DNA from: Naegleria lovaniensis
Lineage: Eukaryota; Heterolobosea; Eutetramitea; Acrasida; Naegleriidae
Assembly (NCBI RefSeq): GCF_003324165.1
Contig: NW_025407867.1
Span: 235,600 to 299,599 of the forward strand
Reading direction: 5' to 3'
DNA: 64,000 nucleotides
Positions 1-64,000 of this stretch are shown in pieces. Under the pieces are notes generated by a model. The model ran no database searches. It saw nothing but the letters and a program-made list of their open reading frames with translations, and was not told the DNA's origin. Each line of letters opens with the position of its first letter. Position 1 is the first letter of the stretch. The translations under genes were made by a program, and so were the position numbers.

Positions 1-38
1 CTTGATTCAAGATCTCGCCAATATTGATTCCTGCTTAC

Positions 39-472
39 CTTTTGTTTTCATTGAAAACCAATTCGGAAAGACAACTCTCTAATTTCAGCAGAGCCTCTCT
101 CACCGAGTGTTGGCAATGATGAGAAATATACTGAAACAGCGTTCCCTTCTCTTCATAGATGCATGATAGGGCTTCTATCAACAGAACTGTTTCGTGTTCT
201 TTCAATATCACTCCTTCCAATGGATGTTTTTGAATAAGGATATTCATTCCTTGAAGAATCATGATCAAGCCTTTCTTGATCCTATTCTCCAAAGTTGTTG
301 TACTTGTTTTCAAGAGTTGATCTTCCGCACGGAAAGACTCGACCACACCTCTCTCACCTAAAATAGTCCCTAATTCTTCATGAAACCATTGAATCCAATC
401 TTTCAGTTGGTAGAATGTGGTTGATGGATGTTCATGAGTGGTTTTCCTCATTTCCATTGTTCCCTTACTCAT
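39..472 (-). CDS. Hypothetical protein, 5' exon, runs off the left edge
   Basis: No family was recognised. The exon encodes about 144 residues, mostly predicted helical, with a hydrophobic stretch near the middle (LIMILQGMNIL). I start at the ATG at 472; an earlier in-frame extension exists only with a non-ATG codon. The reading frame hits TAA at the left end, but that stop lies inside AAAAG|GTAAGC, a canonical 5' splice site (intron begins at 38), so the gene very likely continues beyond the window. It is divergent from the gene at 703, with a short shared upstream region. Confidence 0.55.
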
Positions 473-702
473 TTCAATACTCCTGGATGGTTTACAACAA
501 TATTTTTTCAAATACAATTGCTTAGTTTTTCTCCAATTCGAAACACTTATTTTTACCTATCTTGTTTTAAATTCGACATCTTCATGAATGAGAAGGTACA
601 ATGATTGTCCATGAAGTCGCTAGAAATAAAATAATTCTTCTTATTTCGTTCGGCATGGTCGAAATTGATTGAAAAAAATACCGAGAACTCTAAAAAGCCA
701 TC

Positions 703-1695
703 ATGAGCCAACAATCATCCCTGGGAAATAGAAATCATGTTAACAATAATATACAGTCGGAGCAACAACATGTAAATTCTTCTGGACGTTCTTCTTACCC
801 CGATAAAAACACATCGGATGCCATTACTCTTAATGATTTCTATTCATCGTTACACTATTCGGAACAAACTCTCAATGAACAGCAAAAACAAATTTATAAT
901 ATCATGGAACGAATGAATTATTGTCATCAACAAGCAGTTAAAATTGCAGGAGATGCAAAATTGGGCCAAGTCAATATTATTGAGAAATTGTGTTCAGTGA
1001 ATTTATTAAAAGGCTCTGAATGTTTGAAACAATTTGTATCTTTCAATGCAGAGGAAAGTCCAACGAGATTAAATTCATCCAAAGCAGAATATGGCCAATT
1101 TTATTATAATTTAATGCATTGCCAGGACAAGGATCCAGAAACAAAAATGAAATATCAACAATTTATGGAGGAGAGGGAAGAATTTTCCGGTCTTCACACC
1201 AACCCTTTGAAGGAGGTTTTACCTGACGTTTACAATAATTTAACATTGAAAAATAGGGACGCATTGAAAGAAGTCTTTTCCAAAGTTGATTCTAGCAGCG
1301 AAGATCGAGCGCTCCGACTGAATGACGAGATTAGAAAACGATTTGCTCAACCCCAATATGAAAATTTGAGAAAATGTGCCAAAGATCGATACTTTAAAAG
1401 AATCAATGAAAATGCAACAGAATTTGGACTAAGAGAAAATAATGCAAATGAGCTAGCTCACAAATGCTTTGTTCCTTACATGGAATATTTCACTAGGATG
1501 GGTTCCATTCTGTGCAGAAGACAAATTCAAAATTGTTTAGGCTATGGTGGAAAAAACGACATGAAGAACGAGTCAGAGGACATGCAAGAAGGTACAACTG
1601 TCTTTTATCTACATTCGTGCATGAATGAGCAAGAGTTTGTGGGTCAGTGTTTGAGATATCCTGAAAAGTATTTCATTCAAAGTTTAGATGAATAA
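703..1695 (+). CDS. Hypothetical protein (330 aa)
   Basis: Intact single-exon frame starting at ATG 703. The first 45 residues are polar and low-complexity (Ser/Asn/Gln), followed by a soluble, mainly helical, charged body without signal peptide or membrane segment. Scattered cysteines in the C-terminal half (for example SILCRRQIQNCLGYGG) do not form a zinc motif I know. It lies head-to-tail with the TPR/ankyrin gene about 100 bases downstream. No function is assigned. Confidence 0.6.
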   Translation: MSQQSSLGNRNHVNNNIQSEQQHVNSSGRSSYPDKNTSDAITLNDFYSSLHYSEQTLNEQQKQIYNIMERMNYCHQQAVKIAGDAKLGQVNIIEKLCSVNLLKGSECLKQFVSFNAEESPTRLNSSKAEYGQFYYNLMHCQDKDPETKMKYQQFMEEREEFSGLHTNPLKEVLPDVYNNLTLKNRDALKEVFSKVDSSSEDRALRLNDEIRKRFAQPQYENLRKCAKDRYFKRINENATEFGLRENNANELAHKCFVPYMEYFTRMGSILCRRQIQNCLGYGGKNDMKNESEDMQEGTTVFYLHSCMNEQEFVGQCLRYPEKYFIQSLDE

Positions 1696-1794
1696 ACAAC
1701 ATCTTGTTTACATTGAACAAGTTTTTACTTTAATTTAACACACCATACCTGAATTCAATGAATTTAAGGAGCTTACCTGTCATTTGTTAAAAAA

Positions 1795-4700
1795 ATGCCG
1801 AAAAAGCCGAAAACAGTTTCACAACTTGTTGTGGACCAACAACTTTCCGATAAAGAAAGAGAACGTGGAAATGAACAATATAAACAACACCAATTTGATG
1901 AAGCCATTCAATCATATTCAAATGCTATTTTACTCGATTCAAAAAATGTTTTAAACCTCACCAATCGGGCTCAAGTTTTTTACAAGACACAACAATATCG
2001 GAATGCCATCAATGATTCTGAAACTGCCCAGAAATTAGATCCCAAATGGTGGAAATCATATCATATCAAGGCTGCTTCATTGGCTGCTCTGAAAGAATAT
2101 GATGAGGCCAAACGATGTTGTGAGCAAGGCTTATCAGCATTGAAAAATGTTTCAAGCAATGATCATCATGATGAACCACAAGTAGTATCCACTCGTTCTT
2201 CGTCCAAATCTGAAGAAGGAATTCAAATGATTTCTAAATTGAAAAATCAAATTGAATTGATGAAAGAAAAAGGAGAAGAAAAAGCATCCACGAGTAAGGC
2301 CAAAGAGATGGAGCAGCTCAAAAAGGTGATGGATACATATACTCTTCCTCAACTCTTTCAAGCCATCAAAAGGAATGATTTTGATGATGTTTTGAAATGT
2401 ATTACAGAACTTGGTTATTCTGTAAATATGGCTTTAAATTTTGAATTTGGATTTGGTTCTTCCTCCACTCCATTGCATTATTGTGTATTGAAAGGAACTC
2501 CTGAAATGCTTCGTTATTTACTTGAGAATGGTGCAGATTGGAAAGCAAAGACTGCTCAACCATTTGGGTTCACTGTTCTTCATTTGTGTTGTTTCTTTAA
2601 CATCACAGATATGTGTCAAGCGATATTTCAATATATTGACAAGTGTTATGAAAAAGAGCCTGAGAAAACGTCACAAGCACTGAAAGAACTATTTCTTTCA
2701 AAAAACATCATGACACCACCACCCACTCTGTCTGCAGCTAACAGAGATTCAGTTGAATGTTTGGAAATCATATTCGACTCAATTTTAGTCAAAAAGAACA
2801 TTCTTTCAATGGATACTTTACTTTCCAGCACTGTATTATGTGGAAGAAACATTTTACACACCGCAGCTGACAGAGGCTCCTTGTCAGTGGTCAAATATCT
2901 GGCAAGGAATTTCAAGAATTATTTGAAAGTCGATGCGCAAGATAATGATGGGAAAACTGCTATTCATTGCGCATGTCATGGAAACCATACGATTGTACAA
3001 CAGGTCCAAGGCACCAATACAATATCCAAGGCACCATGTGATCATTCGGACCAACATTGTGTTCATGCTCAGATTATTGAAATTCTCGTGAAAGATTTAG
3101 GAGCAAACATGTTCTTGGAAACGAACGAAAAATTAACACCTCTTGCTCTCTCAGTTTACTATGGACATTATCAATGTACTCAAACATTGATCGATCTTGG
3201 ATCCCTATCCAAGAAAAATCAGAAAATTCATGAAAAACTGAACTCATTAACGGACATGGCTTGCTCTGGGGGATATGACGATTGTTTAAGAGTGTTGTTG
3301 GCAAATAATGTTAAACCTGTTCCTGAAAGCATCAATTTAGCAATTGCTTCAGGTTATATTCAATGTGTGAAGCTACTATTAGAGTGCAGTGATTTCGACA
3401 TTAACCAAACAGCTGCCATTCAATCCCACCGAGTCACTCCTCTGTTGACAGCATGTCTGTCTGGACAAGCAGAGATTGTCCAGCTTTTACTCAATCATCC
3501 CAAACAAAAAATTGATGTCAATAGAGCACTACCTAAATTTCCTCTTCCACTACATTTAGCTTGTATGAAAGGTCATGCAAATGTAGTTGAAGTTTTACTT
3601 TCTAATGGAGCCGATCCTACATTATTGGACTATAAGGGAGACAGTGTTTTTGTGAGTGCTGCTTCCAGTGGAGACGCACGAATTATTCATTTATTATTTG
3701 ACCATTTGGATAAGAAATGTAAAACCAGTGAAGAAAAACAGAAACAAAGAATCATTGGACTTCTCTTAAACATCAAGACCCAACTATTCGCTGCCACATG
3801 GTTTGATATTGCCAGAAATAATGACCATGTGGAAATATTGAAGGCATTACAACAACGATGCAAATCGTATGGTATTGACTTTGATTTACCAGAAAAAAAG
3901 GAAAAAAAGGTGCAAAAAGCAACAGAAACGAAAAGAAGTGCCAAGACAGTAGAAAAGAAAGTGAAAAAACAGCCATTAGAGAAATCATCTTCAACGGTGA
4001 AATCTAAGATTGTCGGAGTTACCAATGATAATAATAGGGAAGCCGTTTCACAAATGTGGCAAGGTCTTCCAGAAGAAACTTTTATTCAAGAGATGAGAAA
4101 TATTACTGCCACTGTCAGAGAGAAATTGTTGAAAAATCTTTCAATTGAAGCCCAATGCAAAACAATGGTCGATATTAGCACCTATCCATCTCAAACTATT
4201 CGATTACTTCGAAACGATATTGAAGAAGATTGGATTGGATTTTTACAATATCAAAATATTTCAGAAGAGAACTTGTCATTCGTTGCCTTATTTCTATCAA
4301 ATATTTCTAATCAATTTGATGATGACAAAAAAAAGAAATATGCCTCATCAAAAGGACTTGAAGCAGCTCTTGATAGAATGTTATTTAGGCATAATAGGAA
4401 TTATCTAATACTGGATAGCACAGTTGGATTGCTCCAAAATTTATTTGACGAAGATTTTTGGACTCGTGTGATGACATTTCAATCATATAGCTTTGGAAGT
4501 ATTGTGAATACAACGTTGTCATGCTTATTACGCCAACATCGTCAATCAACGTTGACAGGATGCACTCTCTTGTTAAATTTCTATCGTGCATTTGAAAAAG
4601 AGCATGAAGACAATATATTTGTGACAACAGTAAGTATTTTTCAAGACGGTTTCATCCGATGGCATGAATCTTTGGTAATATTTAGAAATTATGCAATGTT

Positions 4701-5732
4701 GGAGGTTTAGAGTCGATTATGGAACTGATCAAAACAGATCTGTCAAAAACTCAACAATTTGACTCTACAATTATTTGCAATGCGTTGGAAATTATGTCAA
4801 TTGTGGCATGGAATCGTCCTAAGGATGTTCTTAAAAGCGATGGAATACGTATTGCGTTAAATTTCTTGCCAAGTCCTTCTCAGGATGTAAAAGGACTGGC
4901 TTTGAATGTGATCTATGCCGTGATTCAAGGTTTAGAAATTTCTGATCGAAAATCTACTGAAGACAAGCATCAAATTATTTTAACAATGATTGCTATTTTG
5001 AGAAGTTACAAGAATGAACAATGCTCCAATTGTAATATGGCCGTCAGAATTCTAGAGCTATTTCTCTATTCCAAAGAGTTCAAGGTCAAGCTTTCCCAAA
5101 ACGAGGTGGAAGAAATTTTAACACTACTTGCTCAATCTCTCCAACACTTTATTCCTGAAAGTTGCAACTTGACCGAGTATCAAACCATCCTTTTGCAACA
5201 CTCAAGCATTTTACTTTCAACGCTTTGCAATTCAGAGTCACTGGTCAACCTAGTGTTGCAACACACCACACAGGGACTTGTCTATTTCTTGAGAATGGTT
5301 ATGGCCAGTCCAGTACAAGCTCAGGCTAATCTTATTAACGCCATTTCAGTGTTTTTCAAATATTCTGAAATGTGTCTAGAAGCCAAGATTGTTTCCTCAC
5401 TAGAATATTTGAAATTTTTCGACTTTATTTTGAAGGAGGCACAAGGTTCGAATCCATTCCTTATTCGTAATTGTGCATGTGCTGTTGCTATCATTTCAAG
5501 AAGAATGGGTCTATTAGGAAATGATCGAACTGTGAAATCAGATGATAACGAACCAATTTTTGTTGATATTAATGGTCCTCAGCAGACACCAAAAGTAATC
5601 ACTGACAGATGTCAATATTGTGCCACTTATGGAGCGAAATCGAGATGTGGTGGATGTCGTAAAGTCTGTTATTGCTCCATGGAATGTCAACGTGCAGATT
5701 GGTCATTACACAAAAGTAGTTGTCACAAATAA
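1795..5732 (+). CDS. TPR-ankyrin-armadillo-like-MYND protein (1293 aa)
   Basis: Two exons, 1795-4629 and 4686-5732; the 56-nt intron (GTAAGT...TTTAG) joins codons in phase 0 and restores NVGGLESIMELIK, so the apparent stop at 4708 is intronic. A TPR block (about residues 20-115, with ERGNEQYK, LTNRAQ and KSYHIKA) resembles the carboxylate-clamp type that binds Hsp70/Hsp90 tails. Ankyrin repeats follow (about 225-640, e.g. LHLACMKGHANVVEVLL), then a Lys-rich linker, an armadillo/HEAT-like helical region and a C-terminal MYND zinc finger (CQYC...CGGC...CYC..C...H...C). A co-chaperone-like or scaffold role is inferred from the domains. The start follows a run of A, as in many genes here. Confidence 0.9.
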
Positions 5733-5793
5733 TCAAGAATGGTTCACATGGTGTGAAATGTGCAAAACTTTGAGGTTCATGACAATAATATTG

Positions 5794-7218
5794 TCATTGC
5801 GTGTGTGTTGACGAGCGTCCGAGAAAATATTTACAAAAAAGACATCCACCCAAGAACGAAGCCACACACAACCCTAACATTGACAATCTTTGCAACTGTT
5901 CTTGTTTTCGTCGATCCAACACCTTTTGCAAAATATCCAAGTATTCCCAAAGGTGATCAAACTTTTGAACTTCTTGAGTGGTCACTCGTATCGCAACCTC
6001 TTCGTCTGATCCATATAAAATAGAAGCATCAGTCTTCCAATTGAATAAGCATGCAGAACTGTGGTAATCATATGGATTCAACTCGATTAAATAAACCTTA
6101 GAGGACGAAGATGTTATGAATCCATATTCGTCACGTGACGGGTAGGTATCATCATGACACGTACTTTCGCCTTTCAACACCACCATCACATCAAAGACAT
6201 AGGATTCAAAATGAGCTTCCAAACGTCGACTCAATGCATTCTCGAAAAATTCTTTCACAGCTCCAACATATTCCTCCTTGTGCTCGCACACATGTGGATG
6301 AAATACATGTTGATCATATTGAGAGATGGCTACCAATTTCTTGTTATGAACAAAACATCGAAACTCGTTTCTTAAGTCAACATTGTCATGCCATTCCCGA
6401 AGTGCAATATATGTATAATTCAAAGAAGAGTCCTTATGGTGGTAATAATTTGTTAAAATCCATTCAAAACCTCTTCGAATTCTCTTACTCATCAAAATTA
6501 AATTCACACCATACATAATGTCATTGGAGGAGACTTTCAACAATTGTGAAAATTCTCCTCTTAAAATTTTAAATAATTCGTTTTGCATTTTGAAAAAACG
6601 AGAAGGAATAGAATCTTGCGTATGGGTTCGATACGCATTTTGGAGTGTCATGTATTCCTCAATCAATGCCACATGTTTCACCAATTGTTGATATAAATGT
6701 TCTTGATTTCGTTTCATCTTTCGATGCTCAGCACTATCTTTTGGAGAGTTTCCACTTAATCTTAAAAACACTGCTTTTCGGATGCTCTTTTTTGAAACGA
6801 TCGACATGTCGTGTGAATGTTGGCAGAATTCATCCTGTGACAATGATTCATCTGGACCAGAAAAATATTTTTCCATTTCCGAAATGATGTATCGAATGAC
6901 AGGTTCGGAATCTTGAAATAAATCTTGTACGTGGTGGAATGAAGTTGCTCCCAATTGCATGCTAATTCTTCTCTTGTATTCTTTCATTCGAGTTTGATCT
7001 TGCATGAATTTATAAACAAGATAAATTTGTTCCAATGAGAGAGGAATGAAATGTGTCGGAAATGTTAACAATGGATTTTTCTTTTTTCCTTCCTTCGGAT
7101 CATGATGTAGAGAGGATGATGCCATAACCAAAGGATACCATCGATCAATGTCGAAAGATTTCCAGAAATGAATTTCTTGATTGGATCGAATTTCATTCAC
7201 TCCGAGCGATGATGACAT
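5794..7218 (-). CDS. CDC123/D123-family ATP-grasp protein with C-terminal membrane tail (474 aa)
   Basis: The C-terminal half carries the D123 signature: MSKRIRRGFEWIL, ALREW, FRCFV, VAISQYDQHVF, YVFDV and LIELNPYDYH...LFNW. Canonical CDC123 is a cytosolic ATP-grasp chaperone for assembling translation initiation factor eIF2. This protein differs in having a hydrophobic segment (LSMLGLCVASFLGGCLF) followed by a few polar residues at the very C-terminus, like a tail-anchored protein. The N-terminal 200 residues are a charged helical extension I do not recognise. The start ATG at 7218 follows seven A's. It converges on the MYND gene with about 60 bases between stops. Family call confident; eIF2 function uncertain. 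Confidence 0.8.
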   Translation of the reverse strand: MSSSLGVNEIRSNQEIHFWKSFDIDRWYPLVMASSSLHHDPKEGKKKNPLLTFPTHFIPLSLEQIYLVYKFMQDQTRMKEYKRRISMQLGATSFHHVQDLFQDSEPVIRYIISEMEKYFSGPDESLSQDEFCQHSHDMSIVSKKSIRKAVFLRLSGNSPKDSAEHRKMKRNQEHLYQQLVKHVALIEEYMTLQNAYRTHTQDSIPSRFFKMQNELFKILRGEFSQLLKVSSNDIMYGVNLILMSKRIRRGFEWILTNYYHHKDSSLNYTYIALREWHDNVDLRNEFRCFVHNKKLVAISQYDQHVFHPHVCEHKEEYVGAVKEFFENALSRRLEAHFESYVFDVMVVLKGESTCHDDTYPSRDEYGFITSSSSKVYLIELNPYDYHSSACLFNWKTDASILYGSDEEVAIRVTTQEVQKFDHLWEYLDILQKVLDRRKQEQLQRLSMLGLCVASFLGGCLFCKYFLGRSSTHTQ

Positions 7219-7295
7219 TTTTTTCAAAATGTGAAAAATCTATACCTGGACATGTCCTTCTTGTTGTCCTTGGCCTCAATTCGATGATGTGATGA

Positions 7296-8354
7296 TTACA
7301 GATAGCTATCCGCCTGTTCATTGGAAAGTAACTTTTCAAAATTTTCTTCGAGTCCTTCGATGTTGGATCCTTCTCCAATAATTTTAACAATTTTTTGATT
7401 CCTCTTTCGAGAATTCTCAATTTCATTCTTTTCGGATATCACTCGATGCATGACACCATCCATAAAGTGTTTGGCCTCGTGTTGTTGTTGTTGCTTCTCT
7501 TTTTCTTTGGAATTTCTCCATTTTGAAAATGGTTGATTCATCCACACATGATACAACCCCAAAGATGCCATTCCCAACCATAATTCCCACTCTGCAATAG
7601 CTCTTGGTAATCGATAATACAGCAATGATAGAATATATCTAATCTTTTCTAAATAATAGGTCCAATCATGTGTGAAATCACTGCCATGAATATTCGTTCT
7701 CAATAAAGACAAATCCTCACTTGGAGAAGACGAGAACACACGTGGCAATCCAGCCTCTCGTCCCAACAAGGATTGACTTCTATATTGTACAAAACCATAG
7801 CCTGGCAGTAATGATGAATGAGTCTTCTTTTTCTGTTGAGAACTGAGTGTTGTGGGATCTGTATACGAAGGACTAAATTTCCATTGAGGATTAAATTTCA
7901 AACCGTTTGTTGAAGACTCTGATGAAAGCATGTATTGATAATAAGAGGCTGTATCGTTGAGATAGGCTTCAGTGTTGTTGGATGACCATGATGGGTTGGA
8001 ATTACCTCGAGAGGTGTTGAGGCTTGAATTTCTCGTTTTGGAAATTGATTTAAATTCATGAAAATAATTGGATGGCGTTTTTCTAAAGGAAATGAAATCA
8101 AGTGTTGTGGAATGTTGATTCTTGGAATGAATTTTGTAATAAATAATTATGGTGATGATGAGAGTCAATCCCGATGATAGGATGATCATGAATTTTATCC
8201 ATTTTGTTCTTCTTCGAGAATGATTGGATGTTTCCATACCATTATTCTCGGAATGAATTTCTAATTGATTAAGTTGTTGATGATTGGATTCCGAATCGGA
8301 CTGTGATAACTTTTGCAACTTCTTTTGCAACCACTCCAGTGCAGAGTTGTACAT
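7296..8354 (-). CDS. Single-pass membrane protein, unknown (352 aa)
   Basis: Start ATG 8354 follows eight A's. After a short Lys/Gln/Ser-rich N-terminus and a basic stretch (RRRTKWIKF), a strong transmembrane segment lies at about residues 55-75 (MIILSSGLTLIITIIIYY). The middle is Ser/Asn/Thr-rich with many N-x-S/T sites, which suits a type II protein with a lumenal or extracellular body. A second weaker hydrophobic patch (ELWLGMASLGLYHVWM) and a charged, coiled C-terminus follow. No homologue recognised. Its stop lies about 80 bases before the start of the CDC123-like gene on the same strand. Confidence 0.6.
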   Translation of the reverse strand: MYNSALEWLQKKLQKLSQSDSESNHQQLNQLEIHSENNGMETSNHSRRRTKWIKFMIILSSGLTLIITIIIYYKIHSKNQHSTTLDFISFRKTPSNYFHEFKSISKTRNSSLNTSRGNSNPSWSSNNTEAYLNDTASYYQYMLSSESSTNGLKFNPQWKFSPSYTDPTTLSSQQKKKTHSSLLPGYGFVQYRSQSLLGREAGLPRVFSSSPSEDLSLLRTNIHGSDFTHDWTYYLEKIRYILSLLYYRLPRAIAEWELWLGMASLGLYHVWMNQPFSKWRNSKEKEKQQQQHEAKHFMDGVMHRVISEKNEIENSRKRNQKIVKIIGEGSNIEGLEENFEKLLSNEQADSYL

Positions 8355-8542
8355 TTTTTTTCGTGTTGAATTCAAAACAATTCGAATGGTGGAAAAGGCA
8401 AAGCAAACTGAGTGTTCAAAATGAAAAACGTTTCATTAGCATGCATTGGAATAGTAGAATGCAATGAAATAAATTATAATATAATTTGGGAGAAGAAAAA
8501 CGGAGAATTCTCAACAAGCGTCAAAAATGTTGTGAAATGGAA

Positions 8543-10177
8543 TTACACGTCACTCGAATCACTATCAGAATCGTCAATTCCATCTAAACTGTCCCAATTG
8601 ATTTGCCCTCCTTGTCCTTGCTCTTGAATAACTGTTCTTAAAAATGTTTGCATGATATCATTGAACACTTGTTGATTTTCTGGAGTGATGACTAGATTGT
8701 TCATGGCTGCTGATAATCCTTCGTTTTCATTGTGTAAACTGTTCGTGTGATATAAATTGAGAATTTGATCTCCGTGTTGTCTCATAACTCTTTCCAAAAT
8801 ATTTCTCTCAAGAGAGTCGTCGACTTCTTTTTCCAGTTGAGATAAAATGTCTGTCTTTTCGAGCGTTGGTGCCCAGAAAAACAAACGACTCGATTCAATC
8901 GAGTTGGAAATAATCCTGTAATCATCGAGGTTCATTAATAAATGGATCACGCCTTCATGACCACTCAGAGTGCGTACTAACTTTCCTGACCATGTGTCAT
9001 AAATATAAATCTTGTTGTCTTCACTTCCTGTGAGAACATATTTCTCTTCCTTGAAAAAGCATGAACTGACATTGTATGACTTGCATTCATGTTGCGAGTA
9101 GGTTTGAACAACAAATGGATCCAGCGATGAGACTTCATTCAGGGTAGTTGAAGGAAGTTTTCTAACATCGAACAGTCTCATGGTACTATCTCGTCCACTA
9201 GAGAGTAAATACAAATCATCGTTCGTGATTTGTAATTGATTCATTTTACCATTGTGAGCCTTGATTTTAAATTTTGGTTTCACTGTATTCACTCCAGTAT
9301 TGCTGTTGAAAACTAAACTTCTGGTGTCATACATTCTCAAACATCCGTCACGTGAAGCACTATAAACAATGTGGGGTGATCTATGGAGGGTTAACAGGGA
9401 GTTAATTGTATTCAAACCTCCTAGCGCATCTTTTGGATCGTTTTGAATTTGAAAAGAAACTTGATGATTTCTATTAATGTCCCATCCGTAAATAAAGCCA
9501 CTAATACATCCGGAATACAACGTAGTAGAGTCACAATTTGTATTCAAGCAACGGATCCAGTCTTTGTGATCCTTCAATGTTTGAATATTATTCTCGCCAT
9601 GCCATACTTTGATAGTTTTGTCGAGAGATGACGTGTAGAACATTTCGTGGTCGATCGGATGACCTTTTGCTGACGATTGTTGTACCACTTTCTCAGATGA
9701 TTGCTGTTGCTGTTCAGTGGCCCGATGATTTTGCACAAAGTGAATTTGAGTTATAATTTCCTTGTGATGTGATGCAAATTCCTTTGTCTTGACACCATCA
9801 TAATTGAAAAGTAATAAATTAGCTCTTCCATTGCTAGTGGCAATGATATTACGGTGATTCGTTGTCAGACAAAAACAACAATCCTCTCCTCCACTGGCTC
9901 CTGTTTTAAACGCACCCATAAATGCAACGTGATTCACATTCAAAACATTCATCATTCGTTTCTCAATATTCATATCCAACAAATTTTGCACCGAATAATT
10001 GGTTCTCGGTTTTTCCATACTCATCAACAAGGGTCTATGATTCAAATAATTATAAAAACTTTTACGACTCCGATCATAGAGTTTTGAATCAAGAGAGGAA
10101 TTTTTCTTGGTGGATGTTGTAGGAGTAGCTGATGATGATGCACTCGACGTATGAACACCCGTTGATGATGAAATCAT
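8543..10177 (-). CDS. WD40-repeat protein (544 aa)
   Basis: The start is set at ATG 10177, which follows eight A's; an upstream non-ATG extension is ignored. After a Ser/Thr-rich N-terminus at least six WD40-like units are visible, for example TSSLDKTIKVWHGE, YSGCISGFIYGWD, YSASRDGCLRMYDTRS, LSSGRDSTMRLFDVR and LTGSEDNKIYIYDTWSG. The C-terminal 110 residues are helical and end in an acidic Asp/Ser tail. This should fold as one seven-bladed propeller used as a protein-binding platform. I cannot place it in a named complex; DCAF-type and splicing-type WD40 proteins were considered without a deciding motif. Confidence 0.8.
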   Translation of the reverse strand: MISSSTGVHTSSASSSATPTTSTKKNSSLDSKLYDRSRKSFYNYLNHRPLLMSMEKPRTNYSVQNLLDMNIEKRMMNVLNVNHVAFMGAFKTGASGGEDCCFCLTTNHRNIIATSNGRANLLLFNYDGVKTKEFASHHKEIITQIHFVQNHRATEQQQQSSEKVVQQSSAKGHPIDHEMFYTSSLDKTIKVWHGENNIQTLKDHKDWIRCLNTNCDSTTLYSGCISGFIYGWDINRNHQVSFQIQNDPKDALGGLNTINSLLTLHRSPHIVYSASRDGCLRMYDTRSLVFNSNTGVNTVKPKFKIKAHNGKMNQLQITNDDLYLLSSGRDSTMRLFDVRKLPSTTLNEVSSLDPFVVQTYSQHECKSYNVSSCFFKEEKYVLTGSEDNKIYIYDTWSGKLVRTLSGHEGVIHLLMNLDDYRIISNSIESSRLFFWAPTLEKTDILSQLEKEVDDSLERNILERVMRQHGDQILNLYHTNSLHNENEGLSAAMNNLVITPENQQVFNDIMQTFLRTVIQEQGQGGQINWDSLDGIDDSDSDSSDV

Positions 10178-10548
10178 TTTTTTTGGGATGTTTTTAAAAA
10201 AAAACCATTCCAGCAATTCCTTATTGATAACTCCATCAACACCTCAATTTCAGAGCAGTTTTAACTTTTAAAAAGATGAAAACAAGATATGAGAAAGGCT
10301 CCTCTAGAACTTTCATAAAATTTCATACTCGCACGCATCTTCCGAAAAATCCATCCTCTCCCATCCTTGAGGATGATTTGAAATTGTTCGCCCGCAACTG
10401 ATCGTCTTCTCTCCATTTCATCATCCTGTTGAGGATGAAAAAAACAAAAAAAAATCATCATCAGATTTATTTTCATTCCATTCCAACAAACAATAATAAC
10501 CCGATCATCCATTTATTATATTAATACACCAACCAAAACTCTCTAACC
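10178..10548. promoter_or_regulatory. Divergent intergenic region
   Basis: About 370 bases separate two divergent starts (10177 minus, 10549 plus) and must hold both promoters. It is A/T-rich with an A-run near 10440-10455. An 83-codon minus-strand frame inside it (10261-10512) has no recognisable domain and no composition like the neighbouring genes, so I treat it as chance. No specific element was recognised. Confidence 0.4.
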
Positions 10549-12212
10549 ATGGTCCTCTTGAAGAATGTCAAAAACTTTACCAAACATTATGATATCATTG
10601 TCATTGGTGCCGGAGCTGGTTTAGGTAAACTCGGACGACCAGCCACAGAATATGGCTACTCGGTAGCACTTTGCGAAAATGACAAGTTGGGAGGAACATG
10701 TTTGAATCGTGGTTGTATTCCATCGAAAATGTTGATTCATCCGGCTGATGTGGTTCAAACCATTGAATCGGCTCATCGTTTTGAAGTGGATGTGAAAAAG
10801 AAGGAAACGAGTGGTGATTTGGATTACGACATTCGATTCTCGGAATTGGTAGCTCGTGTATCAAAGACCATTGATGATGAAAGCGATTCCATTCTTCCCA
10901 ATGTTGAAAAGAATCAAAAATTGGATTGGTTTGTTGGACAAACAGCGAGATTTATTGGCGAGAGAACCTTACAAGTGGGCTCTCCTGATGATAATGTGGT
11001 CATTACTGCCGATCGAGTATTTGTGGCAGCAGGTGCAAGAGCTGTTGATTTGTCAGATCAAATCGAAGGTCTAGCTTCCACTCCATACATGACCTACAGA
11101 GAAGCTCTCAGAAATCAGCAACGATTTAAGAGATTAATTTGTATTGGAGCTGGATATATTGCCACCGAGTTGTGTCACTTCTTTTCAAGTACTGGAACTC
11201 ACACCACGTTATTTGTGAGATCTAAATTTTTGAAATATGAAGATGAAGAAGTTCAAAAGGAATTTGAACGAGTGTTTGTGAAGAGGAAAAATATTGAAGT
11301 GAAACAGGGAATGAAACCTATCAGAGTGAGATATGAAAATAATGAATTTATTTTGACCTATTTGAACCCTCATTTAGATACTGCACAGGAACAAGAAATT
11401 CGTGCTGATGCTTTGTTAGGTATGTAAATTTTAAAGTGTTGATAGTTTTTACCGTAATAATTGTGATTTTTACCAATTCAATGAACATACACCATTACTT
11501 ACTTTCATGCATTTGAAACCCATGAAACACTCATTGACTTGTTCATGAATCATTCTACCTCATAGTTGCTGCCGGAGTTAAACCTAACACAGATATTTTG
11601 CAATGTGAAAAGGCTGGAATTAAACTCACCAAAGATGGATTCGTAGAGGTCGACAAGTATTTGAGATCTGTTAGTGCACCCAACGTATGGGCCTTGGGTG
11701 ACATTGCAGGAAACTATCTCTTCCGTCACAATGCTAACTTTGAATCCGAATATCTCATGGAAACAGTCATTTCCAAGATGAGTGAACCTTATCCTATCGA
11801 TCACACAGGTATGCCACACGCTGTTTTTGCAAATCCTCAAATTGCTGGTGTTGGCTTAACTGAACAAGAATGTCGCGAAAAAGGTTTGAATTTTGTTTCA
11901 GTCAAGAACAATTATTCAGCCTCAGCCATGGGTATGGCCTTATTGAGCGATGAGGGATTTGTGAAACTCATTGTCGAACGTGGAACTAGAAGAATTCTGG
12001 GATGTCACATTATTGGTCATGAAGCAAGTACTCTTGTACATCAAGTTGGAGTTTTGTTTAGAATTGAAGGAGGAGCCAAACTCGACGACTTGTTGAATTG
12101 CATTTACATTCATCCTGCCTTGAATGAAATTGTTCGAAATGCAGCAAGAAAAGCCAAACAAGCATTATTGAACGCAGGAGATACCATTCCACCTAGTTTA
12201 TATTTCAAGTAA
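10549..12212 (+). CDS. Pyridine nucleotide-disulfide oxidoreductase, mycothione-reductase-like (505 aa)
   Basis: Two exons, 10549-11419 and 11566-12212; a 146-nt intron (GTATGT...CATAG, phase 1) joins ADALL to VAAGVKPNTD. Class I flavoprotein disulfide reductase: FAD motif (IIVIGAGAGLGKLG), redox-active disulfide GGTCLNRGCIPSK, NAD(P)H motif (CIGAGYIATELCHFF), the second FAD motif around WALGDIAGN and a C-terminal dimer interface with the His-Glu pair in HPALNE. The HPAL form and overall layout are closer to mycothione-reductase-like proteins than to classical lipoamide dehydrogenase (HPTxSE). It probably reduces a low-molecular-weight disulfide or lipoamide; the substrate cannot be fixed from sequence. 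No clear N-terminal targeting peptide. Confidence 0.88.
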
Positions 12213-12285
12213 TTGTTTCTACTTGAAAGAACTATTAATACTTTTTTTATTGTTTCTACTTGAAAGAACTATTAATTCTTTTTTT
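12212..12285. repeat. Tandem duplication, 2 x 37 bp, just past a stop codon
   Basis: Two adjacent 37-bp units (12212-12248 and 12249-12285) that begin ATTGTTTCTACTTGAAAG and end in a T-run. They differ by a single base. They lie right after the disulfide reductase stop codon, in what should be its 3' UTR, between two convergent genes. Probably a recent slippage duplication; each unit brings its own T-run. Confidence 0.85.
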
Positions 12286-12364
12286 AATATGAACATATTT
12301 TCAACGATTCATGTTCTTACTTGTGTGCACACACAACAAATCCATTCCTTGTGTTGTGATGGTG

Positions 12365-13930
12365 TTAACTCATTATTTCTCCATGAGTGGAATATTCATA
12401 AAATAAATACTTCAATACTTGGAATGAACAAGTTTGAGTTTCAAAATTCGGTTGCAACATCAACACCAGCATGTACGATTGAATTTTCTCTCCCTCATGA
12501 TATCCTTGAAAGAATTCATGATCTTTGACAAATGTTTGCAGCAACACCTCCTCGTGGCATTCTTCTGTGTTGTTGTTTCTTGTTGTTGATTGTTTGTTTC
12601 GAAGATATTCATTGAACCATTCGGTGACACCTTTCGTGGCTTGTGCATGGGAACAACTGTCTTGAATATGGTCATGGAATGAAAGTGAATACCAATCGTT
12701 TCGTTTGTGTGCAAGTGCCAATAACAATTTGAATATAAAATTTCGAATAAATTTCACATTCAATAAACCGGTGGACCAAAGTCGGTACAAGATTTGTTCT
12801 AATTTTTGATTGAAAAAGGAATCTAGATCGTTTGGAATTGGTCCTTGCATCAACATGTCCAGAGATTGGAAATCGTTTACAAATTCAAGATCAATAAAAG
12901 TCAATGAATACTTGCTGAAACAGGTGACATGTTGACAGATGGCATGTCTTGTTTCTGTTTCAAACGTCAAGTCCAATGAAACATAATCAAATTTTGTGTT
13001 CGAACACATCAATGGTGTCTCCAAAATCACAGGTTCAGCCTTTTCAATCGTACATTCATCCACTGCCTTGACCAGAAATAACTTTTCAATCAAATTCTTC
13101 GAATGGTCCAACATGCCTCCTTCCAAATGCAACACCATGTCAAAAAAAAACTCTTTGTAATTTCCACGTTCGAAAGTTCTCTGTACCCACAACAATGACT
13201 TGATCTCCAAATGGTTGTTGTTGTTTGTTTGGTTCAAGTTGTCATTCTTGTCATTCTTGTCTGTTAAACTCTGGAATGGACGTGTGAACCATTGATCACA
13301 ATTCAAGTTCGTCCAATAATTTTGTTTTCCATTTAAAAAGTTTGGAATCCATGTCAACAAGACATCATTCTTTCTGGGTGATGAAACATGTGGCCATGAC
13401 TTGTAAAATTTGTCTGAAAGAAATTGACTTGCCAAATCTTCTTCCATCGAATTTAACTCCTCTTGGAACTCGTTTTGAAATAATTCCTTTTCGTGTGTTG
13501 TTCTTGGTGTTTCAAAAATGGAAAATTCAAGAAATGAGTTGAACGAAAGATGTTCCAAACCCATTCGAATTTCACGACACGCTTTTAATATGGAAAAGAA
13601 GAGCATGAGAGTGCTTTTAGCTGAATGATTTGGTAATTGTTCTTGTTGTTCTTGAGAGGAAATAATTCTTTCTGGAATTTTCAATTGAAATATTTGAACC
13701 AATACATGAAAATGAAAGACATTCCATCCACTCTCGACATGATCGTTCCATAGTTTGCATACGAGTCGAACATGATGCAAAACATCGTGAAGAGGTAAAA
13801 AACCGCTCATCATGATCCTTTGAAATAAATCGGAACGATGAAAAAGTGAATGGTTCCAATCATCGAGAGGGGTTTCGTGTTCGAGTGGAGAGTGATGATC
13901 TCGTTTTTGCTTTTTCAATGATGGATTCAT
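12365..13930 (-). CDS. F-box-like protein, unknown (about 521 aa)
   Basis: A continuous frame extends from beyond 14100 but the first codons there are not ATG; in-frame ATGs occur at 13981 and 13930 and I use the latter, with low certainty. A segment near the N-terminus (FLPLHDVLHHVRLVCKLWNDHV) looks like an F-box helix pair (x-L-P...VRLVCKxW), common in Naegleria-like proteomes. The rest is a large soluble domain rich in Phe, His and Leu without recognised motifs. If the F-box is real it would link to Skp1 in an SCF ubiquitin ligase, with the unknown body binding substrate. It is convergent with the reductase gene. Confidence 0.6.
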   Translation of the reverse strand: MNPSLKKQKRDHHSPLEHETPLDDWNHSLFHRSDLFQRIMMSGFLPLHDVLHHVRLVCKLWNDHVESGWNVFHFHVLVQIFQLKIPERIISSQEQQEQLPNHSAKSTLMLFFSILKACREIRMGLEHLSFNSFLEFSIFETPRTTHEKELFQNEFQEELNSMEEDLASQFLSDKFYKSWPHVSSPRKNDVLLTWIPNFLNGKQNYWTNLNCDQWFTRPFQSLTDKNDKNDNLNQTNNNNHLEIKSLLWVQRTFERGNYKEFFFDMVLHLEGGMLDHSKNLIEKLFLVKAVDECTIEKAEPVILETPLMCSNTKFDYVSLDLTFETETRHAICQHVTCFSKYSLTFIDLEFVNDFQSLDMLMQGPIPNDLDSFFNQKLEQILYRLWSTGLLNVKFIRNFIFKLLLALAHKRNDWYSLSFHDHIQDSCSHAQATKGVTEWFNEYLRNKQSTTRNNNTEECHEEVLLQTFVKDHEFFQGYHEGEKIQSYMLVLMLQPNFETQTCSFQVLKYLFYEYSTHGEIMS

Positions 13931-14281
13931 GGAAAGGGGTAGGTTGTGAATTTTTTTTTGGTTGACTGCTCTAAATCTCATATCCAACGGGAGGACATGG
14001 ACACAACGGTTCTGACCAGGACAAATATGGTACCACAGCGAACTCTTGAATTCAAACCATGCATGAAGTTGAGAGTGGCCATATGTTGCAACTGTGTATT
14101 TTGGCAATCGTCACCTTGTTTATGATTGGCGGATGTTCAAGATTGGTCAGGATGAAATTGACGAAAGAATGACTAAATCAAAGTTTATCTTTACGGAATC
14201 TACGAATTTAGGAATGGCTTTGTTGCCACTACTACTGCTATGTGATGTAGAATATTGTACATTATTGTCAATTTGATTGCC

Positions 14282-14392
14282 TTAGAGATCCAAAATAGTC
14301 AACTTCTTCAAATATTCATTATTAGCAATAGCTTTGACACCTTCACTACCAATTCCAATGGAAGTGATTTTTGAAATTCCACAAATGTTGAC
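14282..14392 (-). pseudogene. Leucine-rich-repeat gene relic
   Basis: The minus strand encodes about 36 residues, ending in a stop at 14282, that read like the tail of a ribonuclease-inhibitor-type LRR protein: ITSIGIGSEGVKAIANNEYL followed by KKLTILDL. The pattern IGSEGVKAIA...L..LTILDL is the repeat unit of the large LRR families of Naegleria. An in-frame stop lies immediately upstream and there is no start, so this is a fragment. It fills part of the roughly 330-500-base gap between the F-box-like gene and the receptor kinase; nothing else was seen there. Confidence 0.6.
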
Positions 14393-14441
14393 TCAATGTA
14401 TTTCAAAACGTTATGAATTGTTCTATCGAATCACGAATTTT

Positions 14442-17400
14442 TCATTTGTTAAAATAAGGTAACGACAAGATATCTTGAGCATTGGGTCTCGTCACACTTT
14501 CCTTCTCCAACATTTGGAGTACAATATTGGCCAGTTCTTCTGAATAATCATTTTCCAGTATTTTGTTTTTCAATATTTGTTTGGAAACTGAGGGTTCTTT
14601 GGTTAATAATAAGTGACTGATGGAAGTGGCTGTATCTTTGGTCATCATTTGATAAACAGTCACACCCAATGAATACACATCCGTATTTGCATAATATTTG
14701 CTTCCCAATCCAATTTCAGGGCTCATATATAACGGAGTACCTGCATAACTTTGTGCTTCAGATCCTTGATTTCCTTTTGCGAGACCAAAATCAGCTAAAA
14801 CAACACGAATCTGTTGTTTCTTTTCATCAAAACTCTGAATGAAAATATTTGAAGGTTTGATATCTCTGTGAATAATGTTCAATGTTCCATGAACATAGAC
14901 CAATGCAGTACAAATTTGATAAATCACTTGTTTCACAATCTTTTCATTACATTCCACTGCATGACCAGGTGCTAATGTGGTAAATTTGTTCAAGTCTCCT
15001 TTCTCATAATAATCCATATCGAGACACAAAAGTTGATCTTTGGACAAGAAAATATCATTCACTTTCAAAATATTGTCATGTCGAATGTTCATCAATTGAA
15101 TTCCTTCTTTCATGATACTATTCAATTCACTCATCGAAGAAAATTTCATGACTTTGACAGCTTTCGCTTTGTTTCCATATTTTGTATCATTCGCTTTAAA
15201 AACTGAACCAAATGCTCCTTGACCAATCTTCACAATATTTTGATAACGAGAGAATGGATCTATCGCTTGTCCTCGTGCCTCTGCTGATACAGTTCCAGAA
15301 CCATTCTCTGTCATGAGAGGTGTGAATGAGACACTTGCATCGGAAGGAAAGTCTGAAGAGGAAAAATTTGTTTCCAACTCGACACTATTCAATGTAGAAA
15401 TATGAGAAATTCCCTTCTTTCCATTTTCAATATTCACTTCTGAATTCTTGCTGTTTTTTCCTCTTCGTAAAGACAAGTATGATGCAATGACAATCACAAC
15501 AATGACAAGTGCTGAAAGAATGAGACAACCTCCAACACCAACCACCACACCAATAATAATTGCATCAGTATTTTGGCGAAGGGATGTTCTTTCACATAGT
15601 GGTCCTTCAAATCCATTTTGGCATTGACACGAATCCAACGATTTACATTGACCATTTCCAGAACATACTCGAATATCGTTGGCCCAAGTTCCATTGCAAG
15701 ATGGAATTTCACAATTCGATCCGCTCCATCCATTCAAACAAATACATTCTAAAAAGGTTTCATTATCAAGTGTTCTGTTTCCTTCACAAAATGGAATCAT
15801 TTTTCGAACGAGACCAAATGTTTGATCAGCATAATACAGTTCACCATTGTCTCCAGATACGATCGTGGTTGGAAGTCCTGCACAAGTTTGTGTAGATAAC
15901 CGTCCATCTCCATTATAGTTGCATGTCTCTGATCCTGGAATCATTCCTCCAATGGTTACAATTCGTTTAGTTTCTTTGGATACTTTACGAATCAACCCAT
16001 TTCCAGAATCGGAAATCACTAAATCTCCATTCTTTAGAAATACTAACGATTGTGGATTTCTAAGGCTCGCCTCTGTTGCCAATACATCTTCTCCACTGTA
16101 ACCAGAGTACTCGTTACCAGCAATGATAGAAATTTCTCCACTAGTAAAATTTTTCATTTTCACAGTACTTGTTGTTTGTTCTACAAAATACAAGTCACCT
16201 GTGAAAGGCGAAATGGCAGCTCCATTCACGGTTGCTGTAACGTTTGCCAAAAATACAATGCTCTCAGTGGCAGCTACATATTTCGAAATTCTTGTCAGAC
16301 CAAATACTCCTTGGATGAAGAGTATATCTCCATTATCAAAACACATTGGGACTCTTGGATAAACAAGCAAAGATTGAGATGCAAGACCTTCCGTTGGTGG
16401 TGAGCTCGACTTTCTAAATGTTCCTGCGATAATTGAAACCAATCCAGTAGCGGCTACATATTTGTACAGCACGTGGTATTGTCTTGCTGCAATAATGACG
16501 TCTCCATTCGAAAATCCACATGTAGACACCAAACCAGTGACAAGGACGTTCTTCAAAAGACCTTCAATTGCATTCATTCCATTCACATCGATCCTGAAAC
16601 CCGATAAGCGAGAAAGGTATCCGTTCTTGATGTCAACCTTGCTTAACAAATAGGAGTTGTAAAACGAGTCAACTGAATGAATCCAAATGTCTCCTCCACT
16701 TTTAGAGTCTTTGTTTTTAACAAAGGAAATGGAGTTAATGGTATTGAGATATGTAGAAGCAGCTGATTGAGGAGCTTTTGATGACCCATCGTATTGAAAT
16801 CTACCGGCCACTGTTGACAAAATACCATCCACAGATATCTTTCTAATTCGAATTCTGTTACATTGTTAGCTAATCATTTTACTGCCATATAAAAACAACG
16901 TACGTTTGTTCAATAAAATAAATTTCTCCCTGTGCTGTGAGGAATAGACTTGTAGGAGTGCTTTAAATTGACACAAGTTAACTTTTTGAATAAAAAATTC
17001 TATGTAATCATGACATACCTAATCAATGATTCAGTTGCTTTCAATCCATCACCGTTATAACCCGCAAATTCATTTCCATTGCTATCTGGTGCCATTCCAG
17101 CAATAATACGAACTGAACCATCTCGAAGTGACAATGCCCGAATGGTCGAACTTCCATGCACAAAATAAAGAGTGTCATTCTGAACTGCAATACTGCTAAT
17201 TGACAGATCATTCGTTCCATTATAAAGTAAAATTTTTGTTGAATTATTCTCGAAATATTTGAATATGGAATTCGTTCCATATTCAGCAAAATAGAGGATT
17301 GGGCCATCAGTTAAAGCATCAACCACATGAAATGATTTCGTACTTTGTTCGGTGTTTCCTGCAAAGTTGTAAACAATGGTCATGCTTGATGTTGTTGCGT

Positions 17401-18438
17401 TGATTTTAAATATGAATGCTGAATTTGCACAATAGATGAAACCTGTTGTTGAGCTTTGACTTGTCGGAAAAACTAATGTTTGGAGTTAATGTTATTGATA
17501 TTGGAAAACAGTAAATAACTACGCACCTGCAGTAACTTGAGAATAGAAGACAGTAGTAACATTTCCATTACATGAATTCCATACGGAGAAACTAACTTGG
17601 TATTTGTTGCAAGAGCTCCATTACGAGAAGCAGAGCCACCCCCTTTTGTTTCTCAAAATATTATTGATTTCATCATGATGGTCATTAAAATCAATCCATG
17701 AATTTAGAACTTCAATCAAATCAATAACATTAACCACGTACCTGCTACTAATGAAACTATTCCTGTGGTTGCATTGTAATGTTTCACTAAGCCTTTCGTT
17801 GAGTCCGTTACATAAACATCTCCATTCGTCATGGCAAACACTCCGACCGGTGTAGAGAGTTCTTGATTTGAAATTAGAGTGGTAACTATCCGAGTAGAGG
17901 CTGATATCTTTCTTACCCTTCCATTACCCGAATCTATAAAGTGAGATTGATTTTCATCATCATCACGATCACATTTTTTAGTTGTTAATATTGTTGTTAA
18001 AATGATGACCAAAAGATGAACTCATTCAAACTTACCAGCCACATATAAATCTCCATTCGGAGTTAAACTTAAACCTATTGGAGTGTGGAATTGAGTGAGT
18101 AATGCATGCATACCATCTCCATTGAATCCTGCTGTTCCTAAACCAGCATAGACCCTTGAGGTTGAATTTGGATATAAGACACGAATGACATGATGATTGG
18201 TGTCTGCAACAAATAATTCATTCTTTTCATTCATGACTGCAGCACTGGGTTTACTCAATGGGACATATTCACTCAATGCATAATGGTCTGAAATTGTATC
18301 CATGTACATGCTTCCAGCCACAGTCAGGGTGGTATATTGCGGCGTTATGGACACACATGTACCTACATGAAAACAGAGAAGGAAGCAAAATAATAGGACA
18401 AGAAACCATAGAGATGTACAGCTTGTTGGAGTGTTCAT
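14442..18438 (-). CDS. NHL-repeat / EGF / transmembrane receptor protein kinase (about 1211 aa)
   Basis: Six exons: 18438-18036, 17933-17742, 17642-17527, 17472-17019, 16960-16904, 16854-14442. Signal peptide (FLVLLFCFLLCFHVGTCV), NHL-like beta-propeller repeats (DSGNGRVRKIS, VRIIAGM, GYNGDG), two EGF-like modules (CICLNGWSGSNCE; CQCQNGFEGPLCE), a transmembrane helix (about 15490-15560) and a cytoplasmic kinase domain in the last 270 residues: GQGAFGSVF, HRDIKPSN, DFGLAK, and TPLYMSPE for APE. All catalytic residues are present, so it should be an active Ser/Thr-type receptor kinase with an extracellular sensing domain. Exon 3 is 116 nt where its flanking phases demand 117; one A is missing near 17570 in GTAATGG, probably an under-call. 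Confidence 0.85.
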
Positions 18439-18716
18439 GATGAAAGTGTTTTTTTGGACTGCTTGGTTTCTTTTCCCTCGGTCATTGTTTCAATGGAACT
18501 TCGTTGGAGCTGTGTTGTGATTGGTAAGACAGTCCGGTTTGTCGATGACGGTTGAAAGATTTCAAATTGTTTCTCGACTTTTACGGGTTTTCAGCGCCAG
18601 GTCATGACTGAGCAATAGTACGATTTCGTTTCGAATTCTTCACCTTCCACTTCATGATGCCGCGGGTTCATTGCAACGTTTATTTTTTGTCAATCTATGA
18701 ATTGGAAGCGCAATTC

Positions 18717-21700
18717 TCATTGATAAAGACCAAATTTTCTCTTTTGTCCATATTTTCGTTGTCGATTTCCTCCACCGTGATATTGACCTTGTGCATTTCC
18801 GTATTGATTGTAGTGATGATTGCCTGCAGAGGAAGAGGAAGGTTGATCTCTAGATCTATCGCTTGTATTTAGATTTAAATGTGCGTAGAGAGCTTTTTCT
18901 CCTTCATTTTCGCCATCTAAAACCTTTCCAACAAGTTTTTGATTTCTCTGCTCACAGAATTGTTGCAAATTCATGGTTGGGGTCCATGGAACCTTTTGAA
19001 TTTCATTCCGAACTGTGTCACGTTCATAGAATACTGCTTCATTTCGTTTGGCACGTTTCTTTGAAAGATCAGGTCCTGTCGTTCCATGATTGGGTGAATG
19101 GGAAGCGTCTTGGGCGCTGGTACCTCCATCGCTTAATTGTGGAGTACCACCACCTCCAGCAGTGACTGCTGACACAGAAGTAGCAATACTGGCCTGAGAT
19201 TGGGAAGGTTGAAGTGTTGGTGTTGGTGTGTGACTGCCTGTGGAGCCTGCTGCGTTTGGAGTGGGTGTTGAAACTGCGGCCGCCGATGAAAACTCATCGT
19301 CACTACTCTCCTGTAGCTCGTTGGTCGATGATTCTGCTTTCACAGGTTGATGAGGAGCGTTTGGTCGATTGATTTTCTCTGCGTTGGGCAATTGTGAAAT
19401 GAGTTTCATAATGGTTGGGTGAGCGAGGCCAAAGTATTCGGGTCCACTCACGTTTGTGAAAACTCTCTTTCCAGACTCCTCGCTCTTAATCTTGTTAATT
19501 TGTTTCACAATGGCAGTCCAGGCAGCCGTTGCACTTGGTGCCTCAATCACTTCATTGGGATTGTCATCTGAGGTCAATACAAATATTGGCGCCTCGCCAC
19601 CATCTTTGATTTCACACGTGTACAAACATCGCTTATTCGTATCTTTGACACTGGTATAGTACCGAGTGCTCTTGTATCCGACTGGCCAAATGTACTTGTC
19701 GGTATGGAAGGTTGGTCGATCGTATACCACTTTTCCAAGTGCCAATACAGTCAATGCTCCCAATGGAATTGGAAACACAATATTACCATAACGATCTCGT
19801 TGCACTTCTACAACTCTCTTGGCCCTACGTCCTGTATTGTCCGAATCTCCTTGGGCCTTGTCAAAGAAAAATTGAGGCCACAATCGATCCATGACAGCCA
19901 ATCCACTTTCCTTGAAGCCAAGCGATAACAAAAACATTCGTAATTCGCCCCATGCTTTTCTGTACGAGTTCCAACGTTTGGTGTGATCATTCTTGAGCTC
20001 TGGAAATAGTGATTCATCATTCATCTTGCAGTGCTCATAAAATTTGGTAAGCATCTTCTCCAAATCATTCTTATCGAGTTCCGTGAAATTTTCTGGGGAT
20101 TTTCGAAGGACTGAATTCATGAGGGGTGTGATAATTTTCGAGAAGAGAGTTGGATACACTTCTTTAGCGTTTTCAAATGTTAAAATTGACGTTTCATCAG
20201 CGGTGAGTGGGAAGAATCTCGTACTCCTCTCAATGCTGGACGGAGTGTTGTAAATAAAATTATTATGTTTCATGAGAGAATGTTCAGGGTCTTCAGTGCG
20301 TGAAGAGTCCTTCTCAGTGTCTCTTTTCACATTAATTCTCACCAAATGATTATTAATGACATCCACAAATTCATTCACTCGATACTTTAAATTATTTTCT
20401 TCACTTTGAGAGATGGAAACATATGGTTGAAATACCTTGTTCAAATGAAGAACATGTAAATAAACATCTTGGCCATGCTGTAATATGAGATGAGTTGGAG
20501 AGTGGTTATGTGTCTTGTTATAATCCGATTCGTAGACCAGTGTCACTGGTTTCTTGGTGGACAAGTGTCTCATCAGGCAAATGGTTGGCAAAGTGTAGGG
20601 AGTGATTGGTGTGATTCTATGTACAGATTTTGTAGTGTACAAGTGCTCAATGGTTCTTTTGTTTGGATCCGCTCGAACCCATTTCAAGTTGATCACTCCT
20701 GAAGAAATGTTCACATCTTGAATCATGTCAAAGGTAATTCCCTTACATGCCAAAAATACATCATAGTTGGAAGTACCTTCCGAGACATCTCTCATTGGAA
20801 TTCCTTGAACGGCAATGACAACAAGTCCGTACTGTTTTTGCGCTATTTTCTCTCGTAGTATTCTATCAAAACTGTCTCTTTCAATATCCCATATTTTTAC
20901 AGATTCAAATGGAGCTGGATTGATTCTGAATTGTGATGTATGATAATCCAAAGACTGACAAATGAAGGTTGTCTCTTCATCCACATTTTGTAAAAATTCT
21001 TTCAGTTTTGGAATGGGAATTATGATGTCCAAGGTACATGAGAGTTTGTCCAAATCCTCTTCAGAGAACGATGAAAAGAGTTTAAACTGCTGCATTTTGA
21101 GTTGATATTCCATAACATTAAAGGTAGAGGTAGTATCTGGAGTGTGTTGCATAAATTGTCGAACTTCAGATTTAAATTTTTCAAATTGCTTTTCAAAAAC
21201 AATGGCAAGGTTGGATATTAATTGAGTTTTGAGATCTATATATTCTTCTTGTTCCAATGAGCATTTAGTGACATAAATCACTTTAAAAGTAGAATTCACG
21301 TTGTGTTGACTCTTTTCTCTTGCCTTGACATCGCTTTGAGAAAATATTTGTAGAAATATATTATGACAAAATCTTTCAAGCTGTTGAATTGTAGGGAATG
21401 GATATGGAGATGTCTTTTTTTCAATATCCAATGGTGTTCCGTGTAACTGGTCAATACCAGTAGCAAGGTTGCTTGAAATCTGATTCATTTTGAATATACA
21501 GAAAAAAGATCACCGATATTTGTGCAGTGTGATGATGACGTTATTTTCGTTGTGAATCAATGGTGCATATAAATTGACAGGTGGCGTGAGATTGGATAAT
21601 GTAAAAACTTGAAACATACTTCTAGAAAACTTTGTTGCTCCCAATTCCATTCATTCATTACGGCGATTTCACTGCTGTGATGTTGAAGTGCTACACATAT

Positions 21701-22199
21701 TCCGGCCTCCTCAGGAAATATGTCATTGACCATCCGACAATGATCTAAAATAGTTTCAAGTGTAACACTCCATTGTGGCTTTGAATACTTTAATTGCTTT
21801 TTAGCCTTCTTACTTTCTAATCGGGATGAAATCCAATCATCATGTTAAAAAAAAATATAAAATAATAAAAATTTGTTAGTCGATTAATTATTATTATTAT
21901 TATCAAAAATGATTAAATTCATTTTCATGAACAGAACATATTGTTATAGCAATGGTTGTTCAATGATCATGGCAATCAGTAGAGTCAAACGTACCAATGT
22001 ACAAATCAAACTCCTCAATGAACGACTGATTCGGATCAAAAACATGTTCTCCCAAAACCACCAACGTCCGATTATAATACTCTGATGATGCATGTTTTGA
22101 AAAGCCTGATGATGATGACGAATTTATTTTGGTCGGAGTGCTGTTACCAACGTTATGAGAAAATGATGATGATGAAACTGTAGCTTGTGGATTCAACAT
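18717..22199 (-). CDS. FYRN/FYRC (F/Y-rich) domain chromatin-type protein (about 1054 aa)
   Basis: The C-terminal third holds an FYRN motif (LGKVVYDRPTFHTDKYIWPVG) and an FYRC motif (ATAAWTAIVKQINKI...FGLAHPTIMKLI), the pair found in MLL/trithorax methyltransferases and TBRG1-like nuclear proteins; no SET domain is present here. A Ser/Thr/Gln-rich segment and a Gly/Arg/Tyr-rich tail follow. I extend the gene upstream to ATG 22199 (after eight A's): exons 22199-21995, 21816-21620 and 21479-18717, with GTACGT/GTATGT donors and matching phases. The conservative alternative is ATG 21488 (923 aa). A role in chromatin or transcription is inferred from the domain family. Confidence 0.75.
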
Positions 22200-22296
22200 T
22201 TTTTTTTCTGTTAGTGTTTTGTGAACTTGTTATGTTTCAACAACAAATATTGGTAGTACAAGTGAATCTTAAACTCCTTGTTGTTGAATACAGTCA

Positions 22297-22534
22297 TCAC
22301 TTGGAATGGCAAGATTGCACCTGCTTCCATTGCACACAATCGTCTTCAGATCCGTCTTTCGCAATTCCTAATCCTGCTTTCTTAAATCCACTCACCACAA
22401 CTGAATCGGGAACATCCTTTAACGCTTTGGAAGTCCATTCAATAATGAGCTTTTTGGTTATTGAGCAGAATTTTGTCTGCTTGCCTTGTTCAATTCTCTC
22501 AGTTTGTTGGTCATACCATTCAGCTTGCATTTGA
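22297..22534 (-). pseudogene. pogo/Tigger-type (DDE_1) transposase C-terminal relic
   Basis: The encoded segment IIEWTSKALKDVPDSVVVSG then FKKAGLGIAKDGSEDDC matches the family-typical end of pogo-like DDE transposases, where a Trp helix precedes I-x-x-S-F-K-K-x-G-I and D-G-T/S-E-D-D. No DDE catalytic core or DNA-binding domain is seen upstream; short coding-like stretches in two frames extend to about 22720, possibly separated by an intron (GTAAAA...AACAG). It sits between the FYR gene and a stem-loop cluster. Most likely a dead copy. Confidence 0.6.
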
Positions 22535-22745
22535 AAGATCTGTTCATTGAAAGGTCATCACAGGGAATGGCACATGAGAAAATGGAACCAACAAGTTGAA
22601 ACTTGAGATTTTTTACCTCTTCATTGGGTCCATCTTTCAATTTCCACCATGGTTTGATCGTCTTCCAATAATTTCTGAATGATATCCAATAATGGTTGAC
22701 TGCTGCTACTCATTGTTTATGCAATTTTTAACCTTGCTTAAACAA

Positions 22746-22894
22746 TCTCCCAAAAAGGAGATGCAAATAGCACTTAACACTGGAGTGCCAAATGCAAACA
22801 GCACCGGACACTTGAGTGCCGAGTGTCATCAGCACCTGTACTTCATACGTTTGACACTCAAGTGTCAAACGCAAACAGCACTGACACTAAGTGT
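22746..22894. repeat. Cluster of five short inverted repeats
   Basis: Five stem-loops in about 150 bases: TCTCC/GGAGA (22746-22761), GCACT/AGTGC (22770-22788), GACACT/AGTGTC (22807-22827), TTTGACACT/AGTGTCAAA with a 2-base loop (22850-22869) and ACACT/AGTGT (22884-22894). Linkers share GCAAACAGCAC and CAGCAC. The architecture, self-complementary units between short constant linkers, echoes the larger array at 49030-49320. The cluster coincides with the point where the neighbouring phosphoesterase frame loses its homology. Confidence 0.75.
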
Positions 22895-22914
22895 AAGGTT
22901 TAAGGTGCCAAAGT

Positions 22915-23236
22915 ATAACAACTCAGTATCCATGGTTTCCATATCTCCAGTAATAACAACGAGATCAATACGGTCCTTATGATTGACAATGTGTTGGTAA
23001 ATTTTACGCAATCGTTGTCGGCTTATGTATGGATTTAAATGAGGATCTGTAATTGGAAATACTCTCAAAATTCTAGATTCATCATCATGTACTATTTGAT
23101 GACATGGCAATGAAACTACTCGATCCATTTTTGAGTGATCTTCCTCTATTTGTTTTTTCATGATGATTGTTTTTCTTAATGGAATGATTGTGTGAACTTT
23201 TTGACAAAATGTCTCAACATGATCAAATATTGACAT
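22915..23236 (-). pseudogene. Truncated calcineurin-like phosphoesterase
   Basis: A good start (ATG 23236 after an A-run) leads into about 107 residues with metallophosphoesterase motif 1 (ITDPHL, D-x-H) and motif 2 (VVITGDMETMDT, GD-x-x). The GNHD, HHPP-like and GHTH motifs needed for the di-metal site are absent, because the frame runs into the stem-loop cluster and stops. Either the gene was truncated by an insertion or deletion, or the rest was moved elsewhere. A complete family member is at 32629-34034. Confidence 0.6.
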
Positions 23237-23382
23237 TTTTTAATAATTATTTCTGGATTGTGTCACTAATTGAATTCCAAATGTTGAACTCTGAAAACAT
23301 GTTGATTTTTGAATTTAACTGTTGGAAATTATTTACTCACTTTCATATTGATTTTGTTTCAAAGAACCAAAGAAAAAAATAC

Positions 23383-25393
23383 ATGACGATGATGAGCCTG
23401 TCGCTTACACGATTTTATCGAGCGAGTCAAATATTGAGAAGAGCTGTACGGCACCATGATGAAACATTCAATCATCAAGAAAATTTCAAGACCGTAAAAA
23501 AGAGAATTGGAATCATCGGAGGTGGACCCGGAGGTATGAAATCTCTGATAAATTTATTTCGGAAATCCAATGATGGAGAAATGAAATATACTGTTATTAT
23601 TATTATTATTATTATCACATTCGCTTGATTATTATTCGGAACCAATGGATAAATTGATAGGCCTCACGAGTGCCATGTTATTGGCATCTAAAGGCTTTGA
23701 TGTTACAGTTTTTGAGAAGGGAAGTCGTGTCGGTGGTCGGAACTCTTCCATCATGGTTGGAGATTCTAAAATCGATGTAGGACCCACTCTTCTCATCATG
23801 AAATTTATATTAGATGCAGTATTCAAAGATGCTCATCGGAAGAGTGAAGATTATTTGAAATTCATTCGATTGGATCCCATGTATCGACTGATATTTGACA
23901 AGGAGAATACAAGAAATGCTGATGAAAATCGTACTTGTGGAGATGAGACGACTACTACTTACGTGGATTGTCACGATATGCAAAGTCATGAAAAGATGGA
24001 ACATGAATTGGAGAGAGTGTTTGGATCAAAAGCTGTGAAAGGTTATCATCAATGGTATGAATTTGAAAAGAAGAGATATCCCTCTGTGATGAAACTTCTT
24101 CAAAGAACCTATTCCAATCATTGGGATATTATCAATTGGGATGCTATTAAGGCACTACCAATGATTGGACTTCACAAATCCATGATGAAAATGTTAGATC
24201 GATATTTTGAGAATCCATTGATGAAAATTAGTTTTTCCTATCAATCGAAATATTTGGGTATGAGTCCATGGAATACACCATCAGTATATGGATTAATACC
24301 GTATGCAGAACATTCTTTTGGAGTTTATCATGTAGAGGGTGGGCTTTCTACCATTTCAGAGCAAATGGCGAAAATTATTACGGAAGAGTTAGGTGGTAAA
24401 ATTCATTTAAATTCGACGGTGAACAAGATTGTGATTGAGAGGGGATCGAGAATGATTAAGGAAATTGAAGTGACACGCAAGGATGAGCAGAATGGTTCAG
24501 AAATAACTGAAGCGTATCATTTCGATGAATATATATGTAATGCTGATTTTCCATATATTGTTAGGTGAGTTTTGACATTAATTCACAAATTATTCACATG
24601 TTCACACACTGTCGATTTGTTTGTTGAAACAATTGTTATTTTACTGAACATTGTCCAAAATAATATATATTTATTGTACTGTTGTCCTTTATTTATTCAC
24701 AGAAATAACATTCCAAATAGCGAGGAAATATTTCAAACATGGACTCCAACAAAGATTGACTCGAAACAATTTAGTTGTAGTGGCTTCAACATGTATCTAG
24801 AATTGGACAAGCTTTATGAAAATATTCACACTCATGTCATTGCTTTTCCAAAGGATATTAAGAAGGCTTACAAAACCATGATGGTTCCAAATAGTGGTGA
24901 CTGGACAGAGAATATTACCCTGTATGTGAGAAATTCGTGTGTGGTTGACAAGACTGTAAGCCCGCAAGGAAAATCTGGTCTTTTTGTGATGGTTTTCGTT
25001 CCCAATTTACAAGTTGATCAAAATCACACAGATTGGTCCAACAGTGCAACTATACAGCGAGTGAAAATGCTTGCTTTAGAAATTCTTGAACGAAAATGTG
25101 GCTTTAACGACATTCAAAACCACATTTTGAGTTGTAAAATTTTGACACCACTCACATGGAGAAGCGAAAAACATGTAGAATTTGGATCTGTCTTTTCCAT
25201 GAGCAATACCTTATTTCAGAGTCTTTCATTCAGGCCACGAAACAAATTCCACGAGTTGGATAATTTATATTTGACAGGAGGACATACACATCCAGGAAGC
25301 GGCCTTCCTGTGATTTATGAAAGTGCTAGGATGGTTTGTGACTTGTTGTGCCAAAAGTATAACATCCCTTATACACCAACTTCTATTATTTAA
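23383..25393 (+). CDS. CrtI-type carotenoid/phytoene desaturase-like FAD oxidoreductase (581 aa)
   Basis: Three exons, 23383-23533, 23661-24564 and 24703-25393, joined in phases 1 and 2. The first junction rebuilds the dinucleotide-binding motif GIIGGGPGGLTSAMLLAS...FEKGSRVGGR. The C-terminus has the CrtI signature (NLYLTGGHTHPGSGLPVIY). CrtI enzymes desaturate or isomerise isoprenoid chains on membranes using FAD; related eukaryotic members have other substrates, so the substrate is uncertain. A basic N-terminus (LTRFYRASQILRRAVR) could be a mitochondrial presequence. The first intron carries a (TTA)n run. Upstream lie the relics at 22.3-23.2 kb. Confidence 0.85.
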
Positions 25394-25554
25394 ATCTATT
25401 CGGGATGCGACTTGGTGAATTCATTTCCGTTGTTGATGTCATTAACAGTACTACAGTGGTTCGAGCAGATTGGGTGATTTTGAACGAACAGATCCGTTTA
25501 CTTGCAAAACGAGCAATTTGATGACAAATTTTTTTTTGGAAAGTCAGAAAAAAA

Positions 25555-27508
25555 ATGCACCATATTGAAAACAATGTATCATCTTTGAGTCTGTCATCGA
25601 CGACAGGCGAATCCACATCATCCTCTTCGGTAATAACTACCACTACCACCACTAATACAACAGAATTATTATCCTCCGATACAGCCTCCAAGGAAGAATC
25701 TAAAAGTAAAAAATCAACACCCCACTCCTCTTCAAAAAAGAAACAATCATCTACATCATCATCAAATACTCACTCCGATGCATTTATTGCACAACAATTA
25801 ATGAAACGAATTAAAGAGAAAAAAGGAGGAGTGAAAGTCGTACAAAAAAAAACAACCACCACCACCGTATCGTCATCTTCCAAAGATCATGATTATTCCG
25901 ATACAGAAAACGAGCCACAAAATGAATATAAAAAAGGAGGTTATCATCCGGTTGCAATTGGTGATCGTTTGGGCAATGATCGATATGTGGTGGTTTATAA
26001 ATTAGGTTGGGGATATTTTAGTACGGTTTGGTTGTGTTATGATTTAGCGGAGAAGGTTTTTAGAGCTGTGAAAATTCAGAAAAGTCAGAAAGATTTCTCA
26101 GATGCAGCCATGGATGAAATTAAATTATTGAAAGATGTCATGAACAAATTTTCAGAATTGTATGGCCATCCTCAGGAACAAGTCATGACAAAAGATGCAA
26201 CGTCGACCATAGATGAAGCAGCAGCGAATGGCAGCCATTCCATTGAGAAGGCATCAAACATTTCATCATCCATGACGAGTATTGACTATTCAAAATTAAG
26301 AGTGGTTGGAATGTTTGATCATTTTTTGGTGCGTGGAGTGAATGGAACGCACGTTTCAATGGTTTTCGAAGTTGTGGGTCAAAATTTGTTGAAATTAATC
26401 GAACAATACGAATATAAGGGAATGCCACTCAGTTTAGTGAAAATTATTATGAGAGACGTTTTGGAAGGTCTAGATTTGTTACACTCACATTGTAAAATAA
26501 TTCATACGGACATCAAACCGGAAAATATTTTAATTGTGAAGCCAACGAACAAGATTCAACATATTATGGGTATGTTTTGGGCGTATGATCATATTCTTGT
26601 AACCACTGAACCTTTACTCATACGTGTGACCTAACACACAAACTTGATTTCCCTTAACTGTATTGTTTATTTGAAATATGAAATTGCTGATGGACTGCAT
26701 GCCGTTGTGTGATTGTAATTACTCAGACCACTATCAAGTACCAGATTTTGACACACCACTCGAAGAAAGAGATGTCTCAACTCTCAACAAGAAACAATTG
26801 AAAAAGTTGAAACAAAAACTCAAGCACGAGAATCGATTGAAAGAGCTCCAAGAATTGGAAGAGAAAATTGCAACACTCGAAAAGAAAGGCTCGGCCAACG
26901 CTGACCACGATGAGCACAGCCAAGCACTTAAATTATTGGCAGAAAATGCACCTTCAGAATCGATCGACGTCGAGAATATTCGAGTGAAAATTGCAGATTT
27001 TGGAAATTCTATTTTTTCTGACAAGAAAGTCACCGATGATATTCAAACCCGTCAATATCGAGCACCTGAAGTCATCATTGGTGCTCGATATTTCTCTGCG
27101 GCCGATATATGGAGCGCAGCATGTTTGGCATTCGAATTGGCAACAGGTCAATATCTCTTCGATCCTCAATCAGGTCGAACCTATTCTCGCGATGAGGACC
27201 ATTTAGCATTAATGATTGAATTGTTGGGACCCTTTCCACACGAATTACTTTCGCGAGGTTCGAAAACCACTAAATTCTTCAACGCCTCAAAAGGAGAAAT
27301 GTTGAATATAAAAAAGTTCAAACCCACTTCCTTAAAACAGAAATTGACCGAAGGGTATGGAATGGATGAATGGGAAGCAACGGAATTGAGTCAATTCCTA
27401 ATGCCCATGCTTGAAATGATGCCAGAGAAACGAGCCACAGCCAAGCAAATGTTGCAACATCCATTCCTTAAGAAGAAGAAGGAGGAGGAGAAGACGCATG
27501 GTGAATGA
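25555..27508 (+). CDS. SRPK-family serine/threonine kinase (598 aa)
   Basis: Two exons, 25555-26569 and 26727-27508 (intron GTATGT...ACTCAG, phase 1). After a Ser/Thr/Lys-rich N-terminus the kinase starts with the SRPK hallmark GYHPVAIGDRLGNDRYVV and LGWGYFSTVWL. It has HTDIKPENIL for the catalytic loop, IADFGNS for DFG, and RQYRAPEVI. A charged spacer of about 120 residues splits the kinase domain between catalytic loop and DFG, as in SRPKs. These kinases phosphorylate Arg-Ser-rich splicing factors; that role is inferred. The ATG follows an A-run. Confidence 0.93.
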
Positions 27509-27841
27509 AATTGGAGAGAGACTTGGTCCTTTGGTTCATTCTGGGTCTGCAACTATGAGTATGTTACATAGATACATACTGCACCATGGGTTACACCATG
27601 TCAACAATAAAAAACAAAATTTCGATTGAGGCTCCACACTGGTTCAAATTTGGAAATTTATGAAACACGTTATCAATGTAACCGACCCTACTGGAATTTT
27701 TAGACACAGAAACAGATTCCATTTACTAGTACTCGCACTCTGGAAGGTTCACGCAAGTTTACCTCATGAGCAAGAAAAGCGCTCCTCTGCTCCCACTCGC
27801 TTTTTATTCCCTCGAACGACTGAAAACATCTTAAGAAAAAA
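27509..27841. other. Intergenic region between two kinase genes
   Basis: About 330 bases holding the 3' end of the SRPK gene and the promoter of the next kinase. Two adjacent stem-loops are visible near 27557-27601: AGTATGT/ACATACT and CATGG/CCATG. A 137-codon frame starting in this gap has no coding character and overlaps the next gene in another frame. No other element recognised. Confidence 0.35.
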
Positions 27842-30277
27842 ATGTACAGCACAAGCACGGCGGCCGAAAACAACAATCAACAAACAACACGACGAAATAC
27901 TACGACGACGAGTATTAATACCACAGCTGCTGGAGATATGTTTGGATATTCGTTTTCTCAACAACAACCCCAACAACAGCAACCATCCACAACCACCACA
28001 GGAATTTCATGGGCTCAACAACCCTCAACAACACTGGTTCCGTCGTTGCAAAATCAAGGCTTGTTTCATTTGATGGCTTCTTCTCAATTCCGACATTCAC
28101 AACAACAACCACCATCACAGCAACTTCATCATGTAAATTCCAATAATAATCATACAACAAATCCATACAACGTTCAAGCCAGTAATAACTCTGCTGTCGT
28201 GATAGTATCAAGTGGTTTTGGACAATTGGATGATGCCGAAATAGATCCTTCGGGTACGGCCATGCTGGACTCGGGAATGGCTTTGGCGAACAACACGGAT
28301 AGTTTTCATCAAAACAACCACACGACAGAATTTGATGATATCAATAATATGCTCATGCAATTCAATAGCAATGAACAAGTACATCCATTAGAGGATATAT
28401 CTCTGTATCATCATCATGAGGAAGAATTGGAGCAACATCAAGTGCAATCTCAACAAGTCGATGATGAACAAACTCAACTGGAACGAATTATGCACATCCC
28501 TCTCAACGATCAGCGTCAGTATCATCACTACCAATTTGATGGATGTGATTTTGCATTGCCGTATCGGTATCAACCTCTTTTGAGAGTCGTACCTCCATCA
28601 TCATCATCATCGGAGAGTGTAAAGGCACCACAGCAGGAAGTTGTTTTTCTTGGACGGGGAGCTTATGGTCAAGTAATTGCATGTGCAGACTTGGAACACA
28701 ATGGAGCTATTGTGGCCATTAAGAAGGTGCCGAAAGTTTTTGACAAGGCAGCTTATCGCATGTTGAGAGGTAAGTGGTGTGGATTTTTTTGCATGCTCAC
28801 GAGCGAATGCGTGTGACTTGCTAAAATGGAATAATCGAACTTTTTGGATGTTACACACTCACGTCGTTCTTTCTGATTTCATAATTGTAATCAGAGGTTA
28901 AAATAATGAAACATTTGAGAGGTCATCCCAACGTAAGTATTTTATCACTCGGTATTCATTAGTTGACATTTTTTCATTGGTCATGGTTGATGATTCGTTT
29001 GACATTGGCCGTTCATTGGTTACTTTTATCAACCTTTGCATGTGTTGACCTTAACCACTTGCCCTCAACCACACACAGATTGTTACCTTAATTGATATTT
29101 TTATTCCAGGAACTACACTAGGTGAATTCAACGATTTGTATATTGTTTCGGAATGTATGAACGGAGGCGATTTGGGGCGTGTCATGTCAAATTTATGTAA
29201 ATGCAAACAAAGCTTCTCTGTGGACAATATTCGAGATATTATGGGACAACTGTTGAGTGCCATGTTCTTCCTACAAAGTGCTGGGGTTCTTCACAGAGAC
29301 ATGAAACCAAGTAATATTTTGCTCAATCAAAATTTTCAACTCAAATTAAGTGACTTTGGAATGAGTAGAAGCGATGTGTCACACCAACAAATTACAAATC
29401 CACAGAGCTTGGCAGTGGTAACAGAAATTTATAGACCTGTAAGTAGTAATTTCTCACATTCACATCATAATTATCGACCTGATGTTTCAACAAAACAGCC
29501 TGAGGTAGTTCTCAATTACGATTTTCAATCATCCGCCATCGATTCATGGTCTATTGGATGTAAGTATTGAGTCATTTTGACATCATTGTAAACGTATAAC
29601 CATTACATGCAAACTTTAATGTTATGAATCATTGTTAAAATTCCTTTCTTAATGTAGGCATATTTGCTGAACTTTTGTACATGCTTCCTCCGCTGCCAAA
29701 GAGAAGACCACTCTTTGTGATTTTAAAAGACAATGAAATTCGAGTGCCAAACCATTATGAACATTTGAACTTGATGGCCTCACTTCTAGGACGACCCAAT
29801 CCACAAGATCTCAAAGGTAACCCACAACATGTACGAGAATTATTGAGGGTATGTTTTTTATTTTCATCAATTGTTGTTATAACAAATTTCACATATTCAC
29901 AAATTATGATTGGTATATGTTGATTCACGAATTTTTACACATCAAATCTCCAAACCTAACACGAAAAGTTACTTGAAAATTTCCCAACTCAAGGATATGA
30001 CTTTTCACAAATTTTCCCATCAGCTCCCACTGAGGCAATAGATTTACTCAAGAGGTTCCTGACTTGGAATCCTGAAACTAGAATATCGTTTGAGGACGCC
30101 CTCAATCATTCCTTCATTCGATCAAGTCCCATGATCAACAGAATAAGTGCCACTGAGAAGATTAGCTCACTCGACGACGATGCTTCGTTCAGCTCTGAAA
30201 AGCTCAGGTTTCTCTTCTATAAGGAAATTATTTCATGGGTCGATCAAAATAAACATAACACCACAACACGTCGTTGA
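27842..30277 (+). CDS. CMGC/MAPK-like protein kinase (628 aa)
   Basis: Six exons: 27842-28769, 28895-28932, 29079-29438, 29499-29559, 29658-29848, 29969-30277; all phases agree. The first 265 residues are Gln/Asn/Thr/His-rich. The kinase has GRGAYGQVIA, AIKKV, HRDMKPSNIL, SDFGMSR and a CMGC-like late lobe (LLKRFLTWNPETRISFEDAL). The activation segment reads VVTEIYRPPEVVLN, so the MAPK T-x-Y dual phosphorylation motif and the usual WYRAPE are altered; it is MAPK-related rather than a canonical MAPK. The start ATG follows seven A's. The second exon is only 38 nt. Confidence 0.88.
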
Positions 30278-30348
30278 GGTTGTGTGAGAATGTGTGTGGC
30301 AGAATCAAATGGCTTCAAAATTTGTTGACCTTTTCTCAGGAATATTCA

Positions 30349-30420
30349 GCATGAAGTGGCATTTGTACAGAGCTCTTGAATTTGTAATTTGTAAGAGCTT
30401 GTACAAATGCCAATTCATGC
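30349..30420. other. Long imperfect hairpin in intergenic region
   Basis: In the roughly 300-base gap 30278-30578, arms 30349-30377 and 30393-30420 are complementary over about 27 base pairs with one mismatch and one bulge, around a 15-base loop; the shared core reads GGCATTTGTACA. Flanking AATATT sequences could extend it. Two smaller stem-loops follow: TTGATA/TATCAA (30443-30456) and CAGTT/AACTG (30479-30493). It could be a small structured RNA, a MITE remnant, or part of the 3' UTR or terminator of the kinase gene. Sequence alone does not decide. Confidence 0.6.
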
Positions 30421-30578
30421 GCTTCCATAATATTGAATTTCCTTGATAGATATCAAACCACTCTACTGGAGGGGTGATCAGTTCGTGAAACTGGCCATTA
30501 TTACCCAATTGACTTCGGAGTTATCCAGGTGTTAAAAAGTCCTAAATACTACCTTGACGATTTTTGAAAGAAAAAAAA

Positions 30579-32569
30579 ATGTTTCGTTCAATTCTGCTCG
30601 TATCAATAGTACTATTGGCACTAATCGAGTTCACTTTGGGACAAACAGCTCTAGATCATCAAGTCTCTTATTTACCAGGTTTCAACGGGCCCATTAAATT
30701 CAAGAGTTATACCGGTTATTTGAAGGCTAATGCGACTCGGGGACATTATTTGTTTTACTGGTTTATGGAATCTCAGAATAATCCGGCAACGGATCCAGTG
30801 GTTTGGTGGACCAATGGTGGACCAGGTGAGTGTTTTGCAATGAATTTGATGATGATGCGATTGAAAAATATTCGTGATGATGATTTTTTAATATGACTAT
30901 TTTGGAAAATCGTGTGATGACATTTATATTGCGTTTTGATTATAATAATAACATTGTGTGTACGGATTTGGGTTGAACTAATGGATTGAACTCTATATTT
31001 GGTTCAAAATGTCAATGGTTTGCTACAAACTTTTCATCATCTTGACAACACCCATTCCACAACAGGTTGTTCCTCTATCGACGGTATGGTCTCGGAACAC
31101 GGCCCTTTCGTCGTCTTGGCTGATGGTAAAACTGTTGTGGATAATCCATACGCTTGGAATAAGCGTGTCAACATGGTCTTCCTTGAGCAACCTATCGGAG
31201 TTGGATATAGCTACAGTGACACACCTGCCGATTATCAAAATGTCAACGATGATGTCGCCGCTGCTGATATGAATGAAGCCATGCGTGATTTCTTCTCAAG
31301 ATTTCCTCAATATTTGAAGAATGATTTTTATATTGCTGGTGAGAGTTATGGAGGAGTCTATGTTCCAACTTCAGCTTTGAGAGTTCTTCAAGGTAATCAA
31401 CAAGGTGAATTGCCAAGAATTAATTTGAAAGGTATCATGGTTGGAAATGGTGTCACAGGTATGTTTTTTTTGTAATTTTCCATATTTGTATAACTGAAAT
31501 GGTGAATGTAATACTTTCTAAATGTTGAACTCATCTGAACATGAATGTTTTTGGTGATTTGCATCAATTTCTGTTGCTAAAAGATGCCGAGAGTGATGCT
31601 AATTCAGTACCATTGTTTTATAAGGAACACAGTTTAATTACATCTGAGGATTACAACAAGGGATTTATTGCTTGTAAGGGCAATTTCTATGCCAATCAAA
31701 ATGTACCAGATTGTTCCAACTTTTTGCAATTGGTTTATTCTTCATTGGATCATCTCAATCCTTATTATATTTATGATTCGTAAGTAGGAGTAGTGACTGT
31801 AATTTCAATTCCATCATCGTCACACTTTTTTCACTCCATCAATGTATCATTATTGATGAACCAACGTTGTTTACAATGGATCACTTTTTTCACAGATGTA
31901 CTTGGTTAGGAGACAACGGATTAACTATGAAGAAGAACTCCAAGAATCATCCTCTCTTTGAATTGCACAAACAACGTCCAAAAACAAAGAAATCATTCAT
32001 TGTTGGAGCTGAAAGTGATAGTCCTTGTGTGCCAGATCATTCTATCATGACCTATTTCAATACTCCTGCTGTGAGAGCAGCTATTGGAGCGACTCATCCA
32101 ATTGCTTCTCCTTCAGGATGGCAAGTGTGTTCTACATTTATTAATTACACACAGATTTATACAACATTGTTGCCATTCTATTCGAAATTGTTGCCAGAAA
32201 TTAGAATTTTGGCATATTCTGGTGATGTTGACTGTGTTTTGAACACTTCTGGAACTAAGGCTGGACTTGACAAGTTGGGACTTAATGTTTCTCTTCCATA
32301 CTCAAAGTGGATTCACTACGATGACAATAACAACATTGTCGTGGATGGATTTATTAGAAAATACTCGAATGGAAGGGGTTTGACATTTGTCACCGTTCGT
32401 GGAGGTATGTTTTTTTTTTGTTTTACATTGACAAATTGTTGTTTCTCTCACGTTCATTGTTTGCATAATAATGGTATTAGCTGGTCACATGGTACCGCAA
32501 TATCGCCCACAACAAGCTTTGAGAATGTTAGACAACTTTTTGAACGACAAGTGGATCGTTAAAAATTAA
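30579..32569 (+). CDS. Serine carboxypeptidase, S10 family (477 aa)
   Basis: Five exons: 30579-30825, 31066-31458, 31584-31779, 31896-32404, 32481-32569, all phase-consistent. The start ATG follows nine A's and opens a signal peptide ([17 protein letters not shown]). S10 motifs: [11 protein letters not shown] (oxyanion hole), nucleophile in [10 protein letters not shown], catalytic Asp in [11 protein letters not shown] and catalytic His in [11 protein letters not shown]; the last two blocks are completed only after splicing. Length is normal for the family. It should be a lysosomal/vacuolar or secreted acid exopeptidase that trims C-terminal residues, plausible for a phagotroph. It ends 59 bases from a convergent gene. 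Confidence 0.93.
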
Positions 32570-32628
32570 TTTTGGACAGTGTTTTCGATAAATTAAATTA
32601 TTATTATTGCAGAAATTGTCTTGACAAA

Positions 32629-34034
32629 TTATACCTTATCCAACACCAATTCTTTTCTTTCAAAAACTTGTGTTGCAGTATTCCAAACATGTTGTTCAAT
32701 TCCAACCAAATTCTTTCCCTTAATATGATACGAATGGTATCGAGCCATTTTGTATGGTTTTTCCTCATTCACATACGTTGTACTTCCATTGTCGATTACG
32801 AGTGTCTCATGATTCGAGATCCCAATTCTTCCCAAATAAGGTACGTGTGTGTGACCATGCAACAACAAGTCAATCTTTTCGGAATCACAAAATTCCACAA
32901 TTCTTTGTTTCGATTTCTTTTCAAGGCCATTCAAATATTCTCGAAATGAATCTTTTGCCCTCTCTACAGGAGGATGATGCATCAAGACCACTTTGAAAAG
33001 GGAAGATGCATTAGAAGAGACTTCTTTATCATTATTTTCTTTCAAATATTCATGTCGAAAGGTCGTTTCAATTTCCTTCATGAGCTTGCTGGCTTGTTCC
33101 AATTGTGTTTGTTCAACCACTCCTCCAGCAACAAATGGTTTTTGTGGAACACTCGAAGAAAGTGAGAGAATTAATACATGAGTTCCATCTTGTGCATTGG
33201 ATAAAATTTTCACATTTGGAAAGAGGTCATTCATGGATAAAGATTCGAAAATGGAATTTTTGAGAGAGTTTAAATGTTGATTTTTTCCTCGTTGATCAAG
33301 AAAGAAATTTGAATGATGTGCATTCTGGGAAAATGCTGAAAGAGGATCTTGTTGTGGGTCAGAGGTCAACATGGCATTGTAGAGACCTAAAGTATTTCCA
33401 AAATAGTGACCAAAATAGTTATTTGTGACACTTGATGGAGTATAGGCATCATGATTTCCTATGCGTAGTGAATGATCATATTATTATCATTATAATTATT
33501 TAACAAAAAAAATAAATATTAAAATTATTAAATATTTAAATTCACATTTTTCCAATTTTAGAAGTCAATTAAAAAATACTCACCTGGAATGATACTACAA
33601 TATTCATACAACAAATTCTCATTAAATTCTTCTCCATTTCTAATAGTTTCCACAAAATATTCATTCAACATGTTTCTTGCCAGTTCAAACTCTTCCGGAT
33701 GAGAAATATTCGTTACATCTCCTGTAATCACTAAATGAGAATATTCATCATTCTTACATCGTACACCAATTTCTTGTAAAGCTTTTTTCAAACATGAATA
33801 TTGATACAAATTTGGTCCTCGATTATGTTTTATATTTAGATAGCCTTGAATTTGTTTCCAATCTTGGAAAGAGCTGTTCCGAAAGAGAGAATACACAGTA
33901 ATCGGTTGATGAAATTTTTCTGGTTGCCATATATGTAGATCGGAAAGATGATGTAAGAAAATACCACCTCCAGTATTTGTGGTGTGGTTGGTGAGAGTGG
34001 AATTGAAATTTTTACGAATGATGAATTTGTGCAT
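32629..34034 (-). CDS. Calcineurin-like metallophosphatase (426 aa)
   Basis: Two exons, 34034-33584 and 33458-32629; the phase-1 join rebuilds IIPGNHDAY. The full motif set is present: LSDLHIW (D-x-H), VITGDVTN (GD), GNHD, LMHHPP and LLHGHTH, which should bind a di-metal centre. Start ATG 34034 follows eight A's. No signal peptide. The closest type is the class III cyclic-nucleotide phosphodiesterase/DNA-repair-like phosphoesterase group; the substrate is unknown. It is convergent with the carboxypeptidase gene. A truncated family member lies at 22915-23236. Confidence 0.88.
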
Positions 34035-34124
34035 TTTTTTTGTAAGCTTTCGCAATAATATTTTTTTACATATTTTAAATATTAAATATATTTTAAAATA
34101 TGACAATATGAAATAATGGACCAT

Positions 34125-36668
34125 TCATTGCCACAATTCGTCTTCTTTAGATTGTAAAGGAATACGTGTGGCCAATCTTCTTGCCAGTCGTGTCAAGATG
34201 AATCCATAAGGTTCCAATTCTTCATCTGAATACTTTTCAAAAATTTCTCGTGCATGCCTCGTCCCAAATTCAAGAATATCTTCAAGTAAATGTTCATATT
34301 GCTGCAATTGATAGATTGTGAACCAGTAACAGGCTTGTATAAAATTGTTGACGCTTAATTGTTGCTTGAATAATTGCGTGACGTGCTGCTTGAGTGAAGG
34401 AATTTGATAGAAATTGGCATAGGTATAGAGAGTGAGTAAATGAGAAGGTTCTAAATGAGTGGTTTCCGCATGTTGTTGTGATTGGTTGTTGGTGTTGTTT
34501 TCTAGAGGTTCAGTTGTAACTCGTTCGTCATTCCAAAAAAAGTCGTCATTGTTGTCAAATATGTCATGAACATTGGTTGATGACACATGTTTTTGTGTTT
34601 TGGAATTTTCTTTGTCTGATAATAATAATTGATCTGTCATTCCATAGCAATATTTGAGTAAAACAATTAAGGCAGTTGATTTGACTTGAAGGGCAATCTG
34701 TTGTTGATCCTCATTAGATATTCCTTGTTGTTCTATAGAGTTCAATTGATTTTCACTCCAAGGATCTTGCAAAATTAAAACGTCGTCATTGGAGACGTCA
34801 CTAAATGGAGACTCTTCGTTAAGTAAAACCTCGAAAAATGTGCTTGCATTGGAAAGAATAGATCTGTGAAGATGAAAGACTTGACCAAATACATTGACCT
34901 TAACATCACTCAATTCAGGATCATTGAAAAGGGGAGTGAGGCCAGAGAGTTTAGGTGGATGCTGGATAATACAACAACAACCTTGTTGCTGTTGATCCAA
35001 CAAATTAAATGATGTGTTGCTACTATTAAAATATTCATCAAGTGCATGTAAGTACGGACCAAATTGATCTCTATTTTCATCATTTTCGCATTCTTGTAAA
35101 AAATCGTGACATTTTTGTAGATATTTCCTCAATAGAATGCTATCTGGATGAACTATTAAAAAGTGTCTAATGCTCGCTATCAATGAAAATACATTGTCCA
35201 TCGAAATGCTTTCTGCAAAGGATGCTTCAACGAGTGTAGTCAATTCTGGAAATTCTGAGTGGCAATAATGTAAAATACATGCCAGTGAAAATAAATCTCT
35301 GCTTTCAAATTTTGATTTTCCATACATTAGGCAAGCGAGACACTCATTCAGTACCAATAATTCTTGCTGTGATAGGAATTGAGAATCAAGATCTGTTTTG
35401 ATGACGTTATTCCACAGTTGTGGATAATACTTTGCAATTACAGCATTGACGCATGTAATTCTCCCATTTTGATGTTCATCTCTCGGAAATATTTTCAATC
35501 GACAAATGGGTTCAATACAAGTTTCCATTTCTTTCTGTGGTTTGTATTCATAAAGTATTCTCTTCCATGGATTAAATTTTTGCCTGTCATCATTTGCATA
35601 ATTTAGCCTCAAATACTCAACATTAAATGTAAACTTAAATAATTTCAAAGACGAGTCCAAACAAAGAAAACCATTCTCTATTGAAACCACATGTTTAAAT
35701 ATATGTGGAATTCTGTCTTTGTGAAATCTCTGGCACTCATATAGGTCAAAGCAGCTCCAAGTTCCAGAGCTATCCAAACTGGAAAATATTCCTAATTCTT
35801 CATTCACAATGAGAGTGACAGGATATACTTGTGCTCGACTCGATGTAAACTCTTTTGATCCTCCTGCTTGATAGCATGTCCATTTCGAGCCACACTCGGC
35901 AATAAACATTGAAGTTTGTTGGCGGATCTCACTATTCTTGTCATCTTGAGAAGAATACCAAATCTTTGCTCCAAAACAACCGTCACCCAATTCTTTAAAT
36001 GTCACATTTTTAGAAGTTCTTGAATATAATACGCATGTGCACGCTTTGAAATCCGTATTCAATAACTTGACATAGTGTTGATCTTCCGAAATGTTCATTC
36101 CCATATCGATGACTTTTTTTTCTATTGGCTGGTTTGAAAATTCAAAGATCTTTTCCATGTTCCATTGCGTCTTTTTGTCTGTTGATACTACTTTTTTGCA
36201 ATGATAAACGCATCTCTCACCGATCGAATGATAACTAGTACTGCATGTTACAAAAGCAATTGTGTGAGCATTGATCCATTTTGCAAATTCTATGGAATTA
36301 CTCGAAATAAATATTTCCTTTTCCATCGTTGAATTACGAGAATTAAATACTTGTAAGTGTTGCGACGATAAGTGAAATTCATATTTCCCATCCTTGTTGC
36401 ACGAGATTAATCTTACACTTGATGAAACTTGTTTTTTCAATACATCTCCTGTTCGTATGTTATATTGAATGTAATCCTGTGATGCGTCCATACCATCCTG
36501 GTTCTGCTTTTTCAATAAACAAACAAATTTCTCATTCATGGAAAAGGTCCAGTTCTTGTATGGATCTGACGGAAGTGATAATGTTTTACGTGTTCGTTTT
36601 TCGGTGTAGCATCTTGGACTAGATTCATTCGATGGTTGTTGTTGGACCTTTCCCTGAGTCGAGTCCAT
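34125..36668 (-). CDS. BTB/POZ domain protein with N-terminal propeller-like region (847 aa)
   Basis: Start at ATG 36668; upstream codons in frame are not ATG. The first 400 residues are beta-rich with WD/RCC1-like spacing but no clean repeats. A helical stretch follows, then a BTB fold at about 580-800: LSDVKVNVFGQVFHLHRSIL, with an acidic/Asn insertion inside, then ALIVLLKYCYG and a BACK-like helical tail (LLTLYTYANFYQIPSLKQH). BTB proteins dimerise and often act as cullin-3 adaptors; that is inference. The start lies only 29 bases after the stop of the ArfGAP gene on the same strand, which is very tight. Confidence 0.8.
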   Translation of the reverse strand: MDSTQGKVQQQPSNESSPRCYTEKRTRKTLSLPSDPYKNWTFSMNEKFVCLLKKQNQDGMDASQDYIQYNIRTGDVLKKQVSSSVRLISCNKDGKYEFHLSSQHLQVFNSRNSTMEKEIFISSNSIEFAKWINAHTIAFVTCSTSYHSIGERCVYHCKKVVSTDKKTQWNMEKIFEFSNQPIEKKVIDMGMNISEDQHYVKLLNTDFKACTCVLYSRTSKNVTFKELGDGCFGAKIWYSSQDDKNSEIRQQTSMFIAECGSKWTCYQAGGSKEFTSSRAQVYPVTLIVNEELGIFSSLDSSGTWSCFDLYECQRFHKDRIPHIFKHVVSIENGFLCLDSSLKLFKFTFNVEYLRLNYANDDRQKFNPWKRILYEYKPQKEMETCIEPICRLKIFPRDEHQNGRITCVNAVIAKYYPQLWNNVIKTDLDSQFLSQQELLVLNECLACLMYGKSKFESRDLFSLACILHYCHSEFPELTTLVEASFAESISMDNVFSLIASIRHFLIVHPDSILLRKYLQKCHDFLQECENDENRDQFGPYLHALDEYFNSSNTSFNLLDQQQQGCCCIIQHPPKLSGLTPLFNDPELSDVKVNVFGQVFHLHRSILSNASTFFEVLLNEESPFSDVSNDDVLILQDPWSENQLNSIEQQGISNEDQQQIALQVKSTALIVLLKYCYGMTDQLLLSDKENSKTQKHVSSTNVHDIFDNNDDFFWNDERVTTEPLENNTNNQSQQHAETTHLEPSHLLTLYTYANFYQIPSLKQHVTQLFKQQLSVNNFIQACYWFTIYQLQQYEHLLEDILEFGTRHAREIFEKYSDEELEPYGFILTRLARRLATRIPLQSKEDELWQ

Positions 36669-36697
36669 TTCTCTAAAATTGAAAATTAATTTTCTAT

Positions 36698-37234
36698 TCA
36701 ATAATGAAGAAAATTGATCATTGGTTGATGATGATGACCAGAAGGTGTAATCATTTGATCACGTGTAGTAATTATATGATCACGATCATCACTCATTATT
36801 GGATCTTCATCATGTTCCGATTTGGTGTTACGATCATCTTGTGCCCACACCCGATGCACATATTTACTCACAATAAACGTTTCCATTAATTTTGAGTTTC
36901 CACTATGAACAAATTGTGATTTCGTTTCCGAGTCTAGCTTTGCTTCTAACCGTCTGTTCACTATTAAATTTCCAAGAGATGATACATGTTGATATTCGGC
37001 TTGATTCCAACGATCCAAATTCAATGATTTGACTCGACAAATCGTAACCGATATGTTGGAACGACGTATTCCAGCACATTGAATACAAATAAACACTCCT
37101 TGTGCTACATCCACCCATTGAGGTTTTGGAACTTGGCAATCGGCACATGATTCATTGCCTGGAATTTTGGAGAGTTTGAGAAGATCTTGAGGTGATGGGG
37201 AGGCATTGTCGGAGGAAGATTGCTTACTGGACAT
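36698..37234 (-). CDS. ArfGAP-domain protein, short (178 aa)
   Basis: Start ATG 37234 follows six A's. The ArfGAP zinc finger is clear: C-x2-C-x16-C-x2-C in CADCQVPKPQWVDVAQGVFI then CIQC, followed by AGIRRS, where the invariant arginine finger is kept but the usual GIHRxLG is changed to GIRRSNI. VKSLNLDRW follows as in the family. It should stimulate GTP hydrolysis by Arf-type GTPases on membranes, if the altered loop allows it. The protein ends about 60 residues after the domain, in a His/Asp-rich tail, without PH, ankyrin or amphipathic modules. Confidence 0.85.
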   Translation of the reverse strand: MSSKQSSSDNASPSPQDLLKLSKIPGNESCADCQVPKPQWVDVAQGVFICIQCAGIRRSNISVTICRVKSLNLDRWNQAEYQHVSSLGNLIVNRRLEAKLDSETKSQFVHSGNSKLMETFIVSKYVHRVWAQDDRNTKSEHDEDPIMSDDRDHIITTRDQMITPSGHHHQPMINFLHY

Positions 37235-37556
37235 TTTTTTCGAAGAACGAACTTGGTTGGTTGTGAACTCGTCATGTGTTATGTGGCTATGGACACATCA
37301 AACGAGGCAGTGTGAAAACAATGGTTCCACGTGGTTTTCATTATTGTAAATAGTTCAGTCCAGATACAATGTTTAGATAAGGTAAGTTGATGGAATTGTG
37401 GATGTAAAACAACGGAAAATAGAAAAGACCTCATTTGTGTGGATCGATCATTAAGTTGAGGGAATCTTTGTGGATGTAAAACAAACAGAAAAAGACACAA
37501 GAAATGATCATCCTTTGAAATATTTCAACAATCCCATTTAATCCAATGATCAACTC
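37235..37556. repeat. Intergenic region with imperfect direct repeat
   Basis: About 320 bases between the Sam50 stop and the ArfGAP start. A unit with GTTGA-GGAAT and TGTGGATGTAAAACAA occurs twice, at about 37386-37425 and 37454-37495, roughly 70 bases apart. A TGAAAAC/GTTTTCA stem-loop lies near 37313-37340. The promoter of the ArfGAP gene must be here. No RNA gene recognised. Confidence 0.5.
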
Positions 37557-39002
37557 TTATTCGTTGTAAACAAAGTTGACTGAAAATTGTTTAAAGTTTT
37601 GAAGAGTGGGAGGTAAATTGTTTTGGTCATTGAAGATTGTCGATGGCTTGGCAAAATTGAATTCAATTCTACCAAAGCTCAGCATCATGGCAAGTCCAAA
37701 ACCAACACTCGTGTGGAGACCCTTTGAGAATTTTTCCTTAAATTCTTGCATGCCCTTTTCGCTGTAATCGTTCATATTCGCCACATGACCAGCATCAAAG
37801 AATGCTTGACAATGCAAGCCAAGTAATTGATGAAGGAATGAAATTGGGAATGGGAAAATTAATCTTCCAGTTGCGAGAGCCTTAACATTTCCTCCATATA
37901 CTTCCTCAGATCGTGGATGAACCAAACCTACGGCAGGGAATCCACGAACATTCTCCACAAATCGATCATTGAGCGAGATGAATGTATCATTCTGTCGATC
38001 GAGAGGAATAATGGTACCAACATTGAGTTTTAAAGCAGCAGTAAGGGTATCAGAAATGAGAGGAACAAACACTTCACCGTTCATGTCGACCGAGTAATGT
38101 TTCACGTCACCTCCCAATCCTGCCAATCGATGAACTAATTTAAAGAAGGCTCCTTGTGATGGCGTGGCAGCAGAATCTCTTGTATCGTAACGATAAATGT
38201 GGCTGAGTGATGATTTGACACTGTGTTCTCTCACTTCGGTCCAAACTTGACTCTTCACATGGGAATCTTCTTGGTCGAGGACAGGTTCCGACTCTTGGGT
38301 CTTACTATTGAAAAATGAAGAAAAGAATCGATTGAAGGAGCCCGATGATGATGCCTTTCTGAAGATGGCACTCACATCTTCATTTCTTCTCAACTCAAAA
38401 TCATAGGAAATGGTATGTCTATCATTGATTTCAGCTCGGACCGAAACACCATTCGATTTCTCCTGCAAGAGATTTGTAATTCTTCTACTTCCGAGCAAGT
38501 ATCCGCTCAAATAAAGAGCACCATCATTATTGAAACTTTGTGGAAAGAAAGCACGGCTCACAAAAGTCAAGCCACTCTTATCAAAATTAGCATCAACATC
38601 CCACCTATCAGCTACTCCCAACAAGTTTCTATATCCGACTGAAACCTCTCCCTTCACTTGACCCTTGTCATTGACCGTAGAACCGACGGAAAAACGTGTT
38701 GATTGCTTCTCCTTACAGTCCAAAACGAGTACAACATTTTTGTTCTCATCCGTATCAAGAATAACATTCAAATTATTCAATACATCCAATTTACTACATC
38801 TTTCCAAGCCAACACTGATGGCTTCATTCAATTCATTTAAATTTTTAGCTCTGGTTGTTGCTTCAAACGCATTCTTCAATTTGGATTCATTAGTACGTTC
38901 CACACCCCGAACCAAAATCTCCTTCATTTGAAGGCTTTCTTGTCCGGCTTCGGGTTGAATTTGAAGAATCGGATCGAGAGGGTTGTAACTCTTTGGTCGC
39001 AT
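37557..39002 (-). CDS. SAM50: Sam50/Omp85 mitochondrial outer-membrane assembly protein (481 aa)
   Basis: Start ATG 39002 follows nine A's. An N-terminal POTRA-like segment (MKEILVRGVERTNESKLKNA) precedes a bacterial-surface-antigen-type beta barrel: GYRNLLGVADRWDVDANF, SLSHIYRYDTRD, the conserved loop-6 region VRGFPAVG, then ALATGRLIFPFP and a C-terminal strand ending in Phe-rich FSVNFVYNE, which resembles a beta-signal. Sam50 is the core of the sorting and assembly machinery that inserts beta-barrel proteins into the mitochondrial outer membrane. Length and one POTRA match mitochondrial rather than bacterial or plastid Omp85. Single exon. Confidence 0.88.
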   Translation of the reverse strand: MRPKSYNPLDPILQIQPEAGQESLQMKEILVRGVERTNESKLKNAFEATTRAKNLNELNEAISVGLERCSKLDVLNNLNVILDTDENKNVVLVLDCKEKQSTRFSVGSTVNDKGQVKGEVSVGYRNLLGVADRWDVDANFDKSGLTFVSRAFFPQSFNNDGALYLSGYLLGSRRITNLLQEKSNGVSVRAEINDRHTISYDFELRRNEDVSAIFRKASSSGSFNRFFSSFFNSKTQESEPVLDQEDSHVKSQVWTEVREHSVKSSLSHIYRYDTRDSAATPSQGAFFKLVHRLAGLGGDVKHYSVDMNGEVFVPLISDTLTAALKLNVGTIIPLDRQNDTFISLNDRFVENVRGFPAVGLVHPRSEEVYGGNVKALATGRLIFPFPISFLHQLLGLHCQAFFDAGHVANMNDYSEKGMQEFKEKFSKGLHTSVGFGLAMMLSFGRIEFNFAKPSTIFNDQNNLPPTLQNFKQFSVNFVYNE

Positions 39003-39388
39003 TTTTTTTTGTGTTTTTGAATTTAAAAAAAAATTGAAATTGATTGAAAATTTATTAACCTTGCTCATCGAAATATTAAGGATTTAATCTGAGATAATAC
39101 CAATGTTTGCTCACATTGTTGTTAAACACATCTTGAACATACCCATTAAAAGAATAAACAGTTAGTTTGGACGCATGTTCTTGTTGTATATGAATCATTG
39201 TCAAGTTTCAACAGACCGTTGTCTGGGCCATTGAAAACAGGTTTTAGTTGAAAGGAATATGTCCAAAGAGTGTTATCATGCCTCTTTGCATTTTTCCAAT
39301 GAAAACACAGTGTTAATGGAAAGTCACATCATGTAACCTTCATTTTTCGAGATAATTCCAATTCATTCTTTCACAAAATCAAAAAAAA
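39003..39388. promoter_or_regulatory. Divergent intergenic region (Sam50 / zinc-ribbon protein)
   Basis: About 385 bases between two divergent starts, so it carries both promoters. Both starts are immediately preceded by A-runs. A CAGAC/GTCTG stem-loop with a 4-base loop lies near 39210-39225. No coding potential or RNA gene was recognised. Confidence 0.35.
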
Positions 39389-40024
39389 ATGTCTTCGCAA
39401 CAACAACAACAACGTTTGGATCATCTCGTTCAATCCTATTACAATTCGGACTTGAAAACCATTCACACCAAATATGTGGAAACTTGTGAACGATTGGGTC
39501 TTCCTAAAAAGGATTTCCTCCATGATGTCTCTTTGTATCCATTGACAACATCATCCAATTCAACAACTCCTCTTTCCATCTCTCTCATTCAAGAAACCAT
39601 TCAAAAAGAAATCACAAACATTTTACCAAAAGAAGAAGTCGAAAATCTCAAAAAACGAAAACAACAATTGGCTGAAAAACGTGATTTAAAACGAAAGAAG
39701 GAATTTCAACAAGACCGAGTGTGTGAAAAGTGTGGCCATTCCGAATTCTTTTACATTGGTGCTCGAAGTCATGATGGTGGCGAATTGATCTTTCCCAGTG
39801 GAAGAAAAATTGAAGGTTATTTACCAGAATTACCTTCCATTTGTGATTCGGATGGTGTCATGATGTATATGTGTCTTGAATGTGGAGTTCCGTATGGATT
39901 TAATAGTGATCGGGTGAAACAAGTGTTGGAAAGAGTAGAAAAAAATCGAATTTCTGAAGAACAAGAACAGGAAGAGGATGAGGAAGAAGAGGACGAGAGT
40001 GACAATGAAGATGAATCATATTAA
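39389..40024 (+). CDS. Zinc-ribbon protein, unknown (211 aa)
   Basis: The ATG follows nine A's. A Gln-rich start and a helical, Lys-rich middle lead to a two-CxxC zinc ribbon: CEKCGHSEFF and MYMCLECG, about 40 residues apart, with a conserved-looking RSHDGGELIFPSGRKIEGY loop between. The C-terminus is an acidic Glu/Asp tail. The ribbon recalls transcription-factor or RNA-polymerase-subunit ribbons, but I cannot name a family. Compact single-exon gene. Confidence 0.65.
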   Translation: MSSQQQQQRLDHLVQSYYNSDLKTIHTKYVETCERLGLPKKDFLHDVSLYPLTTSSNSTTPLSISLIQETIQKEITNILPKEEVENLKKRKQQLAEKRDLKRKKEFQQDRVCEKCGHSEFFYIGARSHDGGELIFPSGRKIEGYLPELPSICDSDGVMMYMCLECGVPYGFNSDRVKQVLERVEKNRISEEQEQEEDEEEEDESDNEDESY

Positions 40025-40945
40025 TAAATGATCATTTTGATTTTCAATGTTTCTACATTGCACAACAACAAGAGTTTGGAAATAATTAAAGGAAACTAAT
40101 GGGTTTGAAACTCGCCAAACATCCATCCTTTGGAAAAGGATTGGTGTTTGAGGGATTTTCTACATATTTTGTCATCTGACTTTATTAATGTATCAATTTT
40201 GTTCCAAAACAGTCTGAGTATTGTCATGCTGAAATTTCATCACTGTAAGAATTGGTTTTGAATGAGGTTGTGAGATAGACAAAATTGTACACAATTAGCC
40301 ATGGTTTAAGAACCGTTGAATCACGATTCCTAGATTAAAAAAGACCGTTGTTATTTGAAACTCTTCAACATTTCAACGTTACTGAAATTGTCTCATTTGA
40401 AATTTCATTCAACTTGTTCTTCATCATTCAAAGAAAATCCTTGAATATTACAACGTTCAGTCGTTACGTTAGGTCTTGTCTTTTGGAAGTTGTTCATCCA
40501 TCATCAATTTTTTGTAATCTTGGAGTCTGCTTGATTGCAAGAAACCCCAAAAAAACAACCCGAATCCTTTCTCTCTCCATAAGTGTGAACGAACACTGTG
40601 AATCCTCTGGAGAGGTGTACATCATCATTAACAACAACAACTCAGCAACAAAAAGAGTATCCATACTCATTGGGTACTCTTTTTTTCGAGAATAGTTGAT
40701 CATCATCGGGTTACGACTAGTAGTGGAGATTTTGATTTGTAAACATCATCATCATCAAATTTTCAAAGAGAGAATTGAATAATACTCTTATCATCAAACA
40801 CATCAAACTTTCAATAATCAATATTACCATCACATATATTCCCACCATCATTCTTAACTGATTATTATTACCAAAATCTATTTCCGAAACAAACGACACT
40901 TTTGTAAATATATAAATCAACCACCCAAATCCTCAACAACAACTG
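40025..40945. other. Long intergenic region with T-run hairpin
   Basis: Some 920 bases without a convincing gene; the frames inside are short, lack ATG context and overlap on both strands. One structure stands out: AAAAAGAGTA (40650-40659) pairs with TACTCTTTTT (40675-40684) over 10 bp, and the 3' arm runs into a T-tract. An internal GAGTAT/ATACTC offers a competing hairpin. ATC-rich simple sequence lies at 40740-40770. The promoter and 5' UTR of the kelch-SAM gene must be at the right end. Confidence 0.4.
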
Positions 40946-43900
40946 ATGATAAATTCAGAATATACAGAAGAAGAGGAAGAAGAATATATTTTAGCAGATC
41001 AATCCGATCAAGCCTCATCAGCCACGACCTGCAGTAACAATGTCCGACGACGACGTTTGTGGTCCATACCAAGTCCATCATCAGGAACATCACCCTCTGC
41101 AAGATGGGGGCATTGTAGTGTCATGTTGAAACATCCCAATATCAACTCGAATCATCCTACTTTGATGATTCATGGAGGATTTGATGGTGCCAACATGCTT
41201 AACGATGTACATTTATTTGATGCAGTCACAAATACATGGAAACAGCCTGTAAAAACTTTTGGAAGCACACCGAGTCCAAGATCTGGACATTCTATTACTG
41301 TCTTGTCGGAAAACAAGGGTAGACTTTTGTTTATTGGAGGAGGTAATGGAATGCATTACTTGTCTGATTTAGTTGTGATGGAAATTGTAACAGAGAATGA
41401 TGATGAGTTTAAAAAGGAGTTGCAGTTACTTTCAACGACCGAGACATCGATACAGTGTTGCAACATGTTTCGTTGGACTCGACCAAAAGTATCGAGTCGT
41501 GTTCGAGTCTACATTTCAGATGATGACATTATTTTAACAGAGGAAGAATTTCACAAACTGCAAGAAGAAATTGCTAATAATAAGAATAATTCAAGTGGAG
41601 CTATAGAAAATGGTGATGGAGATGAAAACAAAAATCCACTCGTCTCATCAAAAGTAGTGGAGCAATTCATTCGTGCAAATCAATCAGGAACTAAGGAAGA
41701 CTTGATTGGCTTTGGAAATCCCTCTCATCATGAACAACTTGATTCCTTAAATTTTACCATGAAGGAAATTTACCCTGCTCCACGAAGCAGGCACACAGCA
41801 GTTGTGACAGAGGATAGCTCACGAGTAATCTTGTATGGTGGAGGAGGAAAAAATAGAATTTTTGATGATATTTGGGTGTTAGATGTGAACGAGATGGAGT
41901 GGAGCCAACCACCTGAATCTGAAAACAAGCCCTCTGCTCGATGGGGTCACTCTGCTTGTGTACACTCTGGAAAGATGTACGTCTTTGGTGGCGTATTTAA
42001 AACGAGCATGCTCAATGATTTGTACATGCTTGACTTGACGAGCTTTGTTTGGACGAGAATTGAATTGCCAGACCCTGGACCATTTCTGGCACCTCGAGCT
42101 GCTCACACAGCTAACATCATTTTAGGACGATATCTAATCATATTGTGGGGAGGAGATGACACTAAATATTTTGAAGATTTATACGTACTTGATTTACAGT
42201 CACACAAAGCACGAAGAATTGAATTTAAGAGTCCAAAAGCAAGATGTGCCCATACGACATGTCTCATCGATAACAATTATTTGTATGTTTTTGGAGGTGG
42301 TGGAGGTAATCATCGATTTAAAGAACTCTACTTGTTTGACATTAAGGCTGCATTTGAAAAGCTGGGAATTTATGAAACCTATGGCTACGAATCCGATGAC
42401 GAGCTATTGACCAGTGACACAGTCGAGTACTCGAAAGGTCAATGTTTTTCGCAATATTTGGACAAAATTTCACAAAGCTATCTCGAACTTAGAAGCGATG
42501 TGAAAATAGAAGGAGGACCAGAAGAGAAGCAACGCAGCGACACGATTGGCAGCACCGCCAATGATACCACTACCAATTCACATTTACCATCGACTGAAGG
42601 CACAGACGTGACACTGACCAAAACAAAAACTACACGACGAAAGAGAAGCAGCTCCAAACGGAAAACTCTCAGTACTGGCAATGGAGATCAAATATTTGGT
42701 AGTAAGGAAGTCAAAGAGGTGACGAATTGGCTGGTCAATCTTGGACTTGGTCGCTATGCAAGCATTTTTCTACAGGAAGAGATTGACTTGGAATGTATAC
42801 CACTTCTTACAGATGCCGACTTGTTCAAATTGGGAATTTCAAAATTTGGACCTCGAAAGAAAATTCTTGCAGCTGCGAAATTGATTCCCACTTCGTACAT
42901 GTACACTCCTCCTCATGAAAATACTTCCTCACAACAAATTCCTTCACATGCACAACCATCGAATGTTGAGTCACATGTTGACAGTCATCATTCGACCACC
43001 AGTACGACTTCTCCTCCCTATTTACATCAACGATCTGTTTCATCCTCTTCGGGTACCATACTGCCCGTCGACACTTCGTCTTCCTCCACAGCCTATTTCA
43101 CAGAGACAGCCAATAACATTATCCAATCGGTGGGAAATCTTACCAACACCTGTGACGGTATTAAGGATAGTCTAAAATCACTCTCTGCCAATCTGTCCAA
43201 TCTTACCCTAATGCTTTCGAATCCCTATTATGGATTTCGACATCCGGCTGCAGTCGCAATTTCCATGCACAATCAAATGCAACAACGAATTCCGTCAAGT
43301 ACGAATACCACGAACACGAGTAGTGGTGGTAACAACAACATGGCTAATCCAAACTCTTCATCCTCTTCGAATCAATCCAATTCGAATATTTCCTATCCGA
43401 ACAATGTCAACAACAATAATGGCAATCTTCATCAAATTCCAACCGTACCCGTTTCTCCAAGACAAACCAATTTTTCAATGCCTTATAATTTGGAATATGG
43501 TATGATTCCACCTCCACCTCCACCCACAACCATTTCACCAGTGGTGGTTGTTGGCAATAATATTCCTTCTCGACCAAGAAATTTATCAAATTCAACATCG
43601 ACATTTAAACGAAATACACTCCTTCCACCACCAATTTCAACTCAACAAAATAGTGAATCCAACCAAATTCCAGCTAGAAATGTGTCGTCATCGTATCATG
43701 AAAGATCCACTACTTTGAGTCATCGTGACAATCACGCAACATCAATGAGCAGCATGACTAGTAACGGACATTTTGAATCAGATAACACAAATACTAATAA
43801 TCAAACAATGTCAATTTCATCTGGAAGTGTCAACCAATCGATTCCTACAGCATCGAATGGAAGTGGAATAACCAATTCAAATTCACAAACTCAAACGACA

Positions 43901-44059
43901 ACAAAAAAGAAGACACGAAGTCGAAAACCAAAGAAAAATGGAACTTCTACATTGTCACAACAAGATCAAGTGAGTATAGATCTTTCTCCTGACTTTCCTT
44001 CCTATAATGCTGGTGAGAGTTGGTTTGATGTTACAGAAAGAGATCATGAGTCGGATTGA
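40946..44059 (+). CDS. Kelch-repeat and SAM-domain protein (1037 aa)
   Basis: Single exon. An acidic N-terminus and a short basic patch precede at least five kelch repeats (residues about 50-470), e.g. PSARWGHSACVHSGKMYVFGG and RSRHTAVVTEDSSRVILYGGG, with the G-G and Y...W spacing of the motif; a long insertion splits the propeller at about 150-270. A SAM domain lies at about 588-650 (VTNWLVNLGLGRYASIFLQE...LGPR-like FGPRKKIL). The remaining 380 residues are Ser/Asn/Thr/Pro-rich, including a poly-Pro run, and end in a basic patch and an acidic tail. It is probably a scaffold joining a propeller and a SAM oligomer; partners unknown. It marks the left border of the accessory island. Confidence 0.85.
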   Translation: MINSEYTEEEEEEYILADQSDQASSATTCSNNVRRRRLWSIPSPSSGTSPSARWGHCSVMLKHPNINSNHPTLMIHGGFDGANMLNDVHLFDAVTNTWKQPVKTFGSTPSPRSGHSITVLSENKGRLLFIGGGNGMHYLSDLVVMEIVTENDDEFKKELQLLSTTETSIQCCNMFRWTRPKVSSRVRVYISDDDIILTEEEFHKLQEEIANNKNNSSGAIENGDGDENKNPLVSSKVVEQFIRANQSGTKEDLIGFGNPSHHEQLDSLNFTMKEIYPAPRSRHTAVVTEDSSRVILYGGGGKNRIFDDIWVLDVNEMEWSQPPESENKPSARWGHSACVHSGKMYVFGGVFKTSMLNDLYMLDLTSFVWTRIELPDPGPFLAPRAAHTANIILGRYLIILWGGDDTKYFEDLYVLDLQSHKARRIEFKSPKARCAHTTCLIDNNYLYVFGGGGGNHRFKELYLFDIKAAFEKLGIYETYGYESDDELLTSDTVEYSKGQCFSQYLDKISQSYLELRSDVKIEGGPEEKQRSDTIGSTANDTTTNSHLPSTEGTDVTLTKTKTTRRKRSSSKRKTLSTGNGDQIFGSKEVKEVTNWLVNLGLGRYASIFLQEEIDLECIPLLTDADLFKLGISKFGPRKKILAAAKLIPTSYMYTPPHENTSSQQIPSHAQPSNVESHVDSHHSTTSTTSPPYLHQRSVSSSSGTILPVDTSSSSTAYFTETANNIIQSVGNLTNTCDGIKDSLKSLSANLSNLTLMLSNPYYGFRHPAAVAISMHNQMQQRIPSSTNTTNTSSGGNNNMANPNSSSSSNQSNSNISYPNNVNNNNGNLHQIPTVPVSPRQTNFSMPYNLEYGMIPPPPPPTTISPVVVVGNNIPSRPRNLSNSTSTFKRNTLLPPPISTQQNSESNQIPARNVSSSYHERSTTLSHRDNHATSMSSMTSNGHFESDNTNTNNQTMSISSGSVNQSIPTASNGSGITNSNSQTQTTTKKKTRSRKPKKNGTSTLSQQDQVSIDLSPDFPSYNAGESWFDVTERDHESD

Positions 44060-44589
44060 GGCATAAAATAACTAACTGTCAGTTGTCACGGTTGTTGCTA
44101 AGGCATTGATACCAAGCATTCCCATGTTCTTTTTAGGTAGCTATGAAATGGACAAGGCAATGATCTATCTATTTGTGTGTTCTTTATCAGGTAAACTGTT
44201 TATTTATTTGCTAGATACAACTGGCCTCCACCACACTTGTGCCACGACAAAATTTCCAAACAAAGATTTTTTAAATAGTAGAATCAGCGGAAGGAATCTG
44301 TCACACGACCTCAAACAACACACAAACAACCAACAACAAGTCTCCTTCTCATCTATTCCACTAGAGAATGAATGAAATAATTTTTAAAATTGAGAATGTT
44401 GAACGGATGAGTTGTTTCAATATGAGAGCCTTTCAACTATGTCTTCATCTATTCTACTCAATTAGAAAATAATTTTCAAAGTTTTTATCTGATGAAAATC
44501 TCAATACGCATGTCGAACCTAATCTTATTATGTCTTTACAAAATTAAAAAGTCACACGCGTTAAAAATAATGAACAACAACAACACTTA

Positions 44590-44735
44590 CTCGGAGAGCA
44601 CACCATACTCCATCAATGATAACAATGATTTTTTGGTGTTTTAAAGTGCTCCGATCACATACTCATCTCTCACACGAGAGACGGAATTATCATCTTGACA
44701 GAATGATAATCACATAGTTATTATTATATAGATCT
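44590..44735 (-). ncRNA. Structured 3' flank of the Fanzor gene, candidate guide RNA (omega-RNA)
   Basis: Downstream of the Fanzor stop, read on the minus strand, three inverted repeats follow one another: ATTATCAT/ATGATAAT (about 44715-44688), TCTCTC/GAGAGA (about 44682-44667), and a long one in which TCGGAGCAC...ACACCA pairs with TGGTGTGCTCTCCGA (about 44655-44591). Fanzor and TnpB guide RNAs are known to come from the 3' end or 3' UTR of the nuclease gene. Position and structure fit, but no transcript or element boundary is shown, so this is a candidate only. The rest of the 715-base gap 44060-44774 shows no gene. Confidence 0.35.
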
Positions 44736-44774
44736 ATGGCCCGAATGATGAATCATTTTAGTTGTCTCTTCAAC

Positions 44775-47603
44775 TTACCAATGTAATAAATGATGGTAAT
44801 TCTTGATCAAAATATTTCTTGCTCCATTACCGTCACGAGGGATGTGGAAGTGACAATGATTGCAATGAAACCATTTGCTTCCATAAAGGTCTTCCTTGAT
44901 CACTGAACAATTTCCACACGTTTTCGATGTATATTGTTCTGTGACAACATGTACCTTGCATCCACGCATTTCTGCCTTTTGCAAGAGTTTCATTCGAAAA
45001 TCATAGTGTCTAAATCGCAACATTTGGCGAACAGTTTTTCTAGTAATTTTTCTTCCAACCCATTCGGAGGTGTTGGTGGTGGTTTCACTCGTAGTGGTGT
45101 CCCTTGATTCCCATCCTTCGAATGGTGAAGACGATGCAACAAGAGGTTCTGTTCGCACATCCATATTCTCCGTTTGGCCATTAGTATAACCTTCTTGTCC
45201 TTGACACGTGGTATCTTCTTTTCCTTGACGCTTCCTTTGTTTTTGTTTTCTAGCAATCATGGCCTTGACATTAAATTCAGGTATTATAATTTCAGAATAG
45301 TGGAAAGTTAAATAGTCAATAATTTTGTTATGCATATCATTCACCTTATTTCTAATTTTGCTTTCCAACCTTCTAATCTTCTTTTTTAAGGCTTTTCTTA
45401 AACCCTTATAAAATTTTCGTTCCTGCCGAGAATTGTATTTTAGAAATTTGTTCTTGGCAATTTCAGACCTGAGCTGATCTTGCTTTAGAGAAAGGGAAAA
45501 GAGTATGGTGTTTTCTCCTTGAGCGGCAAACTCCAACGCGTCTCCATTACTATCATAACCATACATGAAGCATCGAACACCTGGATCCAATGCAATGTAT
45601 TCCTTTCTGAGTTCATTTTGAGAAGGTTGTGGGCAGTCCTTGAGAAATTTCGTGTCATATTCAATTCCACTGTTCGAATTGGACTCGTAAAAGCTTTTAT
45701 CAAACCGTTGGTATTCTTGTCGAGTTAAAGCTTTGTGATAACGGACTGGAAGGCAAACAAAATATCTTCCTCTTTCTCGTATAAAGGTTGTCTCGTGTGA
45801 AAATTTTTTGTTGTCTTGAGGTTTGGGTAGGCAATGGGCAGACGGATCATGGAAAAATTAGAATTCAGAAAAGTTCCAATCACATGAATCAATCACATTC
45901 ATGTAAGAGATTCAAATCACATGTAAGTAAAATCGAAATACATATATATACATACCAATCTCTTCCTTTAACCACTTTCGTGCTCTTGCAGGATAATAAA
46001 ATTTCAAAAGATGATCCGTAGATTTCTTGGAAGGACATGCATTTTCATTCCCTTTAAAAAAGGTAGGTTTTAACAACACTCCTTCCTGTGATAATGAAAT
46101 GTTTGTCACCTTGAACGATTGATATGGATGTTGATTGCTTCGTCCTTTCATTTCGAATTCACGAGGTTGTCGAGTAAAATGTTTGGGATTAAATCTTTCG
46201 TTCATTTCCTCATCAGTAATCATCTCCTTCTTTCCTTTTTGAACATCTTTAAAAAATTGGTTTTTGGCCTTTCGAGCAGCCTCTTTGGATTCCTTTTCTG
46301 CTGCTTGCTTATTGTTATATCTAGTAATTTTCTCAGCCTTGACAAAATCCTTCACAGCGTTCAATTTAATATCTGCTGGACAATGTTTCAACTCTTGATC
46401 CCATAGCCACCTAGTTTGTTTGAATCTCAGGTTGGTTTGGGGATTCTTCAAAATTTTAAAGTAATCGTCTTCTGTGGTGGTAAGGAGTGTTTTTCCCTTG
46501 TTTTGCTCTAACATGAAATGAAGGAGACATGCTTCGTTATAAGCATGGTTAGAATTGAAGAAAAATCTTTCAAAGACCTTCTTTTGTTCTGAGGTGAGTT
46601 TCAATCTCACTTTCTTTGTTCTCACAAAATAATTGTCTTCGTTTGAGATTGAGAAGGAGGTGTAAATTTGTTTTAGCAATTTCTCAATAGTGTCATCAGC
46701 TTTTTCCTTTGATTCCGCAGTAGTGGATGAATTGACTCCATTCTCAGCAGTCATAGATGAACTCACTCCATTCTCAGCAGTAGTGGATGAATTGACTCCA
46801 TTCTCAGCAATCGTAGATGAATTCACTTCATTCTCTGCAGTAGTGGATGAATTCACTTCGTTCACAGCAGTCGCAGATGAACTCACTTCATTCTCAGCAG
46901 TCGTGGATGAACTCACTCCGTTCTCTTGAACCATTGTTAAAGACTCCTCCAACGCAGATACTTGCTTGAATTCCTGAACAAGCTTCTTCTTTTCTGACCC
47001 AAACTTGCGTCCGTTGAACGAGCAGACTGTCCTTTTAAACTTGGAATTCCCACACTTACATGGCGTCTTTTTCCAAGTTTCTGATTTACTCCACACTTTT
47101 TCTACCAATTCCTTCTTGCTCGGAGGTGGTTTTGTGGATGGACATCGTTGGCGAACGGAGAGGGTAAACCAACTTTGGGTCAGTATTTTCGTACCATTCT
47201 TGGCAAAACATGACACGGGACAAATCTTGTTCAAACGATCAACCGTATCATCATGCCAAAACGGTTTTCTTAACTCCTTTGAATCAGTCGAAACAGTGGA
47301 ATTGGGAACCATCCTTCTCTTATTCAATCTCTTCTTCGATGGTTGTTGTTTGTGATAGAGTTGCCTTTTTCTTAACCGTCGAACCTTATTTTTCAGCGAC
47401 TGAAATGTTCGGTGTGTAAAGTAATCTCGGTAAATTTGTTCCAAATTCATTCCCTTCCGCAAGGATGTCACAATTAAATCCTCTTCCGACTGTGAATAAG
47501 GTTCTCCTGGAGTCGTTGATACATTGGACTTGTTCGATGATGGTTGTGCTTGTCTTAACGGTAAGGGTTTGGATGGACTTAATTGACCAAGTTTCATAAT
47601 CAT
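44775..47603 (-). CDS. Fanzor: eukaryotic TnpB-like RNA-guided endonuclease (895 aa from ATG 47603)
   Basis: Two exons, 47603-45956 and 45814-44775; the 141-nt intron (GTATGT...TCAAG, phase 1) restores a continuous protein through GRYFVCLPVRYHKAL. The C-terminal half has the split RuvC nuclease: Asp in ALDPGVRCFMYG (about 625), Glu in IIIPEFNVKAM (about 729) and Asp in PRDGNGARNILIKN (about 877), with a four-Cys zinc finger (CGNC...CNHC). Upstream, VRTKKVRLKLTSEQKKVF and a TRWLWDQEL helix match the Fanzor/TnpB nucleic-acid recognition lobe. N-terminally there is a Myb-like helix set (about 36-85) and eight 10-residue repeats (about 222-296). All catalytic residues are present. The stop TAA overlaps GTAAGT, so a short further exon cannot be excluded. 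Confidence 0.9.
46714..46937. repeat. In-frame 30-bp minisatellite inside the Fanzor gene
   Basis: About seven to eight copies of a 30-bp unit encode a 10-residue repeat of the form ENGVNSSTTA with substitutions (ENEVSSSATA, VNEVNSSTTA, and so on). It falls in the linker between the Myb-like N-terminal region and the nuclease lobe. Because the unit is a multiple of three, copy number can change without breaking the frame. Likely a flexible, disordered spacer. Confidence 0.9.
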
Positions 47604-47695
47604 TTTCTGGTAATGGTCAGAATTGGTCCATGTTTCTGGAAAAGTTATCGATATAGTAGAGGTAAAGGTGTTAATATCAGTGATTTCTGAAAAGG

Positions 47696-48142
47696 TTAAA
47701 TCATCGACACTCCATTGAATAATAAATTTGTTGCATCTGAAACGTCATACGCTCCTTCCAATCTGGCACGATTAATCTTTCTTTTCAATTTCTTGTACTT
47801 TTTCTTCAATGAGTTGATGGATCTATCAAAAAAGAAAGTACCAATCTTGCTCCATTCCATATTGAATTGTTTTAAAAATAACAACATGTAATGTTCTTGG
47901 GTTGCGTATGTTTTTCCTTGATCGAGAGAGAGAAATTCAATACTAATTCCACGCTCCAAATAAGCAGTCCTTAATAAGTCTCCAAATTTATCAACAGTAG
48001 ATACGTCTTTCAATACTTCCAATCTCTGCCAATGAGAAGCAATCTTCTTCTTTTTCTTTGCTCTTTCTTCCTCAACTCTCCGACACTTGTCAAACTGTTG
48101 TATTTTGGGTGCTCGATCAATTAATGACCAGACAATATTCAC
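47696..48142 (-). CDS. Myb/SANT-like frame upstream of Fanzor, probably its N-terminal part
   Basis: About 148 codons, open further upstream to about 48190 but without any suitable ATG. It encodes a basic helical region and a Myb/SANT-like motif (MEWSKIGTFFFDRSINSLKK then KYKKLKRK), resembling the one at the Fanzor N-terminus (HRTFQSLKNKVRRLRKR). The Fanzor frame stays open upstream of its ATG to about 47740, so a single extra A in the AAATTT at 47724-47729 would fuse the two into one protein with tandem Myb-like units. It overlaps the first codons of the divergent Crinkler-like gene by 19 bases. Confidence 0.5.
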   Translation of the reverse strand: MNIVWSLIDRAPKIQQFDKCRRVEEERAKKKKKIASHWQRLEVLKDVSTVDKFGDLLRTAYLERGISIEFLSLDQGKTYATQEHYMLLFLKQFNMEWSKIGTFFFDRSINSLKKKYKKLKRKINRARLEGAYDVSDATNLLFNGVSMI

Positions 48143-51074
48143 TATGGAAATTGGAGCCAGTGAGTAAACAAATCATACAAAAATTGGGCGAACCAATTGC
48201 AAAAGGAGGCGCTGATTTGAGTCTTGATCAAGTTTCTTCATTAGATAGCAAAACTCTCTACACCATTGCAAGTGATTTAGCCTCATTCAAGGATGAACTC
48301 GTGGCTATCCAAAACATGAAAAATCTTGACACCACTTTGTGCACGAAAGTTGTCAAGTGGGTCAATCAATTTCTACTACAGGACAAGATTCAAGTTAAGA
48401 AATTCACTTTTCCTACACCGTCTTCATTCTCTCCAGACAATATTGAAGAAATGGCCGCTGAAGATGAATTAGACAAAAAATATCTTCAAAGCAAAAACTT
48501 ACACAAAAGTGAGAAGGCATTTCTCGATGATTTATTGAACAACTACACTCTAAAAGATTTAACAAAACCTTCCCCGATAGCCACGGATAAAATGAGTTTT
48601 AAAATGAAACACCGTGAAGAGACAATCAAATTAGTAGTGAGTGTAGCAAAGGAACATTTGAATTTCAAAAAAGGAGGGAATAAGCAAGGTTTAAACTTTT
48701 TCATTGCAAAAGGAGGAAGCGGAAGTGGAAAATCACGAATTTTAACGGAAATACCCAACATTATGCGCAAAGCAACAGAACTGGATGCTATTTTCCAAAA
48801 CACACAGATTATTTATTTTAACTTTGTTGTAAATCAACAGAAAGATGGTTGGTAAAACGGATTATTTATTCTTCGCCGCGTGTGCGTGCGCATGTCTAAT
48901 AGTTGAATAAATAAGATTTACATTACCTTTTCTATCCTGTAATTCAGCAAGAGTACAACACAAATAGATGCAACAAACATATGCATCAGTCTCATACAGG
49001 ATGACATTATTAAGCGTGCGCTGATTAAACATCCCATGGTAAACCATGAGGCATCCTTTGGACTGAAATCAGTTCAAAGAGCATCCCACTAAAGTGAGGC
49101 ATCCTATTGCGATGCAATAAGGCATCCCATGATTAAAATCATAAGGCATCCCAATGTATTGAGGCATCCCAGCTCAAATGGCCAAGGCATCCTTTGGACT
49201 GAATTCAGTTCAAAGAGCATCCCACTAAAGTGAGGCATCCTATTGCAATGCAATAAGGCATCCCAAGTTGAGACATGAGGCATCCCACCCAAAGGTGAGG
49301 GAGTTGTGGAAAGCCACAACTATGTTTGTTTATTTCAGAGGTGGATTGGGAGGAGGGTGGGTACTTTTCAATTCTTTGAGAGAAAGTGATTCTATCACCT
49401 TTCTCGAAGTAATTGATAATAATTGTTCCATATCACAAGTAATGTAAATTTTTTTTTGAAAGTGAAAATTCAAAAAATTAGTCAACCAACCACTTTTATT
49501 GATTACAACAAACCTCAGTAAAACTCCCTTTTACTACCGAATTTGCAAAAGGGTTCTCATTGGATGATTCTGAAAGAGATAAAGCATCAATTCCAATGAT
49601 TGTTTCCAGAATTGTCTATGCTGCATTTGAAGGGAACATTGAGGATATCATTCAGAAAATGCCATCCAGTGCTAATGATTCTCTACTCTATGGAGTTTTG
49701 AAAATAATATCAATGAAACTCCATGAACAATACAAATCAACTGAAATTATTCCATTAGTATTGGCCTTTGATGAATATCAATTGGCTACGAGACATATTT
49801 CAGGACTACACACCACAATCCAACACAAATTAGGATGGTATATGAGACATGTGCAATTCCAACACCAAATTTTACTCTTTCCTGCTTTTGCAGGAACCTT
49901 GAACGAAAATGACGCGAAAATGGAACCAACACAATATACACCCGCAACATTGCCACTTCCATCATTGAGATCGATAGATATCCAAGAGATTATGCAAGAT
50001 TTGGGCCTGTCAGCACTGTACGAGAGAAATAGGGAGTTTTGGAATGCCATTGGAGTCGTACCTCGGCATTTACAGTGGGCTCTAGAAGGCTATGATGTAA
50101 AGAAGCAAGAGTTACAAAATATGGTAGACATTTTCAATGAAGATACTGTAATATCCAGCATATATTACAACGTAACAAACACCGTTCAAAGGCAATATGG
50201 AAGTGATTTACAAAAACCAACGGATTACTTTGTCGAATTGGCTCTGAGAACATTATCTGGATTGAGTGAAACGGAACAAGATGACAGAATTACCAAGTAC
50301 ATCCGTGAAGGAAAGGTATATGACACTAATGACTTTGTTGGGCTTCCTCTCGTAGTAATTGATATCTTGGCAACAAAGAAGGATTGCATTCCAAAGCAGG
50401 TCGTGACGGATTTCATTACAGCAACATCAAAAAAACCCAGATGGGAAATATTTGAGGAAGTGTGTATCAAAACAATGACGGCTAGATTTAATGTTTTGTA
50501 CACTGTCAACAAATCAACGACTGTACCTTTTTCAAGGTTGTTTAAGGGCGCACACTTTGCAAAAATGGGAAGAATTCTTTTGGAAACTACTAATGATGAG
50601 TGGTTTAGGTATTGTTGCTTGGATTCAAAAATATCAGACAGCAACGGAAATGCAAATAACGAACTTCTCACACTGAATCATTTGGCAAAGACGAAAAAGA
50701 ATCATAAAGATATTGATGGAGTATTTTGTCCTTTAATCAATGTTAACACAGGCAAAAGAATTGTCTTTGTTGTGCAAAACAAATTTCAACAAGAAGACTC
50801 GGAGAAAACTTTGCTCTCACCAGGCGAGATTGTGGAGTATTATGAAAATGCGGCTAAAACACCGTTCGAAAACTCTGAGACTTTTGTAATCATTTTCACA
50901 AACAAAAAAATATCCAAATCAACAAGAGATATGATAGAAAAAGGAAAAATTACAACCACCAAAGAAAAAAAGGAACTTGTAGTCGCTACTGATAAGTTAA
51001 TAGTTGTATCTGGTGATTGTTTTGATAATTTCTTTCATCCTTTCGTTGCCAATATTTTGCTTGGAGGCCAATAA
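48124..51074 (+). CDS. Crinkler/RHS-type P-loop NTPase with C-terminal REase-like domain, interrupted
   Basis: The first part (ATG 48124 to about 48850) ends in a P-loop NTPase start: NFFIAKGGSGSGKSRILTEIP (Walker A) and a strand IIYFNFVVN. The second part (frame open from about 49507 to 51074) continues the domain with SIPMIVSRIVYAAF and PLVLAFDEYQ (Walker B). It ends in a REase-superfamily-like module with DGVF...RIVFVVQNKFQ, where Q-x-K replaces the usual E-x-K. This layout is that of Crinkler-RHS-type proteins, proposed selfish or effector proteins. The joint is not clean: a GT-AG splice with GTAAAA breaks the frame, a GTTGGT donor at 48848 keeps it. About 670 bases with the stem-loop array lie between. 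Possibly an intron, possibly an insertion. Confidence 0.7.
49030..49320. repeat. Linker-palindrome array: A-GGCATCC alternating with variable stem-loops
   Basis: Thirteen units in 290 bases. A short constant linker (A-GGCATCC, once ACATCC, twice AGCATCC) separates spacers of about 10-22 bases that are mostly self-complementary with different sequences: CATGGT/ACCATG, TTTGGACTGA/TCAGTTCAAA (one G-T), CACT/AGTG, TATTGC/GCAATA, ATGATT/AATCAT, CAAT/ATTG, one weak unit, a second TTTGGACTGAA/TTCAGTTCAAA, CACT/AGTG, TATTGC/GCAATA, CAAGT/ACATG (one mismatch), CACC/GGTG and finally GTTGTGG/CCACAAC. A block of about 79 bases is duplicated (49050-49128 and 49186-49264). Between here and 49517 I see only a T-run and no gene. 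Confidence 0.9.
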
Positions 51075-51473
51075 AACGTTCACTTTAGCATTGATTTTCC
51101 TCAAAGCCAAATTCTTCCATTATGGAGTGCAATTTCGAACCACAATCAGAGGAAACAACGGTTGTTTGTCTGGCAACAATTTACCTTGAATTTTTCATTG
51201 TCAGGATTTGAACCTTCGATCAACGAAACGAATTTGGATATTTGTTTTTTTGACATGACCTGGAGCTAAATAATTCAGATTCAAGGAAAATCATCCCATT
51301 TTGCAAACTCATGATGGTGTATTGGGCCAAGCTTCAATGGTGTAAAGGATACGAATGAAAAGCAAGTTTCGAGCTTTTAATCAACAAGCTCATTTTTCCA
51401 ACAGCGCCGTTATGCCGAGGAATAATTGTAATCAAACCATTACAATCCACAACACGTTTCAAACAAAAAAAAA
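51075..51473. other. Intergenic region, right border of the island
   Basis: About 400 bases between the Crinkler-like gene and the small secreted-protein gene. No coding frame, array or terminal inverted repeat was recognised. A T-loop-like string on the minus strand near 51205-51220 does not belong to a tRNA. It ends in nine A's immediately before ATG 51474, the start context seen in many genes here. Confidence 0.35.
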
Positions 51474-51809
51474 ATGCAAGTTCGTTCCTTCCAACTCTTA
51501 GCTTTATTAATCCTTCTATTGTTCACTCTTTGCATTTTCAACAACGTTCTTGGTAGTCATGATGTTTTTGATGAATTGAGTGATCATGTCAGTGGTCATT
51601 ACAACACCATTCATTCGAAACATCGTCAACATGACCATCACGGTCATGGAAGACCACCAAAATTGGGACGACCTGGTAAAGGAAGTGCTATTGGAATAGC
51701 ACCTCAACCAGTCGATGAAAATAATCGAAAGGATGATCGATCTGTTTTGGTTGGCAACAATGATCGAGGAAATGAGATGGATCAAGGAAATGAATTGATT
51801 CAGGTTTAA
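51474..51809 (+). CDS. Small secreted His-rich protein, unknown (111 aa)
   Basis: A textbook signal peptide (LLALLILLLFTLCIFNNVLG) is followed by about 80 polar residues with a His-rich stretch (HSKHRQHDHHGHGRPPK), which could bind metal, and an Asn/Asp-rich tail. No cysteines remain in the mature part and no domain is recognised. Start ATG follows a long A-run. It ends about 100 bases from the convergent pirin gene. Confidence 0.65.
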   Translation: MQVRSFQLLALLILLLFTLCIFNNVLGSHDVFDELSDHVSGHYNTIHSKHRQHDHHGHGRPPKLGRPGKGSAIGIAPQPVDENNRKDDRSVLVGNNDRGNEMDQGNELIQV

Positions 51810-51906
51810 TGTTGTTGTTGATGTTCAGTGTGTCAAGTTCAGTAAAAAAACAATTTGAAATATTTTCACACACAAATGGTTGAAATTGTTTTTCCAAATG
51901 TTTGGG

Positions 51907-52827
51907 TTAATGAGAAGAATTGGAATGAACAATCATATCGAAAACGACAAATTCCAAGAAGGAATCAATGGCATTTGTCGTTTCTCGAGAGGCTTGATCC
52001 ATTAATTCTTTCGTTTTGAAAACAATTTCAAGCGACTTTCCAAACAAGGCAACATTTTCATTCGTGAGCAAACATGAATCTCCAGGACCAAGTTCAATCA
52101 ATGGTTCTTCTTGTTCTTTTTCAGAATATTCATTCAGCTCTTTCTTGATAATAATTTGAAGAAGTTTTTCTTTCGAATGAAATTTTTCATTATTTCCCCA
52201 AAATGGAACATGAATAAATAATCTTCGACAAGCTCTCAGTTCATGTCGAACTTGATGACCGAATTGTAACAAACTCGATAATGCAAAGAAATCTTGATCC
52301 ATTCCAATAATTTCCTCATTTGGAAAATTGTCATTCTCTTGTTGAATGGAAGAAATTAATTCTTTTGGAACAATCATGAGACAGAGTTGATTCAACCTCT
52401 TTTCATTTGAAAATTCAATTTTCTGATACCTAGGAGGTGTATTCAACGTTCTTGGTTTGACCCAAATTTGTAACAATTTACAATCCCATTCCGGATGCTT
52501 GTTCATTTCGGAGTGAAACATTCCGCTTCCGGCGGAGGTAAATTGCACCGTTCCGAAACGACACCGATGTGCATTTCCCATGGAATCGTAATGAGATAAT
52601 TCTCCACTCAACATGTATGTGAAAATTTCATAATTTTGATGAGGATGACTTGCAAATCCATTGTTATTTCGTTCCACACAATCTTCATTGACGACTCGAA
52701 GGGGAGAATTTCGAGGTAAGTGTTGGTGAGAGTGAAAAGCTTCGAGCCAACCTTGTTTGATGTGTTGACGTTTGTCAGATGGAATGAATTGAATCGAAAG
52801 GAGTGGAATGGAGCGAGGTGAAGACAT
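51907..52827 (-). CDS. Pirin-family bicupin (306 aa)
   Basis: Start at ATG 52827; upstream in-frame codons are not ATG. Cupin motifs of pirin are clear: FASHPHQNYEIFTYMLSGEL supplies the two-His metal pair and SAGSGMFHSEMN the third His and the Glu, with HYDSMGN between. The second cupin half is more divergent and carries an insertion rich in Glu near the C-terminus. Pirins bind Fe; eukaryotic ones act as nuclear cofactors and some bacterial ones as quercetinases, so the role here is open. No targeting signal seen. Confidence 0.9.
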   Translation of the reverse strand: MSSPRSIPLLSIQFIPSDKRQHIKQGWLEAFHSHQHLPRNSPLRVVNEDCVERNNNGFASHPHQNYEIFTYMLSGELSHYDSMGNAHRCRFGTVQFTSAGSGMFHSEMNKHPEWDCKLLQIWVKPRTLNTPPRYQKIEFSNEKRLNQLCLMIVPKELISSIQQENDNFPNEEIIGMDQDFFALSSLLQFGHQVRHELRACRRLFIHVPFWGNNEKFHSKEKLLQIIIKKELNEYSEKEQEEPLIELGPGDSCLLTNENVALFGKSLEIVFKTKELMDQASRETTNAIDSFLEFVVFDMIVHSNSSH

Positions 52828-53004
52828 GGAGGAACTCTTTGTATGTTTTTTTTTGAAATAGATAATATGAATTGGGATTGTTTTTAAAATGAAAACTTTG
52901 CAGTTACCGAAACTCAAAGTCCAACTCTTTAATACGCACGCTTAACCGGATGACACTTGACATTTAAGGTTTTTTCTCGAGATTGCTGTATGAACCCCCC
53001 ATTC

Positions 53005-54712
53005 CTATCTCTTTGGTAAATCCTTAACCACATTTCCCGAATGCACCTCTCTCTGCATCACTTCTTGATGATAATGTTGATTAATATTTCGTGTCAAATA
53101 AAACCAAATCACCCAACACACAAAAACAACCCAACCCAAACAAAACATAACCAATGCCAACAAGTGTGGTTGTTTCAACCCCATTACATCATACAACAAT
53201 GGAGAAGGGACCATGACACCCAATGCTTGTCCAGCTCCAAATCCAAAACAAATGTCAAACGCCGTGACACGTCCCAAAAAATGATTTGGTGTTAATTGTT
53301 CAATGGCAGACATGCTGTACACCCAAATGACACCAGCAGCAGATCCTAATATGAAACTTCCAATCATGAACATGGACACGTGAATGGTAAAGGTCATTAA
53401 TAAAAATCCTAATGGAAGGAATAAGAAACAAATGAGAATGACGAAACGTAACCAAAACGCACTTCGCAACGATCTTCGAATTCGATTTCCCAAAATCAAT
53501 TCACACAACATGGGAGCAATTCCTGAACCTACTCCAAATAAGCAATACGCAATCGTGTTGGTATTTTCAGGACTGTTCCCAATGGTAACGATTGGAAATT
53601 CTGAAATTTTCACATTAATAAATTCCACACTCGCCCAAATAAAACTTCCAATTAATTTCATTACTGCAAAACTCAATAAATAACCTCTTCCTCCCAATAA
53701 CAATTTAAATCCTTGATATAATTCCACAATACTGTGTCGTACGAGAGCGAGACCTTTCGGAGTGTTGGCAGGTTTCGGAGGATTCAACTCTGGAAACCAC
53801 ATCAATCCAATGGTTAAGGCAAGAGCGAACACAAATAACATTCCATTCATGAGATAGACGGTTAATAATCCAAAACTAGCACGAATCAATCCTCCCAAAG
53901 CAGCACCTGCATACGAGCAAAACAACCATGTCAAACTGTCCAATGCATTGCATGCAATTAAATCATGATGATCGACCACGAGTGGTAATAAACAACCACG
54001 ACAGGCATCGTAAAAGGCATTGATGAAAAACATGAAAAACATTTCCATGTAATAAAAGGCAAATAAGGGACCATTTCCTAAATGTTGAATGAGAAATCCG
54101 AAAGGAAGACAGAAGGCGACGATTCCTCTTAATATGTTGGCAATGATCAAGACAATTCTGCGATCGAAGAGATCGCTGCAAACGCCGGCGAGAGGCATGG
54201 CGAGACAGGATGGAGCAAAGATGGAAATGAAGAGGGCACCTGTGGCAAAACCAAAGGTTGCTCGATTCTCTACTTCATAAATGACACCTGTGACATTTTC
54301 ATTTACCAAATATAGAAATTTTAAAGTCATGCATGATCATCAGGTTAGTATTTCTATCAAAACCCAATATCCAATACTCACCAATTTCCGAAAAATAATT
54401 TCCCATTCCAGACAATACTCCTGCCATCCAAATCATCATAAATCTCTTATTATGAAATAGTAATGAAATGTAAGGATTTCTCTGCAGCACTGGTTTCGAA
54501 CTTTCGGCATCGAGTTGTCCATATTCTCCCATCGTGGTCATGGCTGTTCCTTGTACAGCTGTTTCGTGAGGTTGTTCGGGAATGGTCTTGTGTTCCAAAA
54601 TTTCCTCATGATGATGTGTGTCTTGATTCATTTCATGGTGTGGTATTTCTTCAAGAGATGACGATGGTTGGATGGTTGTGTTGGGTGTGACAATGACATA
54701 TGGTTGCATCAT
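53005..54712 (-). CDS. Major facilitator superfamily transporter (537 aa)
   Basis: Two exons, 54712-54382 and 54287-53005 (intron GTGAGT...CACAG, phase 1). A long polar N-terminus (His/Glu/Thr-rich, about 80 residues) is followed by about eleven or twelve hydrophobic helices. MFS signature between helices 2 and 3: GVCSDLFDRRIVLI. The pattern resembles the drug/enterobactin-exporter-like MFS_3 branch. Substrate unknown. A His/Tyr-rich cytoplasmic tail ends the protein. Confidence 0.87.
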
Positions 54713-54965
54713 TTTCCAATGAACATTGAATTGGTGTCAATAATAATGATTTCTTTTTAAACTGGGTAATTGGTCACTCGATGCTCAAAACTGTCCTAAA
54801 ATGTCACTCACACCATAATGCTCTGTTGAAGAACACTTTTGGAGAAAACTGTCATTCGATACAATGTAAATTTAATACATCATGCATGTATTGGAAACTC
54901 AATGAACAAAACATACGTATATTCGTCAGTTCATCTAGTACTACGAGCACCAAGATGGTGTCGTC

Positions 54966-56974
54966 TTAAATACCTCCACCGTCGACGAGCTCCACCGAAC
55001 CAGTACTTTCAAATAAGACCTTAAAACATTCTTCTTCGTTTTCTGCAATTTGATGAATATAATCGCCACTGTTGTTGGAACCCACCAATGCACCTGTTGG
55101 TGTTGAGGATGAGGTCCATGGTTCACGAGACGCGTCGGATGGCACGAGTGCTAATTCAGCTGTCAATGCAACATCATTATTAGAACCAAGAGTTGTGGTC
55201 GTGTCATTCTTTGCACTACTAGTGGCCACTTGTTTTTTTCTAGAACTCTTCTTTAAGGATGTGATGGAGTGTTTCGACTTCTGCTGATTCTCGTCTCCTC
55301 CTCCTTCCTCATCCTCACTACTGTCTCCAAAAATACCAGCTAATTTCAGTTTTTTCTTTAAACGTTCAAGTTCTTGTTCCAATCTCTTCTCTCTCAAATA
55401 TAAGGCACGAATGGCTTGAGCATCAATATCGTCGTATTGGTAGACGGTTGATCCTGCATCAATATTCTTCTTTTCTTGTTGTTTAGTAAATGCATTTAAC
55501 ATGAAATTAATGACCGTCGTGGGTGACATGACACCTGTGTTGAAATTTTTGTGTTGTTCATCCGTTGCAGTGGTGGTTGCAGGTGGAGCATGTTTGGTGT
55601 CAATACTTAAATTCTTTGGATGATGACCTTGAGATGAGGAGGAAGTACTTGTTACAGCGGTGTTGTGCCCATTCAACAAACCATCATTAAGGTTTTCTAC
55701 TATTGAGGGTTGTTGATCACCATTGGAGATAGTTGACAAATTTGCTCCCGACTCCATCCTTGTAGAAGATGATGCATCCATTTCAGTATGAAGTGTCTGC
55801 TCTCCATTTGACAATGTCGCAGTCATAGTCTCATTATTCGAGTTGTTGGTATTTACAGTTGGCTTCTTATCCTTAATACATCTTGCAGGAACTCCCACGA
55901 GTGTACAATCACTGGGAGCATCTTTGACAACCACAGAGCCTGCACCAATTTTTACGTTGGACCCAATGACAATATTTCCCAATACTTTGGCACCGGAGCC
56001 GACAAGCACATTGTCACCCAGGGTTGGATGCCTTTTGCCTTTCGTGGTAGATGTTCCGCCAAGTGTGACGCCTTGATATAATGTACAATAATTTCCTACA
56101 ATTGCTGTTTCTCCAATGACCACTCCTGATGAATGAAAGGGTAATTGGATTTTTCGAATTCATTTCAATTTTAGTATTTCCATTAAACACAACAATTCAT
56201 TGTTGAAAATATAAAAGAAAATACAATAGTGCAATAAAATAAAGAGCATATTGTAATAATGAGATAAATATTCGTGTAATTAGAAAAGAATATCCCAAAA
56301 GAAATTGTTAATGTTAAATAAAAGAAATTGTTAATTAAGCCATGTGCATTTTCGGTAACCATTGGTTTCATACGACAAAATATTGTCACACAAAATATCA
56401 CACCAGGATCATTATCAATAATCACACCAACATCGGCTCGGATCTGTGACCACAACGGTTCAGGACAAACACACACTTGAGTATGTGCAAATTGATTATC
56501 GAGGTGAGGCTTTTGTTTCGTGGTACTAATTTTGGAGAGAGAGCTTAGGAGTTGTTCTCCTTCTTCCATTTTCTTTTTTGGGAAATCCTGATTCTCTTGA
56601 TTGTTGGGAGGTTGAGTAGAATGGATGATAATATTGGCAGTTGGAAGATGATGATGAACTTTTTCATCATGATGATGATGTATACTTGAAGCATTATCGG
56701 TGGTTGAAGAAACAACACCATTCAATTCCATAACGACCAAATCCGAGTAGGATTTATTGGCCAATGATGAAGAGAGGAGGGTAGTTGAAGTGGTGGTACT
56801 ACTGGATGATGTCGTGGAAGCAGAGCTATCGGACCGAGTTTCTCTAACGATCGTTGGATGAATAGGATGATCCTGATGATGATGATGATTGGATGAACCC
56901 ATGTCGAGTGGTTCTACTGATAATACTTCTGTTGATGTAGCTCTATCCGATGAGGAGGAGGACGTGTTCGTCAT
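54966..56974 (-). CDS. Serine acetyltransferase-like hexapeptide protein with long extensions (576 aa)
   Basis: Exon 2 (from 56125) encodes a left-handed beta-helix typical of Cys[46 protein letters not shown] and VGVPAR. Exon 1 (56974-56404) is Ser/Thr/His-rich and ends with a CysE-like helix ([18 protein letters not shown]). A 278-nt phase-1 intron joins them directly, which skips the roughly 80 residues of CysE that normally lie between; either more exons are hidden in 56126-56403 or the helical domain is lost. The C-terminus is extended by about 290 residues with a coiled coil and acidic/Ser-rich tracts. CysE makes O-acetylserine for cysteine synthesis; activity here needs testing. Confidence 0.75.
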
Positions 56975-57594
56975 CGTTATTTGATTTTTATTGTTGAGAG
57001 AACAAATCAACACATTCCATCATGGAGTTGATGAGAGGAGTATTTTGCGTATGTAATAATTTCGCATAAATTCCAGGCAATTTCCTTAGGACGGAATTTC
57101 AAAGATAAAATTCCAATCCTCAAATTCCCTCCGATTCAGGTTGAAACAATCCCCACGCGGATCCAATCTCTTCATCGTTAAGGTCAGATCACTAATGACA
57201 GTCGGTACCCTGATGGTTCAAGTTCGAGTAATGGAATAATACATTTCTAAATTTGAGGGTTTGGTGACTCTTTCGGAAGAGTGTTACGATTTGGACCGTT
57301 TTGGCGCCAAGTACAAAAAATCTCTTACAAAAAAAAATTGTTGTTGCATCAGTTACCTTTGACGGTTACACTTGGGAGAATCATCGCTCGGCTAAAATCC
57401 CAAGTATTATCTCTGTTCAACCACTGGATATCATCATCATCAGTAATACATTAGGCTTCTTTTCTCTTAATTGTACAACTTCATCAGAGTTAGACCAAAA
57501 AATCCGTTTCTCAAGAGTTCTGAATAAGATCATCATTTTGTTTCCTGTAAATATAAATCATTCCGCGTATAAGATATAACCATCCTCACCAATA
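56975..57594. promoter_or_regulatory. Divergent intergenic region (acetyltransferase-like / hemerythrin)
   Basis: About 620 bases between divergent starts. A frame on the plus strand inside it starts with a non-ATG codon and shows no family features. No tRNA, repeat array or hairpin longer than a few pairs was recognised. It must contain both promoters. Confidence 0.35.
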
Positions 57595-58579
57595 ATGGGT
57601 TCAGCACTATCGGTTGGAAGAAAGTCCTCAACGAAAAAGGACACAGACGTACGAAAGAGCACCGACTCACGTAAGAGTATTGATAAATCATCAAATGCGA
57701 ACAATCGTAACAATGGCGTGAGGAGTAGTGTGGATAAAAGTATGAATGATCAAAAGGCCTCTGAAAATAACAAGAACTCGGCTGATTCCAAAAAGCCAGT
57801 AGAAGTTGCCAAGCAGCCCTCAAAAGAACAAGTTAAGGAAAATCCAAAACAGGAACAACCAAAGAATACCGAATCAATGGATCAAAGCAAAGCAGAAACG
57901 ACCACTCAGCCAAACGGAGAGGAAAACGGCTCGTCTTCCGAACCCGTTGAGAAACCTAGACCTCAAACCACGTTACTTGGACGCAAGAAAGCAAATATTG
58001 ATGATATTCCAGAATTTGTTTTCCACTCAGATAAGGGTAAGTAAGGTGTTGTTGTTAATAAGATTTTTCATCAACTATGACACACCATAACAGATTTATT
58101 ATTCGGAGCCGACATTGCCATGCCATGGAAACCAGGTTATGCTCTCGGAGTTCATATTATTGATGAGCAACATAAAGTATTGGTTAAGCTTATCAATGAA
58201 CTAGCAGAGGCCGTAAAAGATGGTCACATGAGATATGAAATTGGAAGCGTGTTCGACAACTTGGTAGAGTATACAGATTTTCACTTTAAGAAGGAGGAAG
58301 ACCTGATGCAAAAGTATCACTATGTGGAGGAGGACGAACAAGCTCACAAAGAAAAACATGAACTTTTTGTCAAGACCATCTTCAATTTAAGAACCGATTT
58401 TATTAACATGACAGTGGATAATATTGGTCAAGGTATGTTCTTTTGCTAAATTCTTTATGTTTACATTCCTCTTTTCATTAGACTTATTCAACTTCTTAAC
58501 TGACTGGTTATTAACTCACATTTGTCAAATGGATAAGAAATTGTGTGACTTTTTGCTTGAGAGAAATATCAACGAATAA
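57595..58579 (+). CDS. Hemerythrin-domain protein, probably N-myristoylated (292 aa)
   Basis: Three exons, 57595-58036, 58094-58432 and 58482-58579. The N-terminus MGSALSVG is a classical myristoylation signal (Gly2, Ser6), followed by about 130 disordered Lys/Ser/Asn/Glu-rich residues. The C-terminal 140 residues are a complete hemerythrin four-helix bundle: ALGVHIIDEQHKVL, YTDFHFKKEEDLM, AHKEKHELF and, in the last exon, LLTHICQMDKKL, which supply the five His, the Glu and the Asp of a non-heme di-iron site. Hemerythrins bind O2 or sense oxygen, iron or NO; Naegleria genomes encode such proteins. Membrane anchoring suggests a local sensor or store rather than a soluble carrier (inference). 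Confidence 0.9.
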
Positions 58580-58632
58580 ATTATGCTCTTATCTTGAATC
58601 TAACTTTTAATGATTGTTGGCATGATATAGTA

Positions 58633-61600
58633 CTATTGCATTCCAATCCAAGCTCCCTTTGCATAATCAAAATGCATATTGTTCATTTGTGAAATGTCGA
58701 TGGTTGGTAGAGTGGTGAAAGAATCAATCTGAGCAAGCACCCAAAGCACATCTTTCACCTTGTCAGAGCGTACAATCGCGTCCTCCGAAAAATATTCAGC
58801 TATTTGAGGATTGGTAAACAGAGGTGTGAAAATCTCTTCGAGTTTTCTCTTATTGATAGCCATGCTCACAAATAAGGCAAACTTTAAATCATTTGGTTCT
58901 TTGGATACGAGTAAAGTCAGCCTCTCATTAGCATGTTGATACAATTCTTGAATCAAAGTCGAGGTTTCATTCGAGCTCTGCTTGGTAGCAACCTTTTCAA
59001 GATAAAACTTTAAATAATCCCAAAAGAAATATCGACCAAAGAATTTGAATTGTCTGAAACCAATCTCATATGTAGATAACAAGCTAGCAGTAAATTTAAG
59101 TTGAAGCAATTCAGATATGGCTTGAGAATTCTGTCCACTCATGCTATCACCACCACTACTACTATTCCTGAAACAAACTTGCCGAATTTCATAGAGTACT
59201 CCTTTCAGTCTTTCCAATGGAGGCATGGATAAGCATTGATGACAATTATGATGATCCACAAGTAATAGCTCTGCAACTTCCTTTTGATGGTCCGCAACAG
59301 TCTCGAAATCAGAGAGTATACATTTGAATTTTGATTGTTTCTTCACCAAAAATAGTAAATCCTCACGTGAATCCGCGTTCATGAGGAGACTTGATGAGCT
59401 TTCATAATGCTCCTTCAAAAAATCCACGGCAGAACAATAATAATCCCAAAACTCTTTCGAAAATACTCCATAAATAAATGCATAAAATATAAAGAGAAGT
59501 GACAAGGTTGCATATTCCTTTGAGGCCTCCAAGGTTTTCACATGTTCAAATTCAGAGAAGGTTTTTTTAACGTGCCTCAATTTGGTAAAAAGTTTTTTGT
59601 ACCTCTGTTGCGCTTCCATGTCATGTTGTTCGGATTTGATGTGAGAAGCCAAGCTCTCTAACAACTTGGGAAATACCATGTGGTAAAATCGAGACAAATC
59701 TCCCTTTCCCATAATGCACTTGTCGCATAAAATGCATGCATATTGCTGTACCATCACAATGAGAGGATCATAATTGAGAGGTAGAATATAGTGCTTCTTG
59801 TCATCTTGTGGAAATTCATCATTGATGCCTTTTTTGTGAAGATCCGTCAAAAGTGAGTCAATAATTTCAATTGGGGCTGGGGTTGGCTTTTTGTTGACCT
59901 TACTTGGAGAATGGCTTTCTTTTTTTCGGGTGGCACGCTCTTTTCTTCGGATACCATTGATGGAGATTTGAATGCAGTCGTCACTTCTGTTGATGATTGT
60001 GGAGATTCATCTGTAATCTTGACGTTATTCGTCGTGACGACTTCGACATTGGAATCATTTGGAACTCTCTCAGAATTGCTGTCAAGTGACCATTCGCTTG
60101 CTCTGTTGCCTCGCTGGTCATTATAGATTTCCGTTGTTTTACTTCCTCCTCCAATTGAGATTGTTTTCTCTGAAGAGTTTGAATATCGTTTTGCAGCCTC
60201 TTCAAATTCTCCTTCTCAACTCTCAGCACTGTTTCTTCTTTTTTAATAAGAGATGTAAGGGTGGCATGTTCTTGCTGTAATGCTTTCAACTTCTCTTGAT
60301 GTACGCTCTTTTGCTGCTCTGATTCGGTTAGTTGCTTGCGTTCTGCTTCAAGTGTGGATTGCTCTTTTCGCAACAATTCTTCCAAATCATGCCTTTCTTG
60401 TTGCTTTTGGTTTAAGGCCAATTCCAAGCTCTTAATTGATGTCGTCATGTGGTCATGTTGCTCTTCTAGTACGCGATGAGTTTGAGATAAATTGTGGAGA
60501 AGATCTTGTTTTTCAGCGTTATCTCGTTGCTGTTGTTCTAATAATTGTGATGTCTTGTTCGTTTCCTGAGCTAGTTCTAGCTCTAGATTTTCTCTTTCTG
60601 CCACTTTAAGTTTCAATGCTTCTTGTATTCTGACAAGTCGGTCTTCCTCATCTTGTAGCTTCATTTCTCTTGAATTTCAAGCAATTTCAGTTTTTCTTCC
60701 TGCTCCTTATATTTGTTTTCCAATTCAAAAGCAATTCCGTCTCTCTCTTGTAGAGCTTTTCAGTCTGTAACTCTTTCTGAGATTCTTTCGTCTTAATCAT
60801 TTCTTCCAATTGTTTGACTTTCATTTCTTCTGCAATCAGCTTGTCCGATAGTTGTGTTTGATATTGTTTTAACTCTTCCATTTCCTTTGTCTTTATGCTT
60901 TCTAGTTGCTTTCGTTGTTGAGAAATGTACTCCATCTCGACTTCTATTTGGTTCTTTTCTGTCTCCTTTTGAGCTAGCTCACGTTTGAGAATGTCAAGTT
61001 TCTGATATTCTTCCTTGATCGCTAATTGTTCTCTATGAAGTGTTTCTAAATCCAAATGCTGCTCTTTGAGAAGGGTAAGTTCATTTCTCAACACACTATT
61101 TTCTTGGGCTTTTTTCTGTATCAGATCTGTTACTTCATACAAATAATTCTCTTCTTCCTCTAGTTGCTTCTTGAGTGTTTGAATAACACTCTGATTAGAC
61201 TCTTTTTGCATAGAAATACTTTCCTGAGTGTTTTTGAATTCTTCATCCTCTTTTTGTATCAATTGTTGGAGATTGGTCAACTGTTCCAATAGTTTTGCAT
61301 GACGTTCTTCCAATACTGATACCTCTTTTTCTTGAGAGTAAGGGAGTGTTGAAGCTCATTAATTTTAGCGGTTTGGTTATGAATATCTACTTGTAATCTA
61401 GACGCTTGGTTATTTAAGTCTTTAAGAGTCTTTTTCGTTCAGTATTTTCTGGTTTTCAATCCGTTGAATTTCGTCTCTGAGTAAACTGCTCCAAGAACAG
61501 TCGTTCCTCCTCTTGTTTCTTACATTGTTCTTTAAGTGAGTGATTTGTACATTCTCCTCTTCAAATCTCTCTTCTAGATTGGATTTCAACGCTTGCTCCA

Positions 61601-64000
61601 GGTTGTACTTTTCTTGTTGTCTTACCCTTGCCTGCTCTTCCTTTTCATTGCGAATCTGTTCTAATTGTAACACCTCTTGATGCAATATTTCACAAAGCTT
61701 GATCTCTTCAGTGAGCTTTTGTTCCTCTGAGTTTCGTAATTCTTCTAGCTTCTCTCGTTGTTTCAAGTGTTCTTGCAGTGACAGTTGCTTGTCATTAAGA
61801 GCCAGCTGCTCTTGTTGAATTAATGCTTCCAATTCCATACACTCTGTGCTTCTAGCATGAGTCTTTTCCCTCAAATCTTCCAGTTGATGCCGCTGTAGCT
61901 CCATGGAGTTTTGTATTGCAGACAAACTTTCAAAGCAGTTTTTAAGCTCTAAATTCAAAGCCTCTTTCTCCAAGTCCATGTTTGTCCTCTCTTTTTCCAA
62001 CCTTCTAATTTCATTTTTCAGCATGTCAATATCTTGTAATTGGATAGCACAAATAGCTTGGATTGATTCTAACTGTTTCCTGGTATTAATTTCCTCATTA
62101 CGTAAGGTTTCTTTTTCCAATAAGAGATTGCTCAATTCTTCATTCAAACGGTTACTTGTTTTTTGTAATTGTGCAACACATTCCATGAGTGTGTTCTTTT
62201 CATTTTTCTGCGATATCACCTCCAGCTCCTTGTGCTTCAATTCCTCTCTAAGAATATCCATACTAGACTTCTCGTTTTGAAGCTGTTTTATGACAATATC
62301 CAAATTAGCTTGAATTGACAGAAATTCGTCTTTCAGAGACGTCATTTGCTTTTGCACGTTCTCATGCTCTTTTTCGTACTCTCTGATTTTTATGACTTGA
62401 TCCTCAATACGTTTGCTATTAACCAAAATTTCATCCTCTTGATGTGTTAATTGTTGTTCAGTATCTCGAATTCTATCGTGCTGTTCTTGCAATAGGCGTA
62501 TATTTTCTAATTTCAGCTGCTCAATGTGATTTCTTTTTAGAGTGGCTTCCAATGCTTTTTGTTTTAGAGATTCGCATTCTTGGTTCAACCGTTGAATCTC
62601 GAGATCCAATGACGTGCTGGACTCAAGAATACACTCCTTTTCTCGCTGCTTCTCTTCCAAGATGGTTTTCAATGATTGCAATTGATTTTCATGCTCTTGA
62701 ATTTGTTCCTTAATTTCGTTTTCCATGATATTCGTTAATTGTTCCTGTTCTTGATTTTGCTGACATATTTTCAACGCCATCTCTTTTAGTGCGTTAATAT
62801 CTTTCTCAGGAAGAACATCTTTGAACTTGAGATACTCCTTTTCATCGATGTGCTTCAATTCAACAAATCGTTTTGTGAGGGCCAATAGGTCTTCCTTGGC
62901 ATGTTTTTGCTGTGCAAGTACCAGATCGATTTGCTTTCGATACTCCTCCAAGAGGTTAGAATATTTTCCTCTCTCACGACAATATTGAAGAGAAAAAATG
63001 TCCTTGTCGTGCAATGCTTTTTCGATGTCTTGCTTCAACAGCTCTTCATCAGTCAACCGCTGCTTAAGCGAGCAAAGTGATTTCCACGTCGTGCCATCCA
63101 ATGTTTGCCAAGAGTGCGCTTGTTGCAAGATGTTATCAACATCTTTCAATACAGGTCTTGGATTGTCAAGTATTTGTCTTGCATACATGAATAACTGGAC
63201 CCTGTTTTGGGCTGTTGTACGTTCTTCTTCGAGGCAATTCATTTCGGACGCCTTTTGTATGGCCTTCTTGATACTTTCCAAATTTTGATCATTCAATATC
63301 TCAGTAGACAGTACATTTTTCAACGACTCTAATTGTGTCATTAATTCTTGAGCTTGTTGCAGTTTGATTAATAAAATATCCTTATTTTCAAAATGAGGTT
63401 CTTCTCCAATGTCTGAAAGAAAATCTTTGGTATGGTCTATGGTTTTCTGAAGGCTGAGGATGTTGCACAGCTGACTATCGTGAATCAGATCGTCCATCAT
63501 CTTCTTACTTGTGCTGCGTGTCCATTCCTGACGTAGTAACATCTTATCTTGTTTGGAAATGGTTTTACTTCTCAAATAATCCTCCAGCTCTTTCTTTGTA
63601 CAGTATGTGCCCGAAATATAATTACGTACATACAGTACGCTCTCATTACACTGTCTGATCAAGTTATCACACTCGTTCAACACCTGTTCCGCAGATATGT
63701 GTCGAAGATGTTGGCATTTCTCTCTCAAGTCAAGAATTTTATCCATGTCCTTACTTTGAACAAGTGATTCCAAATCCTCCACAAGTTGGTACTCACGTTC
63801 CAGTTCATCCAAGAGCGTATTGGCTTGCTGGCGAAGAGTGTGTAGTCTATCGGAAGAGTTGTGAGCAGTGTTTTCATTTTGAAGGCATCTCCTCAGTACG
63901 AGCGGATTTTTCGATTTCATGGCTCGTTCTAACATGTATAAATCGTTAAACTCTTCACTAATCGTATTCAATATGTTTTCTGCTTGGAAAATCTCCTCAC
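58633..64000 (-). CDS. Giant coiled-coil protein, 5' end beyond the window; frame broken by several one-base indels
   Basis: The frame is open from the right edge to 61422 (over 850 codons) and encodes spectrin-like helices followed by uninterrupted heptad coiled coil rich in Glu, Gln, Leu and Lys. The coiled coil continues to about 60100 and a Ser/Thr/Lys-rich linker to about 59850, but the reading frame switches at about 61532, 61476, 61433, 61340, 60735, 60665, 60098 and 59923. Seven of eight switches need one additional base in a short A/T run, none looks like an intron. The last 405 residues (59850-58633) form a helical, non-coiled domain with CxxC (CILCDKC) and no ATG of its own, so it is probably the C-terminus of the same protein. 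Golgin- or centrosome-like scaffold by architecture only. Confidence 0.6.

Follow-up and report, generated by a model that had tools for sequence, protein, structure and literature searches.

The Fanzor gene on the minus strand of the window, the 64,000-nucleotide stretch of Naegleria lovaniensis DNA analysed here, is, with a probability of roughly 0.78, a damaged copy (5' end lost, with a frameshift) of a DNA transposon that has multiplied recently in this amoeba. The transposon has a single long gene, and the product is an RNA-guided nuclease of the Fanzor2 lineage, lengthened considerably at its N-terminus. This nuclease would take its omega RNA from the 3' part of the gene and its guide from the adjacent host DNA, and would recut the empty site. 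The element has defined ends flanked, in most elements, by target duplications, it has multiplied, and its nuclease is under selection.

Fanzors are eukaryotic RNA-guided nucleases and are under development as editors. The family to which the window copy belongs, here called family A, bears on the question of how a prokaryotic IS607 nuclease entered eukaryotic transposons. Two families of the Fanzor2 lineage coexist in one genome: one is most likely the IS607-like Fanzor2 whose DNA cleavage has been demonstrated, the other is family A, situated in a transposon with terminal inverted repeats (TIRs) and open throughout at four loci. The TAM, the guide boundary, the splicing and the role of the extension are therefore testable in one amoeba that is culturable and non-pathogenic. 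The window copy itself is mainly of interest as a pointer to family A.

The gene and its copy in the window

The gene is represented by two minus-strand frames of 360 codons (44775-45857) and 610 codons (45912-47744), which contain exon 2 and exon 1, respectively (Table 1). The intron between them has the boundaries G/GTATGT...CCTCAAG/AC (slashes mark the junctions). When nine copies are aligned, exon 2 and the final 300 nt of exon 1 are free of gaps, unlike the intron, and the divergence is 0.029 in the intron versus 0.011 in exon 2. The annotated paralogue C9374_003833 (P0123, 1242 amino acids) has its exons joined at the identical junction, KEEI-D-NKKF, confirming the frame-restoring phase-1 intron of the preliminary description; the published annotation of this species was built with RNA-seq via BRAKER1 (PMC6125883). 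A nuclear, intron-bearing Fanzor gene is thus supported. Contamination, which had already been argued against, is very unlikely because the 13 loci of the family are spread over 11 contigs of one genome. The 64-kb window gave no Rfam match at gathering scores and no tRNA with ARAGORN.

Table 1. Positions of the features of the window copy
Feature	Position	Strand	Remarks
Host flank, putative guide of the window copy	44510..44529	-	From the element right end and the model of PMC10711439
Putative right copy of the 4-bp target duplication, ACAT	44530..44533	-	Left copy lost; ANNT flanks identical in 10/16 elements with both ends
Right terminal inverted repeat	44534..44557	-	CTTTACAAAATTAAAAAGTCACAC read from outside; intact
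Candidate omega RNA region	44610..45008	-	3' end of exon 2 and 3' UTR; neutral sites nearly invariant; a single codon varies, changing the amino acid
Exon 2	44775..45814	-	End of WED, RuvC (DPG; relocated Glu), TNB zinc finger, RDGNGARN; stop codon included
Intron	45815..45955	-	141-nt GT-AG, phase 1; gaps in the alignment of 9 copies
Exon 1, surviving main frame	45956..47744	-	Myb-like unit 2, PFW...SWF Fanzor2 motif, repeat linker, HTH/REC, start of WED; ORF 45912-47744; exon 1 open in L009, L011, L013, L014
30-bp tandem repeats encoding a decapeptide linker	46717..46925	-	Self-overlapping matches; copy number differs among element copies
Exon 1 remnant with Myb-like unit 1	47730..48077 (start approximate)	-	ORF 47696-48172; out of frame with the rest here; Pfam Myb_DNA-bind_6 E 0.0018, below cut-off
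Truncation junction	48077..48078	.	Left ~1.2 kb lost, comprising the left TIR, the ATG and the initial ~200 codons; junction shared with L018 (C34)

The homology of the window copy to longer copies ends at 48077; the copy has therefore lost its left TIR and, together with the ATG, about 200 codons. Exon 1 of the window copy matches from about residue 200 in two frames (residues 200-321 and 269-932). One nucleotide is missing in the 47530-48029 bin relative to all five copies compared, and this gap puts Myb-like units 1 and 2 into different frames. The start proposed earlier, at 47603, is only the first Met of the downstream frame, the true ATG having been situated in the lost sequence. The gene had been taken for intact-looking and possibly an active programmable nuclease. 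Neither applies to the window copy as it stands, which is 5'-truncated and frameshifted and has lost its left transposon end. Its nuclease core is nevertheless open, and at four sister loci the whole gene is open. The longest ATG-started product remaining, traced by hand from 47603 across the intron, has about 895 amino acids. It keeps the whole Fanzor2 core, and the core enzyme could thus be produced if the gene is transcribed.

From 44530 to the contig end at 64000 the window is 99.2% identical to C34:410462-429882, forming a 19.5-kb duplicate. Relative to C34, there are no substitutions from 51,530 to 64,000 and about 1.8% within the element. The edge of the duplicate coincides exactly with the right end of the element, GTAAAG, plus ACAT, and the flanks beyond it differ. 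Either the block was duplicated recently, or the assembly was joined at a repeat.

The chances are about even that contig C46 up to 44530 carries a real Fanzor element and that the assembler ran on through this element into C34 sequence; the window copy as drawn would then be absent from the cell. Such a join would agree with the near identity to C34, with the long stretch free of substitutions and with the position of the edge. Redundant haplotype contigs are plausible, because variable ploidy, heterozygosity and loss of heterozygosity are reported for Naegleria (PMC9928731). However, the element differs from the C34 copy by about 1.8% along its length and is therefore a distinct copy, and the truncation junction is found in both contigs and must therefore be real at least at one locus. 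A genuine duplication, segmental or mobile, spanning no less than 19.5 kb and bounded by the element right end, produced for instance by one-ended transposition or by break-induced replication from a break made by the Fanzor or a transposase, is rather unlikely. It would account for the precise end at GTAAAG plus ACAT and for the different flanks on the other side. Nevertheless, its other end is the contig end, and an assembly artefact therefore explains the duplicate equally; a loose scan of 51001-64000 also found no left TIR. A search of the window for the left TIR was negative as well, although weak, as the pattern was one base shorter than the real right end.

The element and its copies

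The family A element is a unit of about 4.8 kb with 13 exon 2 loci in N. lovaniensis, having 74-100% identity by aligned piece and situated on contigs C46, C45 (two), C57, C2 (two), C55, C5, C28, C38, C34, C11 and C24. Exon 2 is open throughout in nine of the 13, the others being broken or fragments. Exon 1 can be aligned over all 932 codons in five loci, four of which (L014, L009, L013 and L011) have no stop. Exon 2 is open in these four as well, giving both exons open in 4/13 loci, and these more complete copies look functional. Among the open loci are those at C2:942023 and C45:102861. Older remnants of exon 1, with 60-83% identity, occur on C8, C20, C24 and C3.

Comparison of flanks showed that the element is about 4.76 kb long in L010 and extends from the left end CTTTACGAAATTAAGAGTGACAC to the inverted right end CTTTACAAAATTAAAAAGTCACAC. 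The TIRs are about 24 bp long and imperfect. With at most three mismatches the left end is found at 68 and the right end at 43 sites in the genome, versus 1 and 0 for the reversed control. Many of these matches are short derivatives: L028 consists of 371 bp of the left end and 30 bp of the right end, and in others the ends are about 80-200 bp apart.

Identical 4-bp ANNT flanks were found in 10 of the 16 elements having both ends. The exact duplications are ATAT, ATTT, AAAT, ACCT, AGCT, ATCT (three times), AATT and ACGT; 100,000 permutations gave a mean of 1.4 and a maximum of 8 exact pairs. Four of the ten (ATAT, ATTT, AAAT, AATT) have the form AWWT and six (ATCT three times, ACCT, AGCT, ACGT) do not. 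No exact 4-bp duplication is present in the remaining six elements (L011, L012+L040, L013, L014, L029 and L031), and L011 and L013 are mismatches under either reading of their right ends. Outside the 16 are the copies with a right end only (the window copy, L018, L020 and L041) and those with a left end only (L027, L030, L035-L038 and a second left end in L032). Readings with duplications 2 or 3 bp long were dropped in favour of the 4-bp ANNT register, which gives symmetrical ends (CTTTAC...GTAAAG). Because of its inverted repeats and the ANNT duplications in most elements, the unit is a cut-and-paste DNA transposon, moving now or formerly.

Retrotransposition, to which the 5'-truncated copies had pointed, was rejected: the intron is kept in the nine aligned copies, and the TIRs with 4-bp duplications account for the ends. 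L016 is not 5'-truncated, its left end being situated beyond a further insertion. Apart from the Fanzor exons, no frame of more than 125 codons is present on either strand of L010 and L014, and no partner transposase was found in these copies or in the TIR-bounded relative L033. A 752-residue open frame in L033, which is flanked by ACGT duplications, was examined as a partner transposase and discarded, as it belongs to a separate, nested element of 2546 bp. This frame is encoded at five loci with 100% identity, and two of them, L042 and L043, share with L033 only the 2546-bp block and contain no Fanzor-element sequence.

Nuclease core, selection and candidate omega RNA

Exon 2 matches the Pfam profiles Cas12f1-like_TNB (E 6.6e-18) and OrfB_IS605 (E 3.6e-8), both above cut-off, and the NCBIfam profile guided_TnpB (1.8e-21) below the cut-off of that model. 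Residues were counted in 70 aligned relatives, namely P0123 and 69 of the 120 matches listed out of 3004. By design these matches hold no proteins much longer than 870 amino acids, and fused relatives of family A could therefore be absent from them.

The first RuvC Asp (DPG, within DPGVR) and the third Asp are identical in 70/70 aligned relatives. Three of the zinc-finger Cys are kept in all 70 and the second in 69, bearing out the four-Cys finger noted earlier. The three RuvC acidic residues had been placed in DPG, PEF and RDGNGARN. The two Asp stand, but the Glu of PEF is E in only 14/70 aligned relatives, and the residue preceding it, which is the canonical catalytic position, is P in 70/70. 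The catalytic Glu is that of VTEQYTSKTC, just upstream of the zinc finger, which is E in all 70. Relocation of the catalytic Glu with loss of the canonical one distinguishes Fanzors (PMC10711439); the family A protein has both, along with DPG in RuvC-I, the C4 zinc finger and the RD motif.

The protein has about 470 more N-terminal residues than compact Fanzor2. This extension is proline-rich and contains one probable and one weak Myb-like unit. Unit 1 matches Pfam with E values of 0.006 to 0.00036, at 21.1 bits versus a cut-off of 22.9; unit 2 has no Myb match in Pfam and is weakly similar to unit 1 (BLASTP E 0.001). The Myb-like units described earlier are hence borne out for the first, though below cut-off, and doubtful for the second; the repeat linker is real and variable in length. 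The predicted model of exon 1 has a low-confidence mean pLDDT of 51, and a PDB search with exon 1 by itself found no match at E <= 1. All three exon 1 matches in the protein collection are from N. lovaniensis, in a search that scored only candidates with the most exact shared words over a limited length range. For a Fanzor with Myb, the literature searched yielded only reviews or plant papers, judged by listing.

Exon 2 has a pN/pS of 0.18 (36 pairs, nine open copies including that of the window), or 0.33, 0.03 and 0.06 in its successive thirds, and is under purifying selection. In exon 1 the ratio is 0.42 overall (four open copies), with 0.31 in the Pro-rich segment, 0.20 in the segment of Myb unit 1, 0.73 in that containing unit 2, 0.55 around PFW...SWF, 0.75 in the repeats and 0.27-0.40 in the core; constraint is weak around unit 2 and PFW...SWF and in the repeats.

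Silent variation is distributed unevenly. Twenty-one codons of exon 2 vary only silently, none of them within the last 77 of the 345 codons, which has a chance of (268/345)^21 = 0.005 for a boundary set after the fact. The one varying codon within those 77, codon 301, changes the amino acid. The divergence of the 3' UTR is 0.003-0.005 versus 0.029 in the intron, and rises to 0.045 in the last 78 nt of the element, comprising a (TTG)n run and the TIR. The 3' UTR folds at -54.9 kcal/mol (native sequence alone). As the silent sites at the 3' end of exon 2 and the 3' UTR hardly vary, this region is a candidate omega RNA, and the near-invariance is as would be expected for an omega RNA overlapping the end of its gene.

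In the proposed mechanism the element would be moved by a transposase made elsewhere. The omega RNA bound by the Fanzor would run from the 3' end of the Fanzor gene through the 3' UTR and the right inverted repeat into the ANNT duplication, and the adjacent ~15-20 nt of host DNA would provide the guide. After excision of the element, the RNP would cut the restored empty site with ANNT as the TAM, and repair from a sister copy would restore the element. The Myb-like extension may, as a guess, hold the protein near the element ends. The scaffold, guide, TAM and recutting function proposed here are modelled on Fanzor1 and Fanzor2*, whose guide scaffold is predicted to include the TIR and TSD (PMC10711439).

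The Fanzor gene might instead be only cargo, its protein being kept for a role such as binding or regulating the transposon ends while RNA-guided activity has fallen into disuse. The long extension with its constrained Myb unit 1 segment would suit such a role. It is nevertheless improbable, since the catalytic and zinc residues are conserved, the lowest pN/pS values are those of the RuvC part (middle and last thirds of exon 2), and the 3' region is as silent as an omega RNA would be.

Lineage and relation to known systems

The family A protein belongs to the Fanzor2 lineage, having DPG, the relocated Glu and the Fanzor2 N-terminal motif PFW...SWF, and being closest to mimivirus Fanzor2 in sequence and fold. 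Although a large protein in a TIR transposon, with 4/10 exact duplications fitting the AWWT of Fanzor1-bearing Sola2 elements (PMC3627910), could be a Fanzor1 like most Fanzors described from eukaryotic cut-and-paste transposons, this is the least probable reading, as mimivirus Fanzor2 ranks far above SpuFz1 in both sequence and structure searches and is the best structural match, the Fanzor2 motif is present, and inspection of P0123 by eye did not show the TDG motif attributed to Fanzor1. A tree of 65 proteins (without Fanzor1 references) has family A as a very long branch meeting the TnpB outgroup, and its position is therefore unsure.

The statement in the preliminary description that an N. 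lovaniensis Fanzor had been tested was correct: NlovFz2 cuts DNA with a CCG TAM (Saito 2023, PMC10432273), and its locus, according to that paper, seems to have neither inverted repeats nor a clear transposase. The genome contains a second Fanzor family, family B (L021-L026), with proteins of 495-498 amino acids, e.g. C9374_005788, which have 33% identity to family A over the exon 2 part. Its elements have the ends CCG...GGCG, and all six examined start with CCG. In the tree family B groups with P0004 (100/100), apart from family A. Because of the CCG TAM at the start of its elements and its compact Fanzor2 size, family B is most likely the family of NlovFz2, distinct from that of the window copy.

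Like the IS607-like Fanzor2 proteins (NlovFz2, PMC10432273; mimivirus L79, PDB 9b0l), family A has a RuvC and TNB core with DPG, the relocated Glu and HTH/REC, and PFW...SWF is common to family A, family B and other relatives. In contrast to them, family A has 1242 rather than ~495 amino acids, an intron, the N-terminal extension and an insert between RuvC and TNB. Elements with IS607-type ends insert by recombination between dinucleotides and lack duplications of the cut-and-paste kind. Such ends are not found in the family A element, which has TIRs and ANNT duplications instead, unlike family B with its CCG...GGCG ends.

The name Fanzor2* is given to Fanzor2 proteins taken up by cut-and-paste transposons, as described from Chloropicon (an alga) and molluscs (PMC10711439). 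Family A fits this term, as its Fanzor2-lineage protein likewise lies within TIRs and target duplications, and is set apart from the published description by its host group, Heterolobosea, and its fused Myb-like extension. Fanzor1s in TIR transposons are already known, including the Sola2 elements of Dictyostelium fasciculatum and Polysphondylium, with TIRs of 12-21 bp and AWWT duplications (PMC3627910). These share short, imperfect TIRs and 4-bp duplications with family A, but carry Fanzor1, some with a Sola2 transposase, and family A is Fanzor2-like with AWWT in a minority of its duplications. Family A is a further case, apparently an independent one, of Fanzor2 within a transposon bounded by TIRs, and its fused extension is unusual. 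Among the main texts searched, a single paper mentions Fanzor together with Naegleria, and supplementary tables may list the family.

Tentatively, and with the odds against it, a cut-and-paste transposon of Heterolobosea may have captured Fanzor2 independently, and a Myb-like module that binds the ends may have been fused to it afterwards. One protein could then find its own ends and, via an omega RNA including the inverted repeat and ANNT, recut the emptied site with ANNT as a very permissive TAM. The family would then represent a surviving intermediate stage of the route proposed to lead from IS607 Fanzor2 to Fanzor1 borne by transposons, and would share its genome with the ancestral IS607-like type.

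With regard to a viral origin, viral contigs scanned with P0123 contained no relative. A scan with alignment A2 gave 16 loci, three of which (L045, L050 and L056) have a frame of at least 200 codons and the zinc-finger motif; L045 and L050 are Fanzor2-like, and L056 looks like an ordinary TnpB.

The end of contig C46, nearly identical to part of C34

Contig C46 ends in a stretch of 19.5 kb (window 44530-64000) that is 99.2% identical, by sequence comparison, to C34:410462-429882, with zero substitutions past window position 51,530. The boundary of this duplicate coincides exactly with the right end of the Fanzor element plus ACAT, the putative right copy of its target duplication. Over about 2.5 kb, the Fanzor element copy on C34 (locus L018) is nearly identical to that on C57 (L010, C57:1-10000), and the first 546 bp of C57 come from the right flank of the C34 copy. 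Judged from sequence, this likeness would be due to either gene conversion or uncollapsed haplotypes.

The duplicate contains a repeat of about 720 bp that looks like a solo LTR. Outside the duplicate, ten more copies having 98-100% identity were counted, several of them with a partner of about 180 bp at a distance of about 4 kb. The repeat interrupts a frame in which a Walker A motif (GGSGSGKS) was recognized by eye. Outside the duplicate, downstream of the Fanzor element, a separate plus-strand frame of 1047 codons (window 40916-44059) contains Kelch-like repeats and a SAM-like stretch, both also seen by eye.

Ends and flanks of the Fanzor elements

The second Fanzor family, family B, has CCG at the start and ...AAATAAAGGCG at the end in all six elements examined (L021-L026). 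CCG is the TAM published for NlovFz2 (PMC10432273), and therefore the TAM may be predictable from element ends alone. T-rich GTAA/CTTTAC-like motifs were seen by eye within about 30 bp outside several left ends (L010, L011, L014, L029, L032); they may be left over from the ends of other elements or reflect a preferred target.

Nested and miniature elements

A 2546-bp element is nested within the shortened Fanzor element of locus L033. Five complete copies of this element encode one and the same protein, which has DDE-like motifs (by eye), a very weak C2H2 match and a single detected distant relative (protein P0002, 28%). Miniature elements of about 80-200 bp, having inverted repeats similar to those of the Fanzor element, occur genome-wide.

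Locations of the frames, repeat and elements
Feature	Location	Strand	Remark
1047-codon frame	window 40916-44059	plus	downstream of Fanzor element
Walker A frame	window 48001-51074		
LTR-like repeat	window 48823-49545		
2546-bp element	L033 1414-3960		752-aa frame, C9374_009777
Miniature elements (examples)	C12:163641-163722; C45:24913-24995; C15:243794-243876		similar inverted repeats
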